Source: Bacteroidota bacterium (GTDB lineage Bacteria > Bacteroidota > Bacteroidia > NS11-12g > UBA955). From it: a stretch of DNA of 46,535 nt. Positions 1 through 46,535 of the stretch are shown here, piece by piece. Position 1 is the stretch's first letter; each line of letters begins with the position of its first letter. The position numbers and the translations under genes are program-made. The stretch covers positions 1-46,535 of the forward strand of contig VGFS01000015.1 in the NCBI GenBank assembly GCA_016868785.1, read 5' to 3'. Under the pieces are notes generated by a model. It was given only the letters and a program-made list of their open reading frames with translations, searched no databases and had not been told where the DNA came from.

Positions 1-505
1 CGGTATGGAGGATGCGTGCCAATTCCAGGATGACACCCACGCCAGAGGCACCGTCGTTGGCCGCAAGGATGGGCTCTTTTGGGTTTTGGTCGTCCTGGTC
101 CGCCATGGGTCTACTGTCCCAATGCGCCGCGAAAATCATGCGTTTCTCTGCATTTGGATTGATGCTACCTACGAGGTTGTACACGGGGATTTGTGCGCCC
201 GATGTAGGATTTTTGGCCGAACCCACCTGAAAGTAGGTAGTGTCGCACTGAGCTTTGAGTTCTTTCAACAACCAATCGGCGCATTGTTTGTGTGCGGCGG
301 TGCCGGGGATGCGGAAGCCAAAGTTGAGTTGACTTTTGATGTGGTTGTAGGCGTTGTCTGCGGAGAATCCTGTTTTTTTCTGGGTAACGATCACCGTTTC
401 GGCGGTTGCGAGGGTGTCGTTATCGGGGGCATCGGTGGTTTGATTACAACCCAAAAACAGGCATGCTGCCGAAGTGCAAAAGGCCAATATGTACTTTGCT
501 TTCAT
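1..505 (-). CDS. M28-family peptidase lipoprotein (N-terminal part)
   Basis: Partial gene reading leftward off the window edge; 168 residues are visible from the ATG at 505. The N-terminus is a lipoprotein signal with lipobox LFLGC (Cys20), so the product is probably an outer-membrane or periplasmic lipoprotein. The rest matches the M28 / glutaminyl-peptide cyclotransferase-like fold. H128 and D130 lie in AAHWDSRP, and D151 lies in AANDGASG. These are the usual first zinc ligand, its supporting Asp and the bridging Asp. The family includes zinc aminopeptidases and glutaminyl cyclases, and the missing C-terminal half prevents choosing between them. It is divergent from yicC, with a TAnnTTTG element at 516-523. 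The long plus-strand reading frame over this region is an antisense shadow. Confidence 0.85.
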   Translation of the reverse strand, partial: MKAKYILAFCTSAACLFLGCNQTTDAPDNDTLATAETVIVTQKKTGFSADNAYNHIKSQLNFGFRIPGTAAHKQCADWLLKELKAQCDTTYFQVGSAKNPTSGAQIPVYNLVGSINPNAEKRMIFAAHWDSRPMADQDDQNPKEPILAANDGASGVGVILELARILHT

Positions 506-515
506 CAATATTGTA

Positions 516-523
516 CAAAGTTA
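516..523 (-). promoter_or_regulatory. candidate -7 element for the M28 lipoprotein gene
   Basis: On the minus strand this reads TAACTTTG, matching the Bacteroidota -7 consensus TAnnTTTG, and ends 11 nt before the ATG. The nearest upstream TTG (548-550) gives a 24-bp spacer, longer than the usual 19-21, so only the -7 part is well supported. Confidence 0.4.
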
Positions 524-586
524 ATTAATTGTGTGGGTAGGGTGACTCAAAATTCTGTATTAAGGTCTATTTTCGCCTGAATTAGC

Positions 587-1474
587 ATGGATAGTCAAAT
601 TCAGAGTATGACGGGTTTTGGGCGCGCCCAAGTAGAAACGCCAACCCTCAGGGCAGTATGTGAGATCAAAGCCCTTAACGGCAGGTATTTTGAGGCCGAT
701 TTGCGGTTGCCCAAGTTTTTGTACGAAATCGACCCGCAGATTCGCAGGCTGTTGAACGAAAAATTGGAGCGGGGTACCATCACTTGCACGTATAGCATCA
801 CGTTTCCAAATGTGAAGGCAGAGGATCAAACGATTCACATCAATGCGGGTTTGGCCAAGGCTTACCTCGATAAATACAATGAATTGAGTTTGGCCCTTGG
901 GGTGGAATTTCGGGATCCTTTCAGGGAGATTATCCGCATTCCCGAAGTGATTCAAACGGGTGAGCGAGGGTTGGAAGAAGGCGTGAAGGAAGCCATGGTG
1001 GATTTAACATTGCAGGCGGCTGATTTGTTGGTGCAATTCAGAAGGGAAGAAGGGGCAGCCACTGGTGTGAAGTTGTTGTCGCTTGTGGAATCCATTCAGT
1101 TAGATTTGAATGAAGTATCGGTTCATGAAGAGCCGCGCAAGCAAGGCTTGCGCGATCGCATTTACGGCCAACTGGCCGAGCATGTGGCCGGGGAGCTGCG
1201 CGACCAAAATCGTTTTGAGCAAGAGATATTGATGTACTTAGACAAGTGGGATATTGCCGAAGAAAAACAGCGCTTACAGCAACACATCGATTACTTCAAA
1301 ACCTGCCTGAAAAAGGAGCCTTTGGGTAGAAAATTGAATTTTATCGCCCAGGAAATGGGACGTGAAATGAACACCATGGGCGTGAAGAGCAATTATTTCC
1401 CCATGCAGCAAGTGGTGGTCCAGATGAAGGAAAAGTTGGAGCAAATTAAAGAACAAGTCCTGAATCTCGTTTAA
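587..1474 (+). CDS. yicC: YicC/YloC-family endoribonuclease
   Basis: 295 residues, the usual family length. It has the diagnostic N-terminus SMTGFGRA (from residue 7) and the C-terminal segment ending in MKEKLEQIKEQVLNLV. In characterised members (E. coli YicC, B. subtilis YloC) this is an endoribonuclease involved in RNA turnover. The ATG at 587 leaves a short extension before the conserved SMTGFGRA; the ATG at 608 would remove the conserved Ser. In many bacteria gmk follows yicC, but here two exported-protein genes do. A weak -7-like element TATTTTCG (568-575, one mismatch) lies just upstream. Confidence 0.93.
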   Translation: MDSQIQSMTGFGRAQVETPTLRAVCEIKALNGRYFEADLRLPKFLYEIDPQIRRLLNEKLERGTITCTYSITFPNVKAEDQTIHINAGLAKAYLDKYNELSLALGVEFRDPFREIIRIPEVIQTGERGLEEGVKEAMVDLTLQAADLLVQFRREEGAATGVKLLSLVESIQLDLNEVSVHEEPRKQGLRDRIYGQLAEHVAGELRDQNRFEQEILMYLDKWDIAEEKQRLQQHIDYFKTCLKKEPLGRKLNFIAQEMGREMNTMGVKSNYFPMQQVVVQMKEKLEQIKEQVLNLV

Positions 1475-1487
1475 TAGAAAATACTTG

Positions 1488-3683
1488 ATGAACAACAACT
1501 CAAAGAAGCATTGGGCGCTATCCATTTCTGTGTTGTGCCTGAGTGGTTTGGCTGCGCAATGGGATGCCGCTGCAACGAAAGTCGCGAGCGACAGTGTGGT
1601 GGTTTCAACTGGTGTGAGCGACGAAACAGCGCCTACCACTTACCAAGGTCGGGTACTGAGTGCGCTGGATCAAAAGAAAATGGTATTGTTTTCCGTGTGC
1701 GAAGACAACATTTCTTCCGATCCCATTGATGTGCCGTACCTGGTTTCGTTGATTCGAACTGGAGATTTACAGCGCTTTGAGGTGGCCTATGTCAACTTTC
1801 ACCCTTTGCAGGTGGGATTGCTCAATGAATACTTGAAGCACCCCGATCAAATGCACAGGAACTATGTCCGGATGTCGTTTGATGAAGATATCGACAACCC
1901 TTTTGTTGCGGTGATGGATGCCATCGACGTCCGCAGGAAATCAGACAGTACCGCTATTGATCAATTTTCGTTTGCTTCCACCGAGTTGTATGGAAAAGGT
2001 GGGGGCTCATATTTGGAATACAGCGACCGTGAATATGAGTATGCTTTGGCGGCCTATTTAAATGCCTTGTTACCGGCAGATACCACAGTGGGTTTGGGGG
2101 GTGCCGAACAAAATGATGAGCAAATTCCGGCCCGCATTCGCTCGCAAGTGGAAGGTATACGATCGTTGGTTTCGGTAGGACTGTGGCGCTTATGGCAAGA
2201 AGATCAAGAGATTCAAGTGCCCGGCGATGAAGAGGATGAAACAGAATCTTTGGACGTGGATCCGGCTTTCAGCGCCGTGGAGACCATCACCTTTCTCAGG
2301 GATTCGCTTTGGAGCATTTCTGGGGTATTGGAAAATTATCTTTTACCGGAAAATCGGGCCACTTACCAAGCCCTAAAACCCTGGCTGAAACCCATCCCCC
2401 GCGATTCGGTGAACGACCGTGTTTTGGTAGGCGAAACGTTGTTTGAGCAATTGCAAAAGCGCGCCGATTTGGTGGGGAAATTGAAACAGGAAAAACGAAG
2501 AACCCTGATCCTTGGTTCTGACCCCGTGGAACAATTTGCAGTGAATCAGTACAACAAGAAAGCACTGCCCAGTTTGATGGAAGATTTGCTCAGTGAAGGG
2601 GTAAAACCAACCGATATGGCCCGTGTTTTTGCGATGAATGGCAGGTATGAACATGTATTGATGCGGTTGCTGCCTGATTCCGCTAGCGCCAAATCTGATA
2701 CCACCATTTATCCCCCTTTGAGCGCATTGGGTGGGTCAGATACGGCTATCCTGTCTGAAGATCCCTTTGACATGGGTAAGAAGGATACGGTTGAACTTTT
2801 CTCGGAAATCACCAAGGAATACCAATTTAAGGACTCCATTTCTATGGTGACCCTTGTGTTTGCTGAAGTGGGAGGAATGGAAGATTGGTTAGGTGCCATG
2901 GATTCTGCGGCAGTAGCGTTCGAAGAGGGCTGGAGTGACTACGGCGATAAAAAGAGTTTTATGACGCATCGTTCTGAATGGGGTGGAACCGAAGAATCCA
3001 AGTTGGTGTTTGATCTGGCCTACACCTATATTCAACCCACTTTCAAACCCAAATACATCAATGCGATGCGCAGTGTGATGGGATTGACAGAATTCGATGC
3101 ACTTAACCTATCTACCCAAGGAATTAGCGTGGGAATAAATACCCGCAATGGAAAACAGCTCCAAAACCACCGATTGCAGGTGGCCCAAACGATGGGTGGC
3201 AATGGGAATTATTCGGCGTCTTATGTGCTGTATAGCAACATGACCCAATTCTCATTGGGCAGATTTTTTACGTTTGGAATTGGCGGATTTACCGGATATG
3301 GCGAGCAGCGTTACAAGAAATTTACCAACACGGCGGGCGGATTTATCAATCAAGATCAACCCAGTTTTGTGGTGAAAAATCCAGCCTATTTGTATGGTCT
3401 AACAATAGAGCCTGCGATTCATGTGGGTCCATTCTTTGCACGACTCACCGGTGGGTATGCGTGGGATTTGGGTGAAGGCACTTGGTTGTATCAAAAAGAG
3501 CCCATGAACAACGGGTCGAGCTTTAAAAGTACGGGCTGGTACGTTATGGCGGAAGCGGGTTTGCATTGGAAATTTGGCAACACGATCATGGGTTCTGGAT
3601 CGAGTGATTATGATTATGTGACTGACTCAGTATCAGTGGGTAGAAAATCACCCAAACATCAAGAAAGGAGAAATCAGCAATGA
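1488..3683 (+). CDS. Exported protein with C-terminal barrel-like region; possible degenerate paralogue of the next gene
   Basis: 731 residues from the ATG at 1488; a TTG at 1485 is in frame, but the ATG directly follows it. A signal peptide covers about residues 1-30. I recognise no named family. The last ~170 residues alternate aromatic and polar residues with many Gly, as in an outer-membrane beta-barrel. By eye it resembles the downstream gene. Both have a hydrophobic strand then an acidic motif (VCEDN at 70-74 here, GENH there), a second strand, a later F-x-x-x-G-R segment (NGRYEH, ending near residue 389), and a barrel-like C-terminus with a W-x-YQKE element. The key catalytic-type residues of the neighbour are not conserved. 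Its stop overlaps the next start (ATGA, 3680-3683), indicating translational coupling. Confidence 0.7.
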   Translation: MNNNSKKHWALSISVLCLSGLAAQWDAAATKVASDSVVVSTGVSDETAPTTYQGRVLSALDQKKMVLFSVCEDNISSDPIDVPYLVSLIRTGDLQRFEVAYVNFHPLQVGLLNEYLKHPDQMHRNYVRMSFDEDIDNPFVAVMDAIDVRRKSDSTAIDQFSFASTELYGKGGGSYLEYSDREYEYALAAYLNALLPADTTVGLGGAEQNDEQIPARIRSQVEGIRSLVSVGLWRLWQEDQEIQVPGDEEDETESLDVDPAFSAVETITFLRDSLWSISGVLENYLLPENRATYQALKPWLKPIPRDSVNDRVLVGETLFEQLQKRADLVGKLKQEKRRTLILGSDPVEQFAVNQYNKKALPSLMEDLLSEGVKPTDMARVFAMNGRYEHVLMRLLPDSASAKSDTTIYPPLSALGGSDTAILSEDPFDMGKKDTVELFSEITKEYQFKDSISMVTLVFAEVGGMEDWLGAMDSAAVAFEEGWSDYGDKKSFMTHRSEWGGTEESKLVFDLAYTYIQPTFKPKYINAMRSVMGLTEFDALNLSTQGISVGINTRNGKQLQNHRLQVAQTMGGNGNYSASYVLYSNMTQFSLGRFFTFGIGGFTGYGEQRYKKFTNTAGGFINQDQPSFVVKNPAYLYGLTIEPAIHVGPFFARLTGGYAWDLGEGTWLYQKEPMNNGSSFKSTGWYVMAEAGLHWKFGNTIMGSGSSDYDYVTDSVSVGRKSPKHQERRNQQ

Positions 3684-5725
3684 AGAAGGGAATAATCGCG
3701 AGCTGTTTGTTCGCGTGGTTGGGCGTTTTACAGGCCCAAGAGTCTGCGGTATTGCCCACAGGATACTACCTCGATTTTAAGGAATATGGTTTTGGTGAAT
3801 TGAAAAGTGTGCGCCTACTCATTCAGCGTGCCAATGAGGCCAGGGTGATGCTCTCAGGAGAAAATCACATGTTTTCTGGGTTCAACTCGCTGGGGGAATA
3901 CCGCTTTTTGAAGTTCTTTCACGAGCAAGCTGGGGTACGTCACTTTGTGATTGAATTGAGTCCAACCCGCGCCTTGTATATGGAGCGCTACTTCACCAAT
4001 ACCGACTCAACAGCAAGGCGTTTCTTGCGGGCTACTTCGTCCCAAGATTACATGAACTTGTTCGATAGCATTCGGGTATGGAACCAAACATTGCCAGATT
4101 CCCAGAAAATTAAGGTGCATGGTTTGGACGTAGAGCGTTTCTATGACATGACGGTGATGCGCTTGGGCGATGTGATTCAAAAGCGTGGCATGGCGCCACT
4201 AAGCATTCGAATGGGCGCTTTGATGGCTACCAAATTGGCGCAACAAATCGAAAAGGAAGGAACCGATGATGAGGACGACGACATGGAAGGTGATGAATCT
4301 ACCCAGGAAGGAATTCCCGATACAACCAATGTTGTTGTTGACACGACCGTGGATACCACTCGCATTGCTGAAGTTGTGGTTGAGGAGCTAAACGAATCAT
4401 TGGATAAACGGCTCGACGTCATCTTGATGAACGAAGAGGAGGATGACTTCGATACGGAAGAAGGGGCCATGGAACTCTATTTGTGGTTGAGTAAGCATGC
4501 CGCGGTTGATGGGAAGTACGCCGACAGTAGCAAAGTATGGAAGCAGTGGTTGGGCGATGATTATGCCGAATATGCCTTGGCTTTCAAGCAATTGCGTGAG
4601 TGGTACTTGTGGACCAAATCCGACAATACGGCGCAGCAAGTGGCGTGGCGGGAAGAGCACATGTACAAAAACATGGTGGGCTTGTTGCAGAAGTATCCGC
4701 AAGGTAAGTTCTTCGGTCAGTTTGGCCGTTGTCATGTCAGCACCAACAAACAACAGCAAGATTGCGGTTGGTTTGAGTACAACAGTTTGTTGACACGCCT
4801 ACGCACCCGCTACTTCAAAGAGAACAAATCGGTAATGTCGATTGGTATTTTTTACAAAGAAAAAGAATTTGACGGCAAAGACATTTGCGCGGTAAACTTG
4901 GGCAATACGCTGGCCATCAATGAAGAGGTGAAGTCGATCCTCAAAACCGTGGATAAAAGCATAGTTTTATACCACACCAAGGATTCTATTACGCCTTTGG
5001 TGGAGTTGTCAAAGAAGTTTGATTTTGTTTTGGCCCATGATTTCACAGAGGAGTCCGAGGAAGATGATGATTACAGTGGCAGTGATGATGCGGAATCGAA
5101 AGGAAACGATCACATTGGATTCACTGTGGCCGGAAGATACATGATGTCGCAGTTTTTGTCTGAGAACCTTAAACAGCATTTTGCCGATAACGGTTATGCC
5201 ATCAGCGATGCGAAGTTGTTTTACGTGCCGGTGGGTTTGACCTTCTTGAGCAAGCATGGCCACATGGAACTTGGGTATGCCCGGGGTAAGAAAGATGTGT
5301 TTAAGGCAAATGATGGCGAACGTTTATCGTACAGAGCACACATGTACCACATGGATGCGGGGGTGCACTCAGGCAGTAGTTACGCCAAATGGCAGTGGGG
5401 TTTGGGCTTGCGGGCCTATCATGTGCGTCATCAAATCAAATACGTACCACCCACGGTAGATTTCGGCAATCCAGTGGTAAATGGTGTTCAAACCATTCGC
5501 TCCATGGAATGGGTGCCCGGAGCCTATGTTTCGGCACGATTCAGACCGCATGCGGGGCTCTCATTGTTTGCAAAGGCAGGGTATCAACAGTCTACGGCCG
5601 CAAAACGCGTTTGGCAGTACAAAGAAACCGGCTTGAATTATGGCGGCGGTGCTGACATGGGGGGATTAAAAGCGGGTATTTTCGTCGAGATGGGTTTCAC
5701 CGTTAACATGGATACATTTGACTAA
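3680..5725 (+). CDS. Exported EreA/ChaN-like domain protein with C-terminal outer-membrane barrel-like region
   Basis: 681 residues with a cleavable signal peptide (about 1-20, ending LQAQ). Residues ~50-155 resemble the erythromycin-esterase/ChaN/TIKI-like fold: GENH (60-63), a second conserved Glu in VIELSP (E92), GLD at 148-150, and a later His in FGRCHV (H352). A highly acidic stretch at about 195-265 interrupts the domain, and another lies near 455-475. The last ~170 residues are Gly/aromatic-rich and barrel-like, ending in a strand typical of outer-membrane proteins. Members of the superfamily include esterases, metalloproteases and haem-binding proteins, so the substrate cannot be named. 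It overlaps the preceding gene by 4 nt and precedes pssA by 1 nt. Confidence 0.6.
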   Translation: MKKGIIASCLFAWLGVLQAQESAVLPTGYYLDFKEYGFGELKSVRLLIQRANEARVMLSGENHMFSGFNSLGEYRFLKFFHEQAGVRHFVIELSPTRALYMERYFTNTDSTARRFLRATSSQDYMNLFDSIRVWNQTLPDSQKIKVHGLDVERFYDMTVMRLGDVIQKRGMAPLSIRMGALMATKLAQQIEKEGTDDEDDDMEGDESTQEGIPDTTNVVVDTTVDTTRIAEVVVEELNESLDKRLDVILMNEEEDDFDTEEGAMELYLWLSKHAAVDGKYADSSKVWKQWLGDDYAEYALAFKQLREWYLWTKSDNTAQQVAWREEHMYKNMVGLLQKYPQGKFFGQFGRCHVSTNKQQQDCGWFEYNSLLTRLRTRYFKENKSVMSIGIFYKEKEFDGKDICAVNLGNTLAINEEVKSILKTVDKSIVLYHTKDSITPLVELSKKFDFVLAHDFTEESEEDDDYSGSDDAESKGNDHIGFTVAGRYMMSQFLSENLKQHFADNGYAISDAKLFYVPVGLTFLSKHGHMELGYARGKKDVFKANDGERLSYRAHMYHMDAGVHSGSSYAKWQWGLGLRAYHVRHQIKYVPPTVDFGNPVVNGVQTIRSMEWVPGAYVSARFRPHAGLSLFAKAGYQQSTAAKRVWQYKETGLNYGGGADMGGLKAGIFVEMGFTVNMDTFD

Positions 5726-5726
5726 T

Positions 5727-6476
5727 ATGAAGTGGACCAAGGAAATTCCGAATTTGATTACCCTGAGCAATATGGGGTGCGGGTTACTGGGAATTGGCTT
5801 TGTAATGGCCGGACAGGAGTGGATGGGTTTTGTGCTGATGTTGTTGGGCGCAGGGCTTGATTTTTTTGATGGTTTTGCCGCCCGTAAACTTGGCGTTGCC
5901 GGAGAAATGGGCAAACAGCTAGATTCGATGGCTGATGTAGTCACCTTTGGTGTGTTACCTGGACTGATTTGGAAGGCGATGATGGAATATCAAGGATACT
6001 GTCCGCCCGATCGCTTCTGTATCAACAGCTACACGTGGATGTTGATTCCATTGGCTGCGGGTTATCGATTGGCGAAGTTTAACATTGACACCCGACAAAC
6101 CACGGGGTTTTTGGGAATTCCCACTCCCATAACGGGGTTGGTGTTGGGCTCATTTGCTTGGATGAGCTACAATTTAGGTAATCCTGGCGAATTGTGGTTT
6201 ATTGACAAGCCCATGATTGATCTGCGTGGGTTGTTCAATGGATATTGGGTTTGGTTATACATGCCCTTGTTTACGGCTTACATGATGGTGAGTGATTTTC
6301 CTATGTTGGCGATGAAATTTTCTGCCAATGACCCTTTGCGCAAATTTAAGATGTCGCTGTTGGGCTTGGCGATTCCTTGCGCTTTGTTTGGGTCGGCCGG
6401 ATTCGTGGTTTTTTACTTTTTGTATATAATTGTTTCGCTTTTAGCGAACTTTGCCAACAAATCGAACAGCATATGA
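5727..6476 (+). CDS. pssA: CDP-diacylglycerol--serine O-phosphatidyltransferase
   Basis: 249 residues from the ATG at 5727, one base after the previous stop. It makes phosphatidylserine, the precursor of phosphatidylethanolamine, from CDP-diacylglycerol and L-serine at the inner membrane. The CDP-alcohol phosphotransferase motif is complete: D45, D48-G49, A52-R53, G62, D66 and D70, with the expected spacing. Several hydrophobic helices follow. The N-terminal [13 protein letters not shown] is characteristic of the Bacteroidota and Gram-positive type of PssA. The stop overlaps the purE start (ATGA), so the two are co-transcribed. Confidence 0.93.
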
Positions 6477-6982
6477 AAAAAATAGGCATCATCATGGGAA
6501 GTGATAGCGACCTGCCAGTCATGAAAGAGGCGGGCGCCATTTTAGACGCTTTGGGTGTTGACTATGAGATCACGGTGGTAAGTGCACACAGAACGCCCAA
6601 ACGATTGATGGAGTATTCTGAGTCGGCTGCTTCGCGTGGTTTGGAGGTGATTATTGCCGGAGCGGGTGGGGCAGCTCATTTGCCAGGAATGGTGGCTTCG
6701 TTTACGCATTTGCCCGTTCTTGGGGTGCCTGTGCAGACCAAGACCATGAGCGGGATTGACAGTTTGTATTCAATTGTGCAAATGCCTCCTGGGGTTCCCG
6801 TGGCTACGGTGGCGATCAATGGTGCGAAAAATGCAGGCATTTTGGCTGCGCAGATTTTGGGTGTGGCCGACAAAGCCTTAGGCGAGCGAGTGGCGGCATT
6901 CAAAGAGTCGATGCGTGTTGAGATCATGGAGAAAGCGGAGAAGCTTGAAAAGGGCGGTTGGAAAAAATACTTGGGCGAATAA
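6473..6982 (+). CDS. purE: N5-carboxyaminoimidazole ribonucleotide mutase
   Basis: 169 residues, typical class I PurE. It converts N5-CAIR to CAIR in de novo purine synthesis in the cytoplasm. Visible motifs are GSDSD at 9-13, SAHRTP at 37-42 (with the conserved catalytic-site His39) and the Gly/Ala-rich [11 protein letters not shown] loop. The start ATG at 6473 overlaps the pssA stop by 4 nt. A longer in-frame reading from further upstream would run inside pssA and is rejected. purK is not adjacent in this window. Confidence 0.96.
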
Positions 6983-6996
6983 CGGTTGGTTGAGCG

Positions 6997-7578
6997 ATGA
7001 TCATTGTAGGTCAGGCCCTGGTGTCTGAAGACATCCTCGAAAAAAAATTCGAATGTCAAATTCTGACTTGCAAAGGCGCTTGTTGTGTACAAGGCGATGC
7101 CGGTGCCCCATTGGATGCGGCGGAATTGGATATTATTGCCTCGGAATATGACAAAGTAGTGCCTTTCATGGCCGAGGCGGGTTTGGCCAAGGTGGCGGAA
7201 GTGGGGTTTCACGAAAAGGATAGAGACGGTGATTTGGTGACTACTTGTTTGCCCACCGGCGAGTGTGTTTTTGTGGTTTATGATGAGCTGGGTATCGCAG
7301 GCTGTGCGATCGAAAAGGCCTATTTTGCGGACAAAACTTGGTTTAGAAAGCCTTTGAGTTGCCATCTGTATCCCATCAGGGCGAAACAATACGGCGAATA
7401 CATGGCGTTGAATTACCACAGTTGGATTTTGTGTGCTGAGGCTTGTAGGGTGGGCGATGAAAAAAAGGTGCCGGTTTATCGGTTCTTGAAAGAGGCATTA
7501 ACCCGTAAAATGGGTCCCTCGTGGTATGAAGAGTTTGAAGCCATTGCTGAAGCCTGGGAAGCCCAGAAACCTCGTTAA
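6997..7578 (+). CDS. DUF3109 family cysteine-rich protein
   Basis: 193 residues. The N-terminus has a Cys cluster (C20, C25, C29, C30 in FECQILTCKGACC), and further Cys occur around the middle (TCLPTGEC, AGCAIEK, LSCHLYP) and near the end (ILCAEAC). This pattern matches the DUF3109 family, widespread in Bacteroidota and thought to bind a metal or Fe-S centre. Its biochemical function is not established. There is no signal peptide, so it is cytoplasmic. It lies 14 bp after purE and is the last gene of this plus-strand run, converging with ubiA 7 bp later. Confidence 0.85.
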   Translation: MIIVGQALVSEDILEKKFECQILTCKGACCVQGDAGAPLDAAELDIIASEYDKVVPFMAEAGLAKVAEVGFHEKDRDGDLVTTCLPTGECVFVVYDELGIAGCAIEKAYFADKTWFRKPLSCHLYPIRAKQYGEYMALNYHSWILCAEACRVGDEKKVPVYRFLKEALTRKMGPSWYEEFEAIAEAWEAQKPR

Positions 7579-7585
7579 TTCGTAT

Positions 7586-8485
7586 TTAGGGCTGAGAGAG
7601 TAGCACGCTCAAAAGGCCCAAAAGCATGGTGAATTTGAGCCATTTACTGATTTTTTTGTAATCGCGTTTTTGCGACGCATGGGCGGTCATCCAAATACCG
7701 CGTAAAATCATCGGAATAAGTATGAGGGTGATATAGGCCGGGAACAGCAATTCTAAGGTGTTTAAAGGGCCTTGTACATTCAAAAAGGGCGATACAAATA
7801 GTATGTAACTGGCCGCTGCCAAAAATAGAATGATGGTTGCCAATATCACATTGGTGAGGATGTTTGTTTTTTTTGTGCCGTGAACAATGGGAAAGGTTTC
7901 GCAATCCTGTTGTTTGTCGCCTTCGATGTCCTCCGCATCTTTGATTAATTCGCGGGCAAAGGTGAGTAGAAACGCCAAAAACGCATATTCGGCAAAGTAG
8001 CCTTGGCTGATTTGATAGATGCCGCGAGAGGCGACGTAAATTACGCTGCCCGACATAAAAGCAATGAGAAGATTCCCTGGCAAGCCCATCGCCTTGAGAT
8101 CCGAGGAGTAAAAGTACAACAGGATGGCGATGGCCGTGGCAAATAACCCCATGCCTAGCCCTGCCGCGTACCCGCAGATTTGTCCGCCCGCCGTAAGAAT
8201 TACATAATAAATGATGGCCGCGCGGTGAGAAATATCGCGTTTTAGTATGCGTTTGTTGGGACGGTTTACGTGGTCGGTGTCTACATCGAATAGGTCGTTA
8301 ATGACATACCCACCAGCGGCGGTGAGGCAGCAGGTAAGGACTACCAAAATGGAATCGGGGAAGGCGATGTTTTCCCAGTCTATGTTGAGGTAGGAAGTGC
8401 GTGATGCCGCCAACATGAAAACCACTTGGGTGAACAGCGTTAACAGAATGTTGTTGGGCCGGATGATGGCAAAATAGGCACGCAT
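7586..8485 (-). CDS. UbiA-family prenyltransferase (geranylgeranylglycerol-phosphate geranylgeranyltransferase-like)
   Basis: 299-residue polytopic membrane protein. It has both Asp-rich prenyl-diphosphate motifs of the UbiA superfamily: NDLFDVDTD at 63-71, followed by HVNRPNKR, and a second one in KDAEDIEGDKQQD. Bacteroidota homologues are usually annotated as geranylgeranylglycerol-phosphate geranylgeranyltransferase or as a general UbiA prenyltransferase. The acceptor substrate cannot be read from the sequence. It lies 29 bp downstream of def and probably belongs to the ruvX-def-ubiA operon. Confidence 0.85.
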   Translation of the reverse strand: MRAYFAIIRPNNILLTLFTQVVFMLAASRTSYLNIDWENIAFPDSILVVLTCCLTAAGGYVINDLFDVDTDHVNRPNKRILKRDISHRAAIIYYVILTAGGQICGYAAGLGMGLFATAIAILLYFYSSDLKAMGLPGNLLIAFMSGSVIYVASRGIYQISQGYFAEYAFLAFLLTFARELIKDAEDIEGDKQQDCETFPIVHGTKKTNILTNVILATIILFLAAASYILFVSPFLNVQGPLNTLELLFPAYITLILIPMILRGIWMTAHASQKRDYKKISKWLKFTMLLGLLSVLLSQP

Positions 8486-8514
8486 GTTTGAAGGCTCAAT
8501 ACATGCAAACTACA

Positions 8515-9069
8515 TTATTTTTTCGGAAATTTCATTTTGTAGGGCGCGTTGACCATTCCCATGGAAATGTTGTTGAGCTTTTTCTTCAGCATATTGCGCT
8601 TCAGGGGATGGATGCGATCTGTAAATAAAATGCCTTCAATGTGGTCATATTCGTGCTGAATGATGCGCGCGGCCATGCCGTCGTACGTTTCCGTTTTTTG
8701 AACAAAGTTTTCGTCCATGTATTGAATGGTTACTTTGGCATTGCGTTTCACATTGGCTCGAACGAAGGGAATGGAGAGGCATCCTTCTTCATACTCCCAG
8801 GGGGTATCGAATTCCTCGAGAATTTGGGCGTTGATGAATATTTTTTTAAAGTTTTTGGTGCTTGGGTCGTCTTCGATATCGGTACCGTCTACTATGAACA
8901 AACGAATGGGTAAGCCAATTTGGGGTGCTGCCAATCCAATGCCACTGCTGTCGTACATGGTTTCAAACATGTTCTCAAGCAGGGTGTCTAGCCCTTCATA
9001 ATCTGGAATGATGTCTTCGGCTTTTTTTCTCAGTACGGGCATGCCGTAGGCGTATATGGGCAGTATCAT
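8515..9069 (-). CDS. def: Peptide deformylase
   Basis: 184 residues. It removes the N-formyl group from nascent proteins in the cytoplasm. All three signature motifs are present: GIGLAAPQ (43-50), EGCLS with metal ligand C97, and QHEYDH with H139, E140 and H143. The start ATG overlaps the ruvX stop (9066-9069), so the two genes are translationally coupled. An acidic/polar insertion near residues 63-76 (TDIEDDPSTKNFKK) is seen in other Bacteroidota deformylases. Confidence 0.97.
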   Translation of the reverse strand: MILPIYAYGMPVLRKKAEDIIPDYEGLDTLLENMFETMYDSSGIGLAAPQIGLPIRLFIVDGTDIEDDPSTKNFKKIFINAQILEEFDTPWEYEEGCLSIPFVRANVKRNAKVTIQYMDENFVQKTETYDGMAARIIQHEYDHIEGILFTDRIHPLKRNMLKKKLNNISMGMVNAPYKMKFPKK

Positions 9070-9479
9070 GAATTTTTTTGCAGGTAAGTTTGAAGGATGA
9101 GCGAGGCACTGACGGCGTCTATCAGTCCTTTGTTTTGTCGTTGCGATTTTTTGGCACCGGAGGCCAAGATGCTTTGTTGTGCTTCGTGGCTGGTAAGGCG
9201 TTCATCGATGGTTTCAACGGGTATGTTGGGGTAAGCTTGTTTTAATGCTTTGATAAACTGCTTTACCGGTCCGGTGGCATCGGTATCTTGTCCAGACAAG
9301 TTGGTGGGAAGGCCTACCACGAAACACTCCACGTCTTCTTCGTACAGGTAAGAGTCGAGGTACATTTTCAGGTCGGCGGTATAGACCATTTCCAGGGGCT
9401 GGGCAATCATTTTGAGGGGGTCTGTAACGGCTAGGCCGGTGCGACGGCTACCATAATCGATTCCCATGATTCTTCCCAT
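9066..9479 (-). CDS. ruvX: Putative Holliday junction resolvase YqgF/RuvX
   Basis: 137 residues from the ATG at 9479. RNase H-like fold with the catalytic-type MGIDYGSRRTG near the N-terminus, VVGLPTNLSG in the middle, and ETIDERLTS plus a late DAVSA segment. In E. coli YqgF functions in 16S rRNA maturation and has been proposed as a Holliday junction resolvase. Two starts are possible: MGRIMGIDYG at 9479 or the internal ATG at 9467. A -7 element (9484-9491) sits only a few bases upstream, so the mRNA is either nearly leaderless with the first ATG or has a short leader with the second. The stop overlaps the def start. Confidence 0.9.
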   Translation of the reverse strand: MGRIMGIDYGSRRTGLAVTDPLKMIAQPLEMVYTADLKMYLDSYLYEEDVECFVVGLPTNLSGQDTDATGPVKQFIKALKQAYPNIPVETIDERLTSHEAQQSILASGAKKSQRQNKGLIDAVSASLILQTYLQKNS

Positions 9480-9483
9480 ACTG

Positions 9484-9491
9484 CAAAGATA
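9484..9491 (-). promoter_or_regulatory. -7 element of the ruvX promoter
   Basis: The minus strand reads TATCTTTG, a full match to TAnnTTTG, ending 5 nt before the ATG at 9479. No TTG lies at the expected distance upstream. Transcription would start close to the first ATG. Confidence 0.5.
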
Positions 9492-9551
9492 CGCAAATGC
9501 GAGAAAAGGGTTTGGGTATTCTGTGGGGGTTTGGATGGGAGTATCATGGAA

Positions 9552-9586
9552 AACCAAGAGGGCGGCCGCAGGCCGCCCTCTTGGTT
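9552..9586 (-). terminator. Intrinsic terminator of groESL
   Basis: Perfect 16-bp inverted repeat (arms 9552-9567 and 9571-9586) with a 3-nt GCA loop and a very GC-rich core. On the minus strand it is followed by TTTTCC. It lies 60 bp after the groEL stop and upstream of ruvX. The core contains a GCGGCCGC octamer. Confidence 0.85.
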
Positions 9587-9645
9587 AAATTTTGCCTCCC
9601 TCATCACAAAAAAATTGATGCGATGAAGCAGTGCCAAACAATGAA

Positions 9646-11292
<1,647 letters not shown>

Positions 11293-11308
11293 TTAAATTT
11301 TTTTAGGG

Positions 11309-11584
11309 TTAGATGATCGCCAAAATATCGCTTTCACGCATGATGAGGTAGTCTTTGCCCTCAACCGTTAATTCAGTACCTGCATATTTGCCATACAAAA
11401 CAGTGTCGCCCACTTTCACTGTAACGGGCTCATCGGTTTTGCCTGGACCTACAGCAACTACGGTACCTTTTTGGGGCTTTTCTTTGGCTGTGTCTGGGAT
11501 GATGATTCCTGAAGCAGTTTTCTGCTCGGCTTGAACAGGCTCTATCAGAACTCTGTCGGCTAATGGTTTAACGTTTACTGACAT
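11309..11584 (-). CDS. groES: Co-chaperonin GroES (10 kDa)
   Basis: 91 residues. It has the N-terminal [11 protein letters not shown], the mobile loop region around [10 protein letters not shown], and the roof/strand region [20 protein letters not shown]. It caps GroEL. It is first in the groES-groEL operon. Upstream (11585-11690) I see neither a CIRCE inverted repeat (TTAGCACTC-N9-GAGTGCTAA) nor an exact TAnnTTTG element, so regulation cannot be assigned. Confidence 0.98.
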
Positions 11585-11690
11585 ATTGTTTAGTTTTTTT
11601 GTTTTGTCCTTTCATGGCGAATGTTGTGCCATTTCAAATTTGTGCGATATTGGATGGGTGTGGTCCGAAATAATGTCAGTTTTTGGCAAA

Positions 11691-12998
11691 TCAAGCCCTG
11701 TTTTGGGCGTTGGGATATGTCAGATTGGCAAATTTTTCTATGTCTGCCCGGTGCGTTTGCACAAACTGTTGGGCCAAAGCTGATAGTGCATGGGGCGTTC
11801 TGACCGCATCATTGGTAGAATTATTTTGAGTTTGGATCAAAGCCATCAGGGTATTTTCAAAGTCAGATTCATTGGCCACGCTGAATCCGAAACCGGCTTC
11901 GATGAATTGTTGGGCTTCAGGAAATTTTTGGTGGTTGGGTCCAAAAATCACGGGCAATCCGAAGGCTGCGGCTTCGATGATGTTGTGCAATCCTTTGCCA
12001 AAGGCTCCGCCGATCAGGGCCAAGGTTCCGTATCGGTAGCACTCTGCCAACTGTCCGATGGTATCCAAAATCACCACCTGTGTGGTATCGGGCGATGCTA
12101 GGCCTTGGGTGAATGTGGTGGGGTTTAGTGCGGATAATTCAGCGGTTATTTTGTTGCAGAATTCTGCGGAAATATCGTGGGGCGCGATGAGGATTTGCCA
12201 ATCTTTTAGGGCATGGGGATGCTGCTCGACGAACGATTTCAGCAAGGCAATTTCTGGCATCCATGCACTGCCGAGAATGAGGGTTGGTTTTTGTATCAGC
12301 CAGGGGTGTAGTATGGGGTGGGGCGAAGGGGGTTGTTGGGTTCTGTCGAAGGCGCGGTTGAATTTGGGATCGCCGAACAGGAAGGCATTGTTAAAGTCAT
12401 TGCGCTTTGCCAGTGCGGTCATGGCTTCATTGATGAGTCCAATGCCATGAAGGTTTTTCAGCAGGGTTTTCCACGGCGATGCGATGGCGGAAAAGAGAAA
12501 GTGATTGGGTCTGAGGGAAACGCCGAGGGCAAAGGTGGGGATGTTGTTTTCGAGGGTTGTTTTTAGGTGGTGATACCAAAATTCGTAACGGATAAAAATG
12601 GCAGCCTCTGGTTGCCATTGCGCGTGCCAGCGCTTCGCGCTGTCACGCCCATCCAACGGCAAATACACTTTGGTTTGATTGGTATTTAATTGGGCGTAAT
12701 TATATCCGGAGGGAGAAAAAAAACTAAACAGCACGTGCCGTTGGCTGGAGGCCGCCTGCAAGGCGGCCGCAATGGGCTTGGCCATCTCAAATTCCCCCAA
12801 AGAAGCACAGTGTATCCAAACCAATTCAAACGATTCAACCGGTTTTCCATCGATTTGGTGTGCAATTTCGCCCCGACCTCGATGTTGATCCCTCAACCAC
12901 CTCTCATGCAAGTTCCTGGCCTTGGGATTCCATAAACTGGCCAAGCGAATCAGTCCGCCGTACAGTTTCAATCCCAAAGAGTAAATCGCAACGATCAT
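11691..12998 (-). CDS. waaA: 3-deoxy-D-manno-octulosonic acid (Kdo) transferase
   Basis: 435 residues, matching WaaA/KdtA length. It transfers Kdo from CMP-Kdo to lipid A at the inner membrane during LPS synthesis. An N-terminal hydrophobic anchor is followed by WIHCASLGEFE, where E69 aligns with the catalytic Glu of the family. RYEFWYH and the C-terminal nucleotide-binding region with LIGGAFGKGLHNIIEAAAFGLPVIFGP also fit this GT-B enzyme. The start overlaps the stop of the upstream outer-membrane-type gene by 4 nt, implying coupling. A GC-rich inverted repeat lies within the gene at 12750-12768. Confidence 0.95.
   Translation of the reverse strand: MIVAIYSLGLKLYGGLIRLASLWNPKARNLHERWLRDQHRGRGEIAHQIDGKPVESFELVWIHCASLGEFEMAKPIAAALQAASSQRHVLFSFFSPSGYNYAQLNTNQTKVYLPLDGRDSAKRWHAQWQPEAAIFIRYEFWYHHLKTTLENNIPTFALGVSLRPNHFLFSAIASPWKTLLKNLHGIGLINEAMTALAKRNDFNNAFLFGDPKFNRAFDRTQQPPSPHPILHPWLIQKPTLILGSAWMPEIALLKSFVEQHPHALKDWQILIAPHDISAEFCNKITAELSALNPTTFTQGLASPDTTQVVILDTIGQLAECYRYGTLALIGGAFGKGLHNIIEAAAFGLPVIFGPNHQKFPEAQQFIEAGFGFSVANESDFENTLMALIQTQNNSTNDAVRTPHALSALAQQFVQTHRADIEKFANLTYPNAQNRA
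12750..12768. repeat. GC-rich inverted repeat inside waaA
   Basis: 7-bp arms GGCCGCC (12750-12756) and GGCGGCC (12762-12768) separated by TGCAA. It shares the 10-mer GGCGGCCGCA with the groESL terminator core. It encodes part of the AALQAA stretch of WaaA and may have no separate role. Confidence 0.4.
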
Positions 12999-13792
12999 TC
13001 AAAATATTCGGTTTCCCGAACTGTCGTTTTGGTGTAAATGATGATCGGAATGACCAAACTCGCATGAATGCCCACACTCAAATCGGTCTGTTTGGCATCC
13101 GGTGCCCTGAATGTGGCCATGTCCCAATCCCGCATGTTGTGGGTTACCCCCTGCATCAAATCCAACCCCACCTGAAAACTCAAAGTGTTGGGATTCATGT
13201 ACTGCAATCGCACCTGCTCTTTCAAGCAATATCCCGCACGATAATTGTCGTGCCCAGCCGTGTAAAATCCCTCCAACTGAGGAACCAAGCCTTTATCAAA
13301 CTGAAACTTGGTAAAATGCTCGTGATAACCCACGCCGCCGATGAGCTGCATCGACCATGTCCTCGGGTTCTTTAGCGTGCTTTGCTTCAGCGGGATGATT
13401 TTCCCGGCGGTAGCACAAAAGTTGAAACCCCGCAAATAGGTTCTGATCACCGCGGGATTGCCGTTTGCGTCAAATAAATAGTTCGAACCAGAAATAATGT
13501 CGCCATACATGCTGTCGGTGCTCACCCATCCCCCCGTGTATGGGACATAGTTGAAGCCCAACAACCACCGTTCTTTGTGTTGGTATTCGGCACCCAAATC
13601 AAACATTGCGCTGGCCTTGTAGCGCTCTCTCCAGCCACCAGCGTGTACTTGCATGCCCCCGCCAACGTGCATGGCAACCCAAGTGGGGCGTGCCAAAGTG
13701 CTTCCATTGCCTGAGGGTGCGGGGTTTACGGTTTGCCCAATAGACATCGCCGTGAAAAAAAAGGTAAAGAGTATCGCAAAGCGCTGTTTCAT
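12995..13792 (-). CDS. Exported probable outer-membrane beta-barrel protein coupled to waaA
   Basis: 265 residues from the ATG at 13792, which begins MKQRFAILFTFFF, a typical signal peptide with probable cleavage after SIGQ. A longer in-frame reading starts 8 residues earlier but has no plausible start. The mature part has alternating aromatic/Gly strands (GAEYQHKERWLLGFNYVPY, GGVGYHEHFTKFQF) and ends in a beta-strand with a polar tail, suggesting an 8-12-stranded outer-membrane barrel. No named family is recognised. Its 4-nt overlap with waaA suggests a role in the envelope, possibly linked to LPS, but that is inference. Confidence 0.75.
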   Translation of the reverse strand: MKQRFAILFTFFFTAMSIGQTVNPAPSGNGSTLARPTWVAMHVGGGMQVHAGGWRERYKASAMFDLGAEYQHKERWLLGFNYVPYTGGWVSTDSMYGDIISGSNYLFDANGNPAVIRTYLRGFNFCATAGKIIPLKQSTLKNPRTWSMQLIGGVGYHEHFTKFQFDKGLVPQLEGFYTAGHDNYRAGYCLKEQVRLQYMNPNTLSFQVGLDLMQGVTHNMRDWDMATFRAPDAKQTDLSVGIHASLVIPIIIYTKTTVRETEYFE

Positions 13793-13831
13793 GCCGGGTA
13801 AAAAACGAAGGTACAAATTGACGGTGAATAT

Positions 13832-14605
13832 TTACCGCAGAATTTGGTGCAGGCACGACAAGAAACCCGCAGGATTTTCGGCATGTACCCAATGGCCTGC
13901 GTTGGGGACTTCATGGAATTGGGCCGTTGGGAAGTGTTGCAGGATCACATCATGGTCTTCCTTTTTGATGTATCCACTCTTGCCTCCGGCAATGAAATCG
14001 ACTCGCTTGAGAAATACTTGCTGGAAATCCAACGCACCAATGATTTCGTCGTACGCATTTTCAATGGCCTCCAAGTTGCTCTTTGTGGCGTATCCGCCCC
14101 CCGTAATTGGCTCGATATTTTTGAGTAGAAACTGTCGAACACCCATGTCTGGAGCATAGGGCAAAAAGGCTTCTTCGGCCTCTTTTCGGGAGTTTATCAG
14201 GTGTAGGGGGACCTCCTTGAATGCTTTGAAATAGCCCAGATGACCGGGTACATAGCGCTTGGGAGCGATGTCTACCACGATCAGTTGATTCACGCATTCG
14301 GGGTAGCGATCTGCAAAGACCATGGCGGTTTTTCCTCCCATGGAATGTCCCATGATGATGGCTTGAGTATCGCCAAGATGATTCATCAATTGCTTGAGGT
14401 CATCGGCCATCACAGCATAGCCCGAGGCATCGTGATGAAAACTTTTGCCGTGATTTCGGGCGTCGTAAGTAATGACTCGATAAGTGGTTGCGAGTTGCTG
14501 GGCCGCCAAATGCCAATTGTCGAGCATGCCAAAAATGCCATGCAGTATATACAGTGGTTGGGCGTTTTCTTCCCCGTAAATGCGGTAGTTGACCAAGTTG
14601 GTCAT
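13832..14605 (-). CDS. Alpha/beta hydrolase (YbfF-like esterase)
   Basis: 257 residues, no signal peptide. Alpha/beta hydrolase fold with oxyanion-hole HGIFG at 22-26, YDARNHGKS at 47-55, nucleophile elbow GHSMGG (S88), and a late His in NAGHWVH (H238). The acidic member is probably in the VDFIAGGKSGYI region. The DARNHGKS and GHSMGGK signature resembles YbfF and related short-chain acyl or thioesterases. The natural substrate is unknown. It sits 6 bp downstream of alanine dehydrogenase and is probably co-transcribed with it. Confidence 0.9.
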   Translation of the reverse strand: MTNLVNYRIYGEENAQPLYILHGIFGMLDNWHLAAQQLATTYRVITYDARNHGKSFHHDASGYAVMADDLKQLMNHLGDTQAIIMGHSMGGKTAMVFADRYPECVNQLIVVDIAPKRYVPGHLGYFKAFKEVPLHLINSRKEAEEAFLPYAPDMGVRQFLLKNIEPITGGGYATKSNLEAIENAYDEIIGALDFQQVFLKRVDFIAGGKSGYIKKEDHDVILQHFPTAQFHEVPNAGHWVHAENPAGFLSCLHQILR

Positions 14606-14611
14606 TGAAAA

Positions 14612-15727
14612 TTAGTTCAAGAAATTCTCAACGGGGGTATACGCCAAGTTGAAGGCTTCAGCCACGCCTTGGTAAACCACTTTGCCGTTGATTACATTCA
14701 ATCCCAATTTGAGTTCGTTGCTATCGCTACAAGCTTTCTTCCATCCTTTGTTGGCCAACTGTACTGCGTAGGGCAGGGTAGCATTGGTCAAGGCCAAAGT
14801 TGAAGTGTAGGGAACAGCACCGGGCATGTTGGCAACGCAATAGTGAACCACACCATCTATTTCGTAGCAGGGCTCGGCGTGTGTGGTGGGCTTAGAAGTT
14901 TCGAAGCAACCTCCTTGGTCGATGGCTACGTCTACGATTACCGCCCCTTTTTTCATGGTTGGCAACATATCGCGGGTGATCAATTTGGGGGCTTTTGCTC
15001 CTGGGATCAAAACACCACCGATGACCAAATCCGCAGTTTTTACGGCGTTACGCACGTTGTATTCGTTAGAGATCATGGTTTCCACGTTGGCAGGCATGAT
15101 GTCATCGAGCTGACGCAAACGAGGCAGGCTAATGTCCATCATGGTCACGCGAGCGCCCAATCCAGCGCCCATTTTAGCGGCCTGGGTACCTACGATACCG
15201 CCACCCAATACCAATACTTCGGCAGGTTTTACCCCGGGTACGCCACCCAACAATACACCTCTTCCACCCATGGGTTTTTCGAGGTATTTGGCGCCTTCTT
15301 GGATACTCATACGGCCGGCTACTTCGCTCATGGGGACAAGCAACGGCAAGCTGCGGTCGGCTTTTTCTACGGTTTCGTAGGCTAAGCAAACGGCGCCGCG
15401 CTCAATCATGGCGTGGGTCAAGGGCTCGTAAGAAGCAAAGTGGAAGTAAGTGAACAACAACTGATCTTTTTTGATCAAGCTGTATTCGCTTTCAATGGGT
15501 TCTTTTACTTTGATGATCATCTCAGCGATGGCATACACTTCCTCGATGGTGTTGAGGATGGTAGCACCGGCGGCTTGATATTCTGCATCAGCAAAGCCAC
15601 TGCCTTCACCAGCAGTTTTTTGCACGTAAAGGGTGTGACCGTTTTTGATCAATTCACTTGCACCTGCGGGCGTCAATGCCACGCGGTTTTCGTTGTTTTT
15701 GATTTCTTTTGGAACGCCAATGATCAT
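14612..15727 (-). CDS. ald: Alanine dehydrogenase
   Basis: 371 residues from the ATG at 15727, the exact family length (the TTG further upstream is part of the -7 element and is rejected). It catalyses NAD-dependent interconversion of L-alanine and pyruvate plus ammonia. Landmarks are MIIGVPKEIKNNENRVALTP at the start, the substrate-site IKVKEPI and FTYFHFAS segments, and a Rossmann nucleotide fold in VLGGGIVGTQAAKMGAGLG. A -7 element lies at 15743-15750. Confidence 0.96.
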   Translation of the reverse strand: MIIGVPKEIKNNENRVALTPAGASELIKNGHTLYVQKTAGEGSGFADAEYQAAGATILNTIEEVYAIAEMIIKVKEPIESEYSLIKKDQLLFTYFHFASYEPLTHAMIERGAVCLAYETVEKADRSLPLLVPMSEVAGRMSIQEGAKYLEKPMGGRGVLLGGVPGVKPAEVLVLGGGIVGTQAAKMGAGLGARVTMMDISLPRLRQLDDIMPANVETMISNEYNVRNAVKTADLVIGGVLIPGAKAPKLITRDMLPTMKKGAVIVDVAIDQGGCFETSKPTTHAEPCYEIDGVVHYCVANMPGAVPYTSTLALTNATLPYAVQLANKGWKKACSDSNELKLGLNVINGKVVYQGVAEAFNLAYTPVENFLN

Positions 15728-15742
15728 AGTTGAAAAGTGGCG

Positions 15743-15750
15743 CAAAGATA
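15743..15750 (-). promoter_or_regulatory. -7 element of the ald promoter
   Basis: The minus strand reads TATCTTTG, a full TAnnTTTG match, ending 16 nt upstream of the ald ATG. I see no TTG at the standard distance, so only the -7 part is supported. Confidence 0.5.
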
Positions 15751-15769
15751 CGGGTTTGTTTTGATATTC

Positions 15770-16984
15770 TTATAAACCCAACTTGCGGGCGATTCCCTTC
15801 TCTACCCCCTCTTTGTGAAGCATCACCGAGATGGTTTTATATTTGAAGTAGGCTTCGCTCACATAGAAGTAACCACCCAACGCATTGCCAGTTCCCCAAG
15901 AGTTTTTCACCAGGAAATAGGTGTTGCCATTTTTCTCGGTCGACATCCCCACAATGTGCATCCCGTGGTCATCGGTGGTTGTTTGTCGGTCAAATGCCGC
16001 TTGTCGTACCGCGGGGGTGATGTCTAATTCCGCTACGGGTACACTAAAGGCGTTCCCTTCTTTTTTTGCGCCTGCATCGTTGAAGCCGGCGTTATCGGTG
16101 CCAATTTTCTTGATGGTTGATTCATCGGCAGGAACGATGGCCAAGCCATCGCGGAAAGAAAATCCTTTTTCGCTGACGTCGGCAGCCCAAGCCACGGTAA
16201 ATCCTTTGCTCAATGCCGTATTTACGGTTTGGGTAAATTCATCCAAAGGCAAGTTGTAGGCCCGGTCCATCGCCCAGTTGTCTGGTACTTCTACCACGAA
16301 GTGACTGTAGTCTGGATGATGTGTGAAACTGGTTAACGCCACATAATCGGCCATGTTCAATCCCAAACTCGCCGCATAGGATTTGGGGGTGTACGTTTTG
16401 CCCTCGTAGGTAAATTCTTTGGGGATGGGACCCAAATAGGCATCCAAAATGCCTTCAAATGCGGGCAACCAACTTTCGGTGTAGGTGCCTGTTTCGCGTT
16501 TGACCAATGCCCCCATAAATCCTTTTAAAACAGCAATCATTTCGCTGTGGTCGTGGCGAGTGGCGCCGTTTTTCAAACCGGTATAAACCGATTCGGGTAC
16601 GATGCCGTACTGACTCACGATGCTGGGAATGTCCCAACCCTCACCACCCTGATCGAAACTGTGGTTTCCGTTCATGCGGAGGTATGTTTTTGCTTTTTCA
16701 GTATAGGCGCAGCGAGCCACATACATTTGGCTCAAATTGTGTTGTCCTTTCCCAAGGCGGATGAGTTCGCTTTCCAGCAGCGATAAAGTACTATAGCTCC
16801 AACAAGTGCTGGTTCTGCATTGGTCTTCCACCGGTGTGGCCGCCAAAATTTTACTGGGCGTGAAGGCATAGCTGCTCCCCGGTTTGTTGATGGTGTAGTC
16901 GGGGGTAGCGGGCGCAGGGTTCGCATTTTGGGCGATGGCCACCGTGGCCGATGATAGGGCGATAAAAGACAACAGGAATCTCAT
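15770..16984 (-). CDS. Secreted papain-like (C1) cysteine peptidase, bleomycin-hydrolase/aminopeptidase C type
   Basis: 404 residues with a cleavable signal peptide (about 1-19, ending AIAQ), so the enzyme is exported. The catalytic residues of peptidase family C1 are in order: oxyanion Gln55 in VEDQCRTSTCW, nucleophile Cys61, His in DDHGMHIVG and Asn in VKNSWGT. The SFDQGGEGWD segment fits the C1B aminopeptidase C/bleomycin hydrolase branch common in Bacteroidota. A one-mismatch -7 element (TACTTTCG on the minus strand, 16991-16998) lies just upstream. Confidence 0.9.
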   Translation of the reverse strand: MRFLLSFIALSSATVAIAQNANPAPATPDYTINKPGSSYAFTPSKILAATPVEDQCRTSTCWSYSTLSLLESELIRLGKGQHNLSQMYVARCAYTEKAKTYLRMNGNHSFDQGGEGWDIPSIVSQYGIVPESVYTGLKNGATRHDHSEMIAVLKGFMGALVKRETGTYTESWLPAFEGILDAYLGPIPKEFTYEGKTYTPKSYAASLGLNMADYVALTSFTHHPDYSHFVVEVPDNWAMDRAYNLPLDEFTQTVNTALSKGFTVAWAADVSEKGFSFRDGLAIVPADESTIKKIGTDNAGFNDAGAKKEGNAFSVPVAELDITPAVRQAAFDRQTTTDDHGMHIVGMSTEKNGNTYFLVKNSWGTGNALGGYFYVSEAYFKYKTISVMLHKEGVEKGIARKLGL

Positions 16985-17010
16985 ACCCTGCGAAAGTAAG
17001 GGATTTGTGA

Positions 17011-17973
17011 TTAACCTTTGAAAGGGTTTCGCAATTGATAGGGTTTTACCCGATGAAAGCGTTGGGCATATAGGTGAAGCAATACCCTGAGAAACCGACC
17101 CCGGGCATACAAAATATAACTATTTTCGATGGGTGTAGCCCCCATGGTGCTTTTGATTTCTGTGGCCGTTCTTCCCAGGCAAACAAACTCGTCTTTCTGT
17201 TCGATTCCAAAGGCGATGACATCGTACATCATGCGTTGGTACAAATGATCGTCGGCAGCCGCATCGATGAGGCCCAAGTGCATGGCATACAAACCTTGCT
17301 CACTTTCGATGGCCGAGATAAACCCGCACAACTGTTCGTTTTTGTAATAGCCCCATACTTTGAATTTGTCTTTCATCGTTCTGACAAACGTATGCAGCAT
17401 CATGGACAGCTTTGGCGAAATGGCCAGGGATTTGTCTTTGAGGGTGTGTCCCAACATCTGCGCACATTGTGGAATCCAGTCGTTGGCTTCGTTGTGCTTG
17501 AGTTCAACGGCTTGGAATTCTTGAGAGTTGCTCAGCACTTTTTTGGTTCTTACCCGGTATTTGGAACTCATGGCTTGCACGTAATCGTCAAAATTTTGCC
17601 ATTCCGGTTGGATGGTCAAATTCATGAAGGGTTCGGCTTTTACCGTTGCTGCGCCAAGTATTTTTGGGGTGCCTAACACGTTGATGATCATAACTCCACA
17701 GCTGGCTTTGTTGATGTCGGAGAGGTCTGTGTTGGGTTGCATATCGGGGAATTGGAGTCCGGGACTGAAGGCGTTTCCCGCATATTGCACATACCCTTTG
17801 GCACTCAACAAAGTGGCCAACTTCAAAACGGCACGCGCCACATATTTTCCGGTGGGCTTGCTCAGTTCGATGTTGCTGAACGGAAATGATTGTCCTCCCA
17901 TTTGTATGTTGCCATCATAATTTGCGAAGGCCGCTTGCAGGTTCTGAAAAGTTTGAAAATCTAGGGGCTTCAC
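17011..17973 (-). CDS. GNAT/FemAB-like acyltransferase
   Basis: 320 residues, no signal peptide. The second half contains a GNAT-like core: KVWGYYKNEQLCGFISA, a central helix LYQRMMYDVIAFGI, and CLGRTATEIKSTMGA. The last resembles the GR-x-x-x-E-x-K-x-x-x-G motif of COG3146/FemAB-like N-acyltransferases. The substrate is unknown; peptidoglycan or lipid acylation would be family precedents only. It is divergent from the M49 peptidase gene with 170 bp between. Confidence 0.65.
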   Translation of the reverse strand: MKPLDFQTFQNLQAAFANYDGNIQMGGQSFPFSNIELSKPTGKYVARAVLKLATLLSAKGYVQYAGNAFSPGLQFPDMQPNTDLSDINKASCGVMIINVLGTPKILGAATVKAEPFMNLTIQPEWQNFDDYVQAMSSKYRVRTKKVLSNSQEFQAVELKHNEANDWIPQCAQMLGHTLKDKSLAISPKLSMMLHTFVRTMKDKFKVWGYYKNEQLCGFISAIESEQGLYAMHLGLIDAAADDHLYQRMMYDVIAFGIEQKDEFVCLGRTATEIKSTMGATPIENSYILYARGRFLRVLLHLYAQRFHRVKPYQLRNPFKG

Positions 17974-18129
17974 AATGCGTTCTAACAGGTAACAAGGTCA
18001 ACCATATTTTGGTTTTGATGGCGCAAAAATGTGTCTTTTTCTGTCAATTTCCTACGTTGTTTGTCGTTCCGAATTTGTTGTTTAACGACATGCATCAAAA
18101 AGGGTATTTCGCTTATGGCAAAATTCTTG

Positions 18130-18137
18130 TAGGTTTG
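18130..18137 (+). promoter_or_regulatory. -7 element of the M49 peptidase promoter
   Basis: TAGGTTTG, a full match to TAnnTTTG. A TTTC (18107-18110, one mismatch to TTTG) lies 19 bp upstream. The element ends only 6 nt before the ATG at 18144, so the transcript would be leaderless or nearly so. Confidence 0.55.
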
Positions 18138-18143
18138 TAAACT

Positions 18144-20243
18144 ATGGTGAAAAATTTCGTAAACCATCCAAAAGGACCAATTCGTTTTGTCCTTGCTTTG
18201 GCGGCACTGGGTTTTGCAATGCCTGCTTCGGCTCAAAAGGCTGGAAGCGCCAAGAAAAAAGCACCCGTAGCTACGACGGTTGCGGCCCCCAATGTGGCAG
18301 CGCAGCGGTTGGCGATGTACAAAAAATTTGAACTTAAAACCGATACGGCGTTGTTATCGACCGCCGAAAGGGAATGCATCACCCACCTGATCAAGGCGGC
18401 AGAATACGCGGATCGCGTTTTCTGGAAACAGACCATCGGGGATAAAACAGAATTTTTGGCTGGTATCAAGGATCCCAGCGAAAGAAAGTTCGCTGAGTTG
18501 AATTACGGACCTTGGGACCGTTTGAACGACGACAAACCGTTCATCAAGGGCTACGGGGAAAAACCTCCTGGCGTAAACTTATATCCCCGTGATTTTTCTA
18601 TGGTTGGGGTAGATACGATGTTCCAATCCTTTGTGAAAGAGCCGTATTCGATTGTTCGTGATTTTAAAGCTCCGGGACCTATTGATCCAAGCAAGCACAA
18701 AAACGGACCGATCATGCCTGAGCCTATGGGGATGCCCTTTCAAAGTGCCAATGGCAAGCAGTATCAAGCGATCAAATACGGTGAGTTTTACCGTGATGAA
18801 GTCATGAAAATGGGTGATGAAATCAATGCTGCGGCTGAGGCCATCCGAAAAGAAGATCCCGAATTTTCAGAATACTTGCGTTTGCGGATGGGTGCCTTGA
18901 TGATGGACGATTATATCGTGAGCGACATCAAATGGTTGTCATTAAAGAGCCACTTGGATTTGGTGATTGGTCCTATCGAGAACTACGAAGACAAGTTATA
19001 CGGACAAAAAACATCATACGAGGCCTATGTGTTGGTGCGCGACAGAGCTTGGGATGCGAAATTGGAGAAGTTCATCGCCTATTTGCCGAAGTTGCAAGCC
19101 GGTTTGCCGGTGGAGCCACAATACAAGCCTTCTTTGAATGAAGATGAAGCCACCAGCGATCATGTAGAAATGGTGTTAGAGCCGGGGTTCCCGCCGCGTG
19201 AGCCCGGAGCCAAGCCGCTGAGTCAGCTGGCTGTTTTTGATGCCGTTTACTACGGCGGTGATTGTAATTCTGGCAGCAAAACCATCGCTGTGAATTTGCC
19301 CAACGATGAGCGCATCCAGAAATACTACGGTACCCGCAGGTCGCAGTTGAAAAACACCATGCAGGCGAAATTTGAAAACATGGTGGTTCCGATTGCTGCC
19401 AGAGTGATTGCACCTTCTCAACAGAAAAATATCACCTTCAATGCATTCTTCAACAATGTGATGTTCCACGAAGTGGCGCATGGGTTGGGTATCAAAAACG
19501 TTGTTGGTAACGGCAGATTGACGGTTCGTGAAGCGTTGGGTGCAGATTATTCGGCCATTGAAGAGTGTAAAGCCAATGTTTTGGGTTTGTATATGGTTAC
19601 TCAACTGTTCGACGAAAAACAATTGGAGGGCAATTTGGATGACTACTACGTAACATTTGTGGCCAGTGTGTTCCGCTCGGTTCGATTCGGTGCTTCTTCT
19701 GCGCATGGCAAAGCCAACATGATTACGTTTAACACGTTGTTGAGTCAGGGTGCGATTGTTCTTGAGGAAAAAGGAAAGCCTGTAGCCGATGGTGGCGCTG
19801 AAAAGCGCACTTACAAAGTGGATGTAGCAAAAATGCGTCAAGTGATTTCTGATTTGGCCGCTGAGTTGTTGCGATTGCAGGGCAATGGCAATGTGTCTGA
19901 TGTTAAAGCAGTATTAAGCACTCGCGGTGTGATTGGCGCATCGCTGCAAATGGATTTGAAGCGTATTGAATCGGCGGGAATCCCAGTGGATTTGGTGTTT
20001 GATCAAGGTATAAAGACATTGGGCTTGGAGAAATTCTACCAACCGCTGCCAGAAATGAATGGGATGCCAATGGGTGGACAACCCGGTGGTCCCGGCCAAG
20101 GTGGTCCTGGTCATAGTGCTCCCGGCCAAGGTGGTCCTGGTCAAGGTGGTCCTGGTCAGGGAGGCCCCGGTCAGGGTGCTCCCGGACAGGGCGCTCCCAA
20201 CATGCCTCCTCCGCCAGCACCAAAAGGTCCGGGAAAACAGTAA
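18144..20243 (+). CDS. Exported dipeptidyl-peptidase III-like (M49) zinc metallopeptidase
   Basis: 699 residues with a signal peptide (about 1-30, ending PASAQ). The zinc site is FHEVAHGLG (around residues 448-456) followed by AIEECKAN, matching the two M49 motifs. The first is the five-residue HExxH form rather than the six-residue HExxxH (HELLGH) of classical DPP III. The tail is unusual: about eight 5-residue GGPGQ-type repeats, then a Pro-rich end. Classical M49 enzymes cleave dipeptides from the N-termini of oligopeptides; export here suggests a role in peptide degradation outside the cytoplasm. prc follows after 56 bp. Confidence 0.85.
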   Translation: MVKNFVNHPKGPIRFVLALAALGFAMPASAQKAGSAKKKAPVATTVAAPNVAAQRLAMYKKFELKTDTALLSTAERECITHLIKAAEYADRVFWKQTIGDKTEFLAGIKDPSERKFAELNYGPWDRLNDDKPFIKGYGEKPPGVNLYPRDFSMVGVDTMFQSFVKEPYSIVRDFKAPGPIDPSKHKNGPIMPEPMGMPFQSANGKQYQAIKYGEFYRDEVMKMGDEINAAAEAIRKEDPEFSEYLRLRMGALMMDDYIVSDIKWLSLKSHLDLVIGPIENYEDKLYGQKTSYEAYVLVRDRAWDAKLEKFIAYLPKLQAGLPVEPQYKPSLNEDEATSDHVEMVLEPGFPPREPGAKPLSQLAVFDAVYYGGDCNSGSKTIAVNLPNDERIQKYYGTRRSQLKNTMQAKFENMVVPIAARVIAPSQQKNITFNAFFNNVMFHEVAHGLGIKNVVGNGRLTVREALGADYSAIEECKANVLGLYMVTQLFDEKQLEGNLDDYYVTFVASVFRSVRFGASSAHGKANMITFNTLLSQGAIVLEEKGKPVADGGAEKRTYKVDVAKMRQVISDLAAELLRLQGNGNVSDVKAVLSTRGVIGASLQMDLKRIESAGIPVDLVFDQGIKTLGLEKFYQPLPEMNGMPMGGQPGGPGQGGPGHSAPGQGGPGQGGPGQGGPGQGAPGQGAPNMPPPPAPKGPGKQ
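20085..20204 (+). repeat. 15-nt tandem repeat encoding GGPGQ units
   Basis: Eight consecutive 15-nt units within the M49 gene, encoding GGPGQ, GGPGH, SAPGQ, GGPGQ three times, GAPGQ and a degenerate GAPNM. Several units are nearly identical at the DNA level (GGTGGTCCTGGTCAA), suggesting recent expansion and a site prone to copy-number change. Confidence 0.9.
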
Positions 20244-20299
20244 TTTCAAGGTGTTTTTGAGTTTTTTATTCCATTATTAATTGCAATTTTGACAGTCAA

Positions 20300-22393
20300 A
20301 TGAGATTTAACCATTGGGTCGTAATAACAACCACGTCAATGATTTTGGCGTTGTTCGTTTTCTGTAGTAATAAGAAGTTTGGAGAAAATGATAGCTTTTT
20401 GGGCACCTTGATGATGATGCTCAAAGAGGCCCATTACGAGCCCAAAGAGGTGGATGATTCGCTCAGCGTGAACATTTACAACAACCTCATCAACAATTTG
20501 GATCGCGACAAGCACTTTTTCACCCAAGAGGATTTGCGTTTGATTGAGCCATTCAAAACGTCTATTGACGATCAGATTCAAGTGGGTCGGTTCGATTTTT
20601 TTGACACCACCTGGAGCATTTTGATGACGCGTTTGGCGGCTTTGGAGCCTGTAATCAATCAGTCATTGGCTTCACCGTTAAACTATGATTTGGATGAGAC
20701 CTACACCGTTTACGATGAGCCACAGTCGTTTCAGCCCAACTGGGAAACCTTAAAAAAGGACTGGCAGAAGTGGTTGCAATTCCAGAGCATGGAGCGGTTG
20801 TCGCGCAAGTTGGAATCGCAGAAGAAGGCAAAAGATTCATCGGCCATCGCCAAGCAGAAGCCTTTTGATACGTTGGAGCTTCAGGCGCGCAATGAGACGA
20901 AAAAATTCTATGCCGATTGGTTTAAGCGATTGAAAAAGATGGATCGTCGCGATCAGATTGGTATGTACGCCAATACCATCGCGGAGATTTACGATCCGCA
21001 TACCAACTATTTTCCGCCCGAAGACAAAGAGAACTTCGACATCGGTATGACCGGCAAATTGGAGGGCATAGGTGCCACCCTGACGGAGCGTGATGGTTAC
21101 GTGAAAGTAGAGCGAATCGTGCCGGGCAGTGCCAGTTACCGTCAGGGCGAATTGAAAGCTGGTGATTTGATTTTAAAGGTAGCACAAGGTCCGGCAGAGC
21201 CAGTGGATGTGGTGGACATGAAGTTGGACGATGCCATTCAGTTGATTCGCGGTAAAAAAGGCACGGAAGTGCGTTTGACAGTGAAGAAACCGGACGGCAG
21301 CATCGTGGTAATCCCCATCATTCGCGAGGTGGTGGTGATTGAGGAAAGCTATGCGAAAAGTGCGTTGATGACTTACAAAGGCAAGAAATTTGGGCTGATT
21401 CATTTGCCCAGTTTCTATGCTGATTTTTCGCAGCGTGGCAGGGGCAGGAATTGCGCCGGCGATGTGCGTACAGAAATTTCAAAACTTCAAAAAGAAGGTG
21501 CTACGGGCATCGTGATTGATTTGAGGAACAACGGGGGCGGAAGTTTGGCTGATGCCATTGAAATGGGCGGATTGTTCATACCTCAAGGTCCCATCGTACA
21601 GGTGAAAGACATGCGCGGTATTGAAATCCATGCCGATCGCAACCCGGCGGTTGAATATGGCGGTCCGCTGGTCATTTTAACAAACACTTACAGCGCATCG
21701 GCTTCAGAGATCTTGGCGGCAGCCCTTCAAGATTACGGCCGGGCAGTGATTGTGGGCAGCAAGAGTACGTTCGGTAAAGGTACCGTTCAAACGTTTGTGG
21801 AATTGCCGGGTGGAATGAGCGATGTTTTCCCAAGGGGCTACGGCCAATTGAAGATGACCATTCAGAAGTTTTATCGCATCAACGGTGGAACCACCCAATT
21901 GCGTGGTGTGGAACCCGATGTTGTATTGCCCGATGTATATGACGGCATAGAGCAGGGTGAGAAGGAAATGGATTTCCATTTGGCGTACGACAAAATTCCG
22001 GCGGCGCCTTACAATTCTTACAATCCCTACAAGGAGGCTCAGCGACGTAAGGCCATCGAACTGTCGAAAAAGCGCGTGGTAAAAAATGATTACTATACCT
22101 TGGTACAGAAAAGGGCTTCTGAGTTGGCGGAGGTAAGAAATGCCTATACGTATTCATTGAACATGAAGAAGTTTGAGTCCCAGCAGGAGGCCTTGCGTTT
22201 GCAGGACAAGCCTTTGCGGGATTACAAATACAAAACGGTTTGTGATACTGTGATGGCGTTGCAGAGTGATTTGAAGGAAGCGGGCTCGGATACAATCAAA
22301 CTGGCGCAGAAACAAGATTGGCTGAAGCGGTATCGTGAGGATGTCGGTTTAGACGAAGCGGTGCGCATTCTTTTCGATTGGCAGGGCAAGTAA
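20300..22393 (+). CDS. prc: Carboxy-terminal processing (tail-specific) protease, S41 family
   Basis: 697 residues with one N-terminal hydrophobic segment (about residues 7-22), so periplasmic and probably membrane-tethered. It has an N-terminal Prc-like helical region with LDRDKHFFTQ, a PDZ domain beginning near IGATLTERDGYVKVERIVPGS, and the catalytic core. The Ser is in TYSASASEILAAAL, the Lys in TFGKGTVQ, and VIDLRNNGGGS is also present. Length and order match Prc/Tsp rather than short CtpA. It degrades or trims periplasmic and lipoprotein substrates in characterised species. It follows the M49 peptidase in the same direction. Confidence 0.95.
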   Translation: MRFNHWVVITTTSMILALFVFCSNKKFGENDSFLGTLMMMLKEAHYEPKEVDDSLSVNIYNNLINNLDRDKHFFTQEDLRLIEPFKTSIDDQIQVGRFDFFDTTWSILMTRLAALEPVINQSLASPLNYDLDETYTVYDEPQSFQPNWETLKKDWQKWLQFQSMERLSRKLESQKKAKDSSAIAKQKPFDTLELQARNETKKFYADWFKRLKKMDRRDQIGMYANTIAEIYDPHTNYFPPEDKENFDIGMTGKLEGIGATLTERDGYVKVERIVPGSASYRQGELKAGDLILKVAQGPAEPVDVVDMKLDDAIQLIRGKKGTEVRLTVKKPDGSIVVIPIIREVVVIEESYAKSALMTYKGKKFGLIHLPSFYADFSQRGRGRNCAGDVRTEISKLQKEGATGIVIDLRNNGGGSLADAIEMGGLFIPQGPIVQVKDMRGIEIHADRNPAVEYGGPLVILTNTYSASASEILAAALQDYGRAVIVGSKSTFGKGTVQTFVELPGGMSDVFPRGYGQLKMTIQKFYRINGGTTQLRGVEPDVVLPDVYDGIEQGEKEMDFHLAYDKIPAAPYNSYNPYKEAQRRKAIELSKKRVVKNDYYTLVQKRASELAEVRNAYTYSLNMKKFESQQEALRLQDKPLRDYKYKTVCDTVMALQSDLKEAGSDTIKLAQKQDWLKRYREDVGLDEAVRILFDWQGK

Positions 22394-22427
22394 TGCTCAG
22401 CCATTGCAGGCGATTTTTTTGAAGGGA

Positions 22428-23069
22428 TCAGTCTTTCCAGAGCGGCTGAAACAAAGCCACTGAAAGCACAACGATCAAAAAATCCAAAGCCCCTACTAGG
22501 GCGATGTCTTTGTATACCGAGCTCACCAGCACGGGGTTAAGGGTTTTATTGGATGCTTGCATACCCACCAAAATTAGGGGAAGTACTACGGGCAGGCTGA
22601 GCACTGGGGCCAGAAATCCGGCTTGATTGGCTTTGGAAGCGATGGCGCCAATGAGGGTAAAAATGCTGCTGATACCGGCAATAACCAAAATGAGGTTGAG
22701 GAAGTAGGCCGAGGGGTGCTGAATGGGGAATCCCATGAAGAAACCGAATAGCATGAGGTTTGCCAGGGTGAGCATCACCATGGACACCCAACCGTAGATT
22801 ATTTTAGACCACAGAATGGATTGGGGTGCCGCGAGTTGATTGAAATAGATCCAACGCGCGCGGGTTACGCCGAGGAAATTCTTCGATATTGCTTGGAGGG
22901 TACAAAATATTAGGATGACCCAATAAAGGCTGTTCCAAATTTTGGCGGTGATTTGGGGTTGTGATAAAAATGCGAGCAGGGTCATCGTGGCCATTTGCAG
23001 GATGGCGGAGGCCAATACTGCCGGTTTTTTTAGGTCGAGCTGAAATTCCGCCCTCACCAAAACGGCCAT
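22428..23069 (-). CDS. ccmB: Haem exporter protein CcmB
   Basis: 213 residues from the ATG at 23069; a GTG 7 codons upstream is an alternative. Six hydrophobic helices are visible, and FLGVTRARWIYFNQLAAPQSILWSKIIYG-like spacing fits CcmB, the membrane subunit of the ABC transporter in system I cytochrome c maturation. It stands alone: it is convergent with prc and divergent from accC, and ccmA, ccmC or ccsA are not adjacent. The highly hydrophobic sequence limits how specific the call can be. Confidence 0.8.
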   Translation of the reverse strand: MAVLVRAEFQLDLKKPAVLASAILQMATMTLLAFLSQPQITAKIWNSLYWVILIFCTLQAISKNFLGVTRARWIYFNQLAAPQSILWSKIIYGWVSMVMLTLANLMLFGFFMGFPIQHPSAYFLNLILVIAGISSIFTLIGAIASKANQAGFLAPVLSLPVVLPLILVGMQASNKTLNPVLVSSVYKDIALVGALDFLIVVLSVALFQPLWKD

Positions 23070-23193
23070 ATGTTTGATGCTATTTAACACAATTCTAGGG
23101 TGCGAAGTTAAATCAAAAGGGCCGTGGAAATTCAAAAGTTGGGGTTGGAAGGGTGTAAATCACAATGGAGACTGCGATATTTGCACATCGTCT

Positions 23194-24699
23194 ATGTTTA
23201 ACAAGATATTGATAGCCAACCGCGGGGAAATTGCCATCCGCGTTATGCGAACCTGTCGGGAGATGGGCATTGCCACCGTGGCCATTTACAGCGAGGCGGA
23301 TGCGCAGGCGTTGCATGTTCGGTATGCGGACGAGGCGTATTGTGTGGGAGGTCCGGCCAGTGCAGACAGTTATTTGCGTATGGATCGCATCATTGATTTG
23401 TGCAAGCAAACGGGTGCGGAGGCGGTACATCCAGGCTATGGATTTTTGAGTGAGAATGCCCATTTTGCTCGGGCGGTGAAGGAGAATGGCATTGTGTTGA
23501 TTGGTCCGAGCGCCGAATCGATGGAGGTGATGGGTAGTAAGATTGCCTCGAAACAAGCGGTGAAAGCATTTGGTGTGCCATTGGTACCTGGCATTGATGA
23601 GGCGATCAAGAATCCGGAGGATGCTTTGCAGGTGGCCATAGAGGTAGGGTTTCCGGTGTTGGTGAAGGCCAGTGCGGGTGGTGGTGGAAAGGGTATGCGG
23701 GTGGTTGAGAAGAAGGAAGATTTTTTGGGTGCGTTGCAGATGGCGCAGAACGAGGCGCGCAGTGCGTTTGGTGACGACAGCGTTTTCATTGAAAAATACG
23801 TGGGCAGTCCGCGCCACATTGAGATACAGTTGATGGCCGATAACTATGGCAATGCGTGTTATTTGTTTGAGCGGGAATGCAGCATACAACGTCGGCACCA
23901 GAAGTTGGTGGAGGAGGCGCCGAGTGCGGTATTGACCCCTGAAATTCGCCGAGCCATGGGCGAGGCCGCGGTGAATGTGGCCAAGGCCTGTAACTATTCC
24001 GGGGCGGGTACTGTTGAGTTTTTGTTGAGCGATAACCGGGCGTTTTATTTTTTGGAGATGAATACCCGATTGCAGGTAGAGCATCCTGTGACGGAGTTGA
24101 TTACGGGCATTGATTTGGTGCGAGAGCAGATATTGGTGGCAGCAGGGGAGCGATTGAGTTTTGCGCAGGAGGATTTGAAGATTCACGGACATGCCATTGA
24201 GTTGCGGATTTGTGCGGAAGACCCCATGAATCAGTTTTTGCCCAATGTAGGAAAGGTGGAAACTTACAAGGTGCCTCAGGGTTCGGGGATTCGGGTGGAT
24301 GATTGCATGGAAAGTGGGATGGAGATTCCGATTTACTACGACAACATGTTGGCGAAATTGATTGTGTGGGCGCCGAGCAGAACCGAGGCGATTGCCAGGA
24401 TGCGCAGGGCGATAGCCGAGTATGTGATAACGGGTATAGAGACTACGCTGATGTTTGGTGATTTTGTGATGACGCATGCGGCTTTTATTTCGGGTGAGTT
24501 TGATACACATTTTATTCAGCAATATTTCACTGAGGACCAAATGGCGGCGGAGCCGCTGGAAGCGGCGGAGGCGGATTTGTTGTCGATGGCGGCATTGCAC
24601 TTTTTTCAACAGGCGGCAGGTAACAATCAGGCCGAGGCGTTGACCGAAACTTCAGTGGGTAGCAACGATTGGTATCGCAACCGAAAAAATTACGGGTAA
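23194..24699 (+). CDS. accC: Biotin carboxylase subunit of an acyl-CoA carboxylase
   Basis: 501 residues from the ATG at 23194 (MFNKILIANRGEIAIRVMRTC). It carboxylates biotin using ATP and bicarbonate. Landmarks are AEAVHPGYGFLSEN, ATP-grasp Gly-rich loop ASAGGGGKGMR, ERECSIQRRHQKLVEEAPS and EMNTRLQVEHPVTE. There is no biotinyl attachment domain, so it is a separate BC subunit. The ~50-residue C-terminal extension is poorly conserved. It could serve acetyl-CoA or propionyl-CoA carboxylase; no accB, accD or pccB is adjacent to decide this. The stop overlaps the next start (TAATG). Confidence 0.92.
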   Translation: MFNKILIANRGEIAIRVMRTCREMGIATVAIYSEADAQALHVRYADEAYCVGGPASADSYLRMDRIIDLCKQTGAEAVHPGYGFLSENAHFARAVKENGIVLIGPSAESMEVMGSKIASKQAVKAFGVPLVPGIDEAIKNPEDALQVAIEVGFPVLVKASAGGGGKGMRVVEKKEDFLGALQMAQNEARSAFGDDSVFIEKYVGSPRHIEIQLMADNYGNACYLFERECSIQRRHQKLVEEAPSAVLTPEIRRAMGEAAVNVAKACNYSGAGTVEFLLSDNRAFYFLEMNTRLQVEHPVTELITGIDLVREQILVAAGERLSFAQEDLKIHGHAIELRICAEDPMNQFLPNVGKVETYKVPQGSGIRVDDCMESGMEIPIYYDNMLAKLIVWAPSRTEAIARMRRAIAEYVITGIETTLMFGDFVMTHAAFISGEFDTHFIQQYFTEDQMAAEPLEAAEADLLSMAALHFFQQAAGNNQAEALTETSVGSNDWYRNRKNYG

Positions 24700-25658
24700 T
24701 GTCTCATACCATTCTGCTGATCGATGATTTTCATTCCGCCTTGCAGGAGGGATTGGTTTCGGCAGGATTTACAGTGATTGATTGTAGGGATTGTAGCGCG
24801 AATTTGGAGACCATCGTGGATTTGATGCAGCAGCATCAGCCTCAGGGATTGATGGTGAGAAGTAAGCGGTTCATCGGCGCAGAAATATTGGGCTGTACCC
24901 CAAGTTTGCAGTGGGTTGGAAGAGGTGGTGCGGGGATGGACAACATCGATGAAGATGCTGCAAAGCAGCTGAATATTTACTGTTTTAATGCAGGCGAGGC
25001 GAATTCTGATGCGGTTGGAGAACAAACGGTGGCGATGTTGCTGGCGATGTTTACCCGCTTGGTGAAATCGCACGGTGAAATCCAACAGGGAATTTGGGAC
25101 AGAGAGGGCAATCGGGGATTGGAATTGAAGGGCAAGACGGTAGGAATTTTGGGGTATGGAAACACGGGTTCGGCGGTAGCCAGAAAACTGCAAGGTTTTG
25201 GGGTGAGGGTGATTGCGCACGACAAATATCGAACGGGATTTGGGGACGCATCGGTGGAGGAGGTTGGCGAGGCGGAATTGCTCGCAGAAAGCGATGTTTT
25301 GAGCTTTCATGTGCCGCTCACCGGGGAGACCAAAAATTGGTTGACCGAAGCGCGGCTAGGGCAGATGAAACAGACCTTTTGGTTGCTGAATTTGTCGCGC
25401 GGGGGCGTCTTGGATTTGTCGCTGGTCTTGCGCGAATTAGAGGGTGGTAGAATGGCCGGATTTGCCGCGGATGTGCTGGCGGTTGAGCCCCCATTTTCGG
25501 GCGATGCAGAGTTTATGGACATTTTCAATGGACTTTTGAAAAATAATCGTGTGATTTTGAGTCCCCATGTAGGTGGGTGGACGGTAGAGAGTTACCGCAA
25601 GATTTCTGAGGTATTACTCGATAAAGTGTTGAATTTCTACGATATACCCAGCGCGTAA
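24699..25658 (+). CDS. D-isomer-specific 2-hydroxyacid dehydrogenase
   Basis: 319 residues from the ATG at 24699. Family landmarks are GRGGAGMDNID, the NAD-binding GILGYGNTGSAVARKL, and the catalytic triad Arg in LLNLSRGGVLD, Glu in LAVEPPF and His in SPHVGGWT. It resembles D-3-phosphoglycerate dehydrogenases without the C-terminal ACT domain. The substrate cannot be fixed; serine biosynthesis or a related 2-hydroxyacid step is possible. The start overlaps the accC stop by 1 nt, so it is translationally coupled to the carboxylase. Confidence 0.88.
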   Translation: MSHTILLIDDFHSALQEGLVSAGFTVIDCRDCSANLETIVDLMQQHQPQGLMVRSKRFIGAEILGCTPSLQWVGRGGAGMDNIDEDAAKQLNIYCFNAGEANSDAVGEQTVAMLLAMFTRLVKSHGEIQQGIWDREGNRGLELKGKTVGILGYGNTGSAVARKLQGFGVRVIAHDKYRTGFGDASVEEVGEAELLAESDVLSFHVPLTGETKNWLTEARLGQMKQTFWLLNLSRGGVLDLSLVLRELEGGRMAGFAADVLAVEPPFSGDAEFMDIFNGLLKNNRVILSPHVGGWTVESYRKISEVLLDKVLNFYDIPSA

Positions 25659-25725
25659 ATTTTGCTTTTTTAAATTTCCTTTTTGTGGCTGACACAATTA
25701 GGACAAAAGTTTCAGTGTTGTAAAC

Positions 25726-25756
25726 TTGATAAATCCTTGTTTTTTCGGTAAACTTG
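25726..25756 (+). promoter_or_regulatory. Weak candidate promoter for the TonB receptor operon
   Basis: TTG at 25726-25728, a 20-bp spacer, then TAAACTTG at 25749-25756, one mismatch to TAnnTTTG. It lies about 50 bp before the ATG at 25808. The 149-bp gap (25659-25807) is AT-rich and holds nothing else I recognise. Confidence 0.3.
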
Positions 25757-25807
25757 CCAAATTATCGTTATTTGTGATAAGTACCGATTTAAGTAAGAAA
25801 AAGACCT

Positions 25808-28800
25808 ATGAAGTATATGCTACGTAAGATTATGGCACTCGCTGTGGTGGTTTTGACCATCGGGGTGGTATCAGCGCAAACCAACTTCGCCGACGTTCGT
25901 GTGAAGGCCAAAGACCAAGATGGCCGAAATTTGAGCGGTGTGAAAATTGTGATGTTGTTGAACAACATTGAAGTTGCTTCAGACACCACAGATTCTGACG
26001 GTAACGTGGGATTTCCTACGTTGTCGCCGGGTAAATATGGCGTGAGGGCGACCAAAGAGGGATACCCCGATCAGCAGATCGAAAATCTTCAGTTGCAGGC
26101 AGGACCTAACCCGGATGAAGAGATTATTTTCTTGAAATCTGGCTCAGGCACAATGGGCCCTGCGATCATCAAGGTTAAGGGTAAGCGTGCACCGGTGGAT
26201 TTTTTGAAATCCGAATCGGTGATTGACGGTGCCAAAATTGTTGGATCAGGTCAGCGTGGAACGGGTTTGTTGGAAAGTACAAATGCCGCAATTCTGACTA
26301 CTCCCCAAGGTATTTCGGTTCGTGGAACACGTGCTGATGGTAACGGAAACTTTATCGATGGCCAGCGTGTTATTGGTGGAGGTGGATTGCCAACCTTGGG
26401 CACAGAGCAAATCTCTGCCAACGTGGGTGGTATTCCTGCAATGTATGGGGATTTGACAGGCGGTGTATTTTCTTCTACATCAAAATCAGCCACAGACCGT
26501 GTAGTTACTGCGGTGGAGGGTATTACTTCAACAGGCTTAGATCCTTTTGGATATAACACAGTAGAAGGTTTCATTTCTGGACCAATCTGGGTGAAGGAAG
26601 AAAAAGATCCATCTACAGGTAAAACCAAGCGCAACGTGAAGTTGGGCTACATGATGAATGCCAACTTGGGCTATGCCAAAGATCCTAACCCAACCCGTAC
26701 GGGTGTTTATGTGGTCAATGAAAGCAAATTGGCAGAAATTGAGAACAATCCCTTGGTATTTACTCCGAACGGATTCGTGCACAGCGCGAGCTACTTGCGC
26801 ACGGAAGAGTTTGATTTGTTGAAAGCACGTCCAAACAGTGCCAACGGTAACGGAAACTTCATTGGTAAGTTGGAATGGCGTCCAAATCAATACGTGAGTG
26901 TAACGGGTTATGCGAGTTATTTCTATTCTTCAGGTCTGGCAGCGAGCAATTCTGTGATGAATTACAAGAACAACGCTAGGGGTGATAACCAAACGTTCCG
27001 TACGTATTTGTTGTTTACACAGAACTTCAAAACCAACAAAGAGAGTTCCATCAAGAACGCATTCTATTCTGTTCGTGCAGAATACCAAAATACATATGCA
27101 TTGACAAGAGATGCACGTCATTTGGACAATATTTTTGACTACGGTTATATCGGTAAGTTTCAATCATATCCAACGGCCGTATTCCAATATGCCAACTATG
27201 ATCCTTCACAGAACCCCAACAAGGAGCCCAAAATTGTGCGTGACCAATTTGGTAATTATGTACAGTTGAGAAACTACTGGGAGCAAGTGGGTTATGCGGA
27301 TTCATTGATGACGTTCGCAGCCAGTGATAAAAACCCACTGCGTGCAAAGTATACTGAGAACATTTACGATTATTACGACAGTCGTGGTTTCAAGATTCAG
27401 AATATGAATACCTTGTTGATCAACCAAGGGTTGGTGAACGGAATGAACCCCAACGGCGTATACTCATTGCATGGAACTCCAGGTGGTATCACTGCTGGTT
27501 ACAGCAAGTCTAACACAGAACGCTATGGCGTATTTGCGGTAGGTCAGATGTCTGTACAGCCAAAAACAGTGAACGGTCGTGAAAGAACCAAGCACGATTT
27601 GCAGGCAGGTTTTTACTACGAACAGCAAATCAGCCGTGGTTATGGATTAGGTGCCAACGGTTTGTGGATTTTGATGCGTCAACAAATGAACAAGCACATC
27701 TTGGAATTGGATGTGTCTAACCCTATTTTGAGTTACGACGCCAACGGTCAATTTACGGATACCGTTCGTTACAATCGATTGATTAACTACGGAGAACAGT
27801 CGCACTTCGACCGTGCTTTCCGTGATAAATTGATTGCCAAAGGAGAGAAAGACGTTTATGGAAATACCATTGATGAGCGTTCTTTCGTAGACATTAACTC
27901 TTACGATCCAGGCATGTTCGATTTGAACATGTTCAACGCCGATGAGTTGTTGAACAATGGTAACGGCTTTGTGAGCTACTTTGGTTACGACCATTTGGGC
28001 AACAAAGTCAATGGCAAGCCCAGCATCGAACAGTTCTTGAACAATAAAGATCAACGCACAATTGGTGCCTTCCAGCCCGTGTACATTGCGGCTTGGTTGC
28101 AGGATCAATTCCGTTTCAAAGATCTCGTATTCCGTTTGGGTATGCGTATGGAGCGATATGATGCCAACCAGTTGGTATTGAAAGATCCGTATACATTGTA
28201 TCCGATCAAAACGGCTGCAGAGGTAACTGAAATTAACGGATTGGCAATTTCTCACCCAGGAAATATCGGTGAAGATTACAGAGTCTATGTTAATGATATT
28301 CAGGCGCCAACAAAAATCATCGGTTACCGCAATGGCGATCGTTGGTTCAACGCTGATGGTTCTGAATTGAAGAGTGCAGAATTCTTGGCCAACCAAACCA
28401 GCAACGGAAGAATTGCACCTTACTTGGTGAATCCCAATAAGTTGGAATTGACCAAAGACGCTTTGGAAGATTTCACACCTGTATTGAACGTATTACCCCG
28501 TGTATGGTTCTCTTTCCCATTGGAACCAGAAAGAAAATCGTTCTATGTGAGCTATGATGTATTGGCGCAACGTCCGAACGCTGGTGCTTCTTTCTTGTCA
28601 ATTGACGAGTTGTATTATTTGAAGAACCGCCAAGGGTCTACCATTTCAAACGGTAGCTTGCAGCCCCGTATCAAAACGGATTATGAAGTGGGATACAAGC
28701 AAATTTTCGGTGTGAAAAAGGACCGTGGTTTGGAAATAGCCGCTTCTTACAGCGAAAACAGAAAAGACTTCGGTTTGTATCAAATCAGCCAAGGTTACCC

Positions 28801-29596
28801 TGTAACCTACACCACTTACCGTAACATCGATTTCTCTACCATCACAGGTTTCCGTGGTACATTCTCTATGAATGATATTGGTGGTGTTGGTGGTATCCCC
28901 GGACCATTCTCGTTTGTTGCCAGTTACATGTTGCAATTTGCCGATGGTACTGGATCAAACATTAGTTCTCAGGCGGCTTTGATTGCTTCGAATCAACCCA
29001 ACTTGCGGAACGTGATTCCTTTGGGTGAATTGGATATCCGTCACAACATCAAATTGATGGCCACCTGGGCTTATGGTGGTGGTATTGACCCTAAGACCAA
29101 AAAGAACTTGTACTTAGGTCCCAAAATCAATGGAAAAGAGATTTTCAAATACGCGAGCTTTAACATTATCTCAAATTCATACAGCGGTACGCCATACACT
29201 CCAACAGTTCGTCCTGTACAGGTGGGTGCTGTGGATCGTGCTCAAATCAAAGGAGTTCCCTATGGCGCTCGATTGCCTTGGCAGCAAACCTTTGACATCA
29301 ACATCACCAAAGGGGTTCGTTTCAACCGTGAAGACAATGGAAAGCCATTGATAATGAGTGTGTTCTTCTGGGTTCAGAACGTGTTGAATGCGCGCAATGT
29401 GAATTCGGTTTATCCATTTACTGGTCAAGCGATGGATGATGGATTTATCAATTCTCCCCAAGGTCAATTGTTGGCTAAGAACCAGATTGATGCTCAGAGT
29501 TACATTGACCTGTATAAAATTATGTTGGCTTCTCAAACAGGCATGTTGGGTGCACCCAGAACCGTGCGTGTAGGTGTTCGTATCAACTTCAACTAA
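25808..29596 (+). CDS. TonB-dependent receptor with carboxypeptidase-regulatory-like N-terminal domain
   Basis: 1262 residues with a signal peptide ending VSAQ. Residues ~28-105 form a carboxypeptidase-regulatory-like beta-sandwich (DQDGRNLSGVKI, GNVGFPTLSPGKYGVRATKEGY). A plug domain follows with GISVRGTRADGNGNFIDG and GGIPAMYGDLTGG, and then a long barrel ending in RVGVRINFN. It is an outer-membrane active transporter or a surface-complex component energised by TonB. No SusD-like lipoprotein is adjacent. The two downstream genes encode a T9SS type A surface protein and a PorV/PorQ-family protein, separated by only 18 and 11 bp, so the three probably work together. The ligand is unknown. Confidence 0.85.
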   Translation: MKYMLRKIMALAVVVLTIGVVSAQTNFADVRVKAKDQDGRNLSGVKIVMLLNNIEVASDTTDSDGNVGFPTLSPGKYGVRATKEGYPDQQIENLQLQAGPNPDEEIIFLKSGSGTMGPAIIKVKGKRAPVDFLKSESVIDGAKIVGSGQRGTGLLESTNAAILTTPQGISVRGTRADGNGNFIDGQRVIGGGGLPTLGTEQISANVGGIPAMYGDLTGGVFSSTSKSATDRVVTAVEGITSTGLDPFGYNTVEGFISGPIWVKEEKDPSTGKTKRNVKLGYMMNANLGYAKDPNPTRTGVYVVNESKLAEIENNPLVFTPNGFVHSASYLRTEEFDLLKARPNSANGNGNFIGKLEWRPNQYVSVTGYASYFYSSGLAASNSVMNYKNNARGDNQTFRTYLLFTQNFKTNKESSIKNAFYSVRAEYQNTYALTRDARHLDNIFDYGYIGKFQSYPTAVFQYANYDPSQNPNKEPKIVRDQFGNYVQLRNYWEQVGYADSLMTFAASDKNPLRAKYTENIYDYYDSRGFKIQNMNTLLINQGLVNGMNPNGVYSLHGTPGGITAGYSKSNTERYGVFAVGQMSVQPKTVNGRERTKHDLQAGFYYEQQISRGYGLGANGLWILMRQQMNKHILELDVSNPILSYDANGQFTDTVRYNRLINYGEQSHFDRAFRDKLIAKGEKDVYGNTIDERSFVDINSYDPGMFDLNMFNADELLNNGNGFVSYFGYDHLGNKVNGKPSIEQFLNNKDQRTIGAFQPVYIAAWLQDQFRFKDLVFRLGMRMERYDANQLVLKDPYTLYPIKTAAEVTEINGLAISHPGNIGEDYRVYVNDIQAPTKIIGYRNGDRWFNADGSELKSAEFLANQTSNGRIAPYLVNPNKLELTKDALEDFTPVLNVLPRVWFSFPLEPERKSFYVSYDVLAQRPNAGASFLSIDELYYLKNRQGSTISNGSLQPRIKTDYEVGYKQIFGVKKDRGLEIAASYSENRKDFGLYQISQGYPVTYTTYRNIDFSTITGFRGTFSMNDIGGVGGIPGPFSFVASYMLQFADGTGSNISSQAALIASNQPNLRNVIPLGELDIRHNIKLMATWAYGGGIDPKTKKNLYLGPKINGKEIFKYASFNIISNSYSGTPYTPTVRPVQVGAVDRAQIKGVPYGARLPWQQTFDINITKGVRFNREDNGKPLIMSVFFWVQNVLNARNVNSVYPFTGQAMDDGFINSPQGQLLAKNQIDAQSYIDLYKIMLASQTGMLGAPRTVRVGVRINFN

Positions 29597-29614
29597 AAAG
29601 AAAAGAAAGAATTT

Positions 29615-32600
29615 ATGAAACGATTAGGAATATTTTTACTCTCTGCGTTGTTGGTTTCAATGGCGGTTGCCCGTCCTATTGTGAACTTGAATGGCCGAGG
29701 AAATGCTCCCCGTGTAGATCGTAGAGCGGGTCAGTTCGCCAATACGTGTGAACCTGCTTCACAGAGTGCGGATTTGGATGTGAACAACGTTCGAACCAAG
29801 CTGTTGAACGGTGGTGACATGTGGTGGGATTTGAACAACCCGAAATATGAAATTCCCAAAATTAACGATCCAAATGCCGTTCGGAAACATGCGATGTTTG
29901 CGGGTGCGATTTGGATTGGTGGTCGTGATAATGGGGGTAGTTTGAAGTTGGCAGCGATGACTTATCGTCAAAAAGGTTCTGACTTTTGGCCAGGTCCATT
30001 GGACACAACTACAGCAGGTACCGACCCGGTGCGTTGTAAAGCGTACGACAAAATGTGGAAGGTAACCCGTGACGAGCTGGAAGATTTTGAAAGCAGCAAA
30101 TATTTGAATCAAAGCACAGGCATTCGCGATTGGCCTGCGGGTCGTCAGCGTGCCATCCTTTTTGGCAATGAAGCGAAATATTTGGCTCCATACAAAGAAG
30201 TGACTCCTGATGGTGTATATGACCCTTTTGCTGGGGAGCACCCTGTTTTGGATGACCGTCGCCCTTCGATTGACAATGGTGTAGACAAGCAGCCTGATAT
30301 GTTTATCTGGTGGGTTTACAATGACAAGGGTAATATTCACAGTGAAACCCAAGGTCAACCCATTGGTATTGAAATTCAAACAACGGGTTTTGCGTTTGCC
30401 ACCAACGATGAGGTGAACAACATGACTTTCTACAGCTCAAAGATTATTAACCGTGGATTTACAACATTGAACGATTGTTACATGGGACAGTGGGTAGATG
30501 CCGATTTGGGTAACTATGCCGATGACTATGTGGGTTGTGACGTAGGCCGTTCATTGGGATACTGTTACAATGGTGACGATGATGATGAAGGGGTTTTGGG
30601 TTATGGATTGAATCCTCCTACTGTGGGTGTGGACTATTTTGAAGGTCCCACTGATTCAGCAGGCAATCAATTGGGTTTGAGTCACTATATGTACTACAAC
30701 AACGACAACGACCCAGTTCGTGGTAACCCTGGTGAGGCCATTGAGTATTACAATTTGTTGCAAGGTAAGTGGTTAGGTGGTCAGAATGTAACGTATGGCG
30801 GAACAGGATTTGGTGGTTCTAAGCCAGCCAAGTATATGTTCCCTGGAGACACAGATCCTTCATATTCTTTGGAGACATGGACAGAAAAAATTGCCGGTAA
30901 TAAACCCGGCGACCGTCGTTTCTTGCAATCCACAGGTCCATTCACATTGCGTCCAGGACAGGTTCAAAGAATCACGGTGGGTGTAGTTTGGGCTCGTACA
31001 ACCAGTGGTGGTGCTGCAGGTTCGTTGAATTTGTTGAAGATTGCTTCAGACAAAGCACAGACTTTGTTCAATAACAACTTCAAAATTTTGGATGGTCCAA
31101 ACGCACCTGATATTGAGATTCAAGAGATGGAGCAAGAGTTGGTAATGAAGTTTTTGAATACCAACAGCAATAAAGTTGAGAACTACACTGAGAAGTATAA
31201 GGATGCCAATAACAAGGAGCGTACTTATAAGTTCGAAGGTTACATGGTGTATCAGTTGAAAGATGCGACTGTGAACACGGGTGATTTGGATAATATCGAC
31301 AAAGCGAGATTGTTGTTCCAGTGTGATATGAAGAATAACCGTGGTATGATCGTTAACAAGGTGTACGATCCCAAATTGGCGGCTTTGTTGCCAGTGGTAA
31401 AAGTGGAGGGTGCTGACCAAGGAGTTCAACATACGTGGAGCATCAAGAATGACTTGTTTGCAACTACATCGAATACTCAATTGGTCGACTTCAAACCCGT
31501 ATATTACATGGTGTTATCATATGCGATTTTGGCGGATGATTCATTGCAGGTTGACCCAAATCAGTTCTTGGCAGGTCGTAGAAATATCAAGACGTACAAA
31601 GCCATTCCACACAAGGTGGAGCCAGAACAATTCGGTACAGAATTACAATCAAGCTATGGCAGTGGTCCAGTATTGACCCGTTTGGCCGGTCGCGGTAATG
31701 GTGGAAACGTATTGGAATTCACCAAAGAAACCGTAGATGAAATATTGAAGAACGGTTTTGCCAAGGAAGCTACTTATGTGGCGGGTTCTGGTCCTGTTAA
31801 AATCAAAGTGGTGGATCCTATCAAAGTGCCAAATGCAAAGTTTGAATTTGTATTGCGCGAGAACAAGGCATCTTTGGCCTCTGGTTTGAAAGATTCAATC
31901 ACCAAAAATACTGGCTGGTATATGGTGAAGAAGGGTGCTACTGATTTGGAGAATGACACCATCTTCAGCGATACAATTATCGGTGTTGGTTTTGAGTCGG
32001 TTCAAGGTCGTCGCGGTAAGAACAACAAGACAACAGAAACCTTGGCTGATTGGGGCTTTAGTGTGGAAGTTGAGCAGGTTTTCAACCCGGGTGAAAATGC
32101 CACAGCCGATCCCAGTAACGGTATGTTAAGTTGGAATGTGACATGGGAAAACAACGGTAAACAATGGTTAACCGCAGTTGCGGATAACGATGCACAAAAT
32201 ACCGCAAACTCTGGTGCCTTGTGGCAAAACTGGATTCGCGCTGGTAGCAACGGTAGGGGTGGAACGTTTGATCCTTTGATTCACGATTTCTTCAACCAAG
32301 ATGGTACACCGGCTGATCCAGGCCAAGCTTTCGAACGTATTTGGAATGGAAGAATCGCGCCATATGGTTTGGTAGCTCGCGAGAAATTAACCGCACAAGG
32401 CAGAAATACTTATGGATTTGCGTGGTGGGGTAATTCTTCAGGGTTGCAGAACCCGTTGAGTGAATTGGCCAGTGTGAGAATTGTAATTACTAAGGATAAA
32501 AACCTCTGGACCCGTTGTCCGGTGTTGGAGATGTCTGATGATGAATTGAAAAATTCAAACGACGGACAAATGGAGAAATTCAACATGCGTTACGCCCCTT

Positions 32601-33505
32601 CTGTTGATAAGGATGGTAATCCAATTTCAGGTTCTATGGGCTTGAGTTGGTTCCCAGGCTATGCCATCAACTTGGAAACCGGCGAGCGTTTGGCTATGGC
32701 TTTCTCAGAGGATAGTTATTTGGGTGGAGAGAACGGAAAAGACATGATTTGGAATCCTACCGATAAGGTATACAACGACAATGGTAACTATCCTGCGATG
32801 GGTGGTAAACACTTCGTGTATATTTTTGGAACGGGTGTGAGTGGTATCTCTCGTAACATCAGAGGAGAGCGTTACATGGGTGAGAATGAAGCGAACTTCC
32901 AACGTTTCAAAACGGCTTTGTTGCCATCAGCACCCGGTGGAAAAGTTGCCACTTTGGATAAGACGCGTTTGCTTTCTCAGATCATGTGGGTGATGCCAAC
33001 ATACATGGCGGCCGGATACAAAATGGAGAACAAAAATGTGCCTCCAACCGATGTGGCCTTCAACATTAACATCCGTAAGGCTTACACAACCTACGACGCG
33101 GGTAATAACATCAACAACAACCGTCCAATATACTCTTTTGATGCAGCGAGCATCGCACCGAAAGTTTCAAATGAGTTCGGAAGAAAGAGCTTGGATTTGG
33201 TGAATGTTGTGCCAAACCCTTACCGCGGATACAGTGAGTACGAAAACAGTCCGATCGATTCAAGGGTGAAAATCACCAACTTGCCACCGGAGTGTACCAT
33301 CACCATTTTTGACATGGCGGGTAACGTGATTCGTCGTGTAAACAAGGCGGACAACAATACTTACTACGAGTGGGATTTGAAAAATGGAAGTAACGTGCCT
33401 ATTGCCTCTGGATTGTACTTGATTCACGTTAAGACAAAAGATTTGGGTGAGAAGGTAGTTCGTTGGTACGGTATCATGCATGCCATTGATTTGGATACTT
33501 ATTAA
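29615..33505 (+). CDS. Large T9SS type A cargo (surface or secreted protein)
   Basis: 1296 residues with a signal peptide (about 1-19). No catalytic domain is recognised. The C-terminus (about residues 1200-1296) is a variant type A T9SS sorting domain: VVPNPYRGYSEYENSP, VKITNLPPECTITIFDMAGNVIRRV, ending GLYLIHVKTKDLGEKVVRWYG plus an unusual ~9-residue tail. The mature part is Asn/Gly/Asp-rich with acidic runs near residues 322-330 that could bind Ca2+. It sits between a TonB-dependent receptor and a PorV-family gene. Export across the outer membrane by T9SS is expected from the sorting domain; the job at the surface is unknown. Confidence 0.8.
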   Translation: MKRLGIFLLSALLVSMAVARPIVNLNGRGNAPRVDRRAGQFANTCEPASQSADLDVNNVRTKLLNGGDMWWDLNNPKYEIPKINDPNAVRKHAMFAGAIWIGGRDNGGSLKLAAMTYRQKGSDFWPGPLDTTTAGTDPVRCKAYDKMWKVTRDELEDFESSKYLNQSTGIRDWPAGRQRAILFGNEAKYLAPYKEVTPDGVYDPFAGEHPVLDDRRPSIDNGVDKQPDMFIWWVYNDKGNIHSETQGQPIGIEIQTTGFAFATNDEVNNMTFYSSKIINRGFTTLNDCYMGQWVDADLGNYADDYVGCDVGRSLGYCYNGDDDDEGVLGYGLNPPTVGVDYFEGPTDSAGNQLGLSHYMYYNNDNDPVRGNPGEAIEYYNLLQGKWLGGQNVTYGGTGFGGSKPAKYMFPGDTDPSYSLETWTEKIAGNKPGDRRFLQSTGPFTLRPGQVQRITVGVVWARTTSGGAAGSLNLLKIASDKAQTLFNNNFKILDGPNAPDIEIQEMEQELVMKFLNTNSNKVENYTEKYKDANNKERTYKFEGYMVYQLKDATVNTGDLDNIDKARLLFQCDMKNNRGMIVNKVYDPKLAALLPVVKVEGADQGVQHTWSIKNDLFATTSNTQLVDFKPVYYMVLSYAILADDSLQVDPNQFLAGRRNIKTYKAIPHKVEPEQFGTELQSSYGSGPVLTRLAGRGNGGNVLEFTKETVDEILKNGFAKEATYVAGSGPVKIKVVDPIKVPNAKFEFVLRENKASLASGLKDSITKNTGWYMVKKGATDLENDTIFSDTIIGVGFESVQGRRGKNNKTTETLADWGFSVEVEQVFNPGENATADPSNGMLSWNVTWENNGKQWLTAVADNDAQNTANSGALWQNWIRAGSNGRGGTFDPLIHDFFNQDGTPADPGQAFERIWNGRIAPYGLVAREKLTAQGRNTYGFAWWGNSSGLQNPLSELASVRIVITKDKNLWTRCPVLEMSDDELKNSNDGQMEKFNMRYAPSVDKDGNPISGSMGLSWFPGYAINLETGERLAMAFSEDSYLGGENGKDMIWNPTDKVYNDNGNYPAMGGKHFVYIFGTGVSGISRNIRGERYMGENEANFQRFKTALLPSAPGGKVATLDKTRLLSQIMWVMPTYMAAGYKMENKNVPPTDVAFNINIRKAYTTYDAGNNINNNRPIYSFDAASIAPKVSNEFGRKSLDLVNVVPNPYRGYSEYENSPIDSRVKITNLPPECTITIFDMAGNVIRRVNKADNNTYYEWDLKNGSNVPIASGLYLIHVKTKDLGEKVVRWYGIMHAIDLDTY

Positions 33506-33516
33506 TAAAAAAGAAG

Positions 33517-34620
33517 ATGAATCGCAGACAAAAAAATATATTTTTGGCCGGATTGATGACCATCGGTGTGGTGGCCACTGCTGTCGCTGGTAACCCCGAG
33601 CGTCAAGGTCAGGCTGGATCAGCGCAGTTGACCATTAACGGCTGGGCGCGTTCTAGCGGTATGGGATGGGCTTACGGTGGTAAAGTGAGCGGTACAGAGG
33701 CCATGTACATGAACGTGGCTGGTTTGGACCGTATCAAGAACACAACCGAAATGAGTTTCTCTCGCACAGAGTGGTTGATGGGTTCAGGTATTGCTATCAA
33801 CAATGCGGGTTTTGCCCAAAAAGTGGGTGAAAGCGGAACCTTTGGTATCCATGTGATGCAATATGCAATCAAGCCCATTGATATCACCACGGAACAAAAT
33901 CCATACGGTGGTATTGGTACTTTCCGCGTGAACATGACCAACATCGGTTTGGCTTATTCTAAGAGTTTCAGCAGCAACATTTCGGCTGGGATCATGGCAA
34001 AAATGGTGTCTGAGGGTATTCCTGATGCGCAGGCTTCGGGCATCGCATTGGATGCAGGTGTACAATACGTGACAACCTTACGTCCAGTACGTGGTGGTGT
34101 TAAGAAAGACGATTTCCGATTTGGTATTAGCATGAAAAACATCGGTCCGGATATGCAACATTCCGGGGATGGTTTGAGCTATAAGGCGATTTTGGACAAC
34201 GGTACTTTCAGCAAAACCGTTCAGGTGAAAGTGGACAACATCAAGTTGCCTGCGTTGTTAAACATTGCGGCATCGTATGATGTTAAGTTGGATTCTGATC
34301 CAAATCAGTACGACAACAAACTTACCTTGGGCTTTGGTTTTACCAACTTTGCGTTCAGTGCCAACCAATTGACTTTGGCTGCAGAATACAGTTACAAAGA
34401 ATTTTTGTCGCTCCGCGCTGGCTTTGCCTACCAAGAGGGAATCTTGAACGAGGAAACCCGTCCGTCTGCCTTCACTGGCCCGATGGCTGGTTTGAGCTAT
34501 GACTGGAAGATGGGTGAAGACGGCAATACGGTGAGCTTGGATTACTCTTACAGAGCCACCAATCCTTTCAGCGGTGTACATTCATTTGGTATTCGCATCG
34601 GATTGGGTGCTGCTGAATAA
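33517..34620 (+). CDS. PorV/PorQ-family outer-membrane protein
   Basis: 367 residues with a signal peptide ending VAG. The sequence has the PorV/PorQ (UPF0164-like) pattern: SGMGWAYGGKVSGTEAMYMNVAGL, the strand-rich middle with GLAYSKSFSSNISAGIMAKM, and an outer-membrane final strand near FGIRIGLGAAE. PorV is the outer-membrane shuttle that carries T9SS cargo from the translocon to the attachment complex. This paralogue follows a T9SS cargo gene by 11 bp and may be dedicated to it. It could be PorV itself, but the operon context favours a paralogue. Confidence 0.82.
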   Translation: MNRRQKNIFLAGLMTIGVVATAVAGNPERQGQAGSAQLTINGWARSSGMGWAYGGKVSGTEAMYMNVAGLDRIKNTTEMSFSRTEWLMGSGIAINNAGFAQKVGESGTFGIHVMQYAIKPIDITTEQNPYGGIGTFRVNMTNIGLAYSKSFSSNISAGIMAKMVSEGIPDAQASGIALDAGVQYVTTLRPVRGGVKKDDFRFGISMKNIGPDMQHSGDGLSYKAILDNGTFSKTVQVKVDNIKLPALLNIAASYDVKLDSDPNQYDNKLTLGFGFTNFAFSANQLTLAAEYSYKEFLSLRAGFAYQEGILNEETRPSAFTGPMAGLSYDWKMGEDGNTVSLDYSYRATNPFSGVHSFGIRIGLGAAE

Positions 34621-34634
34621 TTAAAACGATTTTA

Positions 34635-34642
34635 TATATTTG
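34635..34642 (+). promoter_or_regulatory. Candidate -7 element upstream of greA
   Basis: TATATTTG, a full TAnnTTTG match. At the correct distance upstream there is CTG (34613-34615), a two-of-three match to TTG with a 19-bp spacer. Its predicted start site falls at the first bases of the hairpin at 34647. Confidence 0.45.
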
Positions 34643-34646
34643 TATT

Positions 34647-34685
34647 ATGTGCATCAGTGTAAAACGCTGGTGCACATTTTTTCTT
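34647..34685 (+). terminator. Intrinsic terminator between the PorV-family gene and greA
   Basis: A 13-bp stem (arms 34647-34659 and 34665-34677, two G-U pairs) with loop TAAAA, followed by a T-tract (34677-34685, broken by one C). It ends transcription of the TonB receptor/cargo/PorV operon, or acts as an attenuator in the greA leader. Confidence 0.8.
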
Positions 34686-34699
34686 AAAACACATCAACC

Positions 34700-35173
34700 A
34701 TGAGCGATATTCAATATTTATCGAAAGAAGGATTAGAGAAAATGAAGCAGGAATTGCACTTCATGAAGCATGAAGAGCGTCCGCGCATCACCCAGGCCAT
34801 CGCGGAAGCGCGCGACAAAGGTGATTTGAGTGAGAATGCGGAATACGATGCCGCGAAAGAAGCTCAAGGAATTTTAGAATCGAAAATCAACCAGTTGGAA
34901 CACATGATTGCCAATGCAAGGGTGTTAGACAGTTCCATGTTGGATACCAGTAAGGTGAGCATCATGTGCAACGTAAAGGTGAAAAACCACAATGTTGGCA
35001 AGGAGGCTGTTTACCGTTTGGTGGCTGAGAGTGAAGCGAATTTGAAAGAGAATAAAATTTCCATTAAGAGTGCCATTGCCCAAGGATTGATGGGTAAAGC
35101 GGTGGGTGATGTGGTAAGCATCAATGTCCCTGCAGGTGTGGTGAAACTGGAGATTTTGGACATCAGCATTTAA
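34700..35173 (+). CDS. greA: Transcription elongation factor GreA
   Basis: 157 residues, standard length. It rescues backtracked RNA polymerase by stimulating transcript cleavage. The N-terminal coiled coil carries the catalytic-tip signature GDLSENAEYDAAKEAQ, with the paired acidic residues. The C-terminal FKBP-like domain ends GKAVGDVVSINVPAGVVKLEIL. A promoter-like element followed directly by a terminator hairpin precedes the gene. HIT follows after 6 bp. Confidence 0.97.
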   Translation: MSDIQYLSKEGLEKMKQELHFMKHEERPRITQAIAEARDKGDLSENAEYDAAKEAQGILESKINQLEHMIANARVLDSSMLDTSKVSIMCNVKVKNHNVGKEAVYRLVAESEANLKENKISIKSAIAQGLMGKAVGDVVSINVPAGVVKLEILDISI

Positions 35174-35179
35174 ACATTT

Positions 35180-35572
35180 ATGGCATCGATCTTTTCAAAA
35201 ATTGTTGCTGGTGAGATTCCCTGTCACAAAGTTTGTGAGGACGACCATCATTTGGCATTTTTGGATATCATGCCATTGGTGCATGGACACGTTTTGGTGA
35301 TTCCAAAGCGGGAGGTCGATTATATTTTTGATTTGGAGCCCGCGGAATTGGCCGCTTTGTGGCAGTTTGCACAACGCGTGTCGCACGCGGTTCGGAAGTC
35401 TGTGACGTGCAAACGCATTGGTACGGCGGTGATTGGTTTGGAGGTGCCACATGCGCACATTCATTTGGTGCCGATGCAAACGGTGGGCGACATCAACTTT
35501 ACCAAGGAAAAATTACACCCCAGTTCGGAAGAATTGATGTCGATGGCGGCATTGATTCAATCGCATTTGTGA
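35180..35572 (+). CDS. HIT-family nucleotide-binding protein
   Basis: 130 residues. It has the histidine triad HAHIHLVPM near residue 93 and the N-terminal SIFSKIVAGEIPCHKV typical of HinT-like purine nucleoside phosphoramidases. The conserved fold includes FLDIMPLVHGHVLVIPK. The physiological substrate is unknown. It lies 6 bp after greA and is probably co-transcribed with it, a pairing common in Bacteroidota. Confidence 0.95.
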   Translation: MASIFSKIVAGEIPCHKVCEDDHHLAFLDIMPLVHGHVLVIPKREVDYIFDLEPAELAALWQFAQRVSHAVRKSVTCKRIGTAVIGLEVPHAHIHLVPMQTVGDINFTKEKLHPSSEELMSMAALIQSHL

Positions 35573-35581
35573 GTAGGTTTG
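35552..35581 (+). promoter_or_regulatory. Promoter for lgt-holB
   Basis: TTG at 35552-35554, exactly 19 bp, then TAGGTTTG at 35574-35581, a full match to the Bacteroidota sigma-A consensus. It overlaps the 3' end of the HIT gene. The -7 element ends 6 nt before the lgt ATG, so the leader would be very short or absent. Confidence 0.75.
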
Positions 35582-35587
35582 TAATCC

Positions 35588-36373
35588 ATGAAGCCCGAGT
35601 TGTTTCATATCGGCGGGATTACCCTATACAGTTACGGATTGTTCATTCTGTTGGGGATAGTTGCGGCGTTTTTGCACTTGTATTTCAACCGGGTTCGGTT
35701 GGGTATGGACGTGGATTCAATCAGTGAATTGATTTTGTGGTGTGGTGCGGGGGTATTTGTGGGGGGCAAATTGTTTTTTTTCTTCGAGGACCCAGTAAAA
35801 TATTGGAACAACATGGGACATTTTATGTCGCACCTGGGCGATGGCTTTGTGTTTTACGGGTCGTTCTTGGTAACGTTGCCGGTATTGTATTGGTGGTTTA
35901 GACAGCGGGGTTGGGATTTTTGGGATCGGATGGATGATGTGGGGATTGCGGGTGCTTGGGTGCATGCTCTTGGGAAAATTGGCTGTTTGATGGCGGGATG
36001 TTGCCATGGGCTGGTTTGCAAACCGGGGGAATGGGGGATTGTATTTAGGGATTCTAAGTCGCACGCCGAGCCGTTAGGCGAGGCGTTATATCCGGTTCAA
36101 CTGTGGGACTCCGCCATTATTTTGTTGAGCATTGCCATCATGTATTGGCTTCAGCGTCGAGGGAAATCGTTTTCCGGGCAGGTATTTTTGCTTTATGCAC
36201 TGGTGTATGGCATCGGCCGATACATCACAGAAGGATATCGCGGTGATGGTGAACGTGGTTTTGTTTTTGGTGGCTTGTTTTCCCATAGCCAATTCATCGC
36301 CATTTTGGTGGTGGTTGGGTCGATGTTGTTGTACGGATATTTGAAAAAACGGGGGTTAAGGAATACGCTATGA
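35588..36373 (+). CDS. lgt: Prolipoprotein diacylglyceryl transferase
   Basis: 261-residue polytopic inner-membrane enzyme that attaches diacylglycerol to the lipobox Cys of prolipoproteins. Landmarks are YSYGLFILLGI near the N-terminus, DGFVFYGSFL, and GKIGCLMAGCCHG, followed by LYPVQLWDS and the C-terminal YGIGRYITEGYRGD with conserved Arg and Glu. It ends in ATGA, overlapping the holB start. The lipoprotein at 1-505 is a potential substrate in this window. Confidence 0.95.
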   Translation: MKPELFHIGGITLYSYGLFILLGIVAAFLHLYFNRVRLGMDVDSISELILWCGAGVFVGGKLFFFFEDPVKYWNNMGHFMSHLGDGFVFYGSFLVTLPVLYWWFRQRGWDFWDRMDDVGIAGAWVHALGKIGCLMAGCCHGLVCKPGEWGIVFRDSKSHAEPLGEALYPVQLWDSAIILLSIAIMYWLQRRGKSFSGQVFLLYALVYGIGRYITEGYRGDGERGFVFGGLFSHSQFIAILVVVGSMLLYGYLKKRGLRNTL

Positions 36374-37488
36374 GGTTTGCACAGGTAATCGGACAGGAAA
36401 TCATCAAAGAGCGCATGATTCATGGCGTTCGCGTGGGACGGATACCCCATGCCCAGTTGATTTTGGGCGCTGAGGGAAGCGGGAATTTGGCCTTGGCGCT
36501 TGCCTATGTGCAGTACATACTTTGCAACCAACCTTCAGAAACAGACAGTTGCGGCGAGTGCAGCAGTTGTAAAAAAGTGTCGGCCCTGATTCATCCAGAT
36601 GTTCACTTTAGTTTCCCTTTTCCCAAAAAGGCTGGAGAAATGGAGCAATGCTCGGATGTATACCCTCAATGGCGCACCGCCTTGCAGGAAGATCCTTATT
36701 TGAATTACGAGGATTGGATGCAGCAGCTCAATGCGGAAAATAAACAGGGAAATATTCCCACCAAAGAATTGAGAAACATCATCAAGAACATCTCGCTCAA
36801 ATCCTACGAAGGCAAGATGAAGGTGTGCTTGATTTGGTTGCCAGAATACTTGGGCCAGGAGGGAAATATCCTCCTCAAAAGCTTGGAAGAACCACCGGAA
36901 CAGACGTTGTTCTTGCTGGTGGGCAGCGATTTGGATGCAATTTTAGGAACCATTCTCTCGCGCACACAATTGGTGAGGGTGGCGCCCATTGACGATGCTT
37001 CATTGTCGTTGGCATTGCAAACCCGTGAGAGCATAGCTGCCGATGATGCTCAGCGGTTGGCCAAAGTGGCTCAGGGCAATTATCGGTTGGCACGGGACTT
37101 AGGCAAGGAGGCAGGGAATCCCCATTTAGACGCCTGGCGAATTTGGATGACCATTTGCTTCCGTCGAAAAATGGGTGAGGCTTTTCAATGGAGCGATGAT
37201 ACGGCATCGTTGGGACGTGAAGGGGTGAAATCGTTTTTGTTGTATGGGATTCAAGTCTTGCGCACTTGTGCGGTGTTGCCCTATACAGGTTCGGAAGGAC
37301 TTTGGGAGGGCCCGGAACTCGATTTTGTAAACAAGTTCAATACGTTGCAGTTGGGAGAAGGCGTGATTGGCCAGATGGTCACAGTTTTGGAAAAGGCCTT
37401 TTACGGCGTTGAACGAAATGGGAATGCCAAAGTATTGCTCATGGATGCAACCTATGGGTTGATTCAGGCAATCTCGAAAAAAAATTAG
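36370..37488 (+). CDS. holB: DNA polymerase III delta-prime subunit (clamp-loader AAA+ ATPase-like)
   Basis: 372 residues. It has the clamp-loader N-terminus FAQVIGQEIIKERMIHGV, IPHAQLILGAEGSGN, and a zinc module C52, C61, C64, C67. The P-loop is degenerate (GAEGSGN lacks the Lys-Thr/Ser pair), as expected for delta-prime, which does not hydrolyse ATP. LIWLPEYLGQEGNILLKSLEEPP and the sensor-like SRTQLVR also fit. The start overlaps lgt by 4 nt. An ECF sigma gene follows after 66 bp. Confidence 0.9.
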   Translation: MRFAQVIGQEIIKERMIHGVRVGRIPHAQLILGAEGSGNLALALAYVQYILCNQPSETDSCGECSSCKKVSALIHPDVHFSFPFPKKAGEMEQCSDVYPQWRTALQEDPYLNYEDWMQQLNAENKQGNIPTKELRNIIKNISLKSYEGKMKVCLIWLPEYLGQEGNILLKSLEEPPEQTLFLLVGSDLDAILGTILSRTQLVRVAPIDDASLSLALQTRESIAADDAQRLAKVAQGNYRLARDLGKEAGNPHLDAWRIWMTICFRRKMGEAFQWSDDTASLGREGVKSFLLYGIQVLRTCAVLPYTGSEGLWEGPELDFVNKFNTLQLGEGVIGQMVTVLEKAFYGVERNGNAKVLLMDATYGLIQAISKKN

Positions 37489-37554
37489 GGGGCCAGACAA
37501 CCTATGGACGATGAATGTCATCTTGGGTTTAAATCTGGGTCATGTTGAAACAGA

Positions 37555-38091
37555 ATGACAAATCTAACGGAGCCAAAGTTACAAGAGTTGTTGCGCGCGT
37601 GTTTGGCGGGAGATCGCAAGGCACAGCAGTCGCTGTACCAACAATTTGCTCCAGTGATTTATGCCATTTGTGTTCGATACATGGGCGTAACAGATGAGGC
37701 CAAAGATATGCTACAAGAAACCATGGTGAAATTTTTCCAAAAGTCGAATGAGTTCCGTTTCCAGGGATCCTTGGAAGGTTGGGTGAAGCGTATCGCCGTG
37801 AATACTTGTTTGGATCAAATCAAAAGAAATAAGGCCAAGTATGCGAGCAGTTTGGATGAGGCCTATGAGTTGGCGGGTGATGTGAATGCCGCGCAACCAT
37901 TGGAGACCAAAGATTTGTTGCGTTTGGTGTCGTCTCTGCCCGATGGTTATCGCGCTGTGTTTAACATGTATGCGATAGAGGGATTTTCTCATGCTGAGAT
38001 TGGTGAAGTGTTGGGGATTTCAGAGAATACCAGCAAGTCACAGTTGTTCAAAGCCCGCAAATGGTTGCAGGCGAAAGTGGAAAGAAGCTAA
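37555..38091 (+). CDS. ECF-type RNA polymerase sigma factor
   Basis: 178 residues. Sigma region 2 spans about 10-90 (QQFAPVIYAICVRYMG, DEAKDMLQETMVKFFQ, GWVKRIAVNTCLDQIKR). Region 4 spans about 120-175 (LPDGYRAVFNMYAIEG, HAEIGEVLGISENTSKSQL). No region 1.1 or 3, so an extracytoplasmic-function factor. It overlaps by 1 nt (TAATG) the next gene, whose N-terminal cytoplasmic stretch and membrane helix mark it as the likely anti-sigma partner. The target promoters are unknown. No consensus vegetative promoter is evident in the 66 bp upstream. Confidence 0.93.
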   Translation: MTNLTEPKLQELLRACLAGDRKAQQSLYQQFAPVIYAICVRYMGVTDEAKDMLQETMVKFFQKSNEFRFQGSLEGWVKRIAVNTCLDQIKRNKAKYASSLDEAYELAGDVNAAQPLETKDLLRLVSSLPDGYRAVFNMYAIEGFSHAEIGEVLGISENTSKSQLFKARKWLQAKVERS

Positions 38092-39215
38092 TGGGTGAAG
38101 ATCTGAAACATATCGACGAGCTATTTAAGCAAGGGTTGAGTGACGCTCAGATGTCGCCCCCGCCCGGCGTGTTTGAGCAATGCATGGAGCAGTTGGATGC
38201 CTCGGCGCATGCAGGTGCAGGGACAAATTCGAGCACCTGGTGGAATGGTTTGTTGAAATCGCCTTGGGCAATTTTGGGTACGGCGGTTGTGGTGGGTGTT
38301 ACTGTGTTTTTGGCCTTGGGTGACGGTGAGCAAAAAAACAGTAAGGGTAAATCGGTACAAACCCCTGAAGCGCAAGTTTCACAGGTTGAAGTGGGTGCCG
38401 GTTCTATGGCTGAAGATGGTGTAGCCTTGTCAAATAAGGAACATGCTACGGTGGCAGAACAAGCTTTACAATCAAGCGATGTGAGTGGAGATAAGGCGGG
38501 TGTAGCGAGCGTATCATCGGGTTCTGGATCTGTGTTAAACCAAGAGAGTCCAACCAATGAAAAGACATCGGCAACGGTGGAGTTGAACAGTGTGGCGCCC
38601 AAAAACAATCGGGTGATGGTGGCAGAAAACAAGGTGAAACCCTGTGCAGTGGCTATGGGCTCTTGGCGACCTGTGATCGCGGAAAATGTGGGTGGCTCGG
38701 TTTCTTTGGATTTGGTGGGCTCGTTCCACGATATGAAAATTCACTGGGGTGATGGAGAGGTGGGTGGTATAATTGGCCATGGGGATGCGGGGAACAGTCG
38801 CTTGAACCATGTTTATTATGTGTTGCAGCGAAAGAACTTCACCCTAAAATTGGTGAACAGACACCGCGAAATTGGCAGTGGATTGGTGTGTGCCGACAGC
38901 CAGCGCATCAATGTGGCAGTTTCACCATCGAATGAGGTTTCGGAGGTGTTTGTGCCGGATGTTTTCACTCCCAATGGCGATGGAACAAATGATGTGTTTT
39001 TTGTGGAAATGCCTAAGCCGTTGCAATACGATATTACCATATTGGATGCCAAGCAAAGAACCGTTTTCAGAAGTAATGATTATTTGTCGAGGTGGACGGG
39101 CATGTGCAGTGAAAGCGAGTGTAAAGAAGATACTTACCGTGTGATATTGGCTTATAAATACAGTGGAGATAGTGAATGGAAATATATCCGAAAACAAATT
39201 AAATTAATTCGATAG
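38091..39215 (+). CDS. Probable anti-sigma factor with periplasmic PKD-like and T9SS type B (CHU_C) domains
   Basis: 374 residues from the ATG at 38091, overlapping the sigma gene stop. There is no signal peptide. Residues 1-56 are cytoplasmic-like, with the HIDELFKQGLSDAQMSPPP pattern that resembles Bacteroidota anti-sigma N-termini. One membrane helix covers about 57-76 (WAILGTAVVVGVTVFLAL). A Ser/Thr/Glu-rich linker (80-180) follows, then a PKD-like segment with IHWGDGE (219-222). A gliding motility-associated C-terminal/type B T9SS sorting domain fills 285-374, with VFTPNGDGTNDVF at 291-303 and a terminal KQIKLIR. Four Cys occur in the periplasmic half, two of them close together in MCSESEC. 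That a sorting domain sits on an inner-membrane protein is the odd feature; regulation of the sigma factor is inferred from position and topology. Confidence 0.75.
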   Translation: MGEDLKHIDELFKQGLSDAQMSPPPGVFEQCMEQLDASAHAGAGTNSSTWWNGLLKSPWAILGTAVVVGVTVFLALGDGEQKNSKGKSVQTPEAQVSQVEVGAGSMAEDGVALSNKEHATVAEQALQSSDVSGDKAGVASVSSGSGSVLNQESPTNEKTSATVELNSVAPKNNRVMVAENKVKPCAVAMGSWRPVIAENVGGSVSLDLVGSFHDMKIHWGDGEVGGIIGHGDAGNSRLNHVYYVLQRKNFTLKLVNRHREIGSGLVCADSQRINVAVSPSNEVSEVFVPDVFTPNGDGTNDVFFVEMPKPLQYDITILDAKQRTVFRSNDYLSRWTGMCSESECKEDTYRVILAYKYSGDSEWKYIRKQIKLIR

Positions 39216-39293
39216 TTACACCTAATATAAAAAATTTCGATGAGGATTTTAAGGAAAAACATCATGAAAACGTCAATAAATGGGGGTATGGGC

Positions 39294-39324
39294 TTGGGAA
39301 ACCGGGTTAAATCTTCTATTTTTG
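39294..39324 (+). promoter_or_regulatory. Promoter of the large PKD/T9SS type B gene
   Basis: TTG at 39294-39296, a 20-bp spacer, then TATTTTTG at 39317-39324, a full TAnnTTTG match. It lies about 20 bp upstream of the ATG at 39345. This favours that ATG over the in-frame ATG at 39240, which is upstream of the promoter. Confidence 0.65.
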
Positions 39325-39344
39325 ATCGATTACACACAGAAAAA

Positions 39345-42300
39345 ATGCCTAAAATGAAAGGTTTATTGAACATAATGAAGGGTGCGGTGGTTGCGATCGT
39401 AGCCACGCTAACGTCCATCGGCGACGCTGCGGCTCAGTGTACGATTCAGTACAATGGGTCTCCTTGCGTTGGTGTGCCAGTAAGTTTCAACGGTTCTAGC
39501 ACGGGTACTACCCATGATTGGAACTTCAACAACGAAAACACACAGACCGGACTGAAGAACTTGAACTACGCTTTTAAAACGGCGGGAAACAAAGTGGTGA
39601 CTTACGTTACTACCATCAACGGAACGAAGTGTACTTCTACGTTAAACTTGGTGGTGCGTGAATCTCCCAAGATCAAGTTGAAATTGCAAAACTTGTACGA
39701 GCAGTGTTTTGAAAAGAACTTGTTTTGTTTCACCGACAGTACCAAGAGTGGTAACGGCGGTAAAATCACCAAGATCAAATATTTGGTGAGTGACGGACAA
39801 TTGTTCGAATACACCAATCCTACATTGCCTCAGACTTTCTGTTTCTCAGTGAAGGATGAGCGTGGAGGTTTGTTTGATTTGTACGTGGAGGTTGAAGACG
39901 AATATGGCTGTATTGACACCATGAAATTGGTGGCTGCAGTAAAGGTTCGTGAAAAGATTGGAGCACGTTTCACCAGTAACAAGCCGGTGGCTTGTGATAG
40001 TGTGACCGCAACGATCAATAACATTTCTCGTATCGATAAGAGTCAAGTAAAGAAAATTACTTGGTATTGGGGCGACGGTTCAACAAGCTCAGATTGGGGA
40101 CCAACAATCAAAAAGACCTTCCGCGGTCAGGGTACCTATAATTCCAAAGTGGTAATAGAAACCATCGATGGTTGTAAAGATTCATTTACCGTTCAGGCAA
40201 CAGCCTCAGTATTTAAGTCGAAAGCGACCATATGGGCAAGTAAAGATTCAACTTGTATCAGTGATCCCAAAATTGATTTTGGTGTCGACGAAATTCCCCA
40301 AGGGGCTACGGGTTTGTTGTGGAATTTTGGTGACCCAAATACAGGGCCACAAAACTTTGATAACAGAACATGGTCCCCAAGTCACAGTTTCTCAGGTCTC
40401 GGACCATTCTTAATTCAGTTGACCTACAGTCACCCAATTTGCGGTAACAAAACCGCTTTCGATACCATCATTATCTTGGGTCCAGCGTCTACCATTGAAG
40501 TGGCGTTTAACCGAATCGCGGAATTTGAAGTATTCCAGTGCCCGAAAGATGTGATGGATACCGTTCATTTCAAGAACTTCTCAACTTTCTACCACAACGA
40601 CTACGACTTCACTGACGATGACAGTACATTCTACAAGTGGAATGGTACTTTGGGGCATACATTCCAAAAGAACGCGAATGGTACTCCCCGACAGATATGG
40701 CAGAAGCCCTTGCGCAACGAGAAGAACTCAAACGGAACCAAGTCTGTATACGCGGGCAATGCCTCTCCGGGTGGTGGAAACGATTATCTCAAGCGTGAAC
40801 GTGTGTGTGCCGTTCGTTTGTGGGATTTCAGTGATACCTACGCGCCGAGGTGTACTACCGATGTTACACGAAATAAAAACGTATTTGTAAACTGTCAGTA
40901 CTCACACGATACTTTGCCAACCCACTACTATAAATCTTGGGATTTGGTCTTGTTAGATCGTTTCAAGAACGCTCCGATGGAGGATGCGATTTTCATCACT
41001 TCCACAGGTTTGTGTAAGAAGATTCAAGTATGGGCATCTGACACCTTATGGATTGTAGAAGATTCAATCTTGTTTATCCCCCGCGATGCAGGAGACTCAG
41101 CGACCGCCGCAGATTCCAAATATGTAAATGCCATTAAGCACTATGTTCCATACAAGTGGTTGAAAGGTCCCGGAGAAAGGTTGGTAGAAGACTCAATAAC
41201 GATTGTTTTGGGTGCAAATGACTCTGCTTATGTGAATGGCACCCTGCACAAAGGTCCGAAATTTGTAAAAGCCAAAGACAAAGACATCGTGAAGTTGGTG
41301 AGCAAAACCGATTCAGTGATGTACAACTTCTCTGCTTATACCAAGCGGGATACATTGCCATTGCCTTTGCTAAAAATTCGCTTGGCCAAAGGTGAAAAAC
41401 CCCGCAAAATCAAAATGTTGTTGATGTCGCAGATGGGCCGATTCAATGGTTTGAACTACGGCACAGATTACATCATTGACTACAAGCGTTACCGCGAGTT
41501 GTATTATGCGAGAATTCCCCAGTGTAACAACGTAAGACTGCTGCATAAAGATACTTGTCATCCAATGAAGTGTGAAAGCGAAGCCACCAAACAGTTGGCC
41601 ATGCTTCACGCGAATGCCGGCGGTGTAGGTTCTGGTTTGTTGAAGGAGTCTATCGAGTGTTTGGGTGCTAAGAACCCCCAATACGGTGTAACCTTCATTT
41701 TGAGCGATTTGAAACCTGGATGTACTTTCTCTACGGTTTCTATCAACTTCGATTCAACTTGTAACCCCAATGGATGGGTGGCTTTGAGTGGCTTGAGCCC
41801 AGGAAACCGTCCTCCAGGACCTCCATTCCCTGGATACCAAATAGCGGGTAACCCCCCAAGTCGCTATTCTAAGCAATACTCTGCATCGCAAGTTTGTGAT
41901 CCTAGCGGATGTATTACTGTGGGTATCGTCGTGGGTAACGGTGTACGCAAGCCCGGAACATTCTCTCCTCCAACCCCTGATCGTCCAATTTGTAGCGATA
42001 CTCAGTGGTACAGAAAGTTTGCTTGTTTCCCCTTGATCGATCCGGCCTTCGAAGTAATTACCCCATTGCCTAATCCAGTGGGAATCAGGAAGATTTGTAA
42101 AGGTGATGCAGTTGTTGTCCGTCCGGTAGTTGGAAATAAAACCCGCACAGACGATTTGAAATCATTGCGTTGGTCATTTGAAACTGGAAACGCTTGTCCG
42201 AGCTACTCACGTGGATGGCGCCGTTATATCCAAGAAGACTACTTCCGTTACCAAAAGGTACCTGGCAAGAATCCCAATCGTTTGTACAACTACGTGATTC

Positions 42301-44738
42301 AAACCCGTGGTGGTGAAGACCCTGTACAGGTTCCATGTACTGATATTTGGAACGACGGTCCAACCCGTACCTTTAAAGGTCCTGATACCATCTTGACTGC
42401 GGAGATTCGTGCTTGGGAAATTGGTGCAGACGTATCTGCGGCATGGGAAAGGATTAAGGAGCGTGTTGAGGCGCGTGGCTTTGACCCATTCTCATTGACA
42501 GGTCCTCAAATTGCCAAAATGATTTGGAACAACAAAGGGGTTATTGGTCAGCCCGCCACCGGTGCATACGGCTGTATTGATACCACTGGTTTCGGTAAGT
42601 TGATTCGTTACTACGTAATTCCCAACAAGGACAGTATGACGATTTTGAACTACCGCGATACCACGATTCGTCCTACAGACTTCGAAAAAGTGGGTAACAC
42701 TACCTACAGCGCCTACAAATTTGTGCCGAAGTGGAATGGTTACCACATCATGAGTTTGGCGATGACTTCTAGCAACGGTAAGTGTGATGATATTGCGGCC
42801 TACCCAGTATTGGTTGGTTTCGCGATGGAGTTGGAATTGCCAGACAGTATTGTTTGTCAAGACCAAGCCACTACGTTGAACGCGTTGCCTAAGTATAAAA
42901 TGTTCCACCCAGATCCGATCAACTTCGGAACATGGGATTACACAGACTACTGGAGAGATCCTGTACGTCAGGCTGAAACGGCCCAAGGTAAGAAGAACCG
43001 CGAGCCTTTCACCAAGTGGGATTGGAACAAAGCCGATGACGACAAGAGCAAGCCTGTTACCATCTTCGGTGGTCAGCCATGGGGCGGTACTGGTGTAGGT
43101 ACACCTGCCTTGCCATGGGTTGACTTGGGTGGTGGTGGAGCCTTGGCTACTTACTACAAAAACGATTCAGGTGTGTACATCTTCCGCAACGTAGCGGGCG
43201 ACAGTACCGGCTGTATGGATACAATCGCACGCAAATTGTTCATCTCTCGTTTGGATGTGAAATTTGGTTTGAACGTTCAGGTGCCTTCTTGTAACTCGAT
43301 CATTGAATTCTTTGATAGCAGCTTCTTGCACGATCCATGTTCATGGGCAATGAAGAACTGTAATGGTCCTACACCGATGCAGTGTGATTATATCAAAGAA
43401 TGGTTCATCGATTGGGGTGATGGGTATAACAACTTGTACAAGCGTGATGCTTCTAACAAGGCGGGATTGCCAGATCGTGTCGCTCACAAATACACCCGCA
43501 ACGGTTGGTTTAAAGTTCAATACACACTGAAGACCGATCAAGGTTGTGAAGATACCTTCAGCCGTTGGATCAAAATTCCTGGACCTCGTCCAAGATTTGA
43601 ATTCACCACCAAAGGTGGCAACGAGGTGACCATTTGTGCCGGTGATAGCATTCAATTTACCAACTTAACGGATAGCGCGTCAACATCCGCTGACTGGACC
43701 TGGTTCTGGGGTGATGGAAAAATCGATAACCAGAAAAATCAATTCTTGTGGCATAGGTACGTAAATGCGGGTAAATACTATGTGTTCTTGGAGCAGTACG
43801 ATTCATTGATTTTGCCTCCTAACATTCGCAGATTCTGTCCTGCTACCTTCCCTGATACCCCATCTCAAAAGGCCTTTATCATCACGGTATTGCCAAGAGA
43901 TACGGTGAGAGGATTTGTATTGAAACCAGCGATTTGTTTGGGTGATAGTAACATCTTCATCGACAATTCAGACACTGTATTCAAGTCTTACAAGTGGAAA
44001 TTCCACAACTTGAGTACCGGTCAGATCGATACGGTGACAACCTCTAACAAGCGATTGGCTTGGAAATTTACCCAGCAGGGCCAGATAAGGGTGTCGCATT
44101 TTGCCGACTACGATCCAAACAGGCCTAGACCTTGGTGTCCGACCGACGTAGCCGACCAAATCTTCTTGGTAGACTCTGTGGTTGCTGATTTCGACATCGA
44201 TGCTACGAAGACGCCGGATTACACCTTCACCCGCAAAGACGTGAATGGAACACAGTTCCGTTGGGGCTTTAATCACCAGGAGGACATCACTTTGCGTCCT
44301 GGATTGCCTTTGATTGTTGACAACAAATCAACCGATAAGATTGTCAGCGCATCGTACAGCGGTACCGATACCTTCTATGTTTGCTTGGAAGTAACCAACG
44401 CTACGGGATGTAAAGACACCATCTGTAAGCCTGTATACGTGAACCAGTTCATTTACTTGGCCAATGTATTCACACCAGGAAACAACGATGGCAAGAACGA
44501 TGTATTCCGTGTGCCGATTGCGGGTCATTCTTTGTTTGAAATCCGCATCTTCAACCGCTACGGTGAGCGCGTGTTCATCAGCAAAGATCCTCAGGTACAG
44601 TGGAATGGTCGTGTGAACAACGACGGTCCGGAAGTACCATCAGGAACCTACTTCTACCAGTTGACTTACCAATTCAAGGGTAAGCCAGATGTGAACAAGG
44701 TAAATGGTTCGGTGAACGTTATTCGCAAGGAGCCTTAA
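39345..44738 (+). CDS. Giant multi-PKD T9SS type B surface protein
   Basis: About 1797 residues from the ATG at 39345, chosen because a consensus promoter sits just upstream and it yields a normal signal peptide (MKGAVVAIVATLTSIGDAAAQ-like region). The in-frame ATG at 39240 would add 35 residues. Several PKD-like domains are visible, marked by WYWGDG (near 40063), NFGDPN (near 40325), DWGDG (near 43412) and WFWGDG (near 43704). The long middle part is Asp/Thr-rich with many Cys and no recognised fold. The last ~90 residues are a gliding motility-associated C-terminal (CHU_C) type B sorting domain: VFTPGNNDGKNDVF and IRIFNRYGERVF. It is probably an adhesin or structural surface protein. It follows the sigma/anti-sigma pair and ends before a strong terminator. 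Confidence 0.85.
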   Translation: MPKMKGLLNIMKGAVVAIVATLTSIGDAAAQCTIQYNGSPCVGVPVSFNGSSTGTTHDWNFNNENTQTGLKNLNYAFKTAGNKVVTYVTTINGTKCTSTLNLVVRESPKIKLKLQNLYEQCFEKNLFCFTDSTKSGNGGKITKIKYLVSDGQLFEYTNPTLPQTFCFSVKDERGGLFDLYVEVEDEYGCIDTMKLVAAVKVREKIGARFTSNKPVACDSVTATINNISRIDKSQVKKITWYWGDGSTSSDWGPTIKKTFRGQGTYNSKVVIETIDGCKDSFTVQATASVFKSKATIWASKDSTCISDPKIDFGVDEIPQGATGLLWNFGDPNTGPQNFDNRTWSPSHSFSGLGPFLIQLTYSHPICGNKTAFDTIIILGPASTIEVAFNRIAEFEVFQCPKDVMDTVHFKNFSTFYHNDYDFTDDDSTFYKWNGTLGHTFQKNANGTPRQIWQKPLRNEKNSNGTKSVYAGNASPGGGNDYLKRERVCAVRLWDFSDTYAPRCTTDVTRNKNVFVNCQYSHDTLPTHYYKSWDLVLLDRFKNAPMEDAIFITSTGLCKKIQVWASDTLWIVEDSILFIPRDAGDSATAADSKYVNAIKHYVPYKWLKGPGERLVEDSITIVLGANDSAYVNGTLHKGPKFVKAKDKDIVKLVSKTDSVMYNFSAYTKRDTLPLPLLKIRLAKGEKPRKIKMLLMSQMGRFNGLNYGTDYIIDYKRYRELYYARIPQCNNVRLLHKDTCHPMKCESEATKQLAMLHANAGGVGSGLLKESIECLGAKNPQYGVTFILSDLKPGCTFSTVSINFDSTCNPNGWVALSGLSPGNRPPGPPFPGYQIAGNPPSRYSKQYSASQVCDPSGCITVGIVVGNGVRKPGTFSPPTPDRPICSDTQWYRKFACFPLIDPAFEVITPLPNPVGIRKICKGDAVVVRPVVGNKTRTDDLKSLRWSFETGNACPSYSRGWRRYIQEDYFRYQKVPGKNPNRLYNYVIQTRGGEDPVQVPCTDIWNDGPTRTFKGPDTILTAEIRAWEIGADVSAAWERIKERVEARGFDPFSLTGPQIAKMIWNNKGVIGQPATGAYGCIDTTGFGKLIRYYVIPNKDSMTILNYRDTTIRPTDFEKVGNTTYSAYKFVPKWNGYHIMSLAMTSSNGKCDDIAAYPVLVGFAMELELPDSIVCQDQATTLNALPKYKMFHPDPINFGTWDYTDYWRDPVRQAETAQGKKNREPFTKWDWNKADDDKSKPVTIFGGQPWGGTGVGTPALPWVDLGGGGALATYYKNDSGVYIFRNVAGDSTGCMDTIARKLFISRLDVKFGLNVQVPSCNSIIEFFDSSFLHDPCSWAMKNCNGPTPMQCDYIKEWFIDWGDGYNNLYKRDASNKAGLPDRVAHKYTRNGWFKVQYTLKTDQGCEDTFSRWIKIPGPRPRFEFTTKGGNEVTICAGDSIQFTNLTDSASTSADWTWFWGDGKIDNQKNQFLWHRYVNAGKYYVFLEQYDSLILPPNIRRFCPATFPDTPSQKAFIITVLPRDTVRGFVLKPAICLGDSNIFIDNSDTVFKSYKWKFHNLSTGQIDTVTTSNKRLAWKFTQQGQIRVSHFADYDPNRPRPWCPTDVADQIFLVDSVVADFDIDATKTPDYTFTRKDVNGTQFRWGFNHQEDITLRPGLPLIVDNKSTDKIVSASYSGTDTFYVCLEVTNATGCKDTICKPVYVNQFIYLANVFTPGNNDGKNDVFRVPIAGHSLFEIRIFNRYGERVFISKDPQVQWNGRVNNDGPEVPSGTYFYQLTYQFKGKPDVNKVNGSVNVIRKEP

Positions 44739-44756
44739 TCTAAATTGAACTTCAAG

Positions 44757-44796
44757 AGAAAGCCCCGCAGGTTCTGCGGGGCTTTCTTTATTTTTG
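44757..44796 (+). terminator. Intrinsic terminator after the PKD protein gene
   Basis: Perfect 14-bp inverted repeat (arms 44757-44770 and 44774-44787), GC-rich with a GTT loop, followed by TTATTTTTG. The T-rich tail coincides with the -7 element of the mnmE promoter. Confidence 0.92.
44789..44796 (+). promoter_or_regulatory. -7 element of the mnmE promoter
   Basis: TATTTTTG, a full TAnnTTTG match, ending 22 nt before the mnmE ATG. The region where the -33 TTG would fall lies inside the terminator stem and has no TTG. It overlaps the T-tract of the upstream terminator. Confidence 0.5.
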
Positions 44797-44818
44797 CGGG
44801 TAGAATAATTGGCAAGCT

Positions 44819-46210
44819 ATGAAATCTCAAGCACCTTCAGACACCATAGTAGCCCGGGCCACGGCGGCCGGGGTGGGCGCAATTGCCGTTGTGCGGGTAT
44901 CGGGCGGTGGGGCTTGGTCGATGACCGATGCATTGTTGAAGAAGCCGGTGGGGGATCAACCCTCACACACAGCGCATTTGCGCACGATGTACGATGCCGA
45001 CGGGGTGATGGATGAGGCGCTGATTACGTTGTTTCAGGGCAAGCGGAGTTACACGGGGGAAGACACGGTGGAGATTTCGGTTCACGGCAGTGAGTACATC
45101 GTATCTCGGGTGCTGAGGGCTTACATGGATCTCGGGGCGCGTTTGGCTGAACCGGGCGAATTTACCCAGCGGGCGTTTTTGAATGGTAAACTCGATTTGG
45201 CGCAAGCGGAGGCCGTGGCCGACCTAATCGCCTCTGAGCATCGAATGGCGCACGATTTGGCCTTAAAACAGCTAAAAGGGGGCTTTTCGAAGGACATAGC
45301 CACCTTGAGGGATCGGTTGTTGCATTTTACCAGTTTGGTGGAATTGGAATTGGATTTCGCGGAGGAGGATGTAGAGTTTGCGGAGCGGGGCGAGTTGAAG
45401 TTGTTGGTAGAGCGGATTCAATCGGAGGTGTTGACTTTGCGGGATTCCTTTGCTTTGGGAAATGTGATCAAGAAGGGGTTGGCATTGGTATTGGCGGGCC
45501 GACCGAATGCGGGGAAAAGCACGTTGTTTAATGCGTTGCTGAATGAGGATCGCGCGATTGTGAGTGACATCGCGGGGACCACGCGGGATGCCATAGAGGC
45601 GCAGTTGAATTTTGAGGGATTTATGTTGCGTTTGATCGACACCGCGGGGATCAGGGAGGCCACGGATGTGATAGAGCAGGAGGGTATTGCGCGCACATTT
45701 TCTCATGTAGAGAAGGCGGGTGCTACCCTGTATTTGTTAGACGTGGGCAGTTGTTCAATGGAGGATGCCCGTCAGGATTTGTTGATGCTGAAGCAAAAGA
45801 CATCGCGGGTGTGGGTGGTTTGCAACAAGGTGGATTTATTGGGGGATTTGGACCGACAGTCGTGGATGGATATGACCGCGGAGATGGGGTTGGAGGCGCC
45901 TTGGTTTGTATCGGCCAGGGATAAGGTTTCGGTGCAGGCGTTGCGGTTCGCTTTGGAAGCCCGTTTTTGGGGGGGATTGTCGGATGTGGGTGACCAAACC
46001 GTGGTGACGAATGTACGTCACGCTGAGTCGTTGGATCATTGCGCTGTGGAGATGCAGCAGGTATTAGACGGGATGGCTTCGGGTTTGTCGGGCGATCTGC
46101 TGGCCTTCCACTTGCGCGAGGGGATTCGGGCGTTATCGGGAATTACGGGCGAGATCGGGGTTGAAGAGATTCTTGGATCGATCTTCTCGAAGTTTTGTAT
46201 CGGAAAGTGA
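44819..46210 (+). CDS. mnmE: tRNA uridine-5-carboxymethylaminomethyl(34) synthesis GTPase MnmE
   Basis: 463 residues. With MnmG it modifies U34 of tRNAs reading two-family-box codons. It has the N-terminal tetrahydrofolate-binding domain (DTIVARATAAGVGAIAVVRVSG, PGEFTQRAFLNGKLDLAQAEA split around it) and a G domain with G1 GRPNAGKST (about 227-235), G3 DTAG and G4 NKVD. The C-terminal FCIGK supplies the conserved C-x-G-K. All key motifs are intact. Confidence 0.98.
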   Translation: MKSQAPSDTIVARATAAGVGAIAVVRVSGGGAWSMTDALLKKPVGDQPSHTAHLRTMYDADGVMDEALITLFQGKRSYTGEDTVEISVHGSEYIVSRVLRAYMDLGARLAEPGEFTQRAFLNGKLDLAQAEAVADLIASEHRMAHDLALKQLKGGFSKDIATLRDRLLHFTSLVELELDFAEEDVEFAERGELKLLVERIQSEVLTLRDSFALGNVIKKGLALVLAGRPNAGKSTLFNALLNEDRAIVSDIAGTTRDAIEAQLNFEGFMLRLIDTAGIREATDVIEQEGIARTFSHVEKAGATLYLLDVGSCSMEDARQDLLMLKQKTSRVWVVCNKVDLLGDLDRQSWMDMTAEMGLEAPWFVSARDKVSVQALRFALEARFWGGLSDVGDQTVVTNVRHAESLDHCAVEMQQVLDGMASGLSGDLLAFHLREGIRALSGITGEIGVEEILGSIFSKFCIGK

Positions 46211-46212
46211 AG

Positions 46213-46241
46213 TTGTCAGAAACTTGTTTACTATACCTTTG
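46213..46241 (+). promoter_or_regulatory. Upstream candidate promoter (P1) for thrS
   Basis: TTG at 46213-46215, an 18-bp spacer, then TACCTTTG at 46234-46241, a full -7 match. It begins 3 bp after the mnmE stop. It would give a ~140-nt leader. Confidence 0.5.
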
Positions 46242-46318
46242 TTTTCAACTCTTGAATTTCAGTTTTAGATTTAGTAGTTCTTTCTAATTTAATTTCTTTA
46301 AGCATTAATGCAACATAG

Positions 46319-46348
46319 TTGCGTTTATTAAATTAGTCACTACCTTTG
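46319..46348 (+). promoter_or_regulatory. Proximal promoter (P2) for thrS
   Basis: TTG at 46319-46321, exactly 19 bp, then TACCTTTG at 46341-46348, the same -7 octamer as P1. It lies about 35 bp before the ATG at 46388. The whole 46211-46387 gap is AT-rich and otherwise holds only P1. Confidence 0.75.
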
Positions 46349-46387
46349 CAACATTATTGCATTTAGTTATTTAATCAAAGATTACAC

Positions 46388-46535
46388 ATGTTAATAGAAA
46401 CAGATCCACTAGTGAAAACATTAGATTGGGAGAATGACACGCATAAGTCGACTTTTTGGCATACATCTTCCCATCTTTTGGCTTATGCTTTAGAATTATT
46501 GTACCCTGGTATTAAATTAGGAACGGGACCTTCTA
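46388..46535 (+). CDS. thrS: Threonyl-tRNA synthetase, N-terminal part (TGS domain apparently absent)
   Basis: 49 codons are visible before the window ends. Residues TFWHTSSHLLAYALELLYPGIKLGTGPS match the start of the ThrRS N2 editing domain (FWHTSAHLLAEAL in relatives), including the HxxxH metal site, when read in two pieces. In typical bacterial ThrRS this segment begins around residue 70, after an N-terminal TGS domain. Here it begins at residue 23, and an in-frame TAG at 46364-46366 excludes an N-terminal extension. The promoter at 46319-46348 supports the ATG at 46388. Codon use is AT-richer than in mnmE. Charges tRNA-Thr in the cytoplasm. Confidence 0.85.
   Translation, partial: MLIETDPLVKTLDWENDTHKSTFWHTSSHLLAYALELLYPGIKLGTGPS

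Follow-up and report, generated by a model that had tools for sequence, protein, structure and literature searches.

Why should a protein encoded directly behind an ECF sigma factor gene, and apparently lacking a signal peptide, end in a domain that resembles the type B sorting tag of T9SS cargo? The protein is found in a 46,535-nucleotide stretch of Bacteroidota DNA (contig VGFS01000015.1), hereafter the window, where three genes follow one another on the forward strand: an ECF sigma factor of 178 residues (37555–38091), the 374-residue protein in question (38091–39215) and, 24 bases further 3′, a giant PKD/CHU_C surface cargo of 1832 residues (39240–44738). The TAA stop codon of the sigma gene and the ATG of the next share one A at 38091, confirming the 1-nt overlap of the original prediction. 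The sigma factor matches Sigma70_r2 and r4_2 above the Pfam cut-offs and TIGR02937 above the ECF superfamily cut-off (78 versus 42.9 bits), and has an orthologue in every trio locus described below. The giant exceeds the cut-offs for PKD_4, PKD, CHU_C and TIGR04131, and in the trio loci it is likewise found 3′ of the gene for the anti-sigma protein; it contains many invariant cysteines. The upstream flank (36370–37488) we take, from gene content, to be a holB-like gene for DNA polymerase III delta′, and the trio is followed by mnmE (44819–46210).

Judged from its sequence and setting, the 374-residue protein is probably an anti-sigma factor that holds the adjacent ECF sigma inactive. Its N-terminal segment, residues 1–56 (38091–38258), is the putative sigma-binding part, with two helices at residues 3–17 and 27–37 in the AlphaFold model and a motif, ID.LF...L..A...PP.GVWE, that alignments show to be conserved throughout the order-level family. 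By hydropathy, the sole hydrophobic stretch lies at about residues 57–80 (38259–38330) and none is N-terminal, which bears out the earlier description of a protein with one central membrane helix and no signal peptide. This helix, the putative inner-membrane anchor, is seen in the window protein and its relatives, a few of which fall under a simple hydropathy threshold. The positive-inside rule was discarded as support for the expected topology, since Lys/Arg counts were 1.1 before and 1.7 after the helix. Residues 81–190, approximately (38331–38660), form a low-complexity, predicted disordered and presumably periplasmic tether, with pLDDT values of about 42–65 (mostly 42–54 over residues 41–180); across 76 proteins, the spacing from helix to CHU_C domain ranges from 122 to 307 residues.

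Two tandem β-sandwich domains complete the model. The first, residues 192–277 (38664–38921), carries WGDG at about residues 219–222 and is modeled with confidence (pLDDT about 85–97). No Pfam match to a PKD domain was obtained in the window protein; nevertheless, we accept a PKD reading because the profile of the family finds collagenase PKD domains (E 7e-5), counterparts in other families exceed the PKD cut-off (one PKD in L237, two in L247) and the model is a β-sandwich. The PKD segment of the original prediction thus stands as a fold, if a dispensable one that occurs in 0 to 2 copies among relatives. The second sandwich, residues 285–374 (38943–39212, pLDDT 92–98), is the CHU_C domain, with VFTPNGDGTNDVF at residues 291–303. 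PF13585 matches residues 287–357 with 39.1 bits against a Pfam cut-off of 27, and the NCBIfam model TIGR04131 gives 27.3 bits against a cut-off of 35; the CHU_C claim therefore holds at the level of Pfam and falls short at that of TIGR04131. A Foldseek search of the model against the PDB gave nothing beyond generic fibronectin/Ig-like sandwiches. ASD, zinc-finger and FecR domains were all absent, with Pfam and NCBIfam empty outside the CHU_C domain at E values up to 1. In one survey, about 6% of Bacteroidota ECF sigma factors had a recognizable class I anti-sigma factor nearby (PMC7406223).

A genome scan with the alignment of the giant returned 71 loci, and in 55 of these, besides the window, all within one order, the complete trio of sigma, CHU_C protein and giant (about 1600–2000 residues) is present. 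Recurrence of this layout next to an orthologous sigma in so many loci places the architecture beyond chance. Among the 16 incomplete loci, several contigs are too short to show a trio, and the rest hold giant-like paralogues with no neighboring sigma; such paralogues (L151–L153 and L155–L160, about 1560–1715 residues, without an adjoining sigma or anti-sigma gene) come in several cases from genomes that also hold a full trio. In most loci the CHU_C gene overlaps the sigma gene or begins within 8 bases of it, and a few gaps reach up to 78. Short forms of about 280–304 residues, in which the tether leads directly to the CHU_C domain over 122–156 residues, lack the PKD domain (L060, L065, L072 and L073) and keep the remaining parts; the constant parts are therefore the N-terminal motif, helix, tether and CHU_C domain. 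The giant cargo is much better conserved than the anti-sigma protein, with 95% versus 50% identity in the close relative L040. Loci of this lineage also occur in MAG records that bear the names Chryseobacterium gleum, Chitinophaga pinensis or Sphingomonadales (L112, L119, L122, L132, L135 and L145) and are apparently mislabeled, and at L147:9878–15364 the giant gene is broken into two frames (560 and 1263 residues).

In all complete trio loci the giant gene lies 3′ of the CHU_C protein gene, as would be expected if the latter encoded a membrane-anchored assembly or docking helper of the giant cargo that merely shares an operon with the sigma factor. A fused model of the sigma and N-terminal segment, built by reading through the TAA of the sigma gene at L139, where both genes are in frame, would also fit this role: binding was not demonstrated in it, with a pTM of 0.38 and N-terminal helices at pLDDT 55–65 versus about 75 alone. 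The evidence that weighs against a helper comes from beyond the order. A phylum-wide search by full-length alignment was rejected, being flooded with ordinary secreted CHU_C proteins (L087 and L097 among them); the sigma alignment was used instead on 247 genomes of the class, where it found related ECF sigmas in large number, and 40 loci were read. Of the 38 that were classified automatically, the downstream protein was CHU_C-tailed in 26 and of another kind in 12, and two more, L236 and L254, were found by eye to be CHU_C-tailed with CHU_C cargo. The CHU_C-tailed loci cover ten families of Bacteroidia outside the order of the window.

A Pfam scan of seven of the non-CHU_C proteins gave an outer-membrane β-barrel match in five, of which three exceed the cut-off, and a profile built on the N-termini of CHU_C forms matches seven of the 12 over 15 bits, reaching 39. 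Many class-wide CHU_C loci keep the sigma gene yet have no adjoining cargo, which makes cargo the less constant of the two partners, and barrel-tailed proteins with the same N-terminal motif take the same position, which is the described Dma layout (PMC13088901). We consider a role as cargo helper alone quite improbable, and an anti-sigma role remains our preferred reading. The next gene encodes CHU_C cargo in 14/26 CHU_C loci and 0/12 of the others (Fisher p 0.0011, a value to be read with the caution that related genomes are non-independent and that two of the 12 other loci had fewer than 400 bases downstream). Among the CHU_C loci of the class, roughly one in two has no CHU_C cargo as its next gene, which counts against the docking model developed below. 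On the sigma tree, at least five switches of tail type are needed, compared with 11.4 for shuffled labels, a pattern that may be compatible with a single origin. In the genome of the window itself, each of the two next closest ECF sigmas precedes a single-helix protein (441 and about 460 residues; L264 and L265; C8:59822 and C3:70494), and their C-termini are barrel-like in appearance, with no significant Pfam match; this genome may hold both tail types, CHU_C and barrel-like.

Compared by described layout, the Dma (dual membrane-spanning anti-sigma) family is the closest described kind. In Dma proteins of Bacteroides the N-terminal domain is followed by a helix, a disordered tether and a β-barrel, and the proteins adjoin ECF21 sigma genes and restrain the encoded sigmas (PMC13088901). 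The window protein resembles Dma proteins, such as Dma1 and Dma2 of Bacteroides thetaiotaomicron, in its adjacent ECF sigma, short N-terminal domain, single transmembrane helix (by hydropathy), long disordered tether (by pLDDT) and folded C-terminal domain meant for the outer-membrane side, and the operon includes the sigma in both. A further link is provided by the barrel-tailed proteins that share its N-terminal motif and adjoin closely related sigmas. Unlike Dma, it has a CHU_C domain with optional PKD, both β-sandwiches in the model, in place of an outer-membrane β-barrel, and a giant CHU_C cargo gene often comes next. The conserved overlap or adjacency of the genes, the shared N-terminal motif and this resemblance to Dma all agree with the predicted sigma/anti-sigma pair, the anti-sigma member of which would close its periplasmic part with a type B-like domain, and they suggest a modular family of envelope-spanning anti-sigma factors with either a β-barrel or a T9SS-type tag as the outer domain. 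We found no description of the CHU_C-tailed architecture in the open-access literature searched, in line with the earlier suggestion that it may be undescribed; an earlier account elsewhere is possible.

What, then, does the tag do? In a tree of 80 anti-sigma and 65 cargo CHU_C domains the two groups separate almost completely, with two label changes against a shuffled mean of 48; 51 of the 65 cargo rows represent one orthologous protein. The TPNGDG.ND, W.G and G.Y cores are kept in both groups alike. A cargo motif, N-R-W-G, sets them apart: its R is present in 64/65 cargo and 16/81 anti-sigma domains, its G in 63/65 and 29/81, respectively, and its third position is aromatic in 62/65 cargo domains, whereas the window protein reads DAKQ at residues 319–322. 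Recent borrowing of the domain from the neighboring giant, or gene conversion with it, was rejected, as anti-sigma domains score no better against the giant of their own locus than against giants elsewhere (108.8 versus 108.1). By these comparisons, the anti-sigma CHU_C domain is probably an old, separate and specialized subfamily rather than a plain export tag. Competition with cargo for the secretion machinery, as the original prediction had considered alongside reporting on it, is therefore less likely than docking or sensing, which we favor.

The same divergence would also fit an anti-sigma factor of this kind in which CHU_C is a convenient Ig-like module that has lost its link to the T9SS and binds something else, for which peptidoglycan, a lipoprotein, the body of the cargo or an external ligand are candidates. 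The anti-sigma domains make up a clade apart, have changed faster than those of cargo, lack N-R-W-G, fall below the TIGR04131 cut-off and show no extra similarity to the giant of the same locus. Yet the core motifs and the C-terminal position are retained across the set, CHU_C cargo neighbors are far commoner than beside barrel-tailed relatives, and the PKD domain is freely lost while CHU_C is not; we regard this reading as unlikely, though the likeliest of the alternatives to docking. A sorting-type domain at the extreme C-terminus, behind a long and potentially cleavable linker, further raises the possibility that the C-terminal part is cleaved off and exported by the T9SS, so that export removes the anti-sigma factor as with FlgM in the flagellar system. 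We assign this little probability: FlgM is soluble and exported whole, whereas the 374-residue protein has no signal peptide and is without the cargo-type N-R-W-G motif.

Upstream of the sigma gene, at 37496–37524 on the forward strand, GACAACC-N15-TCATCTT is a predicted ECF-type promoter of the sigma/anti-sigma/cargo operon, the same motif recurring in relatives at a near-constant distance from the sigma gene. The pattern RCAACY-N17-DTCT was found upstream of the sigma gene in 47/56 order loci versus 0.075 in shuffles, a descriptive figure because the pattern was picked after the order sequences had been viewed; the class-wide loci, with 17/38 versus 0.06 expected, come nearer to an independent check. 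In the order loci it lies at −44 to −62 from the start codon, mostly at −57 to −61. Its layout is that of an ECF promoter under autoregulation. Across the window genome, the strict motif gave six matches versus seven in a reversed control, and since it is not above control elsewhere, the operon itself is the main predicted target. A broad regulon was rejected on these counts, and non-operon sites in 77 relatives were also near control (by eye, unsummed); a weaker or degenerate regulon beyond the operon may exist. Coupling of the sigma to general T9SS load, as first proposed, thus gives way to control, predicted from the promoter motif, mainly of an operon with one giant type B cargo.

Promoter-like matches were also seen elsewhere. 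One on the reverse strand at 36814–36842, inside the holB-like gene and also in the close relative G001, is probably coding sequence. In one sister-family genus a similar motif lies about 110 bases upstream of a 379-residue protein with a signal-like N-terminus (L182:2272, L183:1264 and L184:3933, the last two on the reverse strand), and in another it lies near the start of a DUF1573-like protein (L186:8669, L187:8705 and L193:1347, the last two on the reverse strand; by eye).

The genome of the window carries SprA, four PorP/SprF-family genes and 16 CHU_C matches, and the T9SS is therefore present. Type B cargo such as SprB and PG1035 (PMC9143113) shares with the window protein a C-terminal CHU_C domain, common PKD domains and SprA and PorP/SprF in the genome; the window protein differs in having no signal peptide, a putative inner-membrane helix in mid-protein, no N-R-W-G motif and a TIGR04131 score under cut-off. 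Since type B tags reportedly use PorP/SprF-like proteins of the outer membrane as binding partners and do not depend on PorV (PMC9143113), the PorV-type shuttle named as a possible partner in the original prediction is probably not one. A PorV-family gene lies upstream in the window (33517–34620). No PorP/SprF gene is present in the sigma/anti-sigma/cargo operon, which counts against docking.

We propose that the protein is a Dma-like, envelope-spanning anti-sigma factor whose modified CHU_C domain docks at the outer-membrane T9SS and tunes the sigma to cargo export, a proposal to which we give an even chance. It builds on the shared plan of Dma, on the binding of type B tags to PorP/SprF and on the influence of the T9SS tag protein PorA on PorXY-SigP (PMC13088901, PMC9143113, PMC7712824). 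The N-terminal two-helix segment would keep the adjacent ECF sigma at the inner membrane, where one helix would anchor the protein, and the disordered tether, with or without PKD spacers, would span the periplasm. The CHU_C domain would dock at the outer-membrane end of the T9SS pathway without inserting as a β-barrel, most likely at a PorP/SprF-like or SprA-associated site. The sigma would drive its own promoter and thereby the operon of sigma, anti-sigma and one giant type B cargo, and the state of the docking site, free or cargo-occupied, would set the restraint on the sigma, so that cargo synthesis is matched to export capacity. We favor this docking model because the trio is conserved, in 55 loci besides that of the window, with sigma and anti-sigma genes that overlap or adjoin; because the N-terminal motif, helix, tether and CHU_C domain are constant while PKD varies; because of the skew in cargo neighbors, the conserved promoter, the T9SS in the same genome and the old, separate CHU_C subfamily that lacks N-R-W-G; and because related Bacteroidia sigmas precede CHU_C tails in 26 of 38 loci, the remaining 12 having proteins of other kinds, some of them barrel-tailed. 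Against it weigh the low pTM of the fused sigma model with its less confident N-terminal helices, the charge pattern around the helix and the absence of Pfam and NCBIfam anti-sigma matches from the N-terminal segment. A little more tentatively, we extend the model to the class: a family of anti-sigma factors would have turned the type B domain into a sensor of docking or occupancy at the outer membrane, through which export of a single dedicated giant feeds back directly on the sigma. As the locus supplies a promoter, a partner and an operon as target, the idea is directly testable, and it bears on how Bacteroidota match the output of giant surface proteins to secretion capacity.

Two known systems offer partial parallels. 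The outer domains of RsgI anti-sigma factors include carbohydrate-binding modules like those of the enzymes that they regulate. In Clostridium thermocellum these anti-sigma-I factors are membrane substrate sensors that regulate the transcription of cellulosome genes (PMC12203970); the likeness is by description, and they differ from the window protein in being Gram-positive, of sigma-I type and directed to carbohydrate sensing. In Porphyromonas gingivalis, PorA, which bears a T9SS tag, feeds into PorXY-SigP and so affects the activity of an ECF sigma factor (PMC7712824). PorA is a surface protein acting via a two-component system, whereas in the window it is the putative anti-sigma factor that carries the tag.

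Elsewhere in the window, a three-gene run at 25808–34620 encodes a 1262-residue protein with a carboxypeptidase-regulatory-like domain, a 1296-residue protein whose C-terminus is of the PorZ-like/type A sorting kind, and a member of the PorV/PorQ family that scores above the PorV_fam cut-off and below that of the PorV equivalog.
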